A DNA stretch of 64,000 bases from Streptomyces albireticuli. Its GTDB lineage: Bacteria; Actinomycetota; Actinomycetes; Streptomycetales; Streptomycetaceae. The stretch spans positions 7,588,501 through 7,652,500 of the forward strand of contig NZ_CP021744.1 of the NCBI RefSeq assembly GCF_002192455.1, in the 5' to 3' direction. Position numbers and translations under genes: made by a program. Of the stretch, positions 1-64,000 are shown piece by piece. The notes below the pieces were generated by a model, which searched no databases, was not told the origin of the DNA, and saw only the letters and a list, made by a program, of their open reading frames with translations. Positions within the stretch are counted from its first letter, which is position 1; each line of letters opens with the position of its first letter.

Positions 1-3000
1 CCGCAACGGGCACCGGGTGCTGGCGGTCGTCCGCGGCTCCGCGGTCAACCAGGACGGCGCGTCGAACGGCCTGACCGCGCCCAACGGCCCGTCCCAGCAG
101 CGCGTGATCCGGCAGGCCCTGGCCAGCGCCGGGCTGTCCGCGGCGGACGTGGACGCGGTGGAGGCGCACGGCACCGGCACCACGCTGGGCGACCCCATCG
201 AGGCCCAGGCCCTGCTGGCCACCTACGGCCAGGACCGCCCCGAGGACCGCCCGCTGCTCCTGGGCACGGTGAAGTCGAACATCGGCCACGCGCAGGCCGC
301 CTCCGGCGTCGCCGGCGTGATCAAGATGGTCATGGCGATGCGCCACGGCGTCCTGCCCAGGACCCTGCACATCGACGAGCCGTCGTCGCACGTGGACTGG
401 TCGGCGGGGGCCGTGGAGCTCCTCACCGAACCGGCCGAGTGGCCGGAGTCCGGCCGTCGCCGCGCGGGCGTCTCCTCCTTCGGCGTCAGCGGTACGAACG
501 CGCACGTCATCCTGGAACAGCCGGAGCCGGCCGAGGCGGCGGAGACGGCACCGGAGCCCGGCAGCGACGTCCTGCCCGTGGTGCTCTCGGGCAGGAACGA
601 GGCGGCCCTGCGCGGCCAGGCTGCACGCCTGCTGTCCTACGTGGCCGGCCACGACGAGCTGCCCGCCCGGGACATCGGCTACTCCCTGGCCGTGGGCCGG
701 TCGAGCTTCGCCCACCGCGCGGTGGTGTGGGGCGTGGAGCGGTGCGACCTGGTGCGCGCCCTGTCGGCCGTCGCGGTCGGCGAGAGCGGCCCGGGTGTGG
801 TCGCGGGGGCGGTGAGTGCCGGTAAGTCGGCGTTCCTGTTCTCGGGTCAGGGTTCGCAGCGTTTGGGGATGGGCCGGGAGCTGTACGCCCGGTTCCCCGT
901 CTTCGCCGATGCTTTCGACGCGGTGTGCGCGGGCCTGGACGAGCACCTGGACCGCCCCCTGCGGGATGTGGTGTGGGGTGAGGACGCGGAGCTGCTGAAC
1001 CAGACCGCGTACGCGCAGACGGCCCTGTTCGCTGTTGAGGTGGCGCTGTTCCGGTTGGTCGAATCGTGGGGTGTGCGGCCGGAGTTCGTGGCCGGTCACT
1101 CGGTCGGTGAGATCGCCGCCGCGCACGTGGCGGGAGTCTTCTCGCTGACGGACGCCTGCGCGCTGGTGGCGGCACGTGGTCGGCTGATGCAGGCTCTGCC
1201 CACCGGTGGTGCCATGGTCGCCGTCCAGGCGGAGGAAGCCGAGGTGCTTCCGCTGTTGACGGAGGGGGTGTCGATCGCTGCGGTCAACGGTCCGTCGTCG
1301 GTGGTGGTCTCCGGGGCCGAGGAGGCCGTGGAGGCGATCCGCTCGCACTTCGCGGGTGAGGGGCGCAGGACCAGCAGGCTGCGGGTCTCGCACGCCTTCC
1401 ACTCGCCCTTGATGGAGCCGATGCTGGACGGCTTCCGGGAGATCGTGGCCGGGCTGTCGTTCGGCGAGCCGAGGATCCCGGTGGTCTCCAACCTGACGGG
1501 CCGGCTCGCCGAGTCCGGGCAACTGGCCTCCGCCGACTACTGGGTGCGTCACGTCCGCGAAGCGGTGCGCTTCGCGGACGGGATGAGCGCCTTGGAGGCG
1601 GAAGGGGTGACGCGGTTCCTGGAGCTCGGCCCCGACGGTGTCCTGTCTGCCATGGCCCGCGAGTCGGTGTCGGAGGACGCCGTGCTCACGCCCGTCCTGC
1701 GCAAGGACCGGCCCGAGGACACGGCCGCTCTGGAAGCCCTGGCCCAGCTGTACGTCCAGGGCGTAAGGGTGGACTGGGCGGCGATGTTCGCCGGTACGGG
1801 TGCCCGGCAGGTGGACCTGCCGACGTACGCGTTCCAGCACGAGCGGTTCTGGCCCTCGGGCGGGGTGGCGCGTGCGGGTGATGTGCGGTTCGCGGGTCTG
1901 GGTTCGGCGGAGCACCCGTTGCTGGGTGCCGCGGTCGAGCTGGCAGGTTCCGGCGGGCTGCTGTTCACCGGGCGGCTGTCGGTGTCGTCGCATGCGTGGC
2001 TTGCGGATCATGTGGTGATGGGTTCGGTGCTGGTGCCGGGTACGGCGCTGGTGGAGCTGGCCCTGCGCGCGGCCGACGAGGTCGGCTGCGACCTGCTGGA
2101 GGAACTGACCCTTGCCGCGCCGCTGGTGCTGCCCGCCTCGGGTGGCGCTGTGCAGGTGCAGGTATGGGTCGGTGAGCCCGACGAGTCGGGTCGCCGCTCG
2201 GTGGCGGTGCACTCCCGCCAGGGCGACGAACCGTGGACCCTGCACGCCGGTGGCTCGGTGACCACCGGGGCCGAGCCCCAGCGGTTCGACACCACGACAT
2301 GGCCCCCGAAGGGTGCCGAGCCCGTCGATGTGACGGGCTGCTACGAGCAGTTCGCGGAGGCCGGATTCCTGTACGGGCCGGCGTTCCAGGGGCTCCAGGC
2401 GGCTTGGAAGCTCGGTGACGACGTGTTCGCCGAGGTCCGGCTCCCCGAGGGGACAGACGGTGCCGCCTACGGCCTGCACCCCGCCCTCTTCGACGCCGCG
2501 CTCCACGCGTCGGCGTTCGGCGGGGGAGACGACGCGGGCGGCGTCCCGTTCTCGTGGGCCGGCGTGTCGCTGCACGCCGCCGGCGCCTCGGAGCTCCGTG
2601 TCCGTGTCCGCCGCGTCGAGAGCGGGATGTCGATAGCGATGGCGGACGCGGCCGGCGCGCCGGTCGCCTCGGTGGACTCGCTGGCCCTGCGGCCGGTCTC
2701 CGCCGACCAGTTGCGGACCGGCGACCGGGACTCCCTCTTCACGCTCGACTGGGCACCCGTGCCGCTCACGGACGCACGCGTCGAGCTCGCGACGGGCCCG
2801 GACGGAGAACCGCTCCGGACGTACACGGACCTGGCGTCCCTCGCCGACGGCGAGGCTCCCGAGGTCGTGCTGGTCGCCCAGGACGCCGGTTCCGCCGGCG
2901 CCGTGGAGTCCGTGCACACCGGCGCCGCCTGGGCGCTGGGCCTGGTGCGGTCGTGGCTGGCGGACGACCGGTTCGCGGAGTCGCGGCTGGTCTTCGTGAC

Positions 3001-6000
3001 CCGTGGCGCGGTCTCCGGTGACGATCTCGCCGGCGCCTCCGTGTGGGGCCTGGTGCGGTCGGCGCAGTCGGAGAGCCCGGGCCGGTTCGGCCTGGTGGAC
3101 CTGGGTGACGACGCCGATACGGCGCTGCTGCCGCAGGCGCTCGCCACGGACGAGCCTCAGCTTCTGCTCCGTGACGGTCAGGCCCTGGCGGCCCGGCTCG
3201 CCCGGGCGGAGACGCGAGTCACCGCTGAGGTCACGTGGGACACGTCCGGGACGGTCCTGATCACCGGTGGTACGGGTGGCCTCGGACGCGTGATGGCGCG
3301 TCACCTGGTGGCCGAGCGCGGGGTGCGGAGCCTGCTGCTGGTCAGCCGCCGCGGCCTCGCCGCCGAGGGTGCCGAGGAGCTCGTCGCGGAGCTGGCGGAG
3401 CAGGGCGCCGACGTGAAGGTCGAGGCGTGCGATGTGACCGACGGGGCCGCTGTGGCGGACCTGGTGGCACGGCACTCCGTCACCGCCGTCGTGCACACCG
3501 CGGGTGTTCTGGACGACGGTGTGATTTCCTCGCTGACCGCGGACCGGCTGTCGGCCGTTCTGCGGCCGAAGGTCGACGCGGCGTGGAACCTCCACGAGGC
3601 GACGAAGGACCTGGACCTCGACGCGTTCGTCGTCTTCTCCTCCGTGGCAGGTACGTTCGGCAGCGCCGGCCAGGCCAACTACGCGGCCGGTAACGCCTTC
3701 CTGGACGCGCTGGCCCGCTACCGCCGTGCCCATGGCCTTCCGGCGGCCTCGCTGGCGTGGGGCCCGTGGTCCCAGGACAGCGGTATGACCGGCACGCTCA
3801 CCGAAGCCGACCTCCAGCGGATCGCCCGTTCCGGGATGCCGCCGCTGTCGGCCGAGGAAGGCGTCACCCTCTTCGACGCCGCCCTCGCCACCGCCGAGCC
3901 GATGCTGCTCCCCGTCCGCCTCGACCTCGCGGCCCTGCGCGCCCAAGGCGAGCCCCAGCCGCTGCTGCGCGGTCTGATCCGGACCCGCACCCGCCGCACG
4001 ACCGCCTCCGGCTCGGCCGCGGCCTCCGGCCTCGTACAGCGCCTGGCCGGGCTGTCCGAAGGCGAGCGGCGCGCCGTGCTGCTGGACCTGGTGCGCGAGC
4101 GGATCGCGGCCGTCCTGGGCCACGCCCGGCCGGAGACGGTCGACGCGTCCAAGGCCTTCCAGGAGCTCGGCTTCGACTCCCTGACGGCGATCGAACTCCG
4201 CAACAAGCTGGGCAAGGCCACCGGGCTGCGGCTGTCGGCGACGGCCGTGTTCGACTACCCGACCGCCGACGCCCTGGCGGACCACCTCCTCGACGAACTG
4301 TTCGGCGCGGACACCGAGGAACTCCTCCCCGTGCCCGCCCTGCCGCCGCTGACGGACGACCCGGTCGTCATCGTCGGCATGAGCTGCCGCTACCCCGGCG
4401 GAGTCACCTCCCCGGAGGACCTCTGGCGGCTGGTGTCGGACGGCGTGGACGCGGTCTCCGGCTTCCCGGCCGACCGCGGCTGGGAGATCGAGGACACCTA
4501 CGACCCGGAGCGCGAGGGCGCCATCGCCACCCGCTCCGGCGGATTCCTCCACGACGCGGCGGAGTTCGACCCCGAGTTCTTCGGCATGAGCCCCCGGGAG
4601 GCCCTGACCACCGACGCCCAGCAGCGCCTGCTGCTGGAGACCACCTGGGAGGCCCTCGAACGCGCCGGCATGGACCCGGCCGCGCTGCGCGGCAGCCGCA
4701 CCGGCGTCTTCGCCGGCGTGATGTACCACGACTACTCCCAGCTCCTCGCCGGGCGCGAGTTCGAGGGGTACCAGGGCAGCGGCAGCGCGGGCAGCGTGGC
4801 GTCGGGCCGGGTGTCGTACACCTTCGGCTTCGAGGGCCCGGCCGTCACGGTCGACACGGCGTGCTCGTCGTCGCTGGTGGCGCTGCACCTGGCCGCGCAG
4901 TCACTGCGCTCGGGCGAGTGCTCGCTCGCCCTCGCGGGCGGCGTGACGGTGATGTCGACCCCGCTGACCTTCGTGGAGTTCTCCCGCCAGGGCGGGCTCT
5001 CCCCGGACGGGCGCTGCAAGGCGTTCGCCGACGGCGCCGACGGCGTGGGCTGGGCCGAGGGCGCCGGCATCCTGGTGCTGGAACGGCTCTCGGACGCGCG
5101 CCGGAACGGACACCGGATCCTGGCGACCGTGCGCGGCAGCGCCGTGAACCAGGACGGCGCCTCCAACGGCCTCACCGCCCCCAACGGCCCGTCCCAGCAG
5201 CGGGTGATCCGGCAGGCGCTGGCCAGCGGTGGCCTGTCCACCGCGGACGTCGACGTCGTCGAGGCCCACGGCACCGGCACGACCCTGGGCGACCCCATCG
5301 AGGCCCAGGCGCTGCTGGCGACCTACGGGCAGCACCGGCCGGAGGACCGTCCGCTGCTGCTCGGCACGGTGAAGTCGAACATCGGTCACACACAGGCCGC
5401 GGCGGGCGTCGCGGGTGTGATCAAGATGGTGATGGCGATGCGCCACGGCGAACTCCCGCGCACGCTGCACGTCGACGCCCCGTCGAGCCACGTCGACTGG
5501 TCGGCGGGGGCCGTGGAGCTGCTGACCGAGCCGGCCGCCTGGCCCGAGGGGGACCGGCCGCGGCGCGCGGGCGTGTCCTCGTTCGGGATCAGCGGCACGA
5601 ACGCGCACGTGATCCTCGAACAGCCCGAGCCGGAGCCGGCCGGGCCCGGGGAGGAGCCGTCGGACACGGAGGACCTCGTCCCGTTCGTGGTGTCCGGCAA
5701 GTCCGCGCCCGCGCTGCGGGCCCAGGCCGCCCGTCTGCTGTCCCACCTCGCCCACGAGCCCGGACAGCGGCTCACGGACGTCGCGTACTCCCTCGCGACC
5801 GCCCGTTCGGGCTTCCACCACCGCGCGGTGGTGCTGGCCGCGGACCGGGACGCCCTGCTGCGCTCGCTGTCCGCCCTGGCCGAGGGCCGGAGCGAGGCGG
5901 ACATCGCGGCGGAAGGCGAGACCCGCGCGGGCAAGCGTGCCTTCCTGTTCTCGGGTCAGGGTTCGCAGCGGCTGGGGATGGGCCGGGAGCTGTACGCCCG

Positions 6001-9000
6001 GTTCCCCGTCTTCGCCGACGCTTTCGACGCCGTGTGCGCGGGGCTGGACGAGCACCTGGACCGCCCCCTGCGGGATGTGGTGTGGGGTGAGGACGCGGAG
6101 CTGCTGAACCAGACCGCGTACGCCCAGACGGCCCTGTTCGCCGTCGAGGTGGCGCTGTTCCGGCTCATGGAGGCGTGGGGCGTGCGCCCCGACCACCTGA
6201 TGGGTCACTCGGTCGGTGAGATCGCCGCCGCGCACGTCGCGGGAGTCTTCTCGCTGGCGGACGCCTGCGCGCTGGTGGCGGCACGGGGCAGGCTGATGCA
6301 GGCCCTGCCCACGGGCGGCGCGATGGCGGCCATCGGGGCGGCGGAGGCCGAGGTCCTTCCGCTGTTGACGGAGGGGGTGTCGATCGCTGCGGTCAACGGT
6401 CCGTCGTCGGTGGTGGTCTCCGGGGCCGAGGAGGCCGTGGAGGCGATCCGCTCGCGCTTCGCGGGTGAGGGAAACAGGACCAGCAGGCTGCGGGTCTCGC
6501 ACGCCTTCCACTCGCCCTTGATGGAGCCGATGCTGGACGAGTTCCGGGAGGTCGCCGAGCGCGTGACATACGGCGTGCCGGGCATCCCGGTCGTCTCCAA
6601 CGTCACCGGCGAGCCGGCCACCACCGGACAACTGGGCTCGGCCGAGTACTGGGTCCGCCACGTCCGCGAGGCCGTACGGTTCGCCGACGGCGTCCGCGCA
6701 CTGGAGGCCCAGGGCGTGACCGAGTTCCTGGAGCTCGGCCCCGACGGCGCCCTCTCCGCGCTCGCCGCGGACTCCGCGCAGGACGGAGCCGTCTTCGCCC
6801 CGGCCCTGCGCAAGGACCGCGCCGAGGAACCGGCGCTGCTCACGGCCCTGGCACGGCTGCACGTCCAGGGCGTGCCGGTCGACTGGGCGGCCGTCTTCGC
6901 CGGCACCGGCGCCCGGCAGGTGGACCTGCCGACGTACGCCTTCCAGCGGGCGCGGTTCTGGCCCGCCGCGACCGGCGCCCGCTCCGGCGACGTCCGGTCG
7001 GCGGGTCTGGGTTCGGCGGAGCACCCGCTGCTGGGTGCCGCGGTCGAGCTGGCGGGGTCCGGTGGGCTGTTGTTCACGGGCCGTCTGTCGATGTCGTCGC
7101 ACCCGTGGCTTGCGGATCATGTGGTGATGGGTTCGGTGCTGGTGCCGGGTACGGCATTGGTGGAGCTGGCCCTGCGTGCGGCCGATGAAGTGGGCTGCGA
7201 CGTGCTGGAGGAGTTGACGCTCGCGGCGCCGCTGGTGCTGCCGGTTTCCGGTGGCGGTGTGCAGGTGCAGGTGTGGGTCGGTGAGCCCGAGGAGTCGGGT
7301 CGCCGCTCGGTGGCGGTGCACTCGCGTGAGGGTGACGAACCGTGGACGCTGCACGCGAGCGGTGCCCTGACCAGTGGTGCCGAACCGGTGGCGTTCGACA
7401 CCTCGGTCTGGCCTCCGAAGGGTGCCGAGTCCGTCGATGTGGCGGGCTGCTACGAGCGGTTCGCGGACGCCGGGTTCGCCTACGGCCCGGTGTTCCAGGG
7501 CCTCCAGGCGGTCTGGAAGCTCGGTGACGACGTCTTCGCCGAGGTCCGGCTCCCCGAGGGCACGGACGGTGCGGCCTATGGTCTGCACCCGGCCCTCTTC
7601 GACGCCGCACTGCACGCGTCGATGGCCGCCGGGGGAGAGACCGAAGGCGCCGTCCCGTTCTCGTGGACCGGCGTGTCGCTGCACGCCTCCGGTGCCTCGC
7701 ACATCCGCGTCCGTATCCGTGACGTCGACGGCGGAGCGTCGCTCGCGATCGTGGACCCGGCGGGCGCGCCCGTCGCCTCGGTCGAGTCGCTCGTCGTACG
7801 TCCGGTCTCCGCGGACCAGCTGCGGACCGGCGACCGGGACTCCCTCTTCACGCTCGACTGGACCGGAGTCCAGCTCACCGGTGAGCCCCTCGGGTCGCTC
7901 GCCGTACTGGGGGAGGACACCGAGCACCTCTTGAAGGAGCTCCGGCTCCAGACCCACGCGGATCTGGAAGCCCTCGCCGGGAACGGCGTTCCCGACGTCG
8001 TGCTCGTCCCGGCGTCCGCGGGTTCCGCCGGCACAGTGGAGTCCGTGCACGCGGCGACTGCCCGGGCGTTGGGTCTGGTGCGGTCGTGGCTGGCGGACGA
8101 GCGGTTCGCGGAGTCGCGGCTGGTGTTCGTGACCCGTGGCGCCGTTTCCGGTGACGACCTCGCGGGTGCCGCTGTGCGCGGTCTGGTGCGGTCGGCGCAG
8201 TCGGAGAGCCCGGGCCGGTTCGTTCTGGTGGATCTGGAGGGTGACGCCGATGTGAGGGTGCTGTCTCGGGCACTGGCCACCGATGAGCCTCAGCTGCTGA
8301 TCCGTGACGGTCAGGTTCTCGCGGCCCGGCTCGCCCGGGCGGAGACGCGGAGCACGGCGGATGTCGTCTGGGACGCTTCCGGCACGGTTCTGATCACCGG
8401 TGGTACAGGTGGTCTCGGTCGTGTGATGGCGCGTCACCTGGTGGCGGAGCACGGAGTGCGGAGCCTGCTGCTGGTCAGCCGTCGAGGTCCGGCCGCCGAA
8501 GGCGCCGAGGCCCTCGTCGCCGAGCTCGCCGGCCAGGGCGCCGACGTGACCGTCGAGGCGTGTGATGTCACCGACCGGGCCGCTGTGGCGGACCTGGTGG
8601 CGCGCCACTCCCTCACCGCCGTCGTGCACACCGCCGGCATTCTCGACGACGGTGTCGTCGCGTCGCTGACCGCGGACCGGCTCGCCGCCGTTCTGCGGCC
8701 GAAGGTCGACGCCGCGTGGAACCTCCACGAAGCGACCGAGGAGCTGGACCTCGACGCGTTCGTCGTCTTCTCCTCCGTCGCCGGTACGTTCGGCAGCGCG
8801 GGGCAGGCCAACTACGCCGCGGGCAACGCGTTCCTCGACGCCCTGGCCCACCACCGCCGGGCACGAGGGCTGACCGCGGTGTCCCTGGCATGGGGCCCGT
8901 GGTCCCAGGACGGCGGTATGACCGGCACCCTGTCGGACGCCGACATCCAGCGCATGGCCCGTTCCGGGATGCCGCCGCTGTCGGCCGGAGAGGGGGCGGC

Positions 9001-12000
9001 ACTGTTCGACGCCGCCCTCGCCGCCACCGGGCCCATGGTGCTCCCGGTGCGTCTGGACCTCGCGGCCCTGCGCGCTCAGGGCGAGCCCCAGCCGCTGCTG
9101 CGCGGTCTGATCCGTACCCGTACCCGGCGTACGTCGGCGTCCGGTTCGGCTGTCGCGTCCGGCCTCGTACAGCGCTTGACCGGACTGTCCACGGCGGACC
9201 GGCGTGAGGTGCTGCTGGACGTCGTACGCGGGAAGATCGCGGCGGTCCTCGGACACGCCGGATCCGCCGAGATCGACCCGACCCGGGCGTTCCAGGACCT
9301 CGGCTTCGATTCCCTGACGGCCGTCGAGCTGCGCAACCGGCTCAACGACGTGACCGGCCTGCGTCTCCCGGCCACGGCCGTGTTCGACTACCCGACGGCG
9401 GACGCCATGGTGGGCCTGCTGCTGGACGAACTGTTCGGCGCGGAGCCCGTGGTGTCGTCGCCGGTCCGGGTACCGGCCGTCGTCACGGACGATCCTGTGG
9501 TGATCGTAGGGATGAGCTGCCGCTTCCCCGGCGGAGTCACCTCCCCGGAGGACCTGTGGCGGCTGGTGTCGGACGGCGTGGACGCGGTCTCCGGCTTCCC
9601 GGCCGATCGCGGCTGGGACGTGGAGGCGCTCTACAACCCCGACCCCGAGCACACGGGGACGAGCTACACCCGCGCGGGCGGATTCCTCAAGGAGGCGGCG
9701 GAGTTCGACCCCTCGTTCTTCGGGATGAGCCCCCGGGAGGCGCTGGCGACGGACTCGCAGCAGCGACTGCTCCTGGAGACCACCTGGGAGGCGCTCGAAC
9801 GCGCCGGCATCGACCCGGCCGCACTCCGTGGCAGCCAGACCGGTGTCTTCGCGGGCGTGATGTACAACGACTACGCGAACCTCGTCTCCGGACCCGAGTT
9901 CGAGGGTCACCAGGGCAGTGGCAGCGCGGGCAGTGTGGCGTCGGGCCGGGTGTCGTACACCTTCGGTTTCGAGGGCCCGGCCGTCACGGTCGACACGGCG
10001 TGCTCGTCGTCGCTGGTGGCGCTGCACCTGGCCGCGCAGTCGCTGCGGTCGGGCGAGAGCTCACTGGCCCTGGCGGGCGGTGTGACGGTGATGTCGACGC
10101 CGACGACGTTCGTGGAGTTCTCCCGCCAGCGCGGTCTCTCCCCGGACGGCCGGTGCAAGGCGTTCGCCGACGGCGCCGACGGCGTCGGCTGGGGCGAGGG
10201 CGTGGGCATGCTCGTCCTGGAGCGTCTGTCGGACGCGCGCCGGAACGGACACCGGATCCTGGCGACGGTGCGAGGCAGCGCCGTGAACCAGGACGGTGCC
10301 TCCAACGGCCTCACGGCGCCCAACGGCCCGTCGCAGCAGCGGGTGATCCGTCAGGCGCTGGCGAGCGCCGGTCTGTCGACGGCGGACGTGGACGCGGTGG
10401 AGGCGCACGGCACGGGCACCACGCTGGGCGACCCGATCGAGGCCCAGGCCCTGCTGGCCACCTACGGTCAGGACCGCCCCGAGGACCGTCCGCTGCTCCT
10501 GGGCTCGGTGAAGTCGAACATCGGTCACGCGCAGGCCGCGGCGGGCGTCGCGGGTGTGATCAAGATGGTGATGGCGATGCGCCACGGTGAGCTCCCGCGC
10601 ACCCTGCACGTGGACGCGCCGTCGTCGCACGTGGACTGGTCGGCCGGAGCTGTGGAGCTCCTCACCGAGCCGACCGCCTGGCCGGAGGGCTCCGGACCGC
10701 GGCGCGCCGGTGTCTCCTCGTTCGGGATCAGCGGTACGAACGCGCATGTGATCCTTGAGCAGCCCGCTCGGGCCGAGGAGCCTCAGGCCGGCGCGGACAC
10801 GGACGGGCTCGTGCCGTTGGTGGTGTCCGCGAAGTCCCCGACCGCGCTGCGGGCCCAGGCCGCACGGCTGCTCTCCCGTCTCGACGCCGACCCCGGGCTG
10901 CGGGCCGCGGATCTGGCCTACTCGCTGGTGACGGCCCGGTCGAGCTTCGGGCACCGCGCGGTGGTGTGGGGCGCCGGCCGACAGGATGTACTGCGGTCCC
11001 TGTCCGCACTGGCCGTCGGTGAGACGGGTACGGGTGTGGTCGCGGGTGCCGTGGGCGCCGGGAAGTCGGCGTTCCTGTTCTCGGGTCAGGGTTCGCAGCG
11101 TTTGGGGATGGGCGGGGAGCTGTACGCCCGGTTCCCTGTCTTCGCGGAGGCTTTCGACGCGGTGTGCGCGGGCCTGGACGAGCATCTGGAGCGCCCGCTG
11201 CGGGATGTGGTGTGGGGTGAGGACGCGGAGCTGCTGAACCGGACCGCGTACGCGCAGACGGCCCTGTTCGCTGTTGAGGTGGCGCTGTTCCGGTTGGTCG
11301 AATCGTGGGGTGTGCGGCCGGAGTTCGTTGCCGGTCACTCCGTCGGTGAGATCGCCGCCGCGCACGTCGCCGGCGTCTTCTCGCTGACCGACGCCTGCGC
11401 GCTCGTAGCGGCACGTGGCCGGCTGATGCAGGCCCTGCCCACCGGTGGTGCCATGGTCGCCGTCCAGGCGGAGGAAGCCGAGGTGCTTCCGCTGCTGACG
11501 GAGGGGGTGTCGATCGCGGCGGTCAACGGTCCGTCGTCGGTGGTCGTCTCGGGCGCGGAAGAGGCTGTCCTTGCCGTCGTGGCGCACTTCGAGAACGAAG
11601 GCAGGAAGTCGAGCAGGCTGCGGGTCTCGCACGCGTTCCACTCGCCGTTGATGGAGCCGATGCTGGACGGCTTCCGGGAGGTCGTGGCCGGGCTGTCGTT
11701 CGGCGAGCCGAGGATCCCGGTGGTTTCCAACCTGACGGGCCGGCTCGCCGAGCCTGAGCAGTTGGCCTCCGCCGACTACTGGGTGCGTCACGTGCGCGAA
11801 GCGGTGCGCTTCGCGGACGGGGTTCAGACCCTGAGCGCGGAAGGCGTGACGCGGTTCCTGGAGCTCGGCCCCGACGGCGTCCTCTCGGCCATGGCCCGGG
11901 AATCCCTGCCTGAGGCGACTGCTCCTGTTCCCCTCCTGCGCAAGAACCGGGACGAGGAGGCAGCCGTATTCGGTGCCTTGGCCGAGCTGTATGTCCAGGG

Positions 12001-14842
12001 CGTAAGGGTGGACTGGGCGGCGATGTTCGCCGGTACGGGTGCCCGGCAGGTGGACCTGCCGACGTACGCGTTCCAGCACGAGCGGTTCTGGCCTTCGGGC
12101 GGGGTGGCGCGTGCGGGTGATGTGCGGTTCGCGGGTCTGGGTTCGGCGGAGCACCCGCTGCTGGGTGCCGCGGTCGAGCTGGCAGGTTCCGGCGGGCTGC
12201 TGTTCACCGGGCGGCTGTCGGTGTCGTCGCATGCGTGGCTTGCGGATCATGTGGTGATGGGTTCGGTGCTGGTGCCGGGTACGGCGCTGGTGGAGCTGGC
12301 CCTGCGCGCGGCCGACGAGGTCGGCTGTGACGTGCTGGAGGAGTTGACGCTCGCGGCGCCGCTGGTGCTGCCGGTTTCCGGTGGCGGTGTGCAGGTGCAG
12401 GTGTGGGTCGGTGAGCCCGAGGAGTCGGGTCGCCGCTCGGTGGCGGTGCACTCGCGTGAGGGTGACGAACCGTGGACCCTGCACGCGAGCGGTGCCCTGA
12501 CCAGTGGTGCCGAACCGGTGGCGTTCGACACCTCGGTCTGGCCTCCGAAGGGTGCCGAGTCCGTCGACGTGGCGGGCTGCTACGAGCGGTTCGCGGACGC
12601 CGGGTTCGCCTACGGCCCGGTGTTCCAGGGCCTCCAGGCGGCTTGGAAGCTCGGTGACGACGTGTTCGCCGAGGTCCGGCTCCCCGAGGGTACGGACGGT
12701 GCGGCCTACGGCCTGCACCCCGCCCTCTTCGACGCCGCGTTGCACGCGTCGATGGCCGCCGGGGGAGACGGCGCGGGCGCCGTCCCGTTCTCGTGGACCG
12801 GCGTGTCGCTCCATGCCTCCGGTGCCTCGCAGGTCCGGGTGCGCCTGAGCCTCGCCGAGGGCGGTGTGTCGATCGCGATGGCCGACCCGGCGGGTGCGCC
12901 GGTCGCCTCCGTGGACTCGCTCGTCGTGCGTCCGATCTCCGCCGATCAGCTGCGGGCCGGTGACCGGGACTCCCTCTTCACCCTCGACTGGGCCCGTGTC
13001 GAGCTCACCGGTGAGCCCCTCGGATCGCTCGCCGTACTCGGCGAGGACGCCGAGGGCCTGCTGAACGGACTCTCCCTGCCGGTCCACACGGATCTGGACG
13101 CCTTGACCGGGGCGGACGTCCCCGAGGCCGTACTCGTCGCGCAGCGCCTCGACGCCGGCGACACCGTGGAGGCCGTGCACGTGGCGACCGCCCGGGCGCT
13201 GGATCTGGTGCGGGCGTGGCTGGCGGACGAGCGTTTCGCGGAGTCGCGGCTGGTGTTCGTGACCCGTGGCGCGACGTCCGGCGAGAACCTCGCCGGCGCC
13301 GCGGTCCAAGGGCTGATCCGCTCCGCGCAGTCGGAGAACCCCGGCCGCTTCGGCCTGGTGGACCTGGACGGCGACGGCGATGCCGCGGTGGAGGTGAAGG
13401 CGCTTCCCCAGGCCCTCGCTTCCGACGAGCCGCGACTGCTGCTCCGTGACGGCCAGGCCCTCGCGGCCCGTCTCGCCCGAGTGGAGACACAGGGCATCGC
13501 CGATGTCACGTGGGACGCTTCCGGCACGGTCCTGATCACCGGTGGTACGGGTGGCCTGGGCCGGATCCTCGCTCGTCACCTGGTGACGGTGCACGGGGTG
13601 CGGAGCCTGCTCCTGGTCAGCCGCAGCGGCCTCGCCGCCCAAGGAGCCGAGGAGCTCGTCGCCGAGCTCGCCGGGCAGGGCGCCGACGTGAAGGTCGAGG
13701 CGTGCGACGTGACCGACGGGGCCGCTGTGGCGGACCTGGTGGCACGCCACTCCGTCACCGCCGTCGTGCACACCGCCGGCGTCCTCGACGACGGTGTGAT
13801 CGCGTCGCTGACCGCGGACCGGCTCGCCGCCGTTCTGCGGCCGAAGGTCGACGCCGCGTGGAACCTCCACGAAGCGACGAAGGACCTGGACCTCGACGCG
13901 TTCGTCGTCTTCTCCTCCGTCGCCGGTACGTTCGGCAGCGCCGGCCAGGCCAACTACGCGGCCGGTAACGCCTTCCTGGACGCCCTGGCCCACCACCGCC
14001 GGGCGGCGGGCCTTCCCGCCGTGTCCCTGGCGTGGGGCCCCTGGGCCCAGGACGGCGGCATGACCGGCACCCTCACGGACGCCGACCTCCAGCGGATCGC
14101 CCGTTCGGGCATGCCCGAGCTGTCGGCGGAGGAGGGCGTCGCCCTCTTCGACACCGCCGTGGCCGGCGCCGAGCCGATGCTGCTCCCCGTCCGCCTGGAC
14201 CTCGCGGCCTTGCGCGCCCAAGGAGAGCCTCTGCCGCTGCTGCGCGGTCTGATCCGGACCCGTACCCGGCGCACGACCGCGTCCGGTACGGCCGCGGCGT
14301 CCGGCCTCGTGCAGCGTCTGACCGGGCTGTCCTCGGCCGAGGCGCGCGAGGTCGTGCTGGAGACCGTACGTGGCCAGGTCGCGGCCGTACTGGGCCATGA
14401 CGGAGCCGCGGAGATCGACCCGGACCAGGCCTTCCAGGACCTCGGGTTCGACTCCCTGACGGCGATCGAGCTCCGCAACCGGCTGAGCACCCTCGCCGAG
14501 GTCCGGCTGCCGGCGACGCTCCTCTTCGACTACCCGACGCCGGCGGAGCTCGTCGACCACCTCCTCACCCGGATCGCACCCGAGTCGGCCTCCGGCCCGG
14601 AAGCGCTCCTGAGCGAGCTCGACAGGCTGGAGAAGGCGTTCGGTGGACTTGACGTCACTGAGGAGGCCCACGAGCAGATAGCGGGCCGCCTGGAGGTGCT
14701 CATGGCGAAGTGGGGCGCCCTGCGGGACGCCGGCGCGGGAGCCGACCGTGAAGCCGCCTCGGACGACGAGGACTTCGACTTCGACTCGGCCTCCGACGAC
14801 GAGGTCTTCGACCTCCTCGACAACGAGCTCGGACTGTCCTGA
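1..14842 (+). CDS. Modular type I polyketide synthase, 3' part: three KS-AT-DH-KR-ACP modules
   Basis: The gene enters from the left edge already inside a ketosynthase; the frame is open from base 2, giving about 4946 residues. Module A has the C-terminal KS half (HGTGT, KSNIGH), AT, DH, KR and ACP. Modules B and C are complete, with KS active-site Cys codons at 4862 and 10001 (DTACSSS). All three ATs carry GHSVGE and HAFH (HAFH at about 1391, 6500 and 11630), which is typical of malonyl-CoA. All three DHs have HxxxGxxxxP (first His codon 2009). The KRs have GGTGGLG, the LDD motif of B-type ketoreductases and a catalytic Tyr in [11 protein letters not shown] serines lie in LGFDSL (4178, 9311, 14453). 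After the last ACP come an acidic C-terminal docking segment and a stop, with no thioesterase, so the chain passes to another PKS protein. Each module adds one C=C. By context this is a polyene-forming subunit, possibly equivalent to candicidin FscC (inference). Confidence 0.95.
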
Positions 14843-14853
14843 CCGATCCGGCA

Positions 14854-14909
14854 GGCACGACGAAGCGGCCCGCACCGGGAACATCCGGTGCGGGCCGCTT
14901 CGTCGTGCC
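14854..14909. terminator. Bidirectional terminator, 25-bp perfect stem
   Basis: Arms at 14854-14878 and 14885-14909 are perfect reverse complements around a 6-base loop. It starts 12 bases after the PKS stop and lies 27 bases before the end of the convergent ABC permease gene, so it can end transcription from both sides. Confidence 0.85.
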
Positions 14910-14936
14910 GGGCGGGAAGAGAGGGGATCAGCCGCC

Positions 14937-15794
14937 TCAGAGCGGGCGACGGAAGCCGACGACGGCGAGCACGCCACCCACGACGGCGATGACGCTGCTG
15001 ATGAGCACGGCGATCAGGCCGGAGCCGGTGCCGGGCATGTCGAGCGCGAGCGAGCGCGTCGCGTCGATCGCGTACGTCAGCGGATTGGCCTGGGCGACCG
15101 CGCCCAGCCATGCCGGCAGGTCGTCGATCGGGACGTAGGCGCTCGAAGCGAACATCAAGGGGAGGATCGCGATGACGGCGAGGTTCTGCATGGGCTCCGC
15201 GCGCCGCAGCCAGGTGGCCGCGGCGATGAACGCCCATCCCAGGGTCCAGGTGATGAAGAGCGCCAGCCCGGCCGAGGCGACGAGCTTCCCCGGGCCTCCC
15301 GCGGGGGAGTAGCCGAGCACGGTGACGGCCAGCACGATGACGATCACGATCTGGATCGTGGCGCGGACCAGGTTCGCCAGGCTGCGGGCGATCAGCAGTG
15401 AGCTGGGGTGGACGGGAAGGCAGCGCAGCCGGGCGACCATGCCGTTCTTGAGGTCGTCCACCACGCCGATCCCGGACTGGATCGCGGACTGCACCGCGTT
15501 GTCCACCAGGACCGCCGGCATCACGTAGTCGAGGTAGCTGATCCCCTCGGGGAAGTGGGCGGACTTGCCCATCCCGCTGAAGACCTGGGTCAGCATGAAC
15601 AGGATGATCACTGGTTGGAACAGGCCGAAGAGGATCACGCCGGGATCGGTCACCAGTGCGCGCAGCGAGCGGCCGGTGAGCACCCGGACCTGGGTGAACA
15701 TCGAACTGCCACCGCCCCACGCAGCCGCCGACCCCGTGGTGGAATCCGGGGCCGGCGGCGCTGAGTTGGGTGTTCCGATGAGTTGTGTGGTCAT
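14937..15794 (-). CDS. ABC-2 type exporter permease (DrrB-like)
   Basis: 285 residues. A hydrophilic Gly/Ser/Pro-rich N-terminus of about 35 residues is followed by roughly six hydrophobic segments, including VILFGLFQPVIILFMLTQVF and a C-terminal IAVLISSVIAVVGGVLAVVGF segment broken here only by a Ser-Ser. This is the daunorubicin-resistance DrrB layout. It lies 91 bases downstream of the ATP-binding gene on the same strand, so the two form an operon and probably one membrane complex. Its place between two PKS genes argues for export of, or self-resistance to, the polyene. Candicidin clusters carry a comparable pair, FscTI/FscTII (known); equivalence here is inferred from position and domains only. 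Confidence 0.88.
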   Translation of the reverse strand: MTTQLIGTPNSAPPAPDSTTGSAAAWGGGSSMFTQVRVLTGRSLRALVTDPGVILFGLFQPVIILFMLTQVFSGMGKSAHFPEGISYLDYVMPAVLVDNAVQSAIQSGIGVVDDLKNGMVARLRCLPVHPSSLLIARSLANLVRATIQIVIVIVLAVTVLGYSPAGGPGKLVASAGLALFITWTLGWAFIAAATWLRRAEPMQNLAVIAILPLMFASSAYVPIDDLPAWLGAVAQANPLTYAIDATRSLALDMPGTGSGLIAVLISSVIAVVGGVLAVVGFRRPL

Positions 15795-15885
15795 AGGGTC
15801 TCCACGATCTGCGCGATGAGCGATATGCGTGAGCGATTCACAGGAATGGTGTGTGCCCGCGGGGTGGCCGCGGGGCGGGGGAGGC

Positions 15886-16869
15886 TCATGAGGAGGACCG
15901 GGCGGTCCGGTCCGCCAGGGTGAGATAGACGTCGTCGAGGGTCGGCTCCCGGAACGACAGCTCCGCGGCCTCGATCCCCACCTGGTCCAGCGCCCTGATC
16001 ACGACCGCGACGTCCTTCGAGGCCTCGATGACGATGACGATGGTGCCGTTCTCGTGGTCCGTCACCGGCTCCAGGCCCGCTCGTCGCAGGGCGTCGCAGG
16101 CCACCGCCGGGTCGGCCCCGGCATCCGGGGTCACCGTCACCGTGGGCCGTCCCACCGTGGCCTTGAGTTCGCCGGAGGTGCCGCTCGCGATGACCGCGCC
16201 GGCGGAGAGGACGGTGATGGAGTCCGCGAGGCGGTCCGCCTCGTCGAGGTACTGCGTCGTGAGCAGGACCGTGGTCCCCTCGGCGACGAGCCCCTCCACG
16301 ATCTCCCAGAGGTTCAGCCGGCTCGACGGGTCCAGACCGGTGGTCGGCTCGTCGAGGAAGATGACGTCGGGGTGGCCGACCAGGGAAGCGGCCAGGTCGA
16401 GGCGCCTGCGCAGCCCGCCCGAGTAGGTGCCCGGCCGGCGCGCGGCGAATTTCTGGAGGCCGAACAGCTCCAGCAGCTCATCGGCCCTGGTCCGGGCCGA
16501 GCGGGGGGACGCGCCGAGCAGCCGGGCCAGCAGGACGAGGTTCTCCCGTCCCGTGAGCTGGGGGTCGACCGAGGCGAACTGCCCGGTCAGGCCCACCCGT
16601 TTGCGTACCTCGCGCGGCTCGCGCACGACGTCGAAACCGGCGACCGCGGCCCGCCCCGAGGTGGGGGGCAGAGCCGCGGTGAGGACGTTGACGAGGGTGG
16701 TCTTGCCCGCGCCGTTGTGTCCGAGGAGGGCGAGCACGGTTCCCCGGCGCGCGGAGACGCTCACCGAGTCCAGTGCGCGTAGCGAACCGAACGTCTTGCT
16801 GACGTCGGCCGCCTCGATCATGATGTCCCCGGCGGTCCGGGCGGCGGTGGGCAGGGCGAGCCCGCTCAT
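15886..16869 (-). CDS. ABC exporter ATP-binding protein (DrrA-like)
   Basis: 327 residues from the chosen ATG at 16869, which has a GGGAGA ribosome site about 7 bases upstream; an upstream in-frame start at 16980 would add 37 low-complexity residues and is less likely. Walker A (GHNGAGKTT), the ABC signature (YSGGLRRRLDLA), Walker B (VIFLDEPTTGLD) and a switch region (LLTTQYLDEAD) are intact. The C-terminal extension ending in EPTLDDVYLTL is typical of DrrA-type drug exporters. It is encoded just upstream of the permease and downstream of the loading PKS, with a strong hairpin separating it from the PKS, so it may have its own promoter in the roughly 200-base gap. Confidence 0.9.
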   Translation of the reverse strand: MSGLALPTAARTAGDIMIEAADVSKTFGSLRALDSVSVSARRGTVLALLGHNGAGKTTLVNVLTAALPPTSGRAAVAGFDVVREPREVRKRVGLTGQFASVDPQLTGRENLVLLARLLGASPRSARTRADELLELFGLQKFAARRPGTYSGGLRRRLDLAASLVGHPDVIFLDEPTTGLDPSSRLNLWEIVEGLVAEGTTVLLTTQYLDEADRLADSITVLSAGAVIASGTSGELKATVGRPTVTVTPDAGADPAVACDALRRAGLEPVTDHENGTIVIVIEASKDVAVVIRALDQVGIEAAELSFREPTLDDVYLTLADRTARSSS

Positions 16870-17040
16870 GGCTGTTCTCCCGCAGATGAGTGTTCCGAGT
16901 GCCGCGCGGGAAGGTTCCGGCGGCGGTGGTATCGACTGCGAGCCCTGCGCGAGGGGTGTGCCGAGCCACTGGCCGTACACGAAGGGTCCCGGGGCTCGCC
17001 CAGCTGTGGTGCGGGGTCGGCGGACGCCGGCCGCTCCGGC

Positions 17041-17070
17041 GGGTGAGGGGGCCCGCGGGCCCCCTCACCC
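17041..17070. terminator. Palindromic terminator after the loading PKS gene
   Basis: A 30-base perfect palindrome (arms 17041-17055 and 17056-17070) begins 7 bases beyond the PKS stop. In RNA it would fold into a GC-rich hairpin. It separates the PKS operon from the ABC exporter genes downstream. Confidence 0.7.
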
Positions 17071-17077
17071 GCACCGG

Positions 17078-20000
17078 TCACCCGACCCCGTCCATCAGGC
17101 GGAACAGGTCGTCGTCGCTGGCCGACGCCAGGTCGAGCGCACCGGTCGAGGGCGTCTCGGCGTCCCGGCCGGCGGCCATCGCCTTGAGCCGCGCCACCGT
17201 CTCCCCGGAGACTTCCGCACCGGAGGCGAGCAGGGACTCCAGCTCGGCGACGACGGAGGCCACGTCGCGCGGAGGAAGGGCGGTGGCCGACGGCCGGAGC
17301 CGCTCGCGGATGAGCCGGACGACGGCCTCCGGCGTGGGGTGGTCGTACACCAGGGTGGCCGGCAGCCGCACGCCCGTGGCCGTGTGGATCCGGTTGCGCA
17401 GTTCGACCGCGCTCACCGAGGTGACGCCCATCAGTTTGAACGTCTGGCCGCTCTCGTCGATCCCCGCCTCGTCGCCGAGCACCGCGGAGATCTCGTCGAG
17501 GACCAGGGAGAGGATGAGCGCGTCCTGCGCGGGCTCTTCGAGGCCCGCCAGCCGGGCCGCCAGCTCCGGTGCCCCGTCGGCGGTGGCCACCTCGTCCGCG
17601 GCGTCCCCGACGGGCCCGGCGACCGCCCGGCCGGTGGGGTCGGACGCCAGCCAGAACCGCCGGCGCTGGAAGGGATAGGTCGGCAGGGGCACGGGCCGGG
17701 CGTCGGGCAGTACCGCGTGCCAGTCCACGGGCACGCCATGGGCGTGCAGCCGGGCGACCGCCGTGAGCAGGGCCTGCCGCTCGCCTTCGCCGGCGCGCAG
17801 GGTGGGCACGAGGGCGGCCCCGTGGCCGGGGTCGGCGCCCTCCAGGCACTCGTCGATCAGCGGTGTGAGGACCGGATGCGGGGCCAGCTCCAGGAACCTG
17901 GTGATCCGTTCATCCCGGATCCGGTCGACCGCGTCCGTGAACCGCACGGCGTCCCGCAGATGCCGCACCCAGTGGTCGGGATCGTGGGCGTCCTCGGGGC
18001 TCATGCGCCGGCCGGTGACGGTCGAGACCAGCGGGATGGTGGGTGTGGAGTAGGAGAGGCCGCGGGCGACCGCGCCGAGCTCCTCCAGCATGGGCTCCAC
18101 GAGCGGCGAGTGGCCGGCACCGTTCACCGCGACCCGCCGGGTCTTGTGGCCGGCGGCGTTGAGCCGGTCCGTGAGCGCGGCCAGCGGCCCCTCGGCGCCC
18201 GCGAGCACGACGGAGTTCGGGGCGTTCACGGAGGCGATCGCCACGGGGCCCGGCAACTCGGCGAGCAGCGGCGCCACTTCGCTCTCCGAGATGCGGACCG
18301 CCACCATCGCTCCGCCGGGCGGCAGCTCGTCCATCAGCCTGCCCCGGGCCTCCGTCACGACGCACGCGTCCTTGAGGTCGAGGCCGCCCGACACATAAGT
18401 GGCGACGGTCTCGCCGGCCGAGTGCCCCGCCACGAGGTCCGGGACCACGCCCCAGGATTCGAAGAGCCGGTACAGGGCGACCTGGACGGCGAACAGCGCC
18501 GGCTGCGCGTACCCGCACTCGTCGAGGAGGTCCGCCTCCTCGGAGTCCGGGTCCGCCCACATCACCGAGGTGAGCGGCCGCTCCAGCAGGGTGTCCATGA
18601 CGTCGCACACTTCGCGCAGCGCGGCCGCGAAGACGGGGAACGCCTCGGCCGCCTCGCGCCCCATGCCGAGCCGCTGGCAGCCCTGCCCGGGGAAGACGAT
18701 GCCGAGACCGCCCGGCGCGGAGTGCTCGACCGTCACTCCGGAGACCCTCTTGCCCTCCCCGAACCCGGCGGCGGCGGACAGCAGCTCCTCGTGCCCGGGG
18801 CCGCTGATGACGGCCCGGTGCCGGTGCAGGGCGCGCGTGGTGGCCAGCGAGTAGGCGACGTCCTGCGCGGTCAGCCCGAGCCGGGCCTGGCCGCGCTCGG
18901 CCAGCCGCTGCGCCTGGGCGCGCAGCGCCGCCTGGCTGCGGGCGGACAGGATCCAGGGCGCGGGCGCGGCGGTGGCCGGCTCCGGGGTCCCGGCGGTGGT
19001 CTCCGTGTCGTCCTCGGCCGGTGCCTCCTCCAGGATCGCGTGGGCGTTGGTGCCGGTGAGCCCGAACGAGGACACCCCGGCCCGGCGCGCCCGTCCGTCC
19101 GTCCGCGGCCAGGGCCGGGCCTCGTCCAGCAGCCGCACCGAACCGGCCGACCAGTCCACCCGGGACGTCGGGGCGTCCACGTGCAGGGTCCGGGGCAGCA
19201 CGCCGTGCCGCATGGCCAGCACCGTCTTGATGACCCCGACGACGCCGGCGGCCGCCTGGGTGTGCCCGATGTTCGACTTCACCGAGCCCAGCCACAGGGG
19301 CCGTCCCTCGGGGCGCTCCCTGCCGTAGGTGGCCAGCAGGGCCTGGGCCTCGACGGGGTCGCCGAGCGGGGTGCCGGTGCCGTGGCCCTCCACGGCGTCG
19401 ATGTCCTGGGGAGTCAGCCGGGCGTCGGCCAGGGCCTGGCGGATGACGCGCTGCTGCGCGGGCCCGCTGGGCGCGGTGAGCCCGTTGGAGGCGCCGTCCT
19501 GGTTCACGGCGGAGCCGCGTACGAGCGCCAGGACGCGGTGTCCGTTGCGGCGGGCGTCGCTGAGCCGTTCCAGCAGGAGCAGTCCCGCGCCCTCGGACCA
19601 GGCGGAGCCGTCGGCGCCGTCCGCGTAGGCCCTGGCGCGGGAGCCGGGGGACAGCGCGCGCAGCCGGGCGGAGTGGGTGAAGGGGGCCGGGGAGGCCATG
19701 ACGGTGACGCCGCCGGCCAGCGCGAGGGTGGACTCGCCCGACCGCAGGGACCGGCAGGCCAGGTGCAGGGCGACGAGGGAGGACGAGGAGGCGGTGTCCA
19801 CCGTCAGGGCCGGGCCCTCCAGTCCGTAGGTGTACGCGAGGCGCCCGGAGACCGCGCTTCCGGCGGTGCCGGTGCCGAGCATGCCTTCCAGCTCGCCCTG
19901 GGCGACGGCGAGGCCGGCGGCGTAGTCGCGGTGCGCGGCTCCGGTGAACACACCGGTGCGGGTTCCCTTCAGGCTCGTCGGGTCGATGCCCGCCCGTTCG

Positions 20001-22240
20001 AAGGTCTCCCAGGCCGCTTCGAGGAGCAGCCGCTGCTGCGGGTCGGTCGCCGTCGCCTCCTGGTCGGAGAGGCCGAAGAACCCGGCGTCGAAGTGGCCCG
20101 CGTCGTGCAGGAAGCCGCCTTCGCGCGCGTAGGTGGTGCCGGGGCGGTCGGGGTCGTCGTCGAAGAGCCGGTCGAGGTCCCAGCCGCGGTCGGTGGGGAA
20201 CCCGGACATGGTGTCGGTGCCGTCCGCGAGCAGGTCCCACAGGGCCCGGGGGGAGTCGACGCCGCCCGGCAGGCGACAGGCCATACCGATGATCGCCACG
20301 GGTTCGGCGGAGTCCGCCCCGGCCGCCGGGGGAGCCTCCTCGGCGGTCTCCTCCTGCCCGGTCAGCACCCGGGCGACGGCCAGCGGGGTGGGGAAGTCGA
20401 AGGCCAGGGTGGCCGGGAGGGGCAGCCCGGTCTCCTCCCGCAGCAGATTGCGCAGCCGGACCGTGAGGAGGGAGTCGAGGCCGAGGCGGCGGAAGCCGGC
20501 GTCGGGGGAGAAGGGGCCGGGGGAGTCACCGCGCCCGAGGACCCTGCCGACGCAGGTGCGTACGAGCTCCAGCGCCTCTTCGGTCGAGCGGGGCGGGGCC
20601 GCGCCGGGGCGGACCGGGGCGGGCGCGGCCTCGTTCCCGGCCAGGAGCCGTTCCAGCGCTCGCCGGTCGAGTTTCCCGGCGGGGGTCAGGGGGAGCGCGC
20701 GCACACCGGCCAGCTCCAGGGGGATCTTGTGGTCGGCGACTCCCAGCCCTCGCAGGAAGGCGGTCACCTCGGTCAGCCCGATGGCGGGATCCGCGTGGTC
20801 GGTCACGACCAGGGTGGGGCACTCCCCGAGCCGGGGGTCCGGGGTGCCGACCACGGCCAGCGGGCCCAGGCCCTTGAGGCCCGCGAGCAGGCCCTGCACC
20901 TCGGCGGCGCTGAACTTCCGGCCGCCCACGTTGATCAGCTCGGTCGCCCGGCCGTGCAGGACCACCAGGCCGTCGGGGCCGACGGCCGCGAGGTCGCCGG
21001 TGCGCAGCCAGCCGTCCTCGGTGACCGCGGAGCGCGTCCGTTCCGGCTCGCGGAAGTAGCCGCGGAACAGGCCGGGACCGCGGAACTGGAGCTCGCCGGT
21101 GTCGCCCGCCGGGCACTCCGCGCCGTGCTCGTCGACGACGCGGACCCGGGAGCCGTTCACCGGCCGGCCCACGCTGCCGGCGGGGTCGCCGGGCCGGGTG
21201 CAGGTGCCGGTGCCGGCCTCGGACATCCCCCACACCACGGCCAGGCCGCAGCCGAGTACGGCCTCGACGTCCCCGGCGAGCGCGGACGGGACGGGGGCGC
21301 CCGCCGTACGCACCTGGTGGGGCCGGAAGCCCGTGGGCCCGTCCGGCCCGGCGAGCCGGGTGACGAGGTCGTGCAGCTGGGCCGGCACCGCGAAGACGAC
21401 ACCCGGATCGTGCCGCCGGGCCAGCTCCAGGAACCGGTCCGGGTCCCATCCGGTGAGCAGGACCTGGCCGCACGCGGCGAACAGCGCCGTGTGCATGGAC
21501 TGTAGGCCGAACAGGTGGGTCAGGGGGCAGGCCGTGAGGACCGGACGGCGGAAGACGTCGGAGGCCTCGGCGGTGACGGCCGCGGTGTTCGACAGCAGGC
21601 CGTCGTGGCTGTGCACGCAGAGTCCGGGCCGCGCCGAGCCGGTACCGGACGAGGGGACGAGCAGGAGGGGCATTTCGGGGGTGACGTCCACCGGCCGGGG
21701 CGTGTGGCCCGCCCAGGCCGCCGGCAGTCCGTCGAACGGGGCGATCCCCGGCTCTCCGGCCTCCGGTTCGAAGGCCCCGGTGACCAGTACGGACCGCAGC
21801 GACGGCACGTCCCGGAGGAGCGCGCGGGCCGCTTCCGGCGCCGTGCCCCCGGCGGCCGACAGGACGAGGAGGACCGGCTCCGCGCGGGTCAGCAGCCCCC
21901 GGGTGTCGGCCTCCGAGGTGCCCTGGTGGACGGGCAGCAGCACGGCTCCGACGGCCGCGGCGGCCAGGTGCAGGGTCTCGAACTCCCAGCAGTTCGGCAG
22001 CCGTACCGCCACCACGTCGCCCGGTGTGACGCCCGACTCCTGGAGACCGCGCGCCAGCGCGTCGACCTCCACCCGCCACTGCCGCCAGGTCCAGGAGCGG
22101 TCCCCGTCGACGACGGCCACCGCGTCGGGGGCGGTCGCCGCGGCGGCTTCGAACACCTCGGGGAGCGTGAAGCCTCCCAGTACACCGGCTGTGTCGGCGG
22201 GCGGGTCTATCGCGTAGTCATCTGTGTGGACGGACACCAT
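17078..22240 (-). CDS. Polyene loading-type PKS: acyl ligase-ACP-KS(Ser)-AT-ACP
   Basis: About 1720 residues. An adenylating ligase fills residues 20-530 (SSGTGS loop, [18 protein letters not shown], final Lys in TPAGKLDRR). Next comes an ACP (LGLDSL, Ser codon 20471-20473), then a KS whose active-site Cys is replaced by Ser (DTASSSS, codon 19787-19789), an AT with GHSAGE (Ser codon 18419-18421) and a second ACP with TSV instead of DSL (Ser codon 17417-17419). There is no KR, DH or TE. A ligase-ACP start is the way aromatic polyenes such as candicidin (FscA) load p-aminobenzoate, so an aromatic acid starter is inferred. Starts GTG 22243, ATG 22240 and GTG 22237 are adjacent; a GGAG site sits 5 bases before 22237 and 2 before 22240, so the exact start is open. 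The KS cannot condense normally because it lacks the Cys. Confidence 0.9.
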
Positions 22241-22306
22241 CACTCCAGGAACTCAAAGGCTTTCGTCGGTTGGGGGACGCGGCCGGCGGATCGCCCGTGG
22301 CGTGCG

Positions 22307-22498
22307 TCAGTCCTCGTGCACGGTGATCGCCCGGGACGGGCAGAGGCCGCCCGCCAGCCGGGCCTTGGCCTCGTCCTCGGTGCCCGGGGCCATGAGGAGG
22401 GTGACCAGCCCGTCGTCGTCCTGGTCGAAGACCTCCGGCGCGGACAGCACGCACTGGCCCGCCCCCACGCAGCGGTCGGGGTCAACGGTGATACGCAT
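22307..22498 (-). CDS. [3Fe-4S]-type ferredoxin, P450 redox partner
   Basis: 63 residues starting MRITVDPDRCVGAGQC. Three cysteines (10, 16 and 53, the last followed by Pro) match the short ferredoxins that serve Streptomyces P450s; the cysteine missing from the usual set of four suggests a [3Fe-4S] cluster. It lies 77 bases downstream of the P450 gene on the same strand and just upstream of the loading PKS. Polyene clusters pair such a ferredoxin with the methyl-oxidising P450 (PimF with PimG, NysM with NysN, FscFE with FscP), so electron delivery to the neighbouring P450 is the likely role. Confidence 0.92.
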   Translation of the reverse strand: MRITVDPDRCVGAGQCVLSAPEVFDQDDDGLVTLLMAPGTEDEAKARLAGGLCPSRAITVHED

Positions 22499-22575
22499 GT
22501 CGGTGTCTCTCCTGCGGTGTGTTCGGGCCCGCCGGGCGGCCGACGGCACGCCCGGCGGATGGGTGGGGGCGTCGG

Positions 22576-23754
22576 TTACCAGCGGACCGGCAGCTCGTGC
22601 AGGCCGTACAGCACGCCGTCGGTCTTGACGGCCAGCCCTTCGAAGGGCACGGCCAGTTCGAGCGTCGGTATGCGCTCGAAGAGCTTCCGGTAGGCGATCT
22701 CCATCTCGATCCGCACCAGGTTCTGCCCCAGGCACTGGTGCACGCCGTAGCCGAAGGCCACGTGGTGGCGGGCGGACCGGGAGGGGTCGAACATGTGCGG
22801 GCACTCGAAGGCGGACTCGTCGTGGTTGGCCGCGGCGACCAGGGGCACGATGCCCTCGCCCGCCTTGACGAGCTGCCCGGCGATCTCCACGTCCTCGACC
22901 GCCACCCGCAGGGACACCAGGTCGGCGACCGAGTGGAAGCGCAGCGTCTCCTCCACGGCCCGGTCGTCCCCGATCCACTGAGGGTTCGTCAGGAGCGTGA
23001 CCACGCCGAGCCCGATGTTGTTCGCCGTGGTCTCGTGACCGGCGATGAGCAGCAGCATCAGCACGCCGGGCAGCTCATGGGGGGCGATCGAACCGGAGGC
23101 CAGCAGCCGGCTGATCAGGTCGTCGCCGCGCCATTTTTCCTTGATGGCCACCAGGCGGTTGATGTAGCGCAGCAGGTCCTTGGCGGCGGCCGTCCGCTGC
23201 TCCTCGGTCGAGGCGCGGATGGCGATCAGCGTGCGCGTCCTGGACTCGAAGAACTCGCGGTCGCCGGGCGGCACGCCGAGCAGCGACGAGATCACCAGGG
23301 AGGGGATGGGCAGCGCGAAATCGGCGATGAGGTCACCGGAGTCACCCGAGGCCAGCAGGTCGTCGATGATGCGGTCCACCGTCTGCTCGATGGCCGGCCG
23401 CATCGCCCGGACGCGCCGGACGGTGAACTCGGGGATGAGGGCCTTGCGGAACCGGTCGTGCTCCGGGGAGTCCATCCCCACGAACCAGCCCGGGATCTGG
23501 TCCTGCTTGGGCACCCCCAGGCTCGCTCCGACGTTGGGGAAGCCCTTGTGCTCGGGGTTGGAGCTGATCCTCGGATCGGTCAGGACGGCGCGTACGTCCT
23601 CGTGCCGGGTGACCAGCCAGACCCGGTCGCCGTTGGGCAGGTGGGAAAGGACCAGTCCCTCCTGTTCGCGGTAACCGGTGTAGCTCGGCGGCGGGAAGGG
23701 CACGCCGGGCTTGCGCAGCGGGAAGTCGACCACCAAGGGGTCGGAGAGCGTCAT
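22576..23754 (-). CDS. Cytochrome P450, likely oxidising the polyene exocyclic methyl to carboxyl
   Basis: 392 residues, the usual length for a bacterial class I P450. The I-helix motif AGHETT, the ExxR pair in EETLRF and the heme loop FGYGVHQCLGQ with Cys341 are all present. The N-terminus runs straight into the P450 fold, so it is soluble. It sits between the ferredoxin and the sugar aminotransferase, the position and company of PimG/AmphN/NysN/FscP. Those enzymes oxidise the macrolactone methyl branch to a carboxylic acid in three steps (family knowledge). Assignment to that subgroup rests on context; a ring hydroxylase or epoxidase of the same superfamily is the alternative. Confidence 0.88.
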   Translation of the reverse strand: MTLSDPLVVDFPLRKPGVPFPPPSYTGYREQEGLVLSHLPNGDRVWLVTRHEDVRAVLTDPRISSNPEHKGFPNVGASLGVPKQDQIPGWFVGMDSPEHDRFRKALIPEFTVRRVRAMRPAIEQTVDRIIDDLLASGDSGDLIADFALPIPSLVISSLLGVPPGDREFFESRTRTLIAIRASTEEQRTAAAKDLLRYINRLVAIKEKWRGDDLISRLLASGSIAPHELPGVLMLLLIAGHETTANNIGLGVVTLLTNPQWIGDDRAVEETLRFHSVADLVSLRVAVEDVEIAGQLVKAGEGIVPLVAAANHDESAFECPHMFDPSRSARHHVAFGYGVHQCLGQNLVRIEMEIAYRKLFERIPTLELAVPFEGLAVKTDGVLYGLHELPVRW

Positions 23755-23785
23755 GGTACGGATATCTCCTGTTCGGGCGGGCCGG

Positions 23786-24844
23786 TCAGCCCACGCCGTA
23801 GAACGCGCGGACCCTGCCGATCACGAAGTCCTGGTCGGCGGCGGTCAGCCCGGTGTGCGTGGGGAGGTACAGGCCGTCCTCGGCGAAGACGTTCGCCTTG
23901 AGCGAGGGCCATTCGGGGTCGAGGTACAGGGGCTGCCGGCTCATCGGTTTGAAGAACAGCCGGGTCTCGATGGACGCCTCGGCCAGGAACGCCCGCAGCT
24001 CCTCGCGGCGTTCGGCCCGCAGGTCGTACATCCACAGCACGTCCCTGGGCGGCATCAGGGTGATGCCGGGGACGTCCGCGAGACCCTCGTCGTAGCGCTT
24101 CTCGATCGCGCGGCGCGTTTCGAGGATCTCGTCCAGCCGCTCGGTCTGGGCCAGGGCGACGGAGGCCTGCATGGCCGTCATCCGGTAGTTGTAGGCCAGC
24201 TTCTTGTGCAGGAAGTTGTGTTCCTTGGTGAAGGCCATCGCGCGCAGGTGCGCGAGCTGCCCGGCGAGCCGGGGGTCGTCGGTCAGGCAGATGCCGCCCT
24301 CGCCGGACGTGATGATCTTGTTGGCGAAGAGCGAGTAGCAGGCGATGTCGCCCACCGGGCGGACACCGTGGGCCTCGGCCGAGTCCTCCACGACCCGCAG
24401 GTTGTACTGGTACGCGAGGTCCATGATCGCGTCCATGTCGCAGCGCCGCCCGTAGATGTGGACGGGCATGATCACCTTCGTCCGCGGCGTGATCTTCTCC
24501 TCGATGCGGGTGACGTCGATGTTGAGGTCGTCACCGCAGTCGACGAAGACGGGGGTCGCCCCGGTGTAGGTGACCGCCCACGCGGAGGCGACCATGGTGA
24601 ACTCGGGGACGATCACCTCGTCGCCCGGGCCGACGCCCAGGGCCCGCAGGGCCAGCGTGAGGGCGGCGGTCCCGGAGGAACAGGCCACGCCGTGCGCGAT
24701 CCCGTTGTAGTCCGCGAAGGCGCGCTCGAAGCGCTGGACCATCGGCCCCTGGGACGATATCCAGCCGTCCTCGACGGTCGCGGTGAGGTATTCGAGCTCT
24801 CTGCCGTCCAGGGCGGGCCTGGACACGGGGTACTTGTACGACAT
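23786..24844 (-). CDS. PLP-dependent sugar aminotransferase (DegT/DnrJ/EryC1), mycosamine synthase-like
   Basis: 352 residues. The protein has the DegT/EryC1 fold signatures: SSGTAALTLALRALGVGPGD near the N-terminus (here broken by no gap but shown only in part: SSGTAALTL), the cofactor Asp region VVEDSAEAHG, and the PLP lysine, Lys176, in FANKIITSGEGG. It is followed by the P450 gene 31 bases downstream and preceded by the glycosyltransferase with a 42-base gap, so all belong to one operon. PimC, NysDII, AmphDII and FscMII aminate GDP-3-keto-6-deoxymannose to GDP-mycosamine (family knowledge). The next-door glycosyltransferase supports that role. A GDP-mannose 4,6-dehydratase, also needed, is not in the window. 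Confidence 0.9.
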   Translation of the reverse strand: MSYKYPVSRPALDGRELEYLTATVEDGWISSQGPMVQRFERAFADYNGIAHGVACSSGTAALTLALRALGVGPGDEVIVPEFTMVASAWAVTYTGATPVFVDCGDDLNIDVTRIEEKITPRTKVIMPVHIYGRRCDMDAIMDLAYQYNLRVVEDSAEAHGVRPVGDIACYSLFANKIITSGEGGICLTDDPRLAGQLAHLRAMAFTKEHNFLHKKLAYNYRMTAMQASVALAQTERLDEILETRRAIEKRYDEGLADVPGITLMPPRDVLWMYDLRAERREELRAFLAEASIETRLFFKPMSRQPLYLDPEWPSLKANVFAEDGLYLPTHTGLTAADQDFVIGRVRAFYGVG

Positions 24845-24886
24845 CGTTCGCTTCTTTCTCCTCGTACGTGGGTGTCTCGTGTGCTC

Positions 24887-26266
24887 CTAGGCCAGGGCCG
24901 GGAGCCCGAGGATGAGGTCGGCGGCGGTGGTCCGGCCGCCCGCCGCGCGCTGAAGGGCGCCGAGCCGCTCGGCGTTCTCGCGGAAGGAGGGGGTGTTCAG
25001 CACCCTTTCGAGCTTGTCGAGGGCGTCTCCCACGGCGAGGTCCTGGGGCCGGTCGAGGGTCAGGCTGATGCCGAAGTCCCGGCCGCGGACGGCCTGGTCG
25101 AAGCAGTCCACCCACAGCGGCCGCACCACGAGCGGCTTGCCGAAGTACACGCCCTCGTTGAAGCCGTTGCCGCCGCCGTGCGTGAAGAACACCTTCACGT
25201 TCGGATGGGCCAGGACGTCGAGCTGTGAGGGGACCCAGCTCTCGATGCGCAGGTTGGCCGGCAGCTTCTCCTTGGGCGGCAGGAGGTGCTGCTGCTCCTT
25301 GGGCAGCTTCCACAGCACCTGGTGCCGGCCGTGCAGCCGGCGGGTGACCTCCACCATGTTCGCGACCTGACCCCGGGTCAACCGGGTGATGGTCCCGAAC
25401 CCCACGTAGACGACCGACGGCTGGGCGTCCAGCCACCGGGAGAGGTCCTCGTCGTCCGCGGCCTCGGGCAGGGGCGGCACCATCGCGCCGACCAGCCGCA
25501 GCTTCTCCGGGATGTCGAAGGGATAGTCCAGCTCGGCGATCGAGTTGCACAGGACCATCTCGGCGTTGTCGATCCTCGCCATCTGGCTGAGCGGCGGGAG
25601 GTCGAGCTCCTTGCGCCGTCGGGTGTCCTCCGCGAAGACCTTGCCCATCTTGGGGTTGAGGAACATCCCGAGGGTCCGCAGCTTGAACAGCTCGTTGTCG
25701 ACGCGCTGGGCGAGGGTCATCCTGGCCGGCAGGCCGGAGTGCGGGACGGGGAAGGACGACGGTGTGTAGCCCTTGCCGAAGGGCGTGTGCGCCGTCAGCA
25801 CGTTGCTCGGCAGGAACGGCACGCTCAGCACGTACGGGATCTTCCGTGCGACGGCCAGCTCGATGGCGAAGGAGCTGATCGATTCGATGACCATCAGCGC
25901 CGGCCGCACCTCGTCGACCACTGCCTCGAGCCGGCGGAACTTCACCGCCTGGAGGTCGGGCCGGTAGGTGTGCTGGATGACCGCGCGGTGGGCCTTGAAC
26001 CGTGAGGACTGGGTGACCTTGCGGTAGATGTCGTCGCCCCATGTCACGGCCGACAGCTCCGGGATGACATCGCCCAGGGAGGCGAACTCCACCGGCGAGC
26101 CGCCTTCCGCGATCTTCTTGACCTCGTCGCGCCGTGGTTCGTCGGTGGCGAACCACAGGTCTTCCACGCCCTGACGGGAGAGCTCGGCGGCCAGTACGAG
26201 CATGGGGTTGAGCAGACCGCTCTCCGGAAGGCTGACGAAGAGGATCGGCCGTCGGGCGGAGTCCAT
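24887..26266 (-). CDS. Glycosyltransferase, likely polyene mycosaminyltransferase
   Basis: 459 residues with the two-domain GT-B layout of the UGT-like family: an N-terminal strand PILFVSLPESGLLNP and a C-terminal donor-site loop FFTHGGGNGFNEGVYFGKP. ATG at 26266 follows an AAAGGGAA ribosome site. It is the first gene of the minus-strand tailoring operon, and a PimM-like box lies about 100 bases upstream. In pimaricin, nystatin, amphotericin and candicidin, PimK/NysDI/AmphDI/FscMI attach mycosamine to the macrolactone from GDP-mycosamine. The coupled aminotransferase makes the same role likely here. Confidence 0.88.
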   Translation of the reverse strand: MDSARRPILFVSLPESGLLNPMLVLAAELSRQGVEDLWFATDEPRRDEVKKIAEGGSPVEFASLGDVIPELSAVTWGDDIYRKVTQSSRFKAHRAVIQHTYRPDLQAVKFRRLEAVVDEVRPALMVIESISSFAIELAVARKIPYVLSVPFLPSNVLTAHTPFGKGYTPSSFPVPHSGLPARMTLAQRVDNELFKLRTLGMFLNPKMGKVFAEDTRRRKELDLPPLSQMARIDNAEMVLCNSIAELDYPFDIPEKLRLVGAMVPPLPEAADDEDLSRWLDAQPSVVYVGFGTITRLTRGQVANMVEVTRRLHGRHQVLWKLPKEQQHLLPPKEKLPANLRIESWVPSQLDVLAHPNVKVFFTHGGGNGFNEGVYFGKPLVVRPLWVDCFDQAVRGRDFGISLTLDRPQDLAVGDALDKLERVLNTPSFRENAERLGALQRAAGGRTTAADLILGLPALA

Positions 26267-26356
26267 GTATTCCCTTTCACGGTGGCGGGCGGGGCTCGGC
26301 GGGCATGCCCCCGTGCGGGTCGGCTGGCCGCACCTACCTTTGATCTCACGCCGGGC

Positions 26357-26372
26357 GCCGGGAAATCCTTAG
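26357..26372. promoter_or_regulatory. Candidate PAS-LuxR (PimM-type) operator
   Basis: The 16 bases GCCGGGAAATCCTTAG match the published PimM consensus CTVGGGAWWTCCCBAG at 13 positions by my alignment, including the GGGA-AA-TCC core and the closing AG. The centre is about 100 bases upstream of the glycosyltransferase start, where operators of this family overlap -35 regions. The cognate regulator is encoded 0.6 kb away. Binding is inferred, not shown. Confidence 0.6.
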
Positions 26373-26802
26373 ACTCTGCCCCCGCCCGGCCCCGCCGTGG
26401 CCGGTTACCGCCCCTCCGGGGGTGTGCGTACCGGCGGTCAGGCCGGAGATTCCGCCTATCCGCAAGAGTTTGGCGAATTCTTATCGGGGCCTGGAACCGG
26501 GGGCGGGATTTTCTCATCCGCGCGTATTGCCGCGATGAATTGAGTGTTGCGCGCGGGCTGTTCCGGGGCGGTAGTGATCGGCATAGCGGAGTCTCCGACT
26601 GTTCGGTTGCCGCCGCGTCGGCCGTCACCGGTTGTGTGATGCCGTGTGAGCAGAGGGTGAAAATCTGCTGCATCTATGGCGTCAAACCAGGGCAATTTCG
26701 AGGCCACGCCCGTACCGAACCACCGTAGTCACGAACCCGTGGAACCGAACACCGGAACCGCAGAATTAGGCGAAACGCCCAGGGTTTCGTTGCCCCCCGG
26801 GC

Positions 26803-26831
26803 TTGTTGGTAACTAGTCTTCCAATTAGTTT
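26803..26831 (+). promoter_or_regulatory. Candidate promoter of the PAS-LuxR regulator with inverted repeat
   Basis: TTGTTG (26803-26808), a 17-base spacer and TAGTTT (26826-26831) resemble a sigma-70-type promoter, unusually AT-rich for this genome. An inverted repeat AACTA-N10-TAGTT (26811-26830) fills the spacer and overlaps the -10 element, so a protein bound there would affect initiation. The leader to the chosen start would be about 115 bases. Confidence 0.42.
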
Positions 26832-26953
26832 CACCTCCCACGTGAAGTGCCACGAAAGGGTCCAAGCTCTTGCTGAACTCAGCCCCCGCGCCCGTGGATT
26901 CGGCCCGGACCGTCGCTCATGACACCCCGTTAGGCCAGGCAGGAGGCGTGGCC

Positions 26954-27565
26954 GTGCGCCAGCAGTCCGACCAACAGGGTCTGTGCATGGCGAGCCTCGA
27001 CAGAGCGCTCACCATCCAGCAGGCGAACCAGGAGTTCTTCCGCCAGTTCAACGGCTCGTCCGAAGAGATATGCGGTCGCAGCATCCGCGACGTGGTGCAC
27101 CCGAGCGTCCGGCAGCCGCTCATGCGCCAGTTCTCCCACCTGCTCGAGGGCAGGCACGAGCGCTTCGTCGCTCCTGTCATCGCCGTCGGCCCGGGGGAGG
27201 AGTCGGCGTTCAGCGTCCCCCTCACCGCGGTCGCGGTACGAGGCGGCCTGCCGGACACGACGGCGATCCTGGTGATGATGCCTACCACCCGGAGTACGGA
27301 GGGCGCGCGCGTGGTCACCAACCGGAAGAAGATCCTCTCCGAGATGGACGCGCGCATCCTCGAAGGCATCGCGGCCGGGGTCTCCACCATCCCGCTGGCC
27401 GCGCGCCTCTACCTCAGCCGGCAGGGCGTCGAGTACCACGTGACCTGCCTGCTGCGGAAGCTGAAGGTCCCCAACCGGGCCGCGCTGGTCTCCCGCGCCT
27501 ACTCCATGGGCGTGCTCACCGTGGGGACCTGGCCGCCCAAGGTCGTCGAGGACTTCGTGAAGTGA
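26954..27565 (+). CDS. PAS-LuxR transcriptional activator of the PimM family
   Basis: 203 residues from GTG 26954, chosen because a GGAGG site sits 7 bases upstream; ATG 26987 would give exactly 192 residues, the length I recall for PimM. The N-terminal half is a PAS domain (LTIQQANQEFFRQF, then GRSIRDVVHP). The C-terminal half is a LuxR-type helix-turn-helix (ILEGIAAGVSTIPLAARLYLS, with recognition region RQGVEYHVTCLLRKL). PimM, AmphRIV, NysRIV and FscRI activate polyene genes by binding a conserved 16-bp operator, and such a site lies in the divergent region. It probably drives the tailoring/loading operon and perhaps the PKS genes. No receiver or ATP-binding domain is present. Confidence 0.92.
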   Translation: MRQQSDQQGLCMASLDRALTIQQANQEFFRQFNGSSEEICGRSIRDVVHPSVRQPLMRQFSHLLEGRHERFVAPVIAVGPGEESAFSVPLTAVAVRGGLPDTTAILVMMPTTRSTEGARVVTNRKKILSEMDARILEGIAAGVSTIPLAARLYLSRQGVEYHVTCLLRKLKVPNRAALVSRAYSMGVLTVGTWPPKVVEDFVK

Positions 27566-27602
27566 GCATTGCGAAAGCCCCGTTGTGCGGTAGCGGGGAG
27601 GG

Positions 27603-27643
27603 GCCGGGCGAAGCCCGCCCGGCAGGGCCTCGGGGAGAGGCCC
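27603..27643. terminator. Tandem hairpins between convergent genes
   Basis: Two perfect stems lie back to back: GCCGGGCG/CGCCCGGC (27603-27610 and 27616-27623) and GGGCCTC/GAGGCCC (27625-27631 and 27637-27643). They sit between the end of the PAS-LuxR gene and the end of the convergent oxidase-like gene and can serve both. They also mark a natural right border of the polyene region. Confidence 0.7.
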
Positions 27644-27644
27644 G

Positions 27645-28232
27645 CTAGGAGCCGCGTGGCGGCAGGGGGAGCGGAAGCCCGGGCAGACCGTCGATGCTCG
27701 TGGCGATGTGCTCCTTCTTCTCGAAGTAGCGCGCCAGGGAGGCGTCGTCCTCCCGCTCGAACCGCCTGCGGTGCAGGTCGCGATCGGCCTCGTAGGCCAT
27801 GAGCGGCACGGCGTAACCGCAGGTGTCACGGATGAGGTCGGCCGTCACGACGATGACGGCGCGCAGCCCGTGCGGAACCGGGTCGACGCCCGGGAAGCGC
27901 GCGAGCAGTTCCTCGAAACGCTCGTCGTCGCGGAAGACCGGCTCGCCCCGGCCGTGGACACGGACGATGTTCGGCGGGCCCTGGAACGCGCACCACATCA
28001 ACGTGATGCGGCCGTTCTCCCGCAGATGCGCGATGGTCTCGGCGTTGCTGCCGGCGAAGTCCAGGTAGGCCACCGTCCGTTCGTCGAGCACCGCGAACGA
28101 GCCGGACACACCCTTGGGGGACAGATTGATCGTGCCGTCGTCGGACAACGGCGCCGTGGCGGTGAAGAAGAGGGGCTGGGCCTCGATGAAGGCGCGGAGC
28201 CTGCCGTCTATGCGGTCGTACGTCTTTCCCAT
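27645..28232 (-). CDS. Pyridoxamine 5'-phosphate oxidase-family protein
   Basis: 195 residues from ATG 28232; a GTG at 28247 is an alternative that adds five residues. The sequence has the split-barrel flavin-binding pattern: INLSPKGVSGSFAVLDERTVAYLDFAGSN is seen as a conserved stretch near residues 35-65 (key parts LSPKGV and YLDFAGSN), followed by RITLMWCAFQGPPNIVRV in part (LMWCAF). Proteins like this bind FMN or F420 and act as small oxidoreductases, but the substrate cannot be read from the sequence. It converges on the polyene regulator and shows no link with that pathway. Confidence 0.8.
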   Translation of the reverse strand: MGKTYDRIDGRLRAFIEAQPLFFTATAPLSDDGTINLSPKGVSGSFAVLDERTVAYLDFAGSNAETIAHLRENGRITLMWCAFQGPPNIVRVHGRGEPVFRDDERFEELLARFPGVDPVPHGLRAVIVVTADLIRDTCGYAVPLMAYEADRDLHRRRFEREDDASLARYFEKKEHIATSIDGLPGLPLPLPPRGS

Positions 28233-28298
28233 GGCACCGATTCTCACCCGGTCGCCCCCGTGCGGGGGACATGTGCCTCGTCACCGCCACCACCGGGC

Positions 28299-28342
28299 GC
28301 TCCCCGTCCGGCTCCGGACAGCACCGGAGCCGGACGGGGAGC
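28299..28342. terminator. Terminator, 19-bp perfect stem
   Basis: Arms at 28299-28317 and 28324-28342 pair perfectly around a 6-base loop. The hairpin lies 8 bases beyond the stop of the minus-strand esterase gene and insulates the next gene in that direction. Confidence 0.8.
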
Positions 28343-28349
28343 GGGGCGG

Positions 28350-29585
28350 TCAGCCGCCCTGGACCGCGAAGGCCCCTCCGGGTCCGAAGACCCGGGCGGC
28401 GAAGCGCTCGCCGATGAGGCGGTGCGTCGCGGCGTCCGGGTGCAGCTGGTCGGGCAGCGGCAGTTCGGCGAAGTCCGCCTCGCCGTAGAGCTCGCGGCCG
28501 TCCAGGTAGTGCAGGTTCGCGTCGTCGGCCGCGCGCCGCGCGACGATGCGGGCGAGCTCGTCCCGGATGACGTTGAGCGTCAGCTTCCCGGCGGCCCGCT
28601 CCGCGGGGTCGCCCGCGGCCTTGAACAGGAGCCGCCCCTCGTCCAGCCTGCTGAAGTCCGGGGCGCTGGGGCCGGGGGTGTCCTCGTGGATGGGGCACAG
28701 GATGGGGGAGACGACCAGCAGCGGCGCGTCCGGGTGACCCTCGCGGACGGTGTCGAGGAAGCCGTGCACCGCCGGGCCGAAGGCGCGCAGGCGCATCAGA
28801 TCGGCGTTGACCAGGTTGATGCCGATCTTGACGCTGATCAGGTCCGCGGGGGTGTCGCGCATGGCGCGCGCGGTGAACGGGTCGAGCAGGGCGCTGCCGC
28901 CGAACCCCAGATTGATCAGTTCCCCGCCGCCGAGGGCCGCGGCCAGCGCGGGCCAGGTCGTACTGGGGCTCGCGGCGTCGGAGCCGTGGCTGATGGAACT
29001 GCCGTGGTGGAGCCACACCTTGCGGCCGCTGCCGGCGACGGCCTCGACGGGGGCGTCGGAGCGCAGGGCGACCAGCTCGGTGATCTCGTTGTGCGGCAGC
29101 CAGATCTCGACGTCCTTCACACCCTCGGGCAGACCCGCGAACCGGACCGTGCCGACCGGGCCGGGCCTGTTCTCCACCGACCCGGTGGTCATGTCCACCG
29201 TCCGGACGTTGCCGCCGGTCACACTCGCCCGCCCGGCCGGGCGGCCGTCGACGAGCAGGTCGTACACGCCGTCCGGGCGGGGCGGGGCGCCGACGTACGC
29301 CATCTTGGTGCGGAGCGTGTCCAGCTCGACGGCGGTGGCCCGGGTGCGGAACACCAGCCGCACGCCGGAGGGCTGGGACTCCGCCATGGCCAGCTGCCCG
29401 TCGGCGCACTGCGCGCGGGCCCGGGCGGGCAGCCGGTGCGGCAGGAGCCCGTGCGCGGTGCGCTCCACGTCGAGCGCGCCGCGCAGGAGGTCCGGGGTGA
29501 GGGGGGTGGTGAGAGGCGTGGCGGTCCGGTCCGTCCCCGGAGGAGTGGCCAAGGGGCCGGGGACGGGGTCGTGCTGAGAATTCAT
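28350..29585 (-). CDS. SGNH/GDSL-family esterase
   Basis: 411 residues without a clear signal peptide. The N-terminal ~190 residues look like a beta-sandwich accessory domain. The C-terminal half has the SGNH blocks: HHGSSISHG with the nucleophilic Ser (block I), LGFGGSALLDP (block II Gly), an Asn in KIGINLVN (block III) and DQLHPDAATH with the Asp/His pair (block V). Such two-domain enzymes hydrolyse esters of sugars or lipids; the substrate is unknown. Transcribed alone, with a strong hairpin downstream. Confidence 0.82.
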   Translation of the reverse strand: MNSQHDPVPGPLATPPGTDRTATPLTTPLTPDLLRGALDVERTAHGLLPHRLPARARAQCADGQLAMAESQPSGVRLVFRTRATAVELDTLRTKMAYVGAPPRPDGVYDLLVDGRPAGRASVTGGNVRTVDMTTGSVENRPGPVGTVRFAGLPEGVKDVEIWLPHNEITELVALRSDAPVEAVAGSGRKVWLHHGSSISHGSDAASPSTTWPALAAALGGGELINLGFGGSALLDPFTARAMRDTPADLISVKIGINLVNADLMRLRAFGPAVHGFLDTVREGHPDAPLLVVSPILCPIHEDTPGPSAPDFSRLDEGRLLFKAAGDPAERAAGKLTLNVIRDELARIVARRAADDANLHYLDGRELYGEADFAELPLPDQLHPDAATHRLIGERFAARVFGPGGAFAVQGG

Positions 29586-29681
29586 GATCTCAGCCTGTCA
29601 ACCGCATACCCGATCCGCACACCATTTTCCGGTGACGGTCCTCACGCCTCATATCTCCCGTCTCACGCCTCCCGTCCCGTG

Positions 29682-29709
29682 CGGCGACGGCCGGGGCCGG
29701 CCGTCGCCG
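29682..29709. terminator. Hairpin after the 66-residue gene
   Basis: Arms 29682-29694 and 29697-29709 are 13-bp reverse complements with a 2-base gap; in practice the loop would be wider. It directly abuts the stop of the small minus-strand gene at 29710, which supports that ORF as real. Confidence 0.6.
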
Positions 29710-29910
29710 TCAGTCGACGATCGCCCGCACCACGCCGCGAATGCCGCGTCCTATCCACTTCAGGGCGCCGAACTCGACGGCGGCCTCCCCCACGTCGGCG
29801 ATCGAGTCCGCGCGCTCCGCACGCGACGACCACCGGCACGACCTGCACTTGCGCTGCCAGAAGCGGCGCCCCCTGCCACAGCGCCCGCACGCGCCTCCAC
29901 GACTGCTCAT
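29710..29910 (-). CDS. Small cysteine-rich protein, possible zinc ribbon
   Basis: 66 residues. Two CxxC pairs (CGRC near residue 8 and CRSC near residue 22) lie in a basic Arg/Gly-rich N-terminus, which suggests a zinc ribbon. The C-terminal part is alpha-helical (ADSIADVGEAAVEFGALKW). No strong ribosome site precedes the ATG, but a hairpin follows the stop exactly. Function unknown; the gene is divergent from the HMCES gene 68 bases away. A spurious ORF is possible. Confidence 0.5.
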   Translation of the reverse strand: MSSRGGACGRCGRGRRFWQRKCRSCRWSSRAERADSIADVGEAAVEFGALKWIGRGIRGVVRAIVD

Positions 29911-29978
29911 AGGCCAAGATCATCGCAGACGCTCCGGTGCGGGTGCGGCCGCCCCGGGGTACGGGCAGAGTGGGGGCC

Positions 29979-30728
29979 ATGTGCGGCCGATACGTTGCCA
30001 CCCGCAGTCCGCAGGACCTGGTCGGGCTGTTCGAGGTCACCCGCTGGAACCAGGAGCGGCTCCTGGAACCGAGCTGGAACGTCGCCCCCACCGACGAGGT
30101 GTGGGCGGTGCTGGAACGGCCCGACCGGGCGAGCGGCGTGCTGGAACGGCAGCTGAGAGTGGTGCGGTGGGGCCTGGTGCCGTCATGGGCGAAGAGCCCG
30201 GACACCGGCGCGAAGATGATCAACGCCAGGGTGGAGACGGTGCACGAGAAGCCCGCCTACCGCCGTGCCTTCGCCAAGCGCCGCTGCCTGCTCCCCGCGG
30301 ACGGCTTCTACGAATGGCGGACCGTCGAGGCGACCGCGACGACGAAGGCCCGCAAGCAGCCGTACTTCATCAGCCCCGCGGACGGCCAGGTCATGGCGAT
30401 GGCGGGGCTGTACGAGTTCTGGCGCGACCCCGCGGTGACCGGGGACGACGACCCGGCGGCCTGGCGCACCACCTGCACCGTCATCACCACCGAGGCCACC
30501 GACGCCGCCGGCCGCGTCCACCCCCGCATGCCTCTGGTCATCCCCCACGCCGACTACGCGGCCTGGCTCGACCCCTCGCATCAGGACCCCGGCGAACTCC
30601 GCGCCCTCCTGACCACCCCCGCCGGGGGCCGGCTCGACGTGCGCGAGGTGAACGACGCGGTGAACAACGTCCGCAACAACGGCCCCCAGCTCCTGGACAG
30701 CGCCCCCGGCACGAGCACCGGCCCCTGA
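29979..30728 (+). CDS. HMCES/YedK abasic-site processing protein (SRAP domain)
   Basis: 249 residues from ATG 29979. The start is fixed by the family: after Met removal the catalytic Cys must be the first residue, and the protein begins MCGRY. Other SRAP hallmarks are present: EPSWNVAPT, RWGLVPSWAK, the NARVETV segment with its conserved Asn and Glu, and LLPADGFYEW. HMCES/YedK forms a thiazolidine crosslink with abasic sites in single-stranded DNA and shields them (family knowledge). The C-terminal His typical of the active site is in HPRMPLVI. Length is normal. Single gene, apparently housekeeping. Confidence 0.93.
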   Translation: MCGRYVATRSPQDLVGLFEVTRWNQERLLEPSWNVAPTDEVWAVLERPDRASGVLERQLRVVRWGLVPSWAKSPDTGAKMINARVETVHEKPAYRRAFAKRRCLLPADGFYEWRTVEATATTKARKQPYFISPADGQVMAMAGLYEFWRDPAVTGDDDPAAWRTTCTVITTEATDAAGRVHPRMPLVIPHADYAAWLDPSHQDPGELRALLTTPAGGRLDVREVNDAVNNVRNNGPQLLDSAPGTSTGP

Positions 30729-31027
30729 CGACGAGGAACGACGCGAGCGCTCCCTGCGGGATGTCAGGAGGCGTCCGCCCGGTGCTGCCCGGCCCCCCTC
30801 CGCGCCCTGCCGCGGGCAGTACGCCGAGGGCGGTCCACAGCGGGGCGCGGCGCGGCGGGCGCGGCAGGACGGCGGGCCGGCCGACGGGCTGCCGGGCGAG
30901 CCACCAGGCGGTCATGGCCGCCGTCGCCAGACCGAGGAGGACGGTGAGACCGGTCTGGAGCGGCTTCCCCGGACCCGTGCGGCCGTCGCCCGTCACGCCC
31001 GGCGCCTCACCCGTCGCGGTCCGGGTG
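30729..31027. other. Gap between the HMCES and SMP-30-like genes
   Basis: About 300 bases with no secure gene. On the minus strand a GTG at 30996 opens a frame whose start encodes a plausible membrane helix (LQTGLTVLLGLATAAMTAWW), but the frame then runs on into antisense of the HMCES gene. A tiny membrane protein broken by another indel is possible; I would not annotate it without homologues. Confidence 0.4.
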
Positions 31028-32079
31028 TCAGCCGGGTGCGGCCGTCGCCGGGCCGGTGACAGCGGCGGCCCGGAGCGGCGGCAGGGGCACCGCGGCGATC
31101 GCGGGCTCCACCAGGCTTCCCAGGTACAGCGTTCCCTCGTGCTCCAGCGCGCTCGTGGCCATGTGGAAGTTCCGCGCGTCGCGCCACAGGTCCCGCACCG
31201 GGCGGCCCGGGAGTCGAGGCCCTGCGCCCGTGTCGTGCGGCGGGCCTCGGGCAGCAGCCCGGGCGGGAGCGCCCAGAGGGCCCTGCGGAGCGCGGGGTGG
31301 TGCCGGTGCAGGAAGTCGAGGAGCGCGCTCCGCGGTCCGGCGAGGGCCACCCAGATCAGGCCGTCGGGGCCGGTGGTGAGGTTGTCGGGGAACCCGGGGA
31401 GGCCGTCGGCGAAGACGTCGGTGGCACCCGCGCGCGGGCCGGTGAGCCACAGCCGCCGGAGCCGGTAGGCCCCGGACTCCGCCACCACCAGGAAGGACTC
31501 GTCGGCCGCCAGGCAGACACCGTTCGCGAACTGGAGCCCGTCCATCACGACCTCCGCGGGCCCGCCCGGCTCCCAGCGGACGAGGCGGCCCGTACCGGAG
31601 TGTTCGAGGATGTCGCCCTTCCAGTGGCGCAAGGGGAACCGGCGGCTGGAGTCGGTCACGAAGACCGTGCCGTCCTTGGTGACGGCCACGTTGCTGCACA
31701 GCCCCAGCGGTTCGCCCGCGGCGGCGGAGAGCGCCGTGCCGACCGCGCCGGACGCCGGGTCGACCCGCAGCAGCCCGCGGTAGGCGTCGCAGACCAGGAG
31801 CTCCCCGTCCGGAAGCCGCCGCATCCCCAGCGGCCGGCCGCCGGTGCGGGCGACCTCCGTCACCCGCCCGGTGACGGTGTCCACGCGCAGGACGCGTCCG
31901 TCGGCCACACCGGTCAGGAGGTTCCCGGAAGCGTCGAGGGCGAGGTGTTCGGGGCCGTCCCCGTCGATCGGGAGGAGCCGTAAGGGCGGCATCGTCGGGC
32001 CGCCCGCCCCGCTCCGCCGCCGGCCGGGCCGGGGCGGGGGCTGCCAGACGACGGGTGCCATGCGCGGTTCACGCGGCAT
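31028..32079 (-). pseudogene. SMP-30/strictosidine-synthase-like beta-propeller protein with apparent frameshift
   Basis: The first ~295 codons read as a beta-propeller lactonase-like protein (GPEHLALDASGNLLTG; FANGVCLAADESFLVVAES; GFPDNLTTGPDGLIWVAL). The frame then degenerates, while the -1-shifted frame continues the family C-terminus (RPVRDLWRDARNFHMATS, then EGTLYLGSLVEPAIAAV) to a stop at 31028. Restoring one G in the run at 31206-31208 joins both into about 350 residues, so either a recent mutation or a sequencing error is responsible. ATG 32079 has GGAG 5 bases upstream and overlaps the preceding membrane-protein gene by 11 bases, so the two are coupled. The family hydrolyses lactones or small esters; the substrate is unknown. 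Confidence 0.75.
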
Positions 32080-32722
32080 GGGTGCTCCGCCCCCGCCGCG
32101 CCCGCACGCACCGCAGCATCTCCTCGCCGTACGGCAGGGCCACGAAGGCACCCACCGCCGCGGCGATCGACGCGAGGTACGCGGCGGGCAGGGGCCGGTC
32201 CTTCGGCACGAGCTTCCAGTCGTCCGAGGACTCCTTCCCGCCCCGCAGGCCCGCGCGGACCTTGTCCCAGTGCAGGCAGGCGGTGAAAGCGGCCGCCGAC
32301 AGCGGGATCACTTCGAGGAAGCTGTGGATGTGCTGCTCGATCGGGCGTACCTCCCGGTCGTGCGTGGCGATCGTGACGTCCCACACCGCGGTCGCGCCGT
32401 GCGCGAGGGCCGCCCCGCCCATCAGGGACAGGACCAGCGGATTGATCTTCGCGACCAGGCCCGCCACGACCGGGACGCCCGCCTCGGTCATCATCAGCGC
32501 GTGCACCGCCGACTCGCGCACCCCGCTGGTCTCCTCGATGCGCGTACGCCGGTGCATCACCCAGTCGGCCACCGCCGGCACGAACCACAGCGGCAGCACC
32601 CCGTACATCAGGAACCTGCGGGTGGCGTTCTCCACGTCGTCCGCGCCCGGGGTGACGCGCAGGTCGGGCCGGTCACGCCAGCGCATCCACCGGTGTACGG
32701 GGCGCGTCGAAGAAATACGCAT
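32069..32722 (-). CDS. Integral membrane protein of unknown function
   Basis: 217 residues. Several hydrophobic segments are visible (around residues 37-55, 78-105, 130-150 and 180-200), with a His-rich middle (THDREVRPIEQHIHSF). AGGAGG lies 8 bases before the ATG. I do not recognise a family with confidence; histidines in membrane segments hint at a metal- or heme-binding protein, which is speculation. It is translationally coupled to the SMP-30-like gene. Confidence 0.7.
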   Translation of the reverse strand: MRISSTRPVHRWMRWRDRPDLRVTPGADDVENATRRFLMYGVLPLWFVPAVADWVMHRRTRIEETSGVRESAVHALMMTEAGVPVVAGLVAKINPLVLSLMGGAALAHGATAVWDVTIATHDREVRPIEQHIHSFLEVIPLSAAAFTACLHWDKVRAGLRGGKESSDDWKLVPKDRPLPAAYLASIAAAVGAFVALPYGEEMLRCVRARRGRSTHAA

Positions 32723-32885
32723 GTGGTGTCCTCCTGGCGGTGGGCGCGATCCCGGTCCTCGGACCGGGTATCCGTGAGCGCGACACGGGAAACCCCCGGG
32801 GCCCCCGGGGCCGGACTTACCGCCCGGACGGCGGAGGGCCGCACCCGGCGCCTCGCGAGGTGGGTACCGGCCACCCGCCCCGGGG

Positions 32886-33560
32886 TCACCGGGCGTCGGT
32901 GACCGGGGTCCCCAGGGCGGCGCCGAGGCGCCCCAGGACGTCCCGGGGTGTGCCGGTCTCGGGCAGGGTGGAGGCGCGGATGCGGAGGAGGGTGGCGAGC
33001 ATTTCGGCTTCTTGTTCCTGGCGGGTGGTGTAGCTGGCGCGGCCGAGGAGCCGCTGGATCAGCTGGGGGCTGAGGTCGGGCAACAGCGCCTGCACCCCGG
33101 CGTTCTCACCGACCGCCGTACCACTGTCGCCGGTCTCCGCCCCCGCCCCCGCCCCGGCGACGGCGGTGTCTCTCGCCTTCGCGCCGCCGCGCTTCCTCGG
33201 GCCCGGAAAGGCGAGCGCGCCCGCGCCTCCGCCCGTGAGGACACCGGGTGGTGGGGTGGTGGGGCGGATTCCGTGGTGGTCGAACAGCATGTGTCCGATC
33301 TCGTGGAGGATGATGTGCTCTTGGTGGATCTGGGTGGTGCGTTGTTCGTAGAAGATGTGGTCGTCCGTGGGGGTGGCGAGCCACAGTCCGCAGATGTTGC
33401 CGTCGGCGGCCTGGTCGGGCAGGGCATGGAGGTGCAGGGGGCGGTCGCGGCTGCGGGAGAGCTCTTCGCAGAGGGCGTCGATGGAGAAGGGGCGCGGTAG
33501 CGTCAGCTGGTCCAGCACGGCCTGGCAACGCCGGTGCAGCTGGGTGTACTTGGTAATCAT
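32886..33560 (-). CDS. ImmA/IrrE-family metallo-endopeptidase
   Basis: 224 residues. The zinc site HEIGH lies at about residues 86-90 with the downstream EQEAEMLA supplying the third ligand, as in the ImmA/IrrE (DUF955) peptidases. An Ala/Gly/Pro-rich stretch of about 55 residues (roughly 98-152) is inserted between the two parts of the active-site domain and is probably disordered. GGGAGA precedes the ATG by 6 bases. In Bacillus and Deinococcus, such proteases cleave a partner XRE-type repressor (known). The XRE gene immediately upstream on the same strand is the obvious partner here. Confidence 0.85.
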   Translation of the reverse strand: MITKYTQLHRRCQAVLDQLTLPRPFSIDALCEELSRSRDRPLHLHALPDQAADGNICGLWLATPTDDHIFYEQRTTQIHQEHIILHEIGHMLFDHHGIRPTTPPPGVLTGGGAGALAFPGPRKRGGAKARDTAVAGAGAGAETGDSGTAVGENAGVQALLPDLSPQLIQRLLGRASYTTRQEQEAEMLATLLRIRASTLPETGTPRDVLGRLGAALGTPVTDAR

Positions 33561-33715
33561 GTATCTCCCATAGCCTGCCGTGGAGGGAAGAAATGACCGT
33601 GCACCCCCGTGCGTCGACCGTGAACCTCCGCGCCGTGCGGCCCGCCCGCCCGTGACCCCGGTGGCAGCCGGTGCCCCAGGCGGCGGGCCCGACCCGCTGC
33701 CCCCCGCCCCGTGTC

Positions 33716-34198
33716 CTACTCCCCGACGGGACGGGTGGCGTGATCCGGGTCGTCGACGTTCGAAAGATTCTGTAGTTTGCGGGCTTCGGTGACCATGGTG
33801 AGGAGGGCGTCGAGGCTGGCGGAGGAGAGTCCTTCCGCGCGGAGCGCGAGGTTGCGGATCTTGGAGTCGCGCAGTGCGGTGGCGAGGGCGAGCTGGGTGT
33901 TGACGCGTTCGCAGACCTCGTCGCTGAGGAAGTACTCCAGCGGGACGCCGAAGAACTGGGCGAGGATGTCGAGCTGTTCCAGCGTCACATTGCGCTTTTT
34001 ACCGGTGGCCAGCTCCCACAGGTAGGTGGCGGAGATGGCGCCGCCGGTGCTCTCGCGGATCTCCTTGGCCAGACGGGCGTATCCCGGGCGGGTGCGCTCG
34101 TCGGGGTAGAGCGTCTCGATCAGCTGTCTCAGCCGCCGCTCCAGTTGCAGCAGCAGAGGCCTGTCGACCTCTTCGCGCGCCGATTCGGTACTGCTCAT
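33716..34198 (-). CDS. XRE-family DNA-binding regulator
   Basis: 160 residues from ATG 34198 (GAAGGA six bases upstream; the longer reading from 34300 has no such site). A helix-turn-helix of the Cro/cI type spans about residues 30-85 (YARLAKEIRESTGGAIS, YLWELATGKKRNVTLEQL, FFGVPLEYFL). The C-terminal half is helical and may dimerise or be the cleavage target. It precedes the ImmA-type peptidase with a 155-base gap on the same strand, resembling ImmR-ImmA repressor/antirepressor pairs, though no mobile-element genes are nearby. Confidence 0.85.
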   Translation of the reverse strand: MSSTESAREEVDRPLLLQLERRLRQLIETLYPDERTRPGYARLAKEIRESTGGAISATYLWELATGKKRNVTLEQLDILAQFFGVPLEYFLSDEVCERVNTQLALATALRDSKIRNLALRAEGLSSASLDALLTMVTEARKLQNLSNVDDPDHATRPVGE

Positions 34199-34582
34199 CC
34201 GTTGTCCTTCCCCACGGAGATGGAACCCACCGCGGCCGTCCGCCGGGACACCCGGAAATTCTAACGCCGGCCGCCGAGCCCCTCCCCGTGAACCGGTCAC
34301 CGCGTGGCCCGCGGTGGGCCCGCGTCCCGGTGTCCCGACGATGTGTGGGGGACACCTTCACCCCTCGGACGGGCGAGGACGAGTGGGGAACGGTGGCCGA
34401 AAAGGGCGCGCGACCGGCGATCTCCTCGCCGAACGGGCCTCCGGCACACCGCCCCGGTTCTTACACGTTTTTGTCGTCCCTCTGCCGCGCCTGCGAAACG
34501 CGCCCGGCAACGTGGTGCCCGCAACCGAGGAACACCCGGGGGATCCGGGGAGTCCGGGGAACCCGAGGCGGAGGAGAAGGCG
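34199..34582. other. Divergent intergenic region with possible XRE-gene promoter
   Basis: 384 bases without a convincing gene. On the minus strand TAGAAT (34258-34263) is a good -10 element about 60 bases before the XRE start, with no matching -35. On the plus side a GGAGGAGAAGG site serves the hydrolase gene; I see no clear promoter for it. Confidence 0.45.
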
Positions 34583-36127
34583 ATGACGTACAAGAGCACG
34601 GCGCGGCGCGCGGGACTGGCTGTGAGCATGATGGGCGTGATGGCCTCGGTGCTGCCGACGGCGACCGCCACCGCGTCCGCGCCCGTGCACGGTCGCGCGG
34701 CCACGGCGGCACCCGCCTGGTGCCCGGCGGTGGCCGGGCACCAGGTCGACTGCGGCCAGGTGGACCGCCCGCTCGTCGCGGGGAAGCCGGAGCTCGGCAA
34801 GGTCAAGGTGAGTTACGCGGTCGTACGCCACAGAGCGCCCGGCCCCGCCGAGGGCACCGTCGCCGTCAACCCGGGCGGCCCGGGCGAGACCTCGATAGAC
34901 AAGGCCGAGGCGTTCGCCTGGGGCCTGGAGGGCCTGCTGAAGGACCACGACCTGCTGCTCGTCGACCCGCGCGGCACCGGCGAGTCGCAGCCGGTACCCT
35001 GCGGGGTCACCGACGCCGAGTACCGCTTCGGCACCCGGGACCGGCAGCGGGCGGCGGTCGAGCGGTGCGCCGAGAACCTCGGGCCCAAGGCCGCCGGATA
35101 CACCTCGGCGGCCACCGCCGACGACATCGACGCCGTCCGCGCCCGTCTCGGTGTGCGGAAGCTCAGCCTGTACGGGCTGTCCTACGGCACGTACCTCATG
35201 CCGGTGTACGCATCCCGCCACCCCGAGCGCGTGCGCTCGATCGTCCTGTCCGGCGCGTTCCCTCTCGCGCTCGACCCGCTGGCGCGGCCCAGCGCCCAGG
35301 CGGTCTCCTCGACCCTGCGCCGGGTGTGCGAGCGCGGCACCCCCGTCGCCTGCGACGGCGAGCGGGCCGTGAAGGACCTGGCCACCACGGCCGCGCGGCT
35401 GCGCGCCGAACCCATGACGGTGCCGGTCACCACCGGACACGGCGTCTACAAGAAGCGGTTCACCGAGGACAAGCTCGCCAACCTGATGTTCGAGGCCGCC
35501 AGCAGCCAGGTCGGCCTGGAGCCGGACAAGCCCTCGCTGCTCGGCCGGCTGCCCCACGCCCTCGACCGCTTCGTGAACGGTGACACCGCGCCGCTGCGGA
35601 AGCTCGTCCAGGAGGAGGGCGAGACGGGCAGCACGGTGGACCAGGCGCCGTACATCGCGGTCACCTGCAACGACTACCGCAGGGCCTGGTCGAAGGACGC
35701 GCCGCCGTCCGTCCGGTGGCGCCAGTACGACGCCGCGCTGGCCGCCGCACGCCCCGGTGAGCACGGGGCGTTCAGTGCCAAGGGCTTCACCGAGGGCACC
35801 ACGGACGCCGGCGACGTGTGCATCGGCTGGCCGCGGGAGAACACCCCCGGCCCGCAGCCCACGAAGCCCGGGCTGCCGGACGTCCCGGTCCTCGTGCTCT
35901 CCGGCGATCTCGACGCCAACACACCCGACGCGAGCGGGAAGAAGGCCGCCGGGCAGTTCCGTAACAGCCGGTTCTTCTCGGTCCGCAACACGGGGCACGT
36001 ACCCGAGCTGGAGCCCAGCCGCTGCGTCACAGGCGTCTCCTCGCGCTTCCTCCGCACCGGTGAGCCGGGCGACACCTCCTGCCTGCGCGCCCTCCCGCCG
36101 ATCGCCGTCACCCCCGTCCGCGGCTGA
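34583..36127 (+). CDS. Secreted alpha/beta-hydrolase, tripeptidyl-aminopeptidase-like
   Basis: 514 residues from ATG 34583, preceded by GGAGGAGAAGG. The N-terminus is a signal peptide (RR near residue 8, hydrophobic core, Ala-rich cleavage area near residue 32). Oxyanion region NPGGPGETS, nucleophile elbow GLSYGTYL, catalytic Asp in LSGDLDANTP and His in NTGHVPEL give a complete triad in the order and spacing of Streptomyces TAP/SlpD-type peptidases. These remove N-terminal tripeptides or hydrolyse esters outside the cell. The gene lies just upstream of a two-component system, so regulation by it is possible but unproven. Confidence 0.85.
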   Translation: MTYKSTARRAGLAVSMMGVMASVLPTATATASAPVHGRAATAAPAWCPAVAGHQVDCGQVDRPLVAGKPELGKVKVSYAVVRHRAPGPAEGTVAVNPGGPGETSIDKAEAFAWGLEGLLKDHDLLLVDPRGTGESQPVPCGVTDAEYRFGTRDRQRAAVERCAENLGPKAAGYTSAATADDIDAVRARLGVRKLSLYGLSYGTYLMPVYASRHPERVRSIVLSGAFPLALDPLARPSAQAVSSTLRRVCERGTPVACDGERAVKDLATTAARLRAEPMTVPVTTGHGVYKKRFTEDKLANLMFEAASSQVGLEPDKPSLLGRLPHALDRFVNGDTAPLRKLVQEEGETGSTVDQAPYIAVTCNDYRRAWSKDAPPSVRWRQYDAALAAARPGEHGAFSAKGFTEGTTDAGDVCIGWPRENTPGPQPTKPGLPDVPVLVLSGDLDANTPDASGKKAAGQFRNSRFFSVRNTGHVPELEPSRCVTGVSSRFLRTGEPGDTSCLRALPPIAVTPVRG

Positions 36128-36193
36128 GGACCGGGACCGTGACCACCCGCGCCACGCTTCCCCCGCGTTTCCGCCACCGACGAAGATGATCAC

Positions 36194-36892
36194 ATGACTG
36201 ACGAAACGGGACACCGCCGGACGGTGCTGGTCGCCGAGGACGACCCGGGCGTGCGCAGCACCCTGGACCAGCTGCTGCGCTTCGAGGGCTACCGGGTGCT
36301 GCTGGCCTCCGACGGCCTGGAGGCCCTCGGCCTCCTGGAACGGGAGCGGCCCGACCTGGCGGTGGTGGACGTGGTCATGCCGGGCCTCGACGGCCTCGGC
36401 CTGTGCCGGATGCTGCGCAGGCGCGGCGACCGGCTGCCCGTCCTGGTCCTGACCGCCCGGCACGAGGTCGGCGACCGCGTCGCGGGACTCGACGCGGGCG
36501 CCGACGACTATCTGGCCAAGCCGTTCGCGACCGAGGAGCTCTTCGCCCGCATACGCGCGCTGCTGCGGCGCACCGAGCCGCCGGCGGACAGCGGGGCGTT
36601 GACGGTCGCTGACCTCACCCTGGACCCCGCCTCCCGGCAGGCGTTCCGCGGGGAGCGGCGGCTGGACCTCACGAAGACCGAGTTCGACGTGCTGGAACTG
36701 CTGCTGCACCACCCGGGCGTGGTCCTCACCCGGTCACAGATGTACGAGCGCATCTGGGGCTTCGACTTCGACACCACCTCCCGCTCCCTGGACGTCTACA
36801 TCGGCTATCTGCGCCAGAAGACGGAGCAGGGCGGCGCGCCCCGGCTGATCCACACCGTCCGCAACGTCGGCTACACGATCCGGCCCGCGTGA
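36194..36892 (+). CDS. OmpR-family response regulator
   Basis: 232 residues. The receiver domain has acidic residues at 15-17 (AEDD), phospho-acceptor Asp59 (VVDVVMPG), the Thr in VLTAR and Lys in YLAKPF. The C-terminal winged helix carries [16 protein letters not shown] and VYIGYLRQK. It overlaps the kinase gene by one base (TGATG), so the pair is co-translated. The signal and target genes are not evident from the sequence. Confidence 0.95.
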
Positions 36893-38247
36893 TGCTCCGT
36901 ACGAAGATCACCGCCGTCGTCGCCGCGGCCGCCGCGCTCGCCATCTCCCTCGCCGCCTTCATGTCGTACCGGGGCGTGAGCGACCTGGTCGCCGGCGAGC
37001 TGGAACGGGGCCTCGACGACCGTACGAACACCGTCGTCACCCTCCTCGCCGCCGACCTGACCCCGCCCGCCCGGCCGGACATGATCGAGCAGGTCGTGTC
37101 CGCCCAGGGAGCGGTACGGCCGCTGGCGCCCGGCCGCGACGCGCTGCCCGTCCTGCCGGACGCGCTGCGCGTGGCCCGGACGGGAAAGGGCGAGAGCCGC
37201 GCGGACGTCGTCGTCTCCGGCACCGAGTACGGCACCCTGACCCGGCCCCTGCCCGGCGGTGGTGCGGTCATGGTCGGCCAGAGCTACGAGGGCGCCGCGC
37301 GCGTCGACGACCGGTCACTGCGGCGGATCTCCTGGACCACCGCGGCCGCCGTCGCCCTCGCGGCGCTCCTCGGCTGGCTCGCCCTGGGCCGGATCCTGCG
37401 GCCGGTCCGCCGGCTGGCCGGCGCCACCCGGCGCATCACCACCACACAGGACCTCACCACGCCGCTGCCGCCCGCAGGCTCCGGCGAGATCGGCCAACTG
37501 ACGCACAGCTTCGCGCACATGCTCGCCGCGCTGCGCCGTTCCCGCGCCCAGCAGCAGCAACTGGTCCAGGACGCCAGCCACGAACTGCGCACCCCGCTCA
37601 CCTCGGTGCGCGGGAGCGCCGAGCTGCTCCAGCGGGCGCGCGGCAGGCTCGCCCCCGAGGACGAGGAGCAGATCCTCACCACCCTGGTCACCGAGACCGC
37701 CGCCCTCGACGACCTGGTCCGCGAGCTCGTCGAGCTGGCCACCGACCGCTGCACGGAGGAGGAGCCCGAGGCCGTCGACCTGGCCGCCGCCGCGGAGGAC
37801 AGCGCGCAGCGCTTCCGCCTGCGGACCGGGCGCGCCGTCCTTGTCATCGAGGACGACGCGCACCCGCCGGTGCCGGTGCGCGCCCGGCCGCGCGCGCTCC
37901 AGCGGTGCATCGACAACCTGCTGGGCAACGCCGTGAAGTTCAGCCCCGAGGGCACCCCGGTCGCCGTGCACATCGCCGGGGGAAGGCTGGCCGTACGGGA
38001 CCGGGGCCCGGGCATCGCGCCCGGCGAGCGGCACGCCGTCTTCGACCGCTTCTACCGCGGCCCCCGGGCCCGGGCGGTGCCCGGCTCCGGTCTCGGTCTG
38101 GCCATCGTGCACGACATCATCGCGGCCGACGCCGGAACCGTCTTCGCCACCACGGCGGACGGCGGTGGCGCGGAGGTCGGCTTCGACCTCCCGCCCCACG
38201 CGCCGGACGGTTCGCCCGCGCGGAGGCGTTACCGGAGGGCACCGTGA
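36892..38247 (+). CDS. Membrane sensor histidine kinase
   Basis: 451 residues from ATG 36892; a GTG three bases earlier is the alternative. Two membrane segments (about residues 7-25 and 148-168) bracket a sensor loop of roughly 120 residues. A HAMP linker follows, then the H-box (DASHELRTP, His230), N-box (DNLLGNAVKF), G1 (DRGPGIAPGE), F (FDRFYRG) and G2 (GSGLGLAIV) motifs. It phosphorylates the regulator encoded immediately upstream. The extracytoplasmic sensor region has no recognisable domain. Confidence 0.95.
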   Translation: MLRTKITAVVAAAAALAISLAAFMSYRGVSDLVAGELERGLDDRTNTVVTLLAADLTPPARPDMIEQVVSAQGAVRPLAPGRDALPVLPDALRVARTGKGESRADVVVSGTEYGTLTRPLPGGGAVMVGQSYEGAARVDDRSLRRISWTTAAAVALAALLGWLALGRILRPVRRLAGATRRITTTQDLTTPLPPAGSGEIGQLTHSFAHMLAALRRSRAQQQQLVQDASHELRTPLTSVRGSAELLQRARGRLAPEDEEQILTTLVTETAALDDLVRELVELATDRCTEEEPEAVDLAAAAEDSAQRFRLRTGRAVLVIEDDAHPPVPVRARPRALQRCIDNLLGNAVKFSPEGTPVAVHIAGGRLAVRDRGPGIAPGERHAVFDRFYRGPRARAVPGSGLGLAIVHDIIAADAGTVFATTADGGGAEVGFDLPPHAPDGSPARRRYRRAP

Positions 38248-38265
38248 GCCGCCGGGGCGGGACGC

Positions 38266-38282
38266 GGCCGGGCGCGCCGGCC
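38266..38282. terminator. Short hairpin between convergent kinase and hydroxylase genes
   Basis: GGCCGG (38266-38271) and CCGGCC (38277-38282) form a 6-bp stem with a 5-base loop in the 48-base gap between convergent genes. It is short and in very GC-rich DNA, so chance is a real alternative. Confidence 0.35.
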
Positions 38283-38295
38283 CGCCAGGGAAGCC

Positions 38296-39876
38296 TCAAC
38301 GGCCGCCGAGGTCGGGCAGCGGGTCGGGGGTGCGCATGTGCGGGACGGTCCACCCCTCGGTGTCGTAGTCGGACATGCACTTGTCGACGAAGTCGCACAG
38401 TTCGTCGCGGAGCCCCGTGCGGGCCGCGAACTGGTAGGTCTCGAAGCGGGTGACCTCGGGGTTGGCGGCGTGCAGGTTCTCGTAGAGCTCGTGACGGCTC
38501 GCGAATTCGCTGCCGACGCTGTCCCACACCAGCTTCATCAGTTTGACGCGCTCCTCGGACCCGATCCCGTTGGCGCCGCGCATATAGGTGTCCAGGTAGG
38601 GGCGCAGCTCGGGGGAGCGGAAGTCGTCTGCGTGCGAGGCGAGGCTGATGAGGGGGCTGGCGACGAGGCGGTTGATGAGTTCCTTGACGGTCCGGTAGGC
38701 GGTCGGGGCCAGCACGCGGTAGGCGAAGCAGGGGTGCAGATGGGGGTGGACGTACTTCTCCGCCCAGGGTTCCGTCTGTTCGGTCATGGCGGTGACCAGG
38801 GCGTGCACGGTGTGCCGCCAGGCCAGTGCCTCGCCGACGCCGGACTGCACGCCGAGGTGGACGTCGCTGCCGTTGCTGTGGACGGCCTTCAGGAGCAGGC
38901 CGCACAGGAAGTCGAGCTTGACCGACATGCGGACGGCGCTGTGGAAGAGGAACCGGGGCAGGAACCCGCTCCGGTGGGCGAATCCGCCGGCCCGGTCGAG
39001 ATCGCGGTGGATCAGTACGTGCGACCAGGGGATGAGCGCGCGGTCGAAGACGAGGAGCGCGTCGTTCTCGTCGAACCGGCTGGACAGCGGATAGTCGAAG
39101 GGGCTGCCCGCCCGGTGGGCCTGGTTCTCGTAGCTGGGACGGCAGATGATCTTGATGCCGGGGGTGTTCATCGGGGCGATGAAGGAGACGGCCTGTGCCG
39201 GGTCCTCCGGGGCCGGGCCGGTGTGGCCGACGAACGCGTACTGCGTGAGCGCCGCCCCGGTGGCCACCCCCTTCGCCCCGCTGACGACGATTCCGGCGTC
39301 CGTCTCGTCCACGGCGCGGACACAGATGCCGGTGCCCTGCCCGGGGGACGCGTGGCGGCTCACCGGAGGGTTGACCAGGGCGTGGCTCAGGAAGAGGACC
39401 TTGTTCTGGGCGCGCTCGTACCAGTCGCGGGCGTTCGCCGCGAAGGGGTCGTAGTAGTCCGGGTCGGCCCCCAGCGTGGCGAGGAAGGATGCCTTGTAGT
39501 CCGGGGTCCGGCCCATCCAGCCGTAGGTCATCCGCTGCCAGGCCGCGATGGCGTCGCGCGCGGCCCGCAGGTCCGCCGAATCGCGCGGGGCACGGAAGAA
39601 CGGGTGGGTGAAGGCGCCGCCCGAGTCGGTGTCCGAGGTGAGCACGCCCTGGGAGGAGGGGTCGTGCAGGGCGTCGTAGAGCCAGGCGAGGGACCGGCAG
39701 CTGTTGCGGAACGCCGGGTGCGCGGTGACGTCGTCGACGCGCTCGCCGTAGATCCACACCTCGCGGCCGTCGCGCAGGCTCTCCAGGTACTCCTCGCCGG
39801 TCATCGGCCGGTCGGGGGTGCGACGGCCGGTGTCCGGCCTCGGGGCTGTCGCACTGCTGACGTGCTGATCGGGCAT
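38296..39876 (-). CDS. FADH2-dependent aromatic hydroxylase, HpaB/TftD family
   Basis: 526 residues from ATG 39876 (GAGGAG 6 bases upstream), the usual size of the large component of 4-hydroxyphenylacetate 3-monooxygenase. Family features include MTGEEYLESLRDGREVWIYG near the N-terminus (seen as TGEEYLESLRDGR), VSRHASPGQGTGI, GAKGVATGAALTQYAFVG in the flavin region and YMRGANGIGSEERVKLMKL near the C-terminus (in part). Such enzymes add an ortho hydroxyl to phenols; Sam5 uses p-coumarate and SgcC a carrier-bound beta-tyrosine (known). Last gene of the aryl operon, 92 bases after the SDR. With the ammonia-lyase, an ortho-hydroxylation of a 4-hydroxyaryl group is the inferred role. Reduced flavin must come from a separate reductase, such as the one at 50010. 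Confidence 0.88.
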   Translation of the reverse strand: MPDQHVSSATAPRPDTGRRTPDRPMTGEEYLESLRDGREVWIYGERVDDVTAHPAFRNSCRSLAWLYDALHDPSSQGVLTSDTDSGGAFTHPFFRAPRDSADLRAARDAIAAWQRMTYGWMGRTPDYKASFLATLGADPDYYDPFAANARDWYERAQNKVLFLSHALVNPPVSRHASPGQGTGICVRAVDETDAGIVVSGAKGVATGAALTQYAFVGHTGPAPEDPAQAVSFIAPMNTPGIKIICRPSYENQAHRAGSPFDYPLSSRFDENDALLVFDRALIPWSHVLIHRDLDRAGGFAHRSGFLPRFLFHSAVRMSVKLDFLCGLLLKAVHSNGSDVHLGVQSGVGEALAWRHTVHALVTAMTEQTEPWAEKYVHPHLHPCFAYRVLAPTAYRTVKELINRLVASPLISLASHADDFRSPELRPYLDTYMRGANGIGSEERVKLMKLVWDSVGSEFASRHELYENLHAANPEVTRFETYQFAARTGLRDELCDFVDKCMSDYDTEGWTVPHMRTPDPLPDLGGR

Positions 39877-39968
39877 GACGCTCCTCTTGCCGGTCGTTCC
39901 GTTCCCGCGGGTTCCGCGGCTGCCGCGTGCTCGGGGCCCGGGTGCGTCCGCACCGCGGGCCCCCGGCC

Positions 39969-40739
39969 TCAGCCCGCCATGGCGCTGATGCCGCCGTCGA
40001 TGACGAAGTCGGCGCCGTTGATGTAGGCCGCGTCGTCGGAGGCGAGGAACGCCGCGAGTCTGGCCACCTCTTCGGGCTCGCCCACCCGCCCGGCCGGGAT
40101 CTTCTTCAGCAGGGCGGGTACGCCGCTGCCCGGGTCGTCGATGTGGGGTGCCGTGGCGCGGGTGCGGATCAGCCCGGGGCTGATGGAGTTGACGCGGATG
40201 CCGTGCGCGGCCCCGGCGCCGCACAGGTGGCGGGTCAGCGCGAGGACACCGCCCTTCGCCGCGCCGTGCGCGGCCTGTTGCACGAACAGCGCGCCGCGGG
40301 AGCCGGAGATGGACGCGACGTTGAGGACGACGCCACCGCCCTGGCCGACCAGGTGCGGCCAGGCGAGCTGGGTGCACAGGTACACCAGGTCGAGTTCGTT
40401 GCGGATGGTGTGGTGCCAGTCCTCCGGCCCCAGCCGGTCGAACGGGGCGTTGCGCAGCGACGAGGCGTTGTTGCACAGGACGTCGAAGCGGCCGTACTCG
40501 GCCAGCGCGAAGTCGATCCAGGCCCGGGCCCCGTCCCTGGCCGACAGGTCGACCGGGGACAGCGAGACCATGTCGCCGCCCGCCTCCTTGACCAGACGGA
40601 CGGTCTCGTCGGCGGTTTCGGGGTTGCGCCCGCAGCCGACGACCCGGGCCCCCTCCCTGGCGAACTCCAGTGCCGCCGCCCTGCCGATCCCGGTGCTGGA
40701 TCCGCTGATCAGGACGGTCTTGCGGTCAAGTCGGCCCAC
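39969..40739 (-). CDS. Short-chain dehydrogenase/reductase with His in place of catalytic Tyr
   Basis: 256 residues from GTG 40739, preceded by AAGGA; the start lies inside the end of the upstream monooxygenase gene (31-base overlap). The NAD(P) motif SGSSTGIGRAAALEF, CNNAS and the Ser in NVASISGS are present, and the C-terminal SPGLIRT and DGG are typical. The YxxxK pair reads HGAAK: the His codon is 40266-40268, exactly 13 residues after the catalytic Ser, where Tyr belongs. By operon context it would be the beta-ketoacyl-ACP reductase, but the missing Tyr leaves activity in doubt. Confidence 0.87.
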   Translation of the reverse strand: MGRLDRKTVLISGSSTGIGRAAALEFAREGARVVGCGRNPETADETVRLVKEAGGDMVSLSPVDLSARDGARAWIDFALAEYGRFDVLCNNASSLRNAPFDRLGPEDWHHTIRNELDLVYLCTQLAWPHLVGQGGGVVLNVASISGSRGALFVQQAAHGAAKGGVLALTRHLCGAGAAHGIRVNSISPGLIRTRATAPHIDDPGSGVPALLKKIPAGRVGEPEEVARLAAFLASDDAAYINGADFVIDGGISAMAG

Positions 40740-42024
40740 TGTGGTGTCCTTGAGGTGCCGGCCTCCGCGGAGGCGGAGGAGGGGATGGAGGCGGAGCCGC
40801 CCGGCGGCGTGGAACGCACCTCGGCGAGGAAGGCGGCCGTCCGCTCGGGCGCGGCGATGCTGTGCCACATGGCCGGCGGGTCGTCGAAGTTGGTGGCGAA
40901 GGCCGCGGCCACCGCGGGATCGGCGTCCGCCGCCCGGAAGAGCTCCAGGAGCTGGGGGTGGGCGGGCGCAGGAAGGCGGCCGTCCACTCCACGACGCTCT
41001 CCGCGAAGGGACGCATCCGTTCCTCGGCGGCCCGGCAGAAGGCGTCGTCGAAGGGCGGCCCGGCGGCGATCGCCTCGGCGATCTCCAGGGCGCAGTGGGA
41101 GCCCAGGTTGGCGCCCTGCGCGGTGATGGGGTCGTTGACGATCCAGGCGTCGCCCACCGCGAGCGCGTAGGTGGTGTCGGTCAGGGGCCGCCAGGCCCGG
41201 CGCACCACCGGGGTGACCCCGCCCTGCACCAGGTCGGCGGGCCGGTTCAGGCCGAAGGCCCGCTCGTCGACGCGCTCGCGCAGATCGGGCACGTAGCGGT
41301 GGAGCGCGTCGAGCACGACGGAGTGGAAGCGCCCCGGATCGGCGTCGTCGTAGGGGGTGCGGCAGAGCGGGTCGAGGGGGCCGCCGGGGACGGCCTCCAG
41401 GCCCAGTACGTCGACGTGACCGTCCGCGCAGTGGAACGGCATGCGCAGGACCTCGCCGACACCCGGCATGACGTGGAACTCGATGCTGTGGGGGACGGCT
41501 TCGCCGATGCCCCGGTACAGCCCGCCGCACAACACCCGCTGCGGGGCGTCGAACGGGGAGCGCTCGGGGTCCCGGGGGAACAGCTCCCCGGCCGCCCGGC
41601 CACCCGCGACGACGACCAGGTCGTGGTCGGCGGCGGCGTCGTGCGCCGTGCGGGCGGTGAGCTGCGTGACGAGGTGCCGGCCGCCGCGCGCGAGGTACTC
41701 CTCCACCAGCGCGGGCAGGTAGAGCCGGAAGTCGACCATGCTGTACGCGGGGTCCGGGTCGGCGCGGAAGGTCAGCGGCTCGGGGCCGTGCACCGTGACC
41801 GTCCGGGCCTCGGCCAGCGTGTCGGGCGACGCCCAGAGGTCGAGGCCGAGCAGCTCCTCGCGGTGCCGGGTGCTGCCCGAGCGCGCGACGAAGTTGAGCG
41901 CCCGGCCGTTGCGCACGGCCTCCGGCGACTTGGCCCCGAAGAGGGTGACGTCGATGTCCAGTTGCTGGAGCCGCAGCGCGAGGTGGAGGCCGGAGATGCC
42001 GTCACCGATGATGGCGATCCTCAT
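40709..42024 (-). pseudogene. Styrene-monooxygenase (StyA)-like FAD enzyme, apparent C-terminal frameshift
   Basis: The N-terminal 350 residues read cleanly: GDGISGLHLALRLQ (FAD site), DFRLYLPALVEEYL, SPFDAPQRVLCGGLYRGI and a second FAD motif around VGDAWIVNDPITAQGAN. The SPFxxPQRxLCxGL stretch is a StyA/indole-monooxygenase hallmark. After WTAAFL the frame turns to nonsense, while another frame continues with LLELFRAADADP, FATNFDDPPAMWHS and APERTAAFL, again StyA-like, to the stop at 40709. One missing G (plus strand) in the run at 40964-40966 explains this. The repaired product is about 438 residues. StyA enzymes epoxidise vinyl-arenes using FADH2 from a separate reductase. The start overlaps the ligase stop (ATGA). 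A sequencing error is likely, because the surrounding operon is intact. Confidence 0.8.
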
Positions 42025-43124
42025 GGGGTGACCGCCCGTCGGTCGGTGATCCGCCGGGGTTTGCCGGTGTCGCTGCGGTCGATGGCGTCCACGATCGTGA
42101 TCCGCCCGACGGTGACGCCGAGCTTCCGCAGCGTCTCCGCCGTCCGCCGGTGCACGAGCTGCGGCTCGCGCGGTGCCGCGACGAGCAGTTCGACGTGCTC
42201 GCCGCGGATCCGGTCGGTGACGGGCACACAGGTGAGGTCGGCGCAGGGGAGGGCGGCGCGCAGCCGCTCCTCGACCAGGTCGAGGTCGATCCTGCGGCCG
42301 TTGACCTTGATCAGCCGGTGCCGCCGGCCGTGGAAGTGGAAGCTGCGGTCGTCCAGCCGCTGGACGTAGTCGTCGGTGGTCCACTTCGTCATGGGGCGGC
42401 CTTCCGGGGTGAGGGCGAGCCGGGGGCTGGTCACCCCGAGCCGGGCGTCGGCGGGGTCGCCGGTGAAGCGGACGTCGTCCATCAGGGTCCATGGGGAAGG
42501 GCCGGCGGCCTGCTCGCGATAGGCGATGGCGCCGGTCTCGGTCGACCCGAAGAGCTCGATCAGCCGGACCCCGCCGGGTCCGGAGGCCGCGATGAACTCC
42601 CCGGCGGTCGAGGGCAGCGTGGCGGTGCTGTGCAGCACGGTGACGTGCTCGCGCCGGCCGAGCACCGACTGGTCGCGGAGCAGGACGGGGAAGGCCCACG
42701 GGATGGCCACGACCAGCCAGCGGTCCTCGTCGATGGCCGGTGTCGGCAGCCCGTAACGCGGCCAGTAGCACAGCGGGAGGCCGAGCACGGCGGGCAGCAG
42801 CGCGGTGGCGATGAGGCCGTAGAGGTGGGTGGGGGGAGCGAAGGACAGGATCGCCCGGGGACGGTCGGCACGGACCAGGTCGGCCAGCATCCCGGCCTCG
42901 GTCCACAGCTGCCGTCCGCTGTGGCACCAGGGGGCGGCCGGCCCCGTGCTGCCGGAGGTGCACAGCTCGATCACCTCCGGCAGCGCCTTCACCACCAGCT
43001 CCTCGGCGGCCTCCCGCCCGAGCCGGTCCCATCGGGTGACCGTCGGCCCCAGCGGGCCGGCCGGCCCGGCACCCAGGCTGCGGGTGAGGAGTTCCAGGGG
43101 TGCCAGCTCCTGATAACTCCCCAT
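42021..43124 (-). CDS. Short AMP-dependent acyl ligase (ANL superfamily)
   Basis: 367 residues from ATG 43124 (GAGGGA five bases upstream; a GTG at 43127 is less well placed). Adenylation motifs run in order: CTSGSTGPAAPW, FGSTETGAIAYRE, TTDDYV, GRRHRLIKVNGRRIDLDLVEERL (seen in part) and a C-terminal Lys in SDTGKP. It lacks about 100-150 residues at the N-terminus compared with typical 4-coumarate:CoA ligases. Short ligases of this kind occur in aryl-polyene clusters (known). It is coupled by overlapping start/stop codons to the KS fusion upstream and the StyA-like gene downstream, so it most likely activates the aryl acid made by the ammonia-lyase for loading onto the ACP. Confidence 0.85.
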   Translation of the reverse strand: MGSYQELAPLELLTRSLGAGPAGPLGPTVTRWDRLGREAAEELVVKALPEVIELCTSGSTGPAAPWCHSGRQLWTEAGMLADLVRADRPRAILSFAPPTHLYGLIATALLPAVLGLPLCYWPRYGLPTPAIDEDRWLVVAIPWAFPVLLRDQSVLGRREHVTVLHSTATLPSTAGEFIAASGPGGVRLIELFGSTETGAIAYREQAAGPSPWTLMDDVRFTGDPADARLGVTSPRLALTPEGRPMTKWTTDDYVQRLDDRSFHFHGRRHRLIKVNGRRIDLDLVEERLRAALPCADLTCVPVTDRIRGEHVELLVAAPREPQLVHRRTAETLRKLGVTVGRITIVDAIDRSDTGKPRRITDRRAVTP

Positions 43125-45463
43125 CACGGTCCCTCACCGGCCGGTCCGACGACGGCGGCCGCGTACGTACCACCCCAGCTGGCGGCGGTCACCAGGGCCC
43201 GGCGGCGGCCACCGGCGGGCCCGGCCGACAGATAGGCGTGCGCGCCGGGCAGCGGATCGGACGGTTCGGCCAGGTGCGGCAGCAGACCGCCGCCGCAGCC
43301 GTCGAGAGCGGCGATCAGGGACAGCAGGGCGCCGGCCGACTGACAGTGCCCGGTCGCCCCGGCGACGGCGGTGAGCCTGGTGCCGGCCGACTTGAGGCAG
43401 GACGTGAGCGCGGTGAGTTCGGCGTCGTCCACGACGGGAACGCCCCGGGCGGCGCCGTAGACGTCGACGGCCTCGGTGACCCGTGCGCCCGCCCTGTCCG
43501 GAGCGGATTCGTCCAGCGCCCGGCGCATGGCCCGGGACCACGACTCGGCGCACAGCGGGGCGTCCTCCGTCCGGCCGGGGCCCGAGGACACGGAGTGTCC
43601 GAGCAGGGTGCCGAGCTCGGTGGCACCCCTGGCGCGGGCGTGCTCGGAGGCCTCCAGGACCACGGCCGCCGCTCCGGCCGAGACGGACCCCGGGGCGGCG
43701 GTCCGGGAGTACGGCCGGCACGCACCGGGGCCGTGCAGGCCGTAGCGGCCGTAGGCCCCCGCGAGCGTGTCGGTGACGTCGTCGGCCGCGACCACGATGA
43801 CGGCGTCGGCCTGCCCCTGGCGGATCAGGTCGGCCGCGTGGCCCAGCGCGATCAGCCCCGAGGCGTCGCCGGTGGAGACGGCCGCCAGCGGGCCGCCCAG
43901 CCCCAGCTCCAGCGTGGCGTAACCCGCCGTCACACTGGAGACGATGTTCGGGGCGTGCACGGCGCTGATGTACTCCGGTCCCTCCCGTTCGACGGTCTCG
44001 TTCATCTGTTCCACGGTGCCGATCGGGCCGGCGGCGGTCGCCAGCACGATGCCGACCCGGGTGCCGTCCCGCAGGCCCGCGTCGTCCCACGCCATGCGCG
44101 CGGCGGCCACGGTCATGGCGCCGAGGCCGTCGAGCCGCGGACGGAACTTCGGGTCGATGAAATCCTTGAAGGAGTCGTGGAGGTCACGGGCGGAACGGAA
44201 GCCGTCCGGCGCCCCTCCGGGCCGCTCCCGGCGCAGCGCCGCGAGGAACGGGCGCCGCCCGGTGGCCAGCCCCGAGACCACCCCGGCACCGGTGAACGAC
44301 AGGCTTCTCCGGGGCCGGTCCTGCGGCTCCCCGCCGCTCCGGCCCAGGACCAGCGAGCAGCAGGCCCCGCCGAAGGCGATCGAATTGGACAGCGCGACCT
44401 CGATCCCGGCCCGCCGCGCGGTCCCGGGCACGACGTCCCAGGGCGGTGTGCCCTCGGCGTTGGCCGTCGGCGGGAGGAGACCGTCCCGCAGGGCCAGCGT
44501 GGTCAGCACCGCCTCCAGCGCCCCGCAGGCCCCCAGCGTGTGCCCCACCTGGGGTTTGGAGCTGCTCATCGGCGGGGGGTTCGGCCCGGTGAAGACGGCC
44601 CGCATCGCGTTGAGCTCGGCGGTGTCGTTCGCGCGGGTGCCCGTGCCGTGACCGTTGACGTAGCCGACCTCGTCCGGAGCGAGGCCCGCGCGGCCCAGTG
44701 CGCCGAACATGGCGGTCCGCAGCCCGGAGCCGTCCGGCGGCGGGGCGGTGATGTGGTAGGCGTCGCTGGTCAGGCCGTAGCCCCGGACATAGGAGAGGAT
44801 CGGCACGCCGCGCGCCCGCGCGGACCGCTCCGACTCCAGGACCAGGAACGCCACCGCCTCCCCGAGGTTCAGCCCGCTGCTGCGGGCGTAGGGCGCGGAC
44901 GGCGCGGAGTCGATCGACTTCCAGCTGGCGAACGTGGCGACAGTGGTGATGTTGAGCGCCTCGTAACCGCCCACCAGCATGACCGTGGCGCGCCCGGTGG
45001 CCACCGCGTCGTAGGCGTAGCCGATGGCGTTCGCGCTGGCGATGCACCCGGTGGCGAAGACCGCCTTGGGCCCCCGGCCGCCGAGCGCGGCGCCGAGCCG
45101 GTCGGCGCAGGTGTGCGCCGGGTGCCGGGCGGGCGCCGAGCCGTCCTCGGCCGCCCGCCGGTAGTGCGTCCAGAGTTCCTCGGAGCCGGAGTTGGTCCCG
45201 AGGGCGATGCCGATCTCGTACGGGTCGAGGGAGTCCGGGTCGAGCGCGGCGTGCCGCAGCGCACCGAGGCCCGCGCGCTCCACCAGGAGCGCGGCGGCGG
45301 GGGCGTCGGGAAGCCGCGCGGCGAAGACGTCCGCGAGGTCGGAGCAGCGTCCGACGGCCGAGGAGCCGGCGCACACGGCCTGCCAGACCTCCTCGGTCCC
45401 GACGCCCAGCCCGGAGGCCAGGTACACCCCGGTGACGGCGACCCGTCGGGGGGTCTCGCTCAT
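43124..45463 (-). CDS. Fused ketosynthase / chain-length-factor-like protein
   Basis: 779 residues, twice the size of a FabF-type KS. The first half (to about residue 400) has a full Cys-His-His set: TGCIASAN (Cys codon 45044-45046), NGHGTGTRANDT and KPQVGHTLGACG, plus GLNLGEAVAFLVLE, a form seen in KS of aryl-polyene type systems. The second half is KS-like but degenerate: Asp replaces Cys in STGDASGL (codon 43865-43867), the HGTGT region reads VYGAARG, and only one His (ATGHCQSAG) is kept. So it is a KS with a CLF-like partner in a single chain; these are normally separate proteins. It should condense ACP-bound aryl-acyl starter with malonyl-ACP. Start and stop codons overlap both neighbours by one to four bases. 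Confidence 0.87.
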   Translation of the reverse strand: MSETPRRVAVTGVYLASGLGVGTEEVWQAVCAGSSAVGRCSDLADVFAARLPDAPAAALLVERAGLGALRHAALDPDSLDPYEIGIALGTNSGSEELWTHYRRAAEDGSAPARHPAHTCADRLGAALGGRGPKAVFATGCIASANAIGYAYDAVATGRATVMLVGGYEALNITTVATFASWKSIDSAPSAPYARSSGLNLGEAVAFLVLESERSARARGVPILSYVRGYGLTSDAYHITAPPPDGSGLRTAMFGALGRAGLAPDEVGYVNGHGTGTRANDTAELNAMRAVFTGPNPPPMSSSKPQVGHTLGACGALEAVLTTLALRDGLLPPTANAEGTPPWDVVPGTARRAGIEVALSNSIAFGGACCSLVLGRSGGEPQDRPRRSLSFTGAGVVSGLATGRRPFLAALRRERPGGAPDGFRSARDLHDSFKDFIDPKFRPRLDGLGAMTVAAARMAWDDAGLRDGTRVGIVLATAAGPIGTVEQMNETVEREGPEYISAVHAPNIVSSVTAGYATLELGLGGPLAAVSTGDASGLIALGHAADLIRQGQADAVIVVAADDVTDTLAGAYGRYGLHGPGACRPYSRTAAPGSVSAGAAAVVLEASEHARARGATELGTLLGHSVSSGPGRTEDAPLCAESWSRAMRRALDESAPDRAGARVTEAVDVYGAARGVPVVDDAELTALTSCLKSAGTRLTAVAGATGHCQSAGALLSLIAALDGCGGGLLPHLAEPSDPLPGAHAYLSAGPAGGRRRALVTAASWGGTYAAAVVGPAGEGP

Positions 45464-45759
45464 CCGTCACCGCCCTCGGCCGCACCGGCGTCGGCGGGTG
45501 TGCGGACGGGGCCGGACTCCACGACCATGGCCATGATGGTGTCGATGCTCATCAGGTGGTCCGGGTCGACGGGGCGCGGCGCCAGGCGGAACGCCCGCTC
45601 CACACGGGTGAGCACTTCCAGCTGCGCCAGGCTGTCGTAGATCGCGTCCGGCAGTTCGTCCAGGGGCCGGTCGCGGGGCCACTCCGCCGCCGAGGTGTTG
45701 AGCACGGCCCCGACCGTGTCGCGGACGACGCGTTCTGCGTCGGGCAGGTCAGTGGACAC
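45460..45759 (-). CDS. Acyl carrier protein
   Basis: 99 residues from GTG 45759 (GGAGG four bases upstream). The phosphopantetheine site is IYDSLAQLEVL, with helices before and after as in discrete ACPs; the C-terminal 20 residues are Ala/Gly/Glu-rich and probably unstructured. It overlaps the ammonia-lyase end by 11 bases and the KS fusion start by 4 (ATGA). It is the likely carrier for the aryl starter and the growing chain. Confidence 0.88.
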   Translation of the reverse strand: MSTDLPDAERVVRDTVGAVLNTSAAEWPRDRPLDELPDAIYDSLAQLEVLTRVERAFRLAPRPVDPDHLMSIDTIMAMVVESGPVRTPADAGAAEGGDG

Positions 45760-47434
45760 AGTACCTCCGCGGTTGTTCGGGCAACTGGCTCTCCACGTCG
45801 GCGCCGGCGGCCCTGAGCGCCGCGGTGACCTCCCCGGACCTGATCAGGTCGACGAGCCCGGCCAGGTCTTTGTCGAGCCGGCGGTCCTGGTCGACGAAGG
45901 GGACCGCGGTGCGCACCACGTCATAGGCCGCCCGGGTCGCGGGCGCCATGCGGTCGCCGCCCCGGAGGTCCACGGCCTGGCACAGCGCGGCCAGGTCGAT
46001 GGCCGCGATGTTCTGCACCAGCTCGACGATCCGCCACGCGTCGCGGGCCGCGATGGACGCCATGCTCACCTTGTCCTGGTTGTGGGACTCCGTCGAGCGG
46101 GAGAAGGCCGTCGCCGGGGCGCTGTTCTTCAGGGCCTCGGCGGCCAGCGAGGAGGAGGCGATCTGCGCGGCCTTGAAGCCGTGGTGGAGCCCGGAGTCGT
46201 AGTCCGCGCCGTCCGTCGGACGGACGAGGTTCGCCGTCAGGCCCTGGTTGCTCTTCTCGTCGACCACCAGCGCGACCTGCCGGTCCAGCAGGTCCCCGAG
46301 GCTGGCGACGGCGAGCTTGAGGCCGTCCATCGCCTGCCCGATGTGACCGCCGTAGAAGTTGCCTCCGTGGTGGACCTCTCCGGTCTCGGGGTCGAACAGG
46401 GGGTTGTCGTTGGTGGAGTTGATCTCGGTGTCGACCCAGTCGGTGACCCAGCTCAGGGTGTCGTTGAGGACCCCTGTCACGTGGGGCGCGCAGCGTACGG
46501 AGTAGCGGTCCTGGAGACCCGTACGCAGCATCTGGTAACTGGCGCCCTTGAGCCGGGGGTTGGCGGTGACCCTGTCCCGGTGCTCGATGGCGAGGTTCGA
46601 GCCCTTCAGCAGGTGATGGATCCTCGCCGCGCTGGTCCGCTGCCCCGGGTGCGGTTTGTGCGTGTGGAGGAACGGCTCGAAGGGCCCGGCGCTGGCCTGG
46701 AGGGCCTCGACCGCGAACGCCGTGCACAGGTCCGCGATCGCGGACAGGTCACGCGCGGCGCGGACGGCGGCGACCGCGTAGCCACTCATGAAGGAGGTGC
46801 CGTTGATGAGCGCGAGCCCCTCCTTCGGCGCGAGCTCCACCGGCGTGAGCCCGGCGTCGTGCAGCGCGGAGGCGGCGGAGCGCGTCGTGCCCCGGTGCAG
46901 CACCGTGCCGTTGCCGGTGAGCATGTCGGCGAGATAGGCCAGCGGGACGAGGTCACCACTGGCGCCGACGGAGCCCCGCTCCGGGATCAGCGGCAGGATG
47001 TCCTCGCGCAGGCAGTCCGCCAGGAGCTGCACCAGGGACACCCGCACCCCGGAGTACCCGCGGGCCAGGCAGTTGGCCCGGATCAGCATGGTCGCCCGGG
47101 TCACCTCGGGCGGCGCCGGATCGCCGCTGCCGGCCAGATGGCCCGAGATGAGATTGCGTTGCAGAGTGGCCGCCTTCGCCGGCCCGATGTGCCGCCCGCA
47201 GCTGTCGCCGAACCCGGTGGTCACGCCGTAGACCGGCTGACCGGAGGCGACGAGCGCGTCCTTGGCCCGCTGGGCGGCGGCCATGCGCGCGCAGGCGTCG
47301 CCGTCGAGGCGGATTTCCCATTTCTCAGGGCGCCGCGCGAAGTCCGCGACTTCTTCGGCGCGCAATGCATCTGATCCCAGTACCAGGGCCGTGCTGGTTT
47401 CCTCGGCCTGCGGCACTGTACGTGTAAGCGCCAA
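45749..47434 (-). CDS. MIO-containing aromatic amino acid ammonia-lyase (TAL/PAL/HAL family)
   Basis: 561 residues from TTG 47434, chosen because GAGGGGG stands 6 bases upstream; open frame continues to 47578 but without such a site. YGVTTGFGDS and the Ala-Ser-Gly triad that cyclises to MIO (GSVGASGDLVPLAYLA, near 46965) are intact, as are INGTSFMSG and STNDNPLFDPETG. The pair that tunes substrate choice reads Gly-His (LISGHLAG), unlike the His-Leu of Rhodobacter TAL and nearer to the Ser-His of histidine ammonia-lyases, so tyrosine, phenylalanine or histidine cannot be picked from this alone. First gene of the operon; with the HpaB-type hydroxylase, tyrosine to p-coumarate is the favoured reaction (inference). 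An aminomutase of the same fold is the alternative. Confidence 0.88.
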   Translation of the reverse strand: MALTRTVPQAEETSTALVLGSDALRAEEVADFARRPEKWEIRLDGDACARMAAAQRAKDALVASGQPVYGVTTGFGDSCGRHIGPAKAATLQRNLISGHLAGSGDPAPPEVTRATMLIRANCLARGYSGVRVSLVQLLADCLREDILPLIPERGSVGASGDLVPLAYLADMLTGNGTVLHRGTTRSAASALHDAGLTPVELAPKEGLALINGTSFMSGYAVAAVRAARDLSAIADLCTAFAVEALQASAGPFEPFLHTHKPHPGQRTSAARIHHLLKGSNLAIEHRDRVTANPRLKGASYQMLRTGLQDRYSVRCAPHVTGVLNDTLSWVTDWVDTEINSTNDNPLFDPETGEVHHGGNFYGGHIGQAMDGLKLAVASLGDLLDRQVALVVDEKSNQGLTANLVRPTDGADYDSGLHHGFKAAQIASSSLAAEALKNSAPATAFSRSTESHNQDKVSMASIAARDAWRIVELVQNIAAIDLAALCQAVDLRGGDRMAPATRAAYDVVRTAVPFVDQDRRLDKDLAGLVDLIRSGEVTAALRAAGADVESQLPEQPRRYCVH

Positions 47435-47733
47435 CGGAGACCCCCTCGTTCGTGGTTTCCCACCCACAACGATCGTAGGCTGCTGTCCCATCCATGAATA
47501 CGGGGTCGCGCGATATGGACCCGAACGGGGCATCTGTATGCCAATACGACGGCCTCGCTGCCAGCGGAAATGTGGCACGCCGTCATCCGACGCGTCCCTG
47601 ATGTTTACGGAGATGAATGCCTCCTGAAATTTCTGGGATTACCCGATCGGCCGAACGGCGGTACTCCGAAATCCCCCGCGAGCGGGGTTAGCATCGCAGC
47701 TCGGCCGCCGGGCGACGCGAGGGAGCACATGAC
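47435..47733. promoter_or_regulatory. Divergent promoter region of the aryl operon and a secreted-protein gene
   Basis: About 300 bases of lower GC content with no gene. On the minus strand TACGAT at 47472-47477 is a good -10, with TATTCA 17 bases before it as a weak -35; the leader to the TTG start would be about 30 bases. On the plus strand TAGCAT (47689-47694) is a possible -10 for the secreted-protein gene. A near-palindrome GGGATTACCC (47635-47644) could be an operator. No regulator gene lies next to the operon. Confidence 0.4.
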
Positions 47734-49743
47734 ATGGCAGTGGACCCCCCACCACCGGCCACGGCCCGCCGGCCGGTCCGGCGCCGCGTCCTGGGGCTCG
47801 GCGCCGCCCTGGGCGGAGCCCTCTTCCTCCCCGCCGCCGCGCCCCTCACGACCAGGGACGACCGTGCGGCACCCCCGCCCGAGCCGTCCCTCACCGTGCG
47901 CAAGGGCCGCACCGTCGTCCTCAAGCGCACCACACGGCTGAACACCCTCACCGTCGAACCCGGCGGCACGCTCGCCGCCCCCGCCGGCAAGGCCCTGACC
48001 CTCACCGTGGACGGGACCGAGACCGGGGCGGCGCTGACCCACGCCGAGACCGTCCGGATCTCCCCGGGCACCTACCGCGGCGATGTGGTGGTCACGGTCT
48101 GCGACCCCCACACGGTCCACTTCAAGGGCCTGGTCTTCGCCCTCCGGCAAGCGCTGTTCGTCGGCGCCCGCGGACCGGACGACTCCCGTTCCGTGACGGC
48201 CGCGCGGAGCGGCGGACGGGTCGGCACCTCGGCCGCCGACGGCCTGACCGTCGTCTCCACCGGCGAGGCCTTCAACGGCGTCTACGTGGCCGACGCCGCA
48301 TACCTGCTGCGCGACCCGCGCATCGAGCTGACCGGGAACGGCCGCAGCGATTTCGTCGGCTACGGCGCCGCCCTGACGGCCTCCGGCCCCCGCGGCCGGC
48401 TGGTGGCCGACGGGGCCCGCATCGACTGCCGCGGTGTGATGCGCACCGCCGTCGTCGCCCTCGGCGGCGCCACGGTCGTGGTCAAGAACTCCCGGCTGCA
48501 CACGGCCAACGGCGTCCTGCCCGACGAGTACATCCCCAACGTCAACCCCCGGTACATGCGCACCGCGCCCTGGGTCCTCGGCCTCTCCGGCAACGTGCGC
48601 GCCACCAATCTCTCCGGCAAGGACACCACCACCGTCTACCTCGCCTCCACCCTCTCCTCGGAGAGCTGGGGCGTGCTCTCCTCCGAGACCAGCGGCGACG
48701 CCTTCCCCTTCGGGCCCATGAGCGGCGACGGGTCCTCCGCCGACATCAGCGGCGACAAGTGCCGGCTGGCGGCCGTCAACAGCCGGATCACGGTCGCCGG
48801 TGACGGCTACGGCTCGTACGTCGTCGACAACGTCACCCAGCACTTCCTCGGCTGCGAGTTCGACGTCACGGCCTATGTCGGCATCATCCGCAGCGGCGCC
48901 CTGCACTACGGCGACAGCACCTCACAGGCCGTACGGCGGCTGGACGCCGAATGGAACCTGGGCCTGAGCGCGAGCGATCTGACGGACCTCACCCCGCGCG
49001 CCTGCGCACTCCGCTCCCACCGCTTCGGGCTGATGTGGCACGGCCCGGGGTCGGTGCGCATCGACGGTGGCACCGTCCTCCGCACCACGGAGACGACGTT
49101 CCTCGTCAAGGGCCAGCCGGCGCGGCTCGACGTCGACGGATCCGACGGCGCGCGGCTGCTGCCCGGCAACGGCGTCCTGCTCCAGCTGATGGACGACGAC
49201 GACCCCTGTCCGACGCACGCGGACGGCTGGGGCGTCGCCGAAGGCGTCTTCCACGAGCCGACACCCGCGCCCCAGCGCATGCCGGACTTCGACACCACCG
49301 TCGCGCACCCCATGGACGCCATGGCCGAGTTCGCCGACATGGATCTGACCGGTGACGTCTTCAACGGATTCCGCGGCGGAACCGGCCCCGCCCACGGCCT
49401 GAACCTCTCCCTGAACCTCACCCGCTGCCGCCTCACCGGCGCCGTCTCGGCCACCACCGTCAAGCACCGGGTGAGCACCATCGGCATCTCCCGCTACCGG
49501 GAGCTCGGCGTCGTCACCAACACCCCGTCCGCCGTGGTGAACAACGGAGTGATCCTCACCCTCGGCCCCGGAAGCCACTGGATCCCCACCGGCACCTGCT
49601 ACCTGTCGGCCCTCCGCCTGGACCGCGGCGCGCGGGTGACCGCGCCCAGGGGCCGCGACCTGGAGATGACCGTCGACGGGCGTACGGTCCGGCCGGAGCC
49701 CGGGGACAGCTGGTCCGGCGCGATCGTGATCCGCGTCGTATGA
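47734..49743 (+). CDS. Tat-secreted beta-rich protein, possible right-handed beta-helix
   Basis: 669 residues. A twin-arginine leader (RRRVLGLGAALGGALFLPAAA) ends near residue 38, with cleavage likely after an Ala-rich stretch. The rest alternates short hydrophobic strands and turns (TLTVEPGGTL, GLTVVSTGEAFNGVYV, VDGSDGARLLPGN) in the manner of beta-helix surface proteins and pectate-lyase-like folds. No catalytic site is recognised. GAGGGAG lies 8 bases before the ATG. It is divergent from the aryl operon, so shared control is possible; a role in that pathway is not shown. Confidence 0.75.
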   Translation: MAVDPPPPATARRPVRRRVLGLGAALGGALFLPAAAPLTTRDDRAAPPPEPSLTVRKGRTVVLKRTTRLNTLTVEPGGTLAAPAGKALTLTVDGTETGAALTHAETVRISPGTYRGDVVVTVCDPHTVHFKGLVFALRQALFVGARGPDDSRSVTAARSGGRVGTSAADGLTVVSTGEAFNGVYVADAAYLLRDPRIELTGNGRSDFVGYGAALTASGPRGRLVADGARIDCRGVMRTAVVALGGATVVVKNSRLHTANGVLPDEYIPNVNPRYMRTAPWVLGLSGNVRATNLSGKDTTTVYLASTLSSESWGVLSSETSGDAFPFGPMSGDGSSADISGDKCRLAAVNSRITVAGDGYGSYVVDNVTQHFLGCEFDVTAYVGIIRSGALHYGDSTSQAVRRLDAEWNLGLSASDLTDLTPRACALRSHRFGLMWHGPGSVRIDGGTVLRTTETTFLVKGQPARLDVDGSDGARLLPGNGVLLQLMDDDDPCPTHADGWGVAEGVFHEPTPAPQRMPDFDTTVAHPMDAMAEFADMDLTGDVFNGFRGGTGPAHGLNLSLNLTRCRLTGAVSATTVKHRVSTIGISRYRELGVVTNTPSAVVNNGVILTLGPGSHWIPTGTCYLSALRLDRGARVTAPRGRDLEMTVDGRTVRPEPGDSWSGAIVIRVV

Positions 49744-49755
49744 GCCGGCGACGGG

Positions 49756-49786
49756 GCACGGGCGCCGCCGCACCCGTGACCCGTGC
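49756..49786 (+). terminator. Possible terminator after the beta-rich protein gene
   Basis: GCACGGG (49756-49762) pairs with CCCGTGC (49780-49786) across a 17-base loop, with CGGGG/CCCCG flanks nearby that could extend it around a bulge. Starts 12 bases after the stop codon. Confidence 0.35.
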
Positions 49787-50009
49787 GAAGCCCCGCCGAC
49801 GAGCCGTGGAGGCACCGGTGACGGGGCCGCCCCGCCGCTGATCCGAGGCGAGCCGTCCCGACGCACCGTGGCGGGCACGGCGTGCCGGTCGGCGTCGAAG
49901 GCGGCTCCCACGGATGTGGCGGACGGCCGGCCCGGCGGCGCGGAGACCGGCCCCCGCGACCGATGTTCCCGCTTGCCGGCCAGGGGCCTGTGCGCGCCTC
50001 AGGGCCCGG

Positions 50010-50558
50010 TCACGCCCGGAGCCGGGAGGCCGGCGAATCGTCGCCGGTGAGGTTGCTGATCTTGTGATAGCGGCCTTGATAACTGAGCAACGGGCGCGCC
50101 GACGGGCTCACCCTGCACGCGGTGACCCAGCCGATGGTGAGGAGGTGGTCGCCGTTCGGCACCTGCCCCTCCGTGCGGCACTCGAACACGCAGGCCGCGT
50201 CCGCCAGGACCGGGTGGCCCCCGTTCGCGGCGGGGTGCCAGCCGATGCCGTGGAACTCGTCGGTCATGCCGAAGCGTTCGGCCGAGGCGAACCACCGGGC
50301 GATCGCCGACTGGTGCTCCTGGAGCAGATTGACGACGAACCCACCGGATTCGGCGATCGCGGCGGTGAGGCGGCTGCCCTGTCGCAGACACACCGAAAGC
50401 AGCTCGGGGTCCATGGATACGGAGGTGACCGACCCGGCGGTCATGCCGGCCGGGCCGGTCCCGGTTCTGACCGTCAGGACGGCGACGGCGGTGGGCAGAT
50501 GCCGCATCGCCGCCCGGAATCCCTGGTCCTTCATTCCGGAGGTCTCAGTGTGTTTCAT
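50010..50558 (-). CDS. Flavin reductase (HpaC/StyB-like)
   Basis: 182 residues from ATG 50558 (GAGGA 8 bases upstream). The flavin-reductase split barrel is recognisable: FRAAMRHLPTAVAVLT, GMTAGSVTSVSMDPELLSVCL (seen in part as TAGSVTSVSMDP), FVVNLLQEHQ and the late RYHKI. Proteins of this kind reduce FAD or FMN with NAD(P)H and hand the reduced flavin to two-component monooxygenases. The window encodes two that need it, the HpaB-type and the StyA-like enzymes, in the operon whose first gene starts 2.6 kb away on the same strand. It is divergent from an MFS exporter gene. Confidence 0.88.
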   Translation of the reverse strand: MKHTETSGMKDQGFRAAMRHLPTAVAVLTVRTGTGPAGMTAGSVTSVSMDPELLSVCLRQGSRLTAAIAESGGFVVNLLQEHQSAIARWFASAERFGMTDEFHGIGWHPAANGGHPVLADAACVFECRTEGQVPNGDHLLTIGWVTACRVSPSARPLLSYQGRYHKISNLTGDDSPASRLRA

Positions 50559-50916
50559 CGTCCCCGTCCTCACTCCTGGCCCGCGCGGATTCCCCGTCAC
50601 GGCCGAGTAAATTTGGCGACCAGCACACAGCGACCATAACGCCAAGAGGTTACTGAATTGCCGCCGTCGTCCGGAACCCCTCCAACGAGGTAAAAAGGAT
50701 CCGGGGGTTATCGGACGATCGGTTGAACGAGTGTCATGACCATCGTTCTTCGGGAACTCGACTTCGGGTCCGGGCGAAACTCAATTATGCTGCTGGCCGC
50801 GGCATTTCGCGCTTCGGCCGCCTTCTGTTGCCTTCCGCCCCCGACGGGTCCTGGCCCGCCACTTTCCGTGCGGGGCCGTCAGTGAGCCACCAGCGCCATT
50901 CCGGGAGACCGCCACG
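50559..50916. other. Divergent region between flavin reductase and MFS exporter genes
   Basis: 358 bases, relatively AT-rich in the middle (around 50610-50790), no gene. Two CTTCGGG copies (50748-50754 and 50762-50768) are 14 bases apart, and TATGCT near 50786 could be a -10 for the exporter. None of this is strong enough to name a promoter. Confidence 0.5.
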
Positions 50917-52419
50917 ATGCCTCCGCGCCACACCACCCCCGTGCCCGGGCTCCGGAGCGGAGCGACGGCACCGCGTCGCCGCTGGTGGATCCTGGGCGTC
51001 CTGAGCACGGCGCAGCTGATGGTGGTCCTCGACGGCACCATCATGAACATCGCGCTGCCCTCGGCCCAGGCCGACCTGGGGTTCCCCGACGGCCGGCGGC
51101 AGTGGGTCGTCACCTCCTACGCGCTCGCCTTCGGCAGCCTCCTGCTGCTCGGGGGGCGCGTCGCCGACCTGTTCGGCCGCCGCGCCACGTTCCTCGTCGG
51201 CCTCGCGGGCTTCGCCGGGACCTCCGCCCTCGCGGGCATGGCCGACGGTTTCGGGATGCTGGTGGGGGCGCGCGCCGGACAGGGGCTGTCCAGCGCGCTC
51301 CTGGCGCCCGCCGCGCTCTCGCTCGTCGGCATCACGTTCACCGACGCCAAGGAGCGGGCCACCGCCTTCGGCGTGTGGGGCGCGGCGGCCGGCGCCGGCG
51401 GCGCGGTGGGGATGCCGCTCGGCGGCGTCCTCACGGAGTACCTGAGCTGGCGCTGGGCCATGTACATGAACACCTTGGCCGCGGTCCTCGCCTTCGCCGC
51501 CGGGATCCTCCTCCTCGCCCCCGCCCCCCGCGCCCGGACGTCCCGCCTCGACGTGCCCGGCACGGTGCTCGTCGGCTCCGGGCTGTTCTGTCTCGTCTAC
51601 GGGTTCGCCGCCGCCGAGAACCACCCGTGGAGTTCCGTCGCCACCTGGGGATTCCTCGCCGCGGCGGCCGCCCTGCTCGTGGCGTTCACCTGGTGGCAGA
51701 CCAGGGCGGCGCACCCGCTGCTGCCGCTGCACATCGTCCTGGACCGCGACCGCGGGGCCTCCCTGATCGCCCTGTTCCAGGCGAGTTCGGCGGTCTTCGG
51801 CACCTTCCTGTTCGCCACCTACTACCTTCAGCACTCCCTGGGGTACGGCCCGGCCGCGACCGGGCTCGCCTACCTCCCGATGATCGGCGGCCTCATCGGC
51901 ACCTCGCCCCTGGCCACCAACGTGCTCCTGCCCCGGTTCGGCCCCAAGACCGTGATCGCGGCGGGCGCGGCGTCGGCCGCGGGCGGACTCGCCCTGCTGG
52001 CCACCCTCGGCCTCGACAGCGCCTACGCCACCGCCGTCCTCCCCGCCCTCGTCCTCACCGGCGCCGGCCTCGGGACGATCATCACAGCCACCACCAGCCT
52101 GGCCACCCTCGGCGTGGCAGCCGCCGACTCGGGCGTCGCCTCGGCCACCGTCAACGCCATGCAGTACGTGGGCGGATCGATCGGCGTCGCGCTGCTCAAC
52201 ACGGTCTCCACCACGACCACCGCCTCCTACCTGGCCGACCACGACACCCCGGGCGCCCTGACCCGCGCCCACGCCGCCCTGGCCGGCTACCACGCGGCCT
52301 TCCGCTGGCTGGCGGCCGCCTTCGTCGTCTGCCTCTTCGTGGCCGTCCCGCTGTACCGGCGGCGCGGCGCGGCACGGCAGGTGAACCGGGCGGCGGAACG
52401 GAGCACGGAGGCCGCGTAG
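50917..52419 (+). CDS. MFS drug exporter, DHA2 (14-TM) family
   Basis: 500 residues with about 14 hydrophobic segments. Motif A (GGRVADLFGRRATFL), the early LDGTIMNIALPS motif D1 and motif C (GAGGAVGMPLGG) are typical of proton-driven multidrug exporters of the EmrB/QacA group. GGGAGA lies 8 bases before the ATG. Divergent from the flavin reductase, at the edge of the aryl-pathway genes, so export of that product is a fair inference; it could equally be a general efflux pump. Confidence 0.9.
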   Translation: MPPRHTTPVPGLRSGATAPRRRWWILGVLSTAQLMVVLDGTIMNIALPSAQADLGFPDGRRQWVVTSYALAFGSLLLLGGRVADLFGRRATFLVGLAGFAGTSALAGMADGFGMLVGARAGQGLSSALLAPAALSLVGITFTDAKERATAFGVWGAAAGAGGAVGMPLGGVLTEYLSWRWAMYMNTLAAVLAFAAGILLLAPAPRARTSRLDVPGTVLVGSGLFCLVYGFAAAENHPWSSVATWGFLAAAAALLVAFTWWQTRAAHPLLPLHIVLDRDRGASLIALFQASSAVFGTFLFATYYLQHSLGYGPAATGLAYLPMIGGLIGTSPLATNVLLPRFGPKTVIAAGAASAAGGLALLATLGLDSAYATAVLPALVLTGAGLGTIITATTSLATLGVAAADSGVASATVNAMQYVGGSIGVALLNTVSTTTTASYLADHDTPGALTRAHAALAGYHAAFRWLAAAFVVCLFVAVPLYRRRGAARQVNRAAERSTEAA

Positions 52420-52938
52420 GGCCCGGGGCGAGCCTTTCCGTGCGGCTGCCTTGAGGGTGGTGATCGACTGTGGCCTCCGGGTGGTGCGGCGCACCCGCCG
52501 CGGTCCGCCGGGGGCTACCGCGCCGGGGCGAAGGCGCAGGCCGTTGCCAGACCGACAGGGACTGCTTCATGCCGGTGATCGAGGCCGTCGGCACGGGGGA
52601 GGCGGTCGGTGCTGTCGGCTCGCGCCACGCCGGCCCCGCGCTTCGGCCCCTCCGAGCCGGAACCGACACCCGCCCGTCCACGCGAAGAGCGTGCGACGGG
52701 CGGGCGTCGCGCCTCGGCGGCAGCGTTGCGGCGCAACGGCGCAACGGTCGCGGCCACAGCGCACCGGTCCGGGGGAAAGGGCGTGCCCTGACGGTGGGCG
52801 GCGCCGGCGACGAGGGGCAGCGTTGCGTTTCTTTCCCGATCGCACGGCGCAACGGCTCCACGCCCCTCCATTCTGTGAGTCACCTTCCCGCAATCCGCTG
52901 GACGGGTGACAAGTCCCGTTGTGCGACGGGCCGGATGG
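52420..52938. other. Repeat-bearing intergenic region
   Basis: About 520 bases with no gene I can support; open frames here are GC-driven and lack ribosome sites. It contains clustered CGTTGC/GCAACG words listed separately and lies upstream of the small membrane-protein and receiver-domain genes. Confidence 0.55.
52724..52854. repeat. Cluster of CGTTGC/GCAACG words, possible multi-site operator
   Basis: A 7-bp inverted repeat CGTTGCG-G-CGCAACG spans 52724-52738, followed by a direct copy GCGCAACG ending at 52746. A second inverted pair is CGTTGCG (52821-52827) and CGCAACG (52848-52854). Five copies in 131 bases, in both orientations, exceed what I see elsewhere in the window by eye. They sit 80-200 bases before the downstream operon. 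Confidence 0.5.
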
Positions 52939-53196
52939 ATGGAGACTTCGGTGGACCGGCCGCTGCTGTCACAGAGAACGACCTTGGTGTTCCTGCTCGC
53001 GTCGCTCGCCGGCGCGACGACGGGCGCCTTGACCGCGCTCGCCGGCGAGGGAACGCCGCGCGGCGTGCTCGCGGGCCTCGTCGCGGCGGGGCTGGCGGTG
53101 CGGTTCTTCGACCGGCTCGTCGCCGGCGAGCCCGACACCGGCGGTCCGCGTCGGCACGCGGACGCCCGCACCGGAAAGGGGGCAGGGCATGGGTGA
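52939..53196 (+). CDS. Small membrane protein of unknown function
   Basis: 85 residues from ATG 52939; a GTG at 52906 is possible. One or two hydrophobic stretches (TLVFLLASLAGATTGALTAL; GVLAGLVAAGLAVRFF) suggest a membrane protein with a polar His/Arg-rich tail. Its end overlaps the next gene by 8 bases, so the two are co-translated. No family recognised. Confidence 0.55.
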   Translation: METSVDRPLLSQRTTLVFLLASLAGATTGALTALAGEGTPRGVLAGLVAAGLAVRFFDRLVAGEPDTGGPRRHADARTGKGAGHG

Positions 53197-54274
53197 GCTC
53201 CGGCCACTGGGGAACGACCTCACGGAGTCGTCCCGCGCGCTCGCCCAGGCGCTGCGGGAGCTGTTCGCGGGGATGGAGGTGTCCGTGCGGCGCTACGCGG
53301 CCCGGCGCCGTCGCGACCCCGGGACGTTCTCGCGCTACCTGAACGGAACCCGCTTACCTCCCTGGCAGGTGATCATGGACCTGTTCGCGGACCTCGCCGA
53401 ACACCGTGGCACCGCCGTCACCACCGAGGCCATCGAGTTCGTACGCGAGCTGTACGGGTCGGCGGTCGACGCGGGTTCCTCCCCCAAGCACGCGGTGGAG
53501 ATCCTGGAACAGCAGCTGGCCGACGCCGACCGGGTCTCGCGCAGGTCGAGCGTCCGCGGCGACGTACTGGGCGACGCGCTGCTGGACCGCACCCACCGCA
53601 TCGCCGACCTGGAAGTACGCCTCAACCAACTGGAGGCCGACCGGAGCGCGGAGAGGGAGCGGGCGGACAAGCTCGCCGCGGCCCACCCCGACGTCTCCGA
53701 CCTCCTCCAGGAGCGCAACGCCCTGGAGGCCGAGGTATCGCGCCTGGGGAAGGAGCTGCGCGAGGCACGGGAACAGCGCGCCGCCGCGGAGGCCCGGTGC
53801 GATCTGCTCGAACGGCAGCTGGAGGCCGTCGAACGGCCCGCGGCCGCCCTGCCCGCCGTCGCGTCCGAGCCCCGCGACATGCCCAGGATCCTGATCGTCG
53901 ACGACCAGGCCGACAACCTGCTGGCCATGAGGGCGGTACTGGAGACGCTCGACCAGGACCTCGTCACCGTCTCCTCCGGCAGGGAGGCGCTCAAGGCGCT
54001 CCTCGACCATGACGACTTCGCGGTCATCATCATGGACGTGCAGATGCCGGAGATGGACGGCTACGAGACGTGCGCGCACATCAAGCGCAGGCCCCGCACC
54101 CGCGACGTGCCCATCATCTTCCTGACCGCGATGGGCGTGGACCCGGAACACTCCGCCCGCGGGTACGCGGCCGGGGCGGTCGACTACATCAGCAAGCCCT
54201 TCGACCCGTGGGCCCTGCGCGCCAAGGTCGCCGTCTTCACCTCCATCTACCTCGAACGCCACGCCGCCCGGTGA
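53189..54274 (+). CDS. Helix-turn-helix, coiled-coil and receiver-domain protein
   Basis: 361 residues from ATG 53189, after GAAAGGGGG. The first ~95 residues resemble the HTH module common in Streptomyces XRE-like proteins (YAARRRRDPGTFSRYLNG, LPPWQVIMDLF, FVRELYGSAVDAG). Residues 100-225 are a long charged coiled coil with heptads (LEVRLNQLEADR; EVSRLGKELREAR). The C-terminal receiver has DDQ, phospho-acceptor Asp283 (IIMDVQMPEMDG), Thr in FLTAM and Lys in YISKPFDPW. There is no C-terminal output domain, so signalling probably works back through the coil or by a partner protein. No kinase gene is adjacent. Confidence 0.85.
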   Translation: MGELRPLGNDLTESSRALAQALRELFAGMEVSVRRYAARRRRDPGTFSRYLNGTRLPPWQVIMDLFADLAEHRGTAVTTEAIEFVRELYGSAVDAGSSPKHAVEILEQQLADADRVSRRSSVRGDVLGDALLDRTHRIADLEVRLNQLEADRSAERERADKLAAAHPDVSDLLQERNALEAEVSRLGKELREAREQRAAAEARCDLLERQLEAVERPAAALPAVASEPRDMPRILIVDDQADNLLAMRAVLETLDQDLVTVSSGREALKALLDHDDFAVIIMDVQMPEMDGYETCAHIKRRPRTRDVPIIFLTAMGVDPEHSARGYAAGAVDYISKPFDPWALRAKVAVFTSIYLERHAAR

Positions 54275-54302
54275 GCCCCGGCTCCTCGCCGCGGCTCTGA
54301 GG

Positions 54303-54818
54303 TCAGAGAGCCAGCCGCCAGTCGTTGCACCGCATCGGCCGGCCCGGCGGGTACTCGAAGTCGCGTGCGCCGAGCAGCTCGAAACCGGCCTTGCGGCAGA
54401 CCGCGTTCGACGGCCCGTTGTCCGTCGACGGGAAGGCGTGCAGGAAGCGGTGGGTCCGCTCGGCCCGCGCCCGCTCGGTGACCGCCCGCGTCGCGGCGGT
54501 CGCCACGCCCCGGCCCTGGAACCCGGGCAGCACCGTCCACCCCGTCTCGTAGACCTGCTCGCTGTCCCGGACCTGCCGCCAGAAGCCGATGCTGCCGACC
54601 ACGGCCTCCTCCGGGAGCAGGGTGATCCGGAACATCCGGCCCGCGCCCGTACGGTCGGAGCTCAGCCGCACGTACCGCTCATGGCGGGCGAGGAGCTGCT
54701 CCTCGGTCTCGGGACCGCCGAGATGGGCCATCACTTCCGGTGTGTTCAACGCCCGCAGCAGCCCGAGGTCCTGCGCGGACCACAGGTCGAGCCGTACCGG
54801 CGACGAGGTGTTGTCCAT
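54303..54818 (-). CDS. GNAT-family N-acetyltransferase (RimJ/RimL-like)
   Basis: 171 residues from ATG 54818. The acetyl-CoA-binding loop is QGRGVATAATRAV (the R/Q-x-x-G-x-G/A pattern), followed by the FPSTDNGPSNAVCRKAGF signature region (key part NGPSNAVCRKAGF) of the RimJ/RimL subgroup. These acetylate ribosomal proteins, amino acids or antibiotics; the substrate is unknown. Converges on the receiver-domain gene. Confidence 0.85.
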   Translation of the reverse strand: MDNTSSPVRLDLWSAQDLGLLRALNTPEVMAHLGGPETEEQLLARHERYVRLSSDRTGAGRMFRITLLPEEAVVGSIGFWRQVRDSEQVYETGWTVLPGFQGRGVATAATRAVTERARAERTHRFLHAFPSTDNGPSNAVCRKAGFELLGARDFEYPPGRPMRCNDWRLAL

Positions 54819-54930
54819 GGCCCGGACGGTAGCCCAGGGGTCCGACAACACGCGGGTACCGAAGGCCTTCCGTGCGCGCGTCGCCCGGGTGACGCGCGCA
54901 CGCGGGCCGCCTCCAGGGCCGGCCGGCCCG

Positions 54931-55377
54931 CTACCGCGAGTAGGACAGAGCCTCCTGCATGGCCCGCGTCAGCCCCGCGCGGTGCCGGGTGAACTCCGCC
55001 TCCGCCTCCTGGTGGGGCTCACCGTTGACCACCGCGTCTCTGTACGCGATCAGCAGGTGCACCGACTCCCGGGACAGGTCGGCGAGTTCGGGCGGTGCGG
55101 CCAGGTGCAGCTGTATGCGCGCGGGAAACACCTCGTGCTCGGCCAGCGCGTCCTGGGCGCGCCCCGCCCGCTCCTCGGCGCGGCTCTCCCGGCTCGCACG
55201 GAATATCTGTTCCCTGGCCTGGGTCACCGCCGACAAGAACTGGACACACGCGGTCCGTAACTCCTCCCGCTCCTGTTTCCTCGCTTCCTTTCTCCACTGC
55301 GCGCGATGCGCGACGAGCGTGGAGACCACTCCGATGAGCCCGCCCAAGGCCGTACCGACCGGCGCCGTCCAGTCCAT
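54931..55377 (-). CDS. Membrane-anchored helical protein of unknown function
   Basis: 148 residues. The N-terminus has one hydrophobic segment (VGTALGGLIGVVSTLVAH), then a long charged helical region (QWRKEARKQEREELR; RESRAEERAGRAQDAL). Streptomycetes commonly carry such small proteins with an N-terminal anchor and cytoplasmic coil. No function can be assigned. Confidence 0.65.
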   Translation of the reverse strand: MDWTAPVGTALGGLIGVVSTLVAHRAQWRKEARKQEREELRTACVQFLSAVTQAREQIFRASRESRAEERAGRAQDALAEHEVFPARIQLHLAAPPELADLSRESVHLLIAYRDAVVNGEPHQEAEAEFTRHRAGLTRAMQEALSYSR

Positions 55378-55480
55378 GGAGGCAACCGTGGCACGGCCAG
55401 GGGGGAGCGCACCAGCCTCTGGCGGGGGCGGCCCCGCACCGGTTCCCAGGAGTCGTCGGTGAACGACGGCCCCGGGGCGG

Positions 55481-55891
55481 TCAGGTGCCCCGGCTGATGA
55501 GGGCGCTCGGGAACGCGATGAAGCCGGGGCTGGACGAGGTCCCGTCGCAGCCCCGGAACACGCTGCGGTCCGTGCCTTCGGAGACGAGCGTCAGGGCCTG
55601 TGCCGTGGCCGTGTACGTGCCGTTGTGCACCACACCGTCCTCGAGCGCGTACTCGAACACGCCGCCGGCGAGGAAGGTGATCCTGATGATGAGTTCCGGT
55701 GCGACGACGCGGTACGTGGCGCCTATGTAGTCGTCGGGCTTGGTGCCGCAGGGGTCGGCGGCCCGGGCGGTCCCGGCCGGGCCGAGTGGTGTCACGGCCG
55801 TCAGCAGGGCGGCCAGCAGGGGGAGGGCGAGGGCGAGGGCGCGTGCGCCGGGGCGGTGTTGCTTCGGGTGTCGTGTCAGGTGTGGTTTCAC
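55481..55891 (-). CDS. Small secreted protein of unknown function
   Basis: 136 residues with a clear signal peptide (basic start, ALALALPLLAALLTAV core, cleavage near ARA-AD at about residue 45). The mature part of ~90 residues has two cysteines (DPCGT and RGCDGT) that may form a disulfide and a beta-rich pattern (YRVVAPELIIRITFLAGGVF in part). No family recognised. Confidence 0.65.
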   Translation of the reverse strand: MKPHLTRHPKQHRPGARALALALPLLAALLTAVTPLGPAGTARAADPCGTKPDDYIGATYRVVAPELIIRITFLAGGVFEYALEDGVVHNGTYTATAQALTLVSEGTDRSVFRGCDGTSSSPGFIAFPSALISRGT

Positions 55892-55985
55892 GGGAACTCC
55901 TCCGCGGGTCGTGGGGACGAGGGCGTCGGATACGGGGCCGCGCGGTCCGGGCGGGCGGGGAGGCGCCCGGGGCCGCGGCCGCCGG

Positions 55986-56804
55986 TCATGTGAGCCCCTG
56001 GTCGGCGAGCCAGGTCAGGGACGCGTCGGCGACCTCGGGCCAGCCGCTGTCGACGATCAGGGAGTGCCCGCGGTCGTCGAACCGCTGGTACTCCGTGAGA
56101 GCGCTCGACTCGCGGTACCGCTTGAACGTCGAACGGGTCAGCACGTCGGGGACGGTGTGGTCGAGCTTCCCGGACAGCAACAGGAGCGGCCCCCGGTTGT
56201 TGTTGTGGGTGTCGACCTTGGCGGGGGAGTGCCGGGCGAAGTTGGACAGCGCCAGCTGGAAGAGCGGGCGGGCCGGGCTGGGGATGGTCCACTTCTCGAA
56301 GAGCTCGTCGGACTCCTCGCGGGAGACCGCGTTCGCGAACGCGTACCTGAACTGGCCGGCGTCCAGCGACACGGCACGTTTGGTGTTGGCGGGGTTGCCG
56401 AGGAAGGCGAAGGTCGCCTTCGCCTGCGCCGGCCCGACGGCCTTGACGCCCTTGATCTGGCCCGGGCAGATCGCGACGGCCCCCGCCGCCAGCCCCTGAC
56501 CGAGCAGGTGCTGCGCGATGAAACCACCGACGGAGTGCCCCACCAGCACCGGCTTGACCCCGCCGAGATCGCGGATGGCGGTGGCGTGCTGCCGGGAGAT
56601 CTCCGCGAGCCCGACGCCGGCCTGCCGGTCGGGGTGACGGCGGGCCTCGGCCACGGAATCCGGGACGTTGGGCCATTCGGGTGTCATCGGCTCGTACCCG
56701 GCGTCGCGGAACTTGTCCGCCCACCCCTGCCAGCTGCTCGAATGCAGCCACAGACCGTGGATGAACATGACCGGTGTGCGGGTGCGGGACGGTGGTGATG
56801 CCAT
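55986..56804 (-). CDS. Alpha/beta-fold hydrolase
   Basis: 272 residues from ATG 56804; longer open frame upstream is GC-driven. Oxyanion strand VMFIHGLWLHSSSW, nucleophile elbow VGHSVGGF, Asp in SGKLDHTVP and His in DDRGHSLI complete the triad. No signal peptide, so cytoplasmic. Substrate unknown; similar proteins are annotated as esterases or lysophospholipases. Confidence 0.85.
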   Translation of the reverse strand: MASPPSRTRTPVMFIHGLWLHSSSWQGWADKFRDAGYEPMTPEWPNVPDSVAEARRHPDRQAGVGLAEISRQHATAIRDLGGVKPVLVGHSVGGFIAQHLLGQGLAAGAVAICPGQIKGVKAVGPAQAKATFAFLGNPANTKRAVSLDAGQFRYAFANAVSREESDELFEKWTIPSPARPLFQLALSNFARHSPAKVDTHNNNRGPLLLLSGKLDHTVPDVLTRSTFKRYRESSALTEYQRFDDRGHSLIVDSGWPEVADASLTWLADQGLT

Positions 56805-57096
56805 GGCACAGTCCTTCACTGCCGTCGGGATGTCACGGCCCCCGTCTGCCGTCAGGACACCTCCCCGCACGGAGGAGCGCAACACGCGCCCGGCGCACCC
56901 GGTCGTACCCGTGACCCGTGACCCGTGGCACGGCCGGGGCGGACCGGCCCGTACGCCGACGTGGCGGCGGCGCCCCGGGGCGCGCGTGCGTACCGCCCGT
57001 GCTCTGAACGGACACCCCCGACCTCTTCGGAGGGCGTGCCGCATCCCGCCGGGGGTAACCGAAGGGACAGGCAGGCCGACCCCGACGGAGGGCGTG

Positions 57097-57666
57097 ATGG
57101 CGCGCGAGGACCCGCACGACAAGGCCGCGAAGGACACGGACGACCGTGCGGAGGCCGTCGGCGGGCGCCGTCTCACCCGGCCGTTACGCATCGTGGTCAT
57201 GCTGCTGGCCTTCGCGGGGATGGTGGCCTTCGGCGTGGTGCTGGCCCGGCTGACCCTGGAACCCTCCGCCGCCTCGGAACCGCTGACGCACAGCAACCTG
57301 CGCCCGGGCGACTCCATCCGCGACTACCTCTCCCGGCCGGCCTTCCGGGACACCGTCAAGCAGGTCGGCGGCAACATCGCGCTGGGCGTCCCGTTCGGCC
57401 TGCTGCTGCCGGTGCTGGTGCCGCGCGCCCGGGGACCGCTCCGCGTCGTCGCCGTCACGGCGGTGGTGATGCTGCTGGTCGAGCTGGTCCAGGGCGCCCT
57501 CATCACGGGCCGGGCCTTCGACATCGACGACGTGCTCCTCAACACCGCGGGCGCCCTGCTGGGCTATCTGCTCCTCGGCCGCAGGCTGGGCCGGGCCGTA
57601 CACCCCCGGCGCCACCACTGGTGGCACCGCTTCACCCGGCGCGAGGCCCCGGGAGCGCGCGAATGA
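57097..57666 (+). CDS. VanZ-family membrane protein
   Basis: 189 residues from ATG 57097, preceded by GGAGGG. Four hydrophobic segments and the VanZ-type stretches GGNIALGVPFGLLLPVL, LLVELVQGALITGRAFDIDD (in part) and NTAGALLGYLLL are present. VanZ gives low-level teicoplanin resistance in enterococci; in actinomycetes the role is unknown. Its 3' end overlaps the convergent HAD-like gene by 35 bases. Confidence 0.88.
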   Translation: MAREDPHDKAAKDTDDRAEAVGGRRLTRPLRIVVMLLAFAGMVAFGVVLARLTLEPSAASEPLTHSNLRPGDSIRDYLSRPAFRDTVKQVGGNIALGVPFGLLLPVLVPRARGPLRVVAVTAVVMLLVELVQGALITGRAFDIDDVLLNTAGALLGYLLLGRRLGRAVHPRRHHWWHRFTRREAPGARE

Positions 57667-58249
57667 GCCCGGCCCCCGGGACGCGGGCGGGGCCGGCCTC
57701 TCGGCCCAGCCCCGCGGCCCATTCCTCCAGCACGCCGAAGTCGCCGGCGGTCAGGCCGGTCCGGGGGTCGACCCGGTGCAGGAGGGCGGGGCCGTCGTGG
57801 TGGGCACCGACCCAACGGCGATCGGCCTCGGTTATGTCGTCGTCGACCCAGGCGAACGCGCGGCCCTCCGCCCACGCGACGACCTCGGGGGTCTTCCAGA
57901 ACACACCGTCCCCGGGCTCGGGCCGCGGTGAGGACCAGGCGATGAAGGGCAGCGGAGGCAGCCCCAGCACCGGTGCCACGTAGTCGTTGGCCTCCTCCTC
58001 CCACGTCGTCGCCCAGACGAGGTCGAAGGGAAGCGTGGCCAACGCCGGCCCGTGGTCCGGGTTGAGCCACACCCGGAGGGGTCTGAGCCGCTCGTACGGC
58101 ATCCCCCACGCGGCCGGCCGTCGCCGTTCGGCGGCTTGCCAACGAGGCGTCGAGAGCCGGTGCGTGAGATAGCCGTCGGGCCGGCGGGTGGGTTTCGCGG
58201 CGTACGGATTCAGCGGCCCGTCCACGTCCACCAGCAGCACTGGTCGCAC
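57632..58249 (-). CDS. HAD-like hydrolase-domain protein
   Basis: 205 residues from GTG 58249, the codon just before the first core strand; GGGGCGG lies upstream. The N-terminal VLLVDVDGPLN is a HAD motif I (DxDG), with WATTW as motif II and AFAWVDDDI as motif IV. Such proteins are widespread in Streptomyces, and the phosphate substrate is unknown. The C-terminal 15 residues overlap the VanZ gene on the other strand. Confidence 0.8.
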   Translation of the reverse strand: MRPVLLVDVDGPLNPYAAKPTRRPDGYLTHRLSTPRWQAAERRRPAAWGMPYERLRPLRVWLNPDHGPALATLPFDLVWATTWEEEANDYVAPVLGLPPLPFIAWSSPRPEPGDGVFWKTPEVVAWAEGRAFAWVDDDITEADRRWVGAHHDGPALLHRVDPRTGLTAGDFGVLEEWAAGLGREAGPARVPGAGLIRALPGPRAG

Positions 58250-58391
58250 CGAACCGCCCCTTCCGCCCCGCCCCACCGGCCCCCGTAGGGGAATCAGAAC
58301 CGACGGCCCCCGCCTCCCGCAAGGGGATTACGGACGCCGCGGCGCCACGGCCCTCTTGTGCCGGAGGGGGGCGGTGTTGTCGGCTACCCCC

Positions 58392-59978
58392 ATGAGGCAG
58401 AGAAGCGTCGCCACCATGGTCGCCGCCTTGATCGCGGGGACCCTCCTGGCCGGGGCACCGGCGGTCCCACGAGCGCAGGCCGAGCCGGTCGGGACCGGTG
58501 GTCCGCCGGCGCCGGGAGTCGATCTCGACACCGTGACCATCCCGGAACTCCAGGCCCGCATGACGGACGGTTCGCTGACCTCGTCGGCGCTGACCGCCGC
58601 CTACCTGCGGCGGATCAAAGCCGTCAACCCCGGCATCGGAGCGGTGCTGCGCACCGACCCGACGGCCCTCGGCCAGGCGGCGGCCAGCGACGCCCGGCAC
58701 CGCCGGGGCCGCGCCCGGGGCCCGCTCGACGGCATCCCCGTCCTGCTCAAGGACAACGTGGACACCCGCGGCATGCCGACGACGGCCGGATCGTGGGCGC
58801 TGGCCGGAAGCCCGCCCCGCACCGACGCCGCCCTGGTGACCCGGCTGCGGGACGCCGGAGCGGTGATCCTCGGCAAGACCAACCTCTCGGAATGGGCCAA
58901 CTTCCGTTCGACGAAGCCGACATCAGGGTGGTCGGCGGTGGGCGGGCAGACGAACAACCCCTACGTCCTGGACCGGAACCCCTGCGGCTCCTCCTCCGGC
59001 TCGGCCGCCGCCCTCGCCGCGTCGCTGGCGCAGGTGGCGATCGGCACCGAGACGGACGGCTCGATCGTGTGCCCCGCCGGGATGAACGGGGTCGTCGGCC
59101 TCAAGCCCAGCCTCGGCCGGGTCAGCGGGGCCGGCGTGGTGCCGATCTCCGCCGAGCAGGACACCGCCGGCCCCATGGCGCGCAACGTGATCGATACCGC
59201 GCTCACCTTCGCCGTGCTCAGCGGAGACGGGCCCCGGAGCACCGCCTCCCTCCCGGACGGGCTGACGCGCCCCGGATCCGGGCTGCGCGGCAAGCGCATC
59301 GGTCTGTGGCGGCTGCCCTCGCTCGGACCCGAGGTGGACGCCCTGATGACCCGTACGGCCGAGAGGCTGCGCGGCGCCGGGGCCGAGGTCGTCCAGGTGA
59401 CACCCCCGTACCAGGAGCGGCTCGCGCAACTCGAATTCCCCGCGCTGCTGAGCGAGTTCCACCGGGACATCGACGCCTACCTCGCCACCCGGAGCGGGCC
59501 CCGTGACCTCGCCGGACTGATCGAGTTCAACCGTGCCCACCCCGCCGAGCGGACCTGTTTCGCCGGCCAGGAGCTGTTCGAGCAGGCGCTCGCCGCGCCT
59601 CCCACCACCGACGCGCGCTACCGGGCGATCAGGGCCGAGCTCAAGGACCTCTCCCGGCGCTCCATCGACGAGACCATGGCCGCCCACCACCTGGACGCCA
59701 TCGCCTCCCCGACGAACCCGCCCGCCTGGACGACCGACTGCGAGCGCGGCGACAACGACGTGATCCCGTCCTCCACGCCGGCCGCCGTGGCCGGGTACCC
59801 GTCCCTGTCGGTGCCGGCCGGCTTCGTCGGCGAGCTCCCCGTCGGCCTGCTCCTGCTGACCGGCGGCCACCAGGACGCCGGACTGCTCACCCTCGGCGCC
59901 GCGGTGGAGCACCGCCTGGACGCCTGGCGGGCACCGCGCTACCTGCCGACGCTGGACCGGACCGGCACCTCACGGTAA
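58392..59978 (+). CDS. Secreted amidase, amidase-signature family
   Basis: 528 residues from ATG 58392. A signal peptide covers the first ~30 residues (MVAALIAGTLLAGAPAVPRAQA core). The Ser-cisSer-Lys triad is seen in LLKDNVDTRG (Lys), GSSSGSAAALAAS (cis-Ser) and TETDGSIVCPA (nucleophile region). Homologous Streptomyces proteins are exported amidohydrolases of unknown substrate; glutamyl-tRNA amidotransferase subunit A has the same core but is not secreted. Monocistronic, divergent from the HAD-like gene. Confidence 0.92.
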   Translation: MRQRSVATMVAALIAGTLLAGAPAVPRAQAEPVGTGGPPAPGVDLDTVTIPELQARMTDGSLTSSALTAAYLRRIKAVNPGIGAVLRTDPTALGQAAASDARHRRGRARGPLDGIPVLLKDNVDTRGMPTTAGSWALAGSPPRTDAALVTRLRDAGAVILGKTNLSEWANFRSTKPTSGWSAVGGQTNNPYVLDRNPCGSSSGSAAALAASLAQVAIGTETDGSIVCPAGMNGVVGLKPSLGRVSGAGVVPISAEQDTAGPMARNVIDTALTFAVLSGDGPRSTASLPDGLTRPGSGLRGKRIGLWRLPSLGPEVDALMTRTAERLRGAGAEVVQVTPPYQERLAQLEFPALLSEFHRDIDAYLATRSGPRDLAGLIEFNRAHPAERTCFAGQELFEQALAAPPTTDARYRAIRAELKDLSRRSIDETMAAHHLDAIASPTNPPAWTTDCERGDNDVIPSSTPAAVAGYPSLSVPAGFVGELPVGLLLLTGGHQDAGLLTLGAAVEHRLDAWRAPRYLPTLDRTGTSR

Positions 59979-60006
59979 GGGCCGGTCCGGTCCGGCGTCC
60001 GCCGCG

Positions 60007-61206
60007 TCACGCGCCTCGCCGTCGCCCCGCGCACGACGCCACCGGCTCCTTCATCTGCCGTGTGGTCAGGACGGTGGCGACGACGAGGAGCGCGGCACCC
60101 GCGAGGGGCAGGAACGGGGACGAGGTCAGGGAGAGCGTGGCCCCGCCCAGGCCGCCGCCGAGCGCGACACCGAGGTAGGAGGAGGCGCTGCTGACGGAGA
60201 CGGCGATGGTGGGCGCGGCCGGCGCGCGGTCCATGACGCGCTGGATCTGGGCCCCCGGGACGATCCAGTAGAGGACGCCCCAGGCCACGGTCGCCACCAG
60301 GAAGGCGACCGTGGCCGGGCCCTCGGCGACCCGGGAGAGGACAGCGGTCAGGGCCAGGGCCGCGAATGCCGCGACCACGCCGAGGAGCCCGGTCAGATAC
60401 GCGCGGTCCGGCCCCCGGCGGTCGCTGATCCGGCCGCCCACCGCCGTGCCCACCGCGGCGGCGACGCCCCAGGCGAACAGCACCCCGCTGACGCCCGCCG
60501 CGCCGAGGCCCGTCACGTCACGGGCGAACACCGCGAGGTAGGTGTAGACGGTGAAGCTGCCCGCCACCGCGCAGGTGTTCGCCAGCACCGCGAGCAGGAC
60601 GGCCGGCTCGGCCGCCACCCGCAGCCGCGCCCCCATCGTGATCGGGGGCGGCGACGGCGTGGCCGGCAGGGTGAGGGCCAGCGCGGCCATGCCCAGGGCG
60701 GCGAGTCCCGCGATCAGGCCCAGGGTGACGCGCCAGCTGCCCAGGGCGCCGATCAGGGTGCCCAGGGGCACGCCGAGCGCGGTGGCCAGCGACAGACCGC
60801 CCACGACGAACGCCACCGCGCGGCCGCGGTGGCGTTCGTCGGTCATGGCCGTCGCCGCGGCCACCGCGGTGTTCATGTACACCGCCGCGGAGGCCCCCGC
60901 CAGCACCCGGGCCGCCAGCAGCGTCGGGTACCCGGGGGCGAGCGCGCCGAGCAGATTGGCGAACAGGAAGAGCCCGAGGGAGCCGTGGAGCATGACGCGC
61001 CGGCCGACGTTCGCGGTCAGCGTCATCAGCACGGGCGCGCTGACGGCGTAGCTGAGGGCGAAGACGGTGACCAACTGGCCCGCGACCGAGACGGAGACGT
61101 GGAAGTCGTCGGCGATCGACTGGAGGATGCCGGTGGTGACGTACCCGTCCGTACCGACGGCGAAGGCGCCGAGGGCGAGGACCAGGACCGCCGACCGGTG
61201 CGGCAT
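60007..61206 (-). CDS. MFS transporter, 12-TM (DHA1/AraJ-like)
   Basis: 399 residues from ATG 61206 with about 12 hydrophobic segments. FAVGTDGYVTTGILQSIADDF at the N-terminus (key part GTDGYVTTGIL) and the loop ISDRRGPDRAYL between halves match sugar- and drug-efflux MFS proteins such as AraJ/CmlA-like exporters. It is 29 bases downstream of the methyltransferase gene and closes the minus-strand operon at the right edge, so it may export that operon's product. Confidence 0.88.
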   Translation of the reverse strand: MPHRSAVLVLALGAFAVGTDGYVTTGILQSIADDFHVSVSVAGQLVTVFALSYAVSAPVLMTLTANVGRRVMLHGSLGLFLFANLLGALAPGYPTLLAARVLAGASAAVYMNTAVAAATAMTDERHRGRAVAFVVGGLSLATALGVPLGTLIGALGSWRVTLGLIAGLAALGMAALALTLPATPSPPPITMGARLRVAAEPAVLLAVLANTCAVAGSFTVYTYLAVFARDVTGLGAAGVSGVLFAWGVAAAVGTAVGGRISDRRGPDRAYLTGLLGVVAAFAALALTAVLSRVAEGPATVAFLVATVAWGVLYWIVPGAQIQRVMDRAPAAPTIAVSVSSASSYLGVALGGGLGGATLSLTSSPFLPLAGAALLVVATVLTTRQMKEPVASCAGRRRGA

Positions 61207-61235
61207 CCCGGTCCCGCCCCGACCGTTCGTCGGAC

Positions 61236-62648
61236 TCACCGAGCGGTACCGCCTTCTGCTTCCACGAGTTCCACGAGGCCCGCGTCGGCCAGGCAGCCCG
61301 CCATCAGCTCGGTGGTGACGAACAGGGCCCGCGCGCGGAGCGGATCGGCGGCGAAGCGGTCCGCGAAGACCGCGGCCGCGAGGTCGCGGCCGGTGACGCC
61401 GGCGGGGCCCGCGCCGGCCAGCGCGCCGAGCAGGTCCGGCAGCCGCCGCCCGGGCGCCGCGACGTCGTCCGCCGTGCCGAGCTCCCAGAAACCGTCGGGC
61501 AGGTCCAGCGCCCGCCCGCGGTACAGCCGCAGCGCCGCCTCCGACGCGCCGGGCGACGGATCGTGGACGGCGGCGAGCGCGTCGTCGAGGGTGACCGCCC
61601 CGGAGAGGTCGGTGAACGTGACCACGCCGGTGCCCCCGGAGCGGCTGATCATCCCGCAGGCGAAGTAGTGCGGCTGTCCGAAGCGGCCCATGTGGGCGTC
61701 GACGGTGGCCAGCACCTCGCCGGCCGTCAGCTCCGGGTTGTGCCGCAGGGCGTGCAGCGCCGTCAGCGCGGCCCGCACCTCGGGGACCGTACGGCCGTCG
61801 GCGACGACGGTGACGTCGTGGCCGGCCTCCTTGGCGAAGGCCTCGATGTCGGGCAGCAGCAGAGGCCCGGAGGCGTCCCCCAGGCTCTGGAACCGGGTGA
61901 CGAGCAGCCCGTCCCGGGGATCCAGGAGACCGGCCGCCCGCCGCAGCAGCCGCCGGTTGAGGTCCAGGCCGTCGGGCCCGCCGTCGCCGGCCGGGGAATA
62001 GCGCAGGCCGGGCGGCACGGGCACGTAGGGCAGATTGGCGACGACGCAGTTGAGCGGGGCGTCCGGGGCGTAGTCCCGGAAGAAGTCGCCGTGCCAGGTG
62101 CGGACGCGGTCGCCCAGTCCGTTGAGCGCGGCCGAGAGCGCGGTGGCCTCCACGCAGCTCCGCTGGAGGTCGGCCCCGGTCACCTCGGCGCACCCGAGGG
62201 CGAGGGCGCAGGTGGTGATGCCGGAGCCGCAGCCCACGTCCAGGGCACGGCCGCCGGGGCGGGCCCGCAGGATCGTGTCGACGAACCGGAGCGAGTCCTC
62301 GCCGATGTAGACGTCGCCGGCGCCGCCGCCCGCGGTCCCGGGCCGGTCGCGGGCGGCGAGCAGCCCGCGGAACGCGGTGACCTCCCAGCGGCCGGGCGCG
62401 CCCGTCCCGTCGGTCAGACCGAGTGCCGCGAGCCGGGGGACGAGATCGGGGTCGGGGCGGTGGTCCGGTCGCCGGCCGAGGTGGAGCAGGTTCCACAGGG
62501 CCGCGCCGGTGTCGTGGGACGGCGCGGGGGCCGTGGGGGGCCAGGGCTCCCACGGCAGCTCCGAGCGCCGCCGCGCGTGCTCCACCCGGTCGGCGAAGGC
62601 GGTGCGCCGCAGCAGGCCGGCGACGTGGCCGGGGTCGGGCGTGGTCAT
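61236..62648 (-). CDS. Class I SAM-dependent methyltransferase with extra N- and C-terminal domains
   Basis: 470 residues from ATG 62648, overlapping the upstream gene by four bases (ATGA). The Rossmann core is central: ALDVGCGSGITTCALAL (motif I, about residues 138-154), GDFF and NLPYVPVPP, a variant of the NPPY motif of HemK/RsmC-type N-methyltransferases. About 130 residues precede the core and 170 follow it, making it much longer than HemK. The NLPY motif suggests methylation of an amide or amine nitrogen, but the substrate is unknown. Co-transcribed with a glutaminase-like hydrolase, an acetyltransferase and an exporter. Confidence 0.8.
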   Translation of the reverse strand: MTTPDPGHVAGLLRRTAFADRVEHARRRSELPWEPWPPTAPAPSHDTGAALWNLLHLGRRPDHRPDPDLVPRLAALGLTDGTGAPGRWEVTAFRGLLAARDRPGTAGGGAGDVYIGEDSLRFVDTILRARPGGRALDVGCGSGITTCALALGCAEVTGADLQRSCVEATALSAALNGLGDRVRTWHGDFFRDYAPDAPLNCVVANLPYVPVPPGLRYSPAGDGGPDGLDLNRRLLRRAAGLLDPRDGLLVTRFQSLGDASGPLLLPDIEAFAKEAGHDVTVVADGRTVPEVRAALTALHALRHNPELTAGEVLATVDAHMGRFGQPHYFACGMISRSGGTGVVTFTDLSGAVTLDDALAAVHDPSPGASEAALRLYRGRALDLPDGFWELGTADDVAAPGRRLPDLLGALAGAGPAGVTGRDLAAAVFADRFAADPLRARALFVTTELMAGCLADAGLVELVEAEGGTAR

Positions 62649-63400
62649 ACGGCGGTGACACCGCCTCGGTCGCGGGCGAACCGGTGGGCGGCGGCCGCCG
62701 CCACGAACGCCCCGAACACCGGGCGGCACGGACCGACCTCGGGGTGCCCCTGGATGCCCAGGGCGAAGCGCGCGTCGGGCACGGTGAGCGTCTCGACGAC
62801 GCCGTCGGCGCTCCAGCCGGTGGCCACGACACCGGCACCGAGGGTGTCGACGGCCTGGTGGTGGAAGCAGGGGAGGTCGTACTCGGCGCCCAGGAGGGTG
62901 CCGGGCAGGGCGTCCGGGCGCAGGGTGAGCCGGGTGGAGGAGAACACCGGTTCGGACGGCATGTGGTCGTCGTTGCCGACCCGGTCGGGCAGGTGGGCGA
63001 GGAGGGTGCCGCCGTACAGCACGTTCATCAGCTGCATGCCGCGGCACACGCCGAGGACCGCCCGGTCGCCCTCCAGGGCCAGCCGCAGCAGGGCGCTCTC
63101 CCAGATGTCCCGCTCGGGGGCGAGCACGCCGGTCCACGGTCCGGGTTCGGCCCGGTAGCGGGCGGGGTCTATGTCGGCGCCGCCGACCAGCAGCAGCCCG
63201 TCGAGCCCGGCCATGACGGAGGCGGCCTCCGGCTCGGCGCCCGAGGGCGGTAAGAGGACGGGGACGCCGCCGGCCGCGGTCACCGCGGCGACGAAGTCGG
63301 TCGGGACGAGGGAGGCGTGCCGGTGCCACCCGCGCCAGGAGGCGTCCTCCTGGTAGGTGGTGATGCCCACCGTCGGCTTGTCGATGGTGCTCTCCTTCAC
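62645..63400 (-). CDS. Class I glutamine-amidotransferase-like gamma-glutamyl hydrolase (PuuD-like)
   Basis: 251 residues. The nucleophile elbow LGVCRGMQLMN (Cys) and the His-Glu pair in IQGHPEV form the triad of the peptidase C26 group, to which gamma-glutamyl-GABA hydrolase PuuD belongs. The LVGGADIDPARY stretch is typical. It would free an amine from a gamma-glutamyl-protected intermediate or hydrolyse glutamine amides. Coupled by ATGA overlaps at both ends to the acetyltransferase and methyltransferase genes. Confidence 0.88.
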   Translation of the reverse strand: MKESTIDKPTVGITTYQEDASWRGWHRHASLVPTDFVAAVTAAGGVPVLLPPSGAEPEAASVMAGLDGLLLVGGADIDPARYRAEPGPWTGVLAPERDIWESALLRLALEGDRAVLGVCRGMQLMNVLYGGTLLAHLPDRVGNDDHMPSEPVFSSTRLTLRPDALPGTLLGAEYDLPCFHHQAVDTLGAGVVATGWSADGVVETLTVPDARFALGIQGHPEVGPCRPVFGAFVAAAAAHRFARDRGGVTAV

Positions 63401-63801
63401 TTCGTCCCGTCCATGACCCAGGCGGAGCCGTGCCGGGTGAACCCGATGTGCGGGTAGTACTCCGTCGCGGCCGGCGCGGACAACAGGACGATCTTCGCCT
63501 GCGGCGCCGCTTCCCGCACCGCCTTGATGAGGTCCACCCCGATGCCGCGCCGCTGGTGGGCGCGGTCGACGGCGATGTCGCTGAGGTAGGTGACGTACGA
63601 GCCGTCGGTCAGGCAGCGCGCGATGCCGACCATGCGGCCGTCGATCCGGGCGACCACGACGAGGTTGGCGTTGGCCACCATCGCCGTGAAGCGGGGGGTG
63701 TCCTCCACCGGGCGCCGCTCGGCAAGGCCGGACGCCCGGTAGAGCTCGGCGACCTCGGCCACGTCGAGGTCGGCCGCGTCGATCACTTCACATTTCCACA
63801 T
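63397..63801 (-). CDS. GNAT-family N-acetyltransferase
   Basis: 134 residues from ATG 63801; the longer frame to 63891 overlaps the preceding ORF and is not preferred. The acetyl-CoA loop is QRRGIGVDLIKAV, followed by AATEYYPHIGF, a common C-terminal motif. Length is that of a minimal single-domain GNAT. Overlaps the hydrolase gene by four bases and the preceding short gene by 14, so all are co-translated. Confidence 0.85.
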   Translation of the reverse strand: MWKCEVIDAADLDVAEVAELYRASGLAERRPVEDTPRFTAMVANANLVVVARIDGRMVGIARCLTDGSYVTYLSDIAVDRAHQRRGIGVDLIKAVREAAPQAKIVLLSAPAATEYYPHIGFTRHGSAWVMDGTK

Positions 63802-63994
63802 GGAGCAGTTCCTCCAGTCGTCGCCGCATGGCGTCCCGCGAGCGCAGGAAGCGGGTGGGGTCGTAGGCGTCCTCGTCCGTGACGATGCCACGGTCGCGCA
63901 GGGTCTCGCGCAGGTGCCGGCCGGTCTCCCAGGTCTCGGTGGCCGCGTCCTGGACCGAGCGGTAGGCCTTCTCCCGCTCGGCGCCGTCGGCCAT
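63788..63994 (-). CDS. Short protein at the right edge, possibly 5'-truncated
   Basis: 68 residues from an ATG six bases inside the window edge, so the true start may lie beyond. It is charged and helical (REKAYRSVQDAATETWETG; RSRDAMRRRLEELL) with no known domain. Its end overlaps the acetyltransferase start by 14 bases. It is the first visible gene of the right-edge operon. Confidence 0.6.
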   Translation of the reverse strand: MADGAEREKAYRSVQDAATETWETGRHLRETLRDRGIVTDEDAYDPTRFLRSRDAMRRRLEELLHVEM

Positions 63995-64000
63995 CAGCCG

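Follow-up and report, generated by a model that had tools for sequence, protein, structure and literature searches.

The closest described counterpart of the locus analysed here is the turnagainolide module tur1–tur6 of Bacillus subtilis, a type II polyketide synthase (PKS) module proposed to make the diketide 3-hydroxy-5-phenylpent-4-enoyl, which bears a β-hydroxyl group and retains an intact styryl alkene (PMC12094020). The siderochelin type II PKS, for which diketide formation from an activated starter is described (Qian 2024, as cited in PMC12094020), is similar as far as that description goes. In flexirubin biosynthesis, a tyrosine ammonia-lyase (TAL) and a 4-coumarate-CoA ligase were demonstrated biochemically to constitute a polyketide starter system (PMC3992019). 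An actinobacterial ketosynthase–chain length factor (KS-CLF) and an aryl starter, both also present or presumed in our locus, characterize the avenalumic acid and p-coumaric acid clusters ava/cma (PMC10777205). There, however, the starter is 3-amino-4-hydroxybenzoate, the system is highly reducing, and p-coumarate is the end product, whereas in our locus it is the presumed starter.

The window, i.e., the whole stretch of 64,000 nucleotides that was analysed, corresponds to bases 7588501–7652500 of a single-contig genome of 8.14 Mb. Open reading frames and Pfam/NCBIfam matches revealed a minus-strand operon at 38296–47578 that encodes, in order of transcription, an MIO ammonia-lyase, an acyl carrier protein (ACP), a KS-CLF, an AMP-ligase, a StyA-like protein, a short-chain dehydrogenase/reductase (SDR), and an HpaB-type hydroxylase. 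A β-strand-rich protein with a Tat signal, a flavin reductase, and an MFS pump are encoded alongside, which gives a set of ten genes:

45749–47578, minus strand: MIO-type aromatic amino acid ammonia-lyase, likely a tyrosine ammonia-lyase; first gene of the operon, exact start uncertain (PF00221, 1.4e-164)
45460–45759, minus strand: acyl carrier protein with a DSL attachment motif; no Pfam match
43124–45463, minus strand: fused ketosynthase–chain length factor of 779 aa with two ketoacyl-synthase units (Pfam)
42021–43127, minus strand: short acyl-AMP ligase of 367 residues, predicted to transfer an aryl-acrylate to the ACP (best model TIGR02372, a short 4-coumarate-CoA ligase, 1.9e-19, below the cut-off)
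40726–42024, minus strand: StyA-like Group E flavin monooxygenase (Smoa_sbd, 3.8e-26), with a one-base frameshift near 40955
39969–40742, minus strand: SDR oxidoreductase of an atypical subfamily, with HxxxK in place of YxxxK (PF13561, 1.2e-52)
38296–39876, minus strand: HpaB-type FADH2-dependent phenol hydroxylase (HpaB_N, 1.6e-89; HpaB, 1.4e-53)
47734–49743, plus strand: secreted β-strand-rich protein with an RRxFL-type Tat signal; no family match, conserved in five clusters
50010–50567, minus strand: flavin reductase, the likely FADH2 supplier of StyA and HpaB (PF01613, 5.9e-40)
50917–52419, plus strand: MFS exporter of the DHA2 type (PF07690, 7.7e-41)

Nine of these proteins had been named in the original prediction, and all of them are present and belong to the families stated there, according to the reading frames and the Pfam/NCBIfam matches. 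The tenth conserved gene, 47734–49743 on the plus strand, had been overlooked. The operon had also been described as one with overlapping start and stop codons. From the lyase through the StyA-like gene this is the case: the MIO lyase and ACP genes overlap by 11 bp, and the ACP/KS, KS/AMP-ligase, and AMP-ligase/StyA pairs share start–stop overlaps of about 4 bp; however, 92 bp separate the SDR and HpaB genes.

When bacterial genome contigs were scanned for the AMP-ligase, S. albireticuli, S. eurocidicus, and S. griseocarneus were retrieved, as well as the more distant Saccharopolyspora spinosa. All ten genes recur in unchanged order in four further Streptomyces, namely genome G051, S. albireticuli, S. 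eurocidicus, and S. griseocarneus, with identities of 61–96%. In these orthologous clusters, identity reached 84–96% for the MIO lyase in all four, 72–92% for the KS-CLF, 80–96% for the flavin reductase, and 78–92% for the MFS exporter. A ten-gene set preserved in this way goes far beyond chance. The dN/dS ratio was below 1 for all ten genes in every comparison made. The β-rich protein was among the least constrained (0.35–0.76); it is encoded in all five clusters, with 63–89% identity over its full length. It had no match in Pfam, NCBIfam, PADLOC, or the PDB sequences, and its structure model (pLDDT 42) is unreliable and too poor for fold inference.

Comparison with the turnagainolide genes tur1–6 showed that both loci bring together an AMP-ligase, a HAL-type/MIO lyase, a FabG-type SDR, an ACP, KS-alpha, and KS-beta, that both would use an aryl-acrylate starter, and that neither has a dehydratase. 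In both, a catalytic KS is paired with an inactive partner. However, the turnagainolide module has separate KS-alpha and KS-beta proteins and a phenylalanine-derived cinnamate, whereas our locus has a KS-CLF fusion and probably a tyrosine-derived starter. Turnagainolide synthesis feeds an NRPS with a thioesterase; no such gene is among the ten, so that only the starter-extension module is common to the two systems. The place of the NRPS is taken here by two oxygenases, one StyA-like and one of the HpaB type, together with the reductase that serves them, the exporter, and the secreted protein, and the turnagainolide gene table contains no StyA, HpaB, flavin reductase, or β-rich protein. No described cluster with this gene set was found in the literature searched, which is a weak absence, as most subscription papers lay outside the search. 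Thus, the original statement that no such cluster had been described holds for the complete set and fails for its core, which corresponds to tur1–6 (PMC12094020): the core is a known module type, and the tailoring set is new. We consider the chances to be about even that the ten genes form a self-contained cluster that makes a small aryl diketide in oxidised form.

The best NCBIfam model for the MIO lyase was the BagA/FevW tyrosine ammonia-lyase (660 bits, below the cut-off of 1000), although the remaining genes of the bagremycin/ferroverdin pathways were not found at the locus. The MIO-forming ASG triad and the catalytic Tyr motif are present. The HL that follows the selectivity loop presumably fits a TAL, and the His also occurs in HAL. 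The AMP-ligase begins shortly before its TSGSTG motif and retains this and the FGSTETG, KVNGRR, and TGK adenylation motifs, while the DSL attachment motif of the ACP, including its Ser, is invariant in six homologues. In at least three further clusters of actinobacteria, all of other composition, a relative of the AMP-ligase adjoins an MIO lyase, and one Streptomyces has an ACP there as well. An MIO lyase was also located near a ligase relative at two further loci (L046 and L047), of which L047 adds an ACP and shikimate-pathway genes. Because this pairing recurs, action of the ligase on the lyase product is supported. Thus, families, motifs, and conserved synteny all agree with the predicted aryl-acrylate starter and its transfer by the AMP-ligase to the ACP.

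The N-terminal half of the fusion protein aligned with FabF enzymes and has an intact Cys-His-His triad. In the second half, Cys is replaced by Asp and the first His is missing, which identifies it as a CLF-like partner. Therefore, the KS/CLF fusion had been recognised correctly, with the active-site triad in the N half and a dead C half, and chain extension by this protein is supported by its family assignment, motifs, and conserved synteny. In S. spinosa, the SDR, ACP, AMP-ligase, and KS-CLF genes lie in a row, a flavin monooxygenase of a different kind comes next, and an MIO lyase is encoded close by; the CLF part of that KS-CLF appears truncated.

The designation of the PKS as iterative proved to be unsupported; the closest precedent, turnagainolide, performs a single extension. 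Repeated extension of coumaroyl by the KS-CLF, leading to a longer chain that is aryl-polyene-like or cyclised, is unlikely in our view, even though KS-CLF pairs usually iterate and the CLF sets the chain-length differences among highly reducing type II systems. The flexirubin/aryl polyene pathway (FlxA, FlxY; PMC3992019) likewise begins its KS-driven chain with a TAL and a 4-coumarate ligase; however, it employs several KS, KR, DH, acyltransferase, and TE proteins, whereas our locus has one KS-CLF, flavin monooxygenases, and no DH or TE. Neither the dehydratase nor the thioesterase gene typical of aryl polyene and flexirubin clusters was detected in the operon or in the ten-gene conserved set (Pfam/NCBIfam, synteny). 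A cyclase, a second ketosynthase, and a malonyl transferase are also missing from the ten conserved genes, no releasing enzyme was found in the cluster, and the module that matches best yields a diketide (PMC12094020). The original prediction had treated the lack of dehydratase and thioesterase as unusual. The absence itself was confirmed, but that of the dehydratase is not odd: it is expected for a diketide β-hydroxy acid, because the β-hydroxyl group is retained in such diketides.

A role of the KS-CLF as an acyltransferase that forms an ester or amide from hydroxycinnamoyl-ACP and another molecule, with no extension and with subsequent tailoring by the flavin enzymes, is less probable still. 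The KS half did match the NCBIfam model of the cispentacin acyltransferase subunit AmcF (222 bits, below the cut-off of 325), but FabF models scored higher (332 bits), and the Cys-His-His residues of condensing KS enzymes are intact.

The original prediction had also assigned ketoreduction to the SDR. The protein is present, but its active site is E-S-H-K instead of the classical N-S-Y-K tetrad: His (H159, within HGxxK) replaces the catalytic Tyr and Glu replaces Asn, and both are invariant in six homologues. Since the canonical Tyr and Asn are missing, ketoreduction cannot be assumed, and the step is uncertain. Eight further actinobacterial SDR relatives from varied contexts carry the same His. 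A cluster-specific decay of the SDR was considered and rejected, as distant homologues in other contexts also have HxxxK; judging from these alignments, the motif is a property of an SDR subfamily rather than a sign of decay.

The boundaries of the cluster were delimited by comparing the copies. S. eurocidicus and S. albireticuli share the flanking genes of the window. However, the other neighbour genes of the window were not found beside the copies of G051 and S. griseocarneus; therefore, HpaB was taken as the left edge of the cluster. For the same reason, the two-component regulators and the peptidase at 34–38 kb were rejected as cluster members. The preservation of the ten genes in order, even in genomes without the flanking genes, indicates a real and independent cluster. 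It is hence improbable that the operon merely supplies a starter unit to the type I PKS at 1–22 kb of the window. One module of that PKS does have an AMP-ligase–ACP–KS–AT loading layout, and the two loci are neighbours in the window, with flanking genes common to S. eurocidicus and S. albireticuli, but about 12 kb to the left and to the right of the ten-gene copy of G051 are free of PKS genes, and the S. griseocarneus copy has none of the flanking genes of the window next to it. Among 199 sampled genomes of the genus, a close AMP-ligase was present only in the genome of the window and in G051, and a distant one in two genomes, so that the distribution of the cluster is narrow.

The presence of two flavin monooxygenases, proposed originally, is supported by families, motifs, and synteny. 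The HpaB protein scored 605 bits against TIGR02310 (cut-off 885) and has the HpaB_N and HpaB domains together with a separate flavin reductase, as expected of a two-component hydroxylase. The StyA-like protein scored 301 bits against the NCBIfam StyA model (cut-off 550), and its closest solved structure is the StyA of S. vilmorinianum (PDB 9j0h, 1.5e-107); its own structure model (pLDDT 46) is too poor for fold inference. Mapping on the Pseudomonas enzyme was ungapped over residues 2–104. The fingerprint of styrene monooxygenases is N46-V48-H50-Y73-H76-S96, and that of indole monooxygenases is S46-Q48-M50-V/I73-I76-A96. The protein matches two of the six styrene positions, with N44 and V46 kept and R48, A71, R74, and Y94 differing (H50R, Y73A, H76R, S96Y), and none of the six indole positions; the resulting N-V-R-A-R-Y is invariant in five StyA orthologues. 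Thus, although it shares a family with the S. vilmorinianum StyA and the styrene monooxygenases, its sequence places it in a diverged lineage of the Group E flavin monooxygenases. That this enzyme oxidises a styryl group is reasonable, but epoxidation is inferred; the alkene epoxidation of the original prediction is plausible, but only two of six fingerprint positions agree with it. One could speculate that the Arg residues found at new positions help to accommodate a substrate that is charged or bound to a carrier. Compared with the four orthologues, the StyA gene of the window is one base short within a C-rich run near 40955, which puts its final ~50 residues in the wrong frame; the rest in the frame of the orthologues lies downstream. 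Either a sequencing error or a genuine lesion may account for this frameshift; unless it is the former, the StyA copy of this strain may be impaired. StyA homologues at other Streptomyces loci were located within unrelated gene sets. A catabolic function in the degradation of phenylpropanoid or styrene-like compounds is very improbable, for although StyA and HpaB enzymes have mostly been described from catabolic pathways and the SDR relatives sit in various non-biosynthetic contexts, an ACP, a KS-CLF, and an exporter belong to the same conserved set and no ring-cleavage or CoA β-oxidation genes were detected (Pfam/NCBIfam).

In the case of an oxidised aryl diketide, a pathway can be proposed that builds on the gene content, motifs, synteny, and selection observed directly for the cluster. 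By analogy with the enzyme families and turnagainolide, the MIO lyase would deaminate L-tyrosine to p-coumarate (step 1), the short AMP-ligase would adenylate p-coumarate and load it onto the ACP (step 2), and the KS-CLF would use one malonyl unit to form 5-(4-hydroxyphenyl)-3-oxopent-4-enoyl-ACP (step 3). The SDR would then act on the 3-oxo intermediate, most simply by reducing the 3-ketone, although its reaction may differ (step 4); HpaB, with FADH2 from the flavin reductase, would convert the ring into a catechol (step 5); and the StyA-like enzyme, served by the same reductase, would oxidise the C4=C5 double bond of the styryl group, with an epoxide as the probable result, from which a diol or γ-lactone could arise by ring opening (step 6). 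The MFS pump would export the product (step 7), and the β-rich secreted protein would act outside the cell. Steps 4–7 and their order, as well as the chain length and the mode of release, are inferred. A 3-hydroxy-4,5-epoxy-5-(dihydroxyphenyl)pentanoate, or a γ-lactone or diol derived from it, would fit as the product. A more specific version, in which the cluster defines an undescribed family of catecholic diketides that derive from tyrosine, carry an epoxide or lactone, and are made by a fused KS-CLF, with a diverged StyA acting on the styryl group of an acyl-ACP, non-standard chemistry at the E-S-H-K site of the SDR, and an extracellular β-rich protein, is tentative and, taken as a whole, doubtful.

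In conclusion, the genes at this locus form a compact, conserved cluster whose predicted chemistry is clear and testable. The aryl-primed type II diketide module was recognised recently in the context of NRPS-linked peptides, and the cluster would bring oxidised small molecules that stand on their own into its range. It would also yield two enzymes with unusual active sites, one from a non-canonical StyA lineage and the other from a Tyr-less SDR subfamily that occurs in several actinobacterial families.

The left part of the window is occupied by a modular type I PKS region, which is distinct from the ten-gene cluster at 38296–52419 and has the appearance of a cluster for a glycosylated macrolide of the polyene type.

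1–26300, modular type I PKS region with two ABC transporter genes, a P450, a DegT-type aminotransferase and a glycosyltransferase
17078–22243, PKS module within this region, with AMP-ligase, ACP, KS and AT

Four matches to the Rfam ASpks antisense RNA (200–19351) all fell within the modular PKS coding sequence; the probable cause is sequence conservation in the KS domains, not the presence of RNA genes.

Within the ten-gene cluster, a 1-base deletion in a C-rich stretch (40940–40960) shifted the frame of the StyA-like Group E flavin monooxygenase gene (40726–42024, minus strand) close to the C-terminus, compared with an unbroken frame in four orthologues. At another locus, L048 (genome G384), a pair of StyA homologues was located near each other (8024–11639), adjoining one gene for a TauD-like dioxygenase and one for an MFS protein.

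The cluster's SDR (39969–40742, minus strand) carries HxxxK in place of YxxxK. An actinobacterial SDR subfamily (loci L052–L059) was observed in which HxxxK likewise replaces YxxxK and Glu replaces Asn; the gene surroundings differ from locus to locus. The Tat-signal secreted protein encoded at 47734–49743 is beta-strand-rich and conserved, is evolving fast, and has N- and C-terminal stretches that look alike; searches of Pfam, NCBIfam, PADLOC and PDB sequences gave no matches.

Other clusters with homologous proteins are listed below (coordinates are those of each locus).

L012 (G001), 10098–18146, KS-CLF, GcvT-like protein, ACP, SDRs, acyltransferase and MFS pump
L021 (Saccharopolyspora spinosa), 5682–13775, MIO lyase, P450, SDR, ACP, AMP-ligase, KS-CLF and UbiH-like flavin monooxygenase
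L047 (G017), 2264–11554, MIO lyase, AMP-ligase, ACP, DAHP synthase and shikimate-pathway genes

The first, with KS-CLF identity of 41–44%, is a separate type II-like cluster. The S. spinosa cluster is related to that of the window and smaller, and the CLF attached to its KS is apparently truncated. In L047, the MIO lyase shares 53% identity with that of the window and the AMP-ligase is also related; this is a different cluster from that of the window, and its gene content seems to boost the provision of its aromatic precursors.
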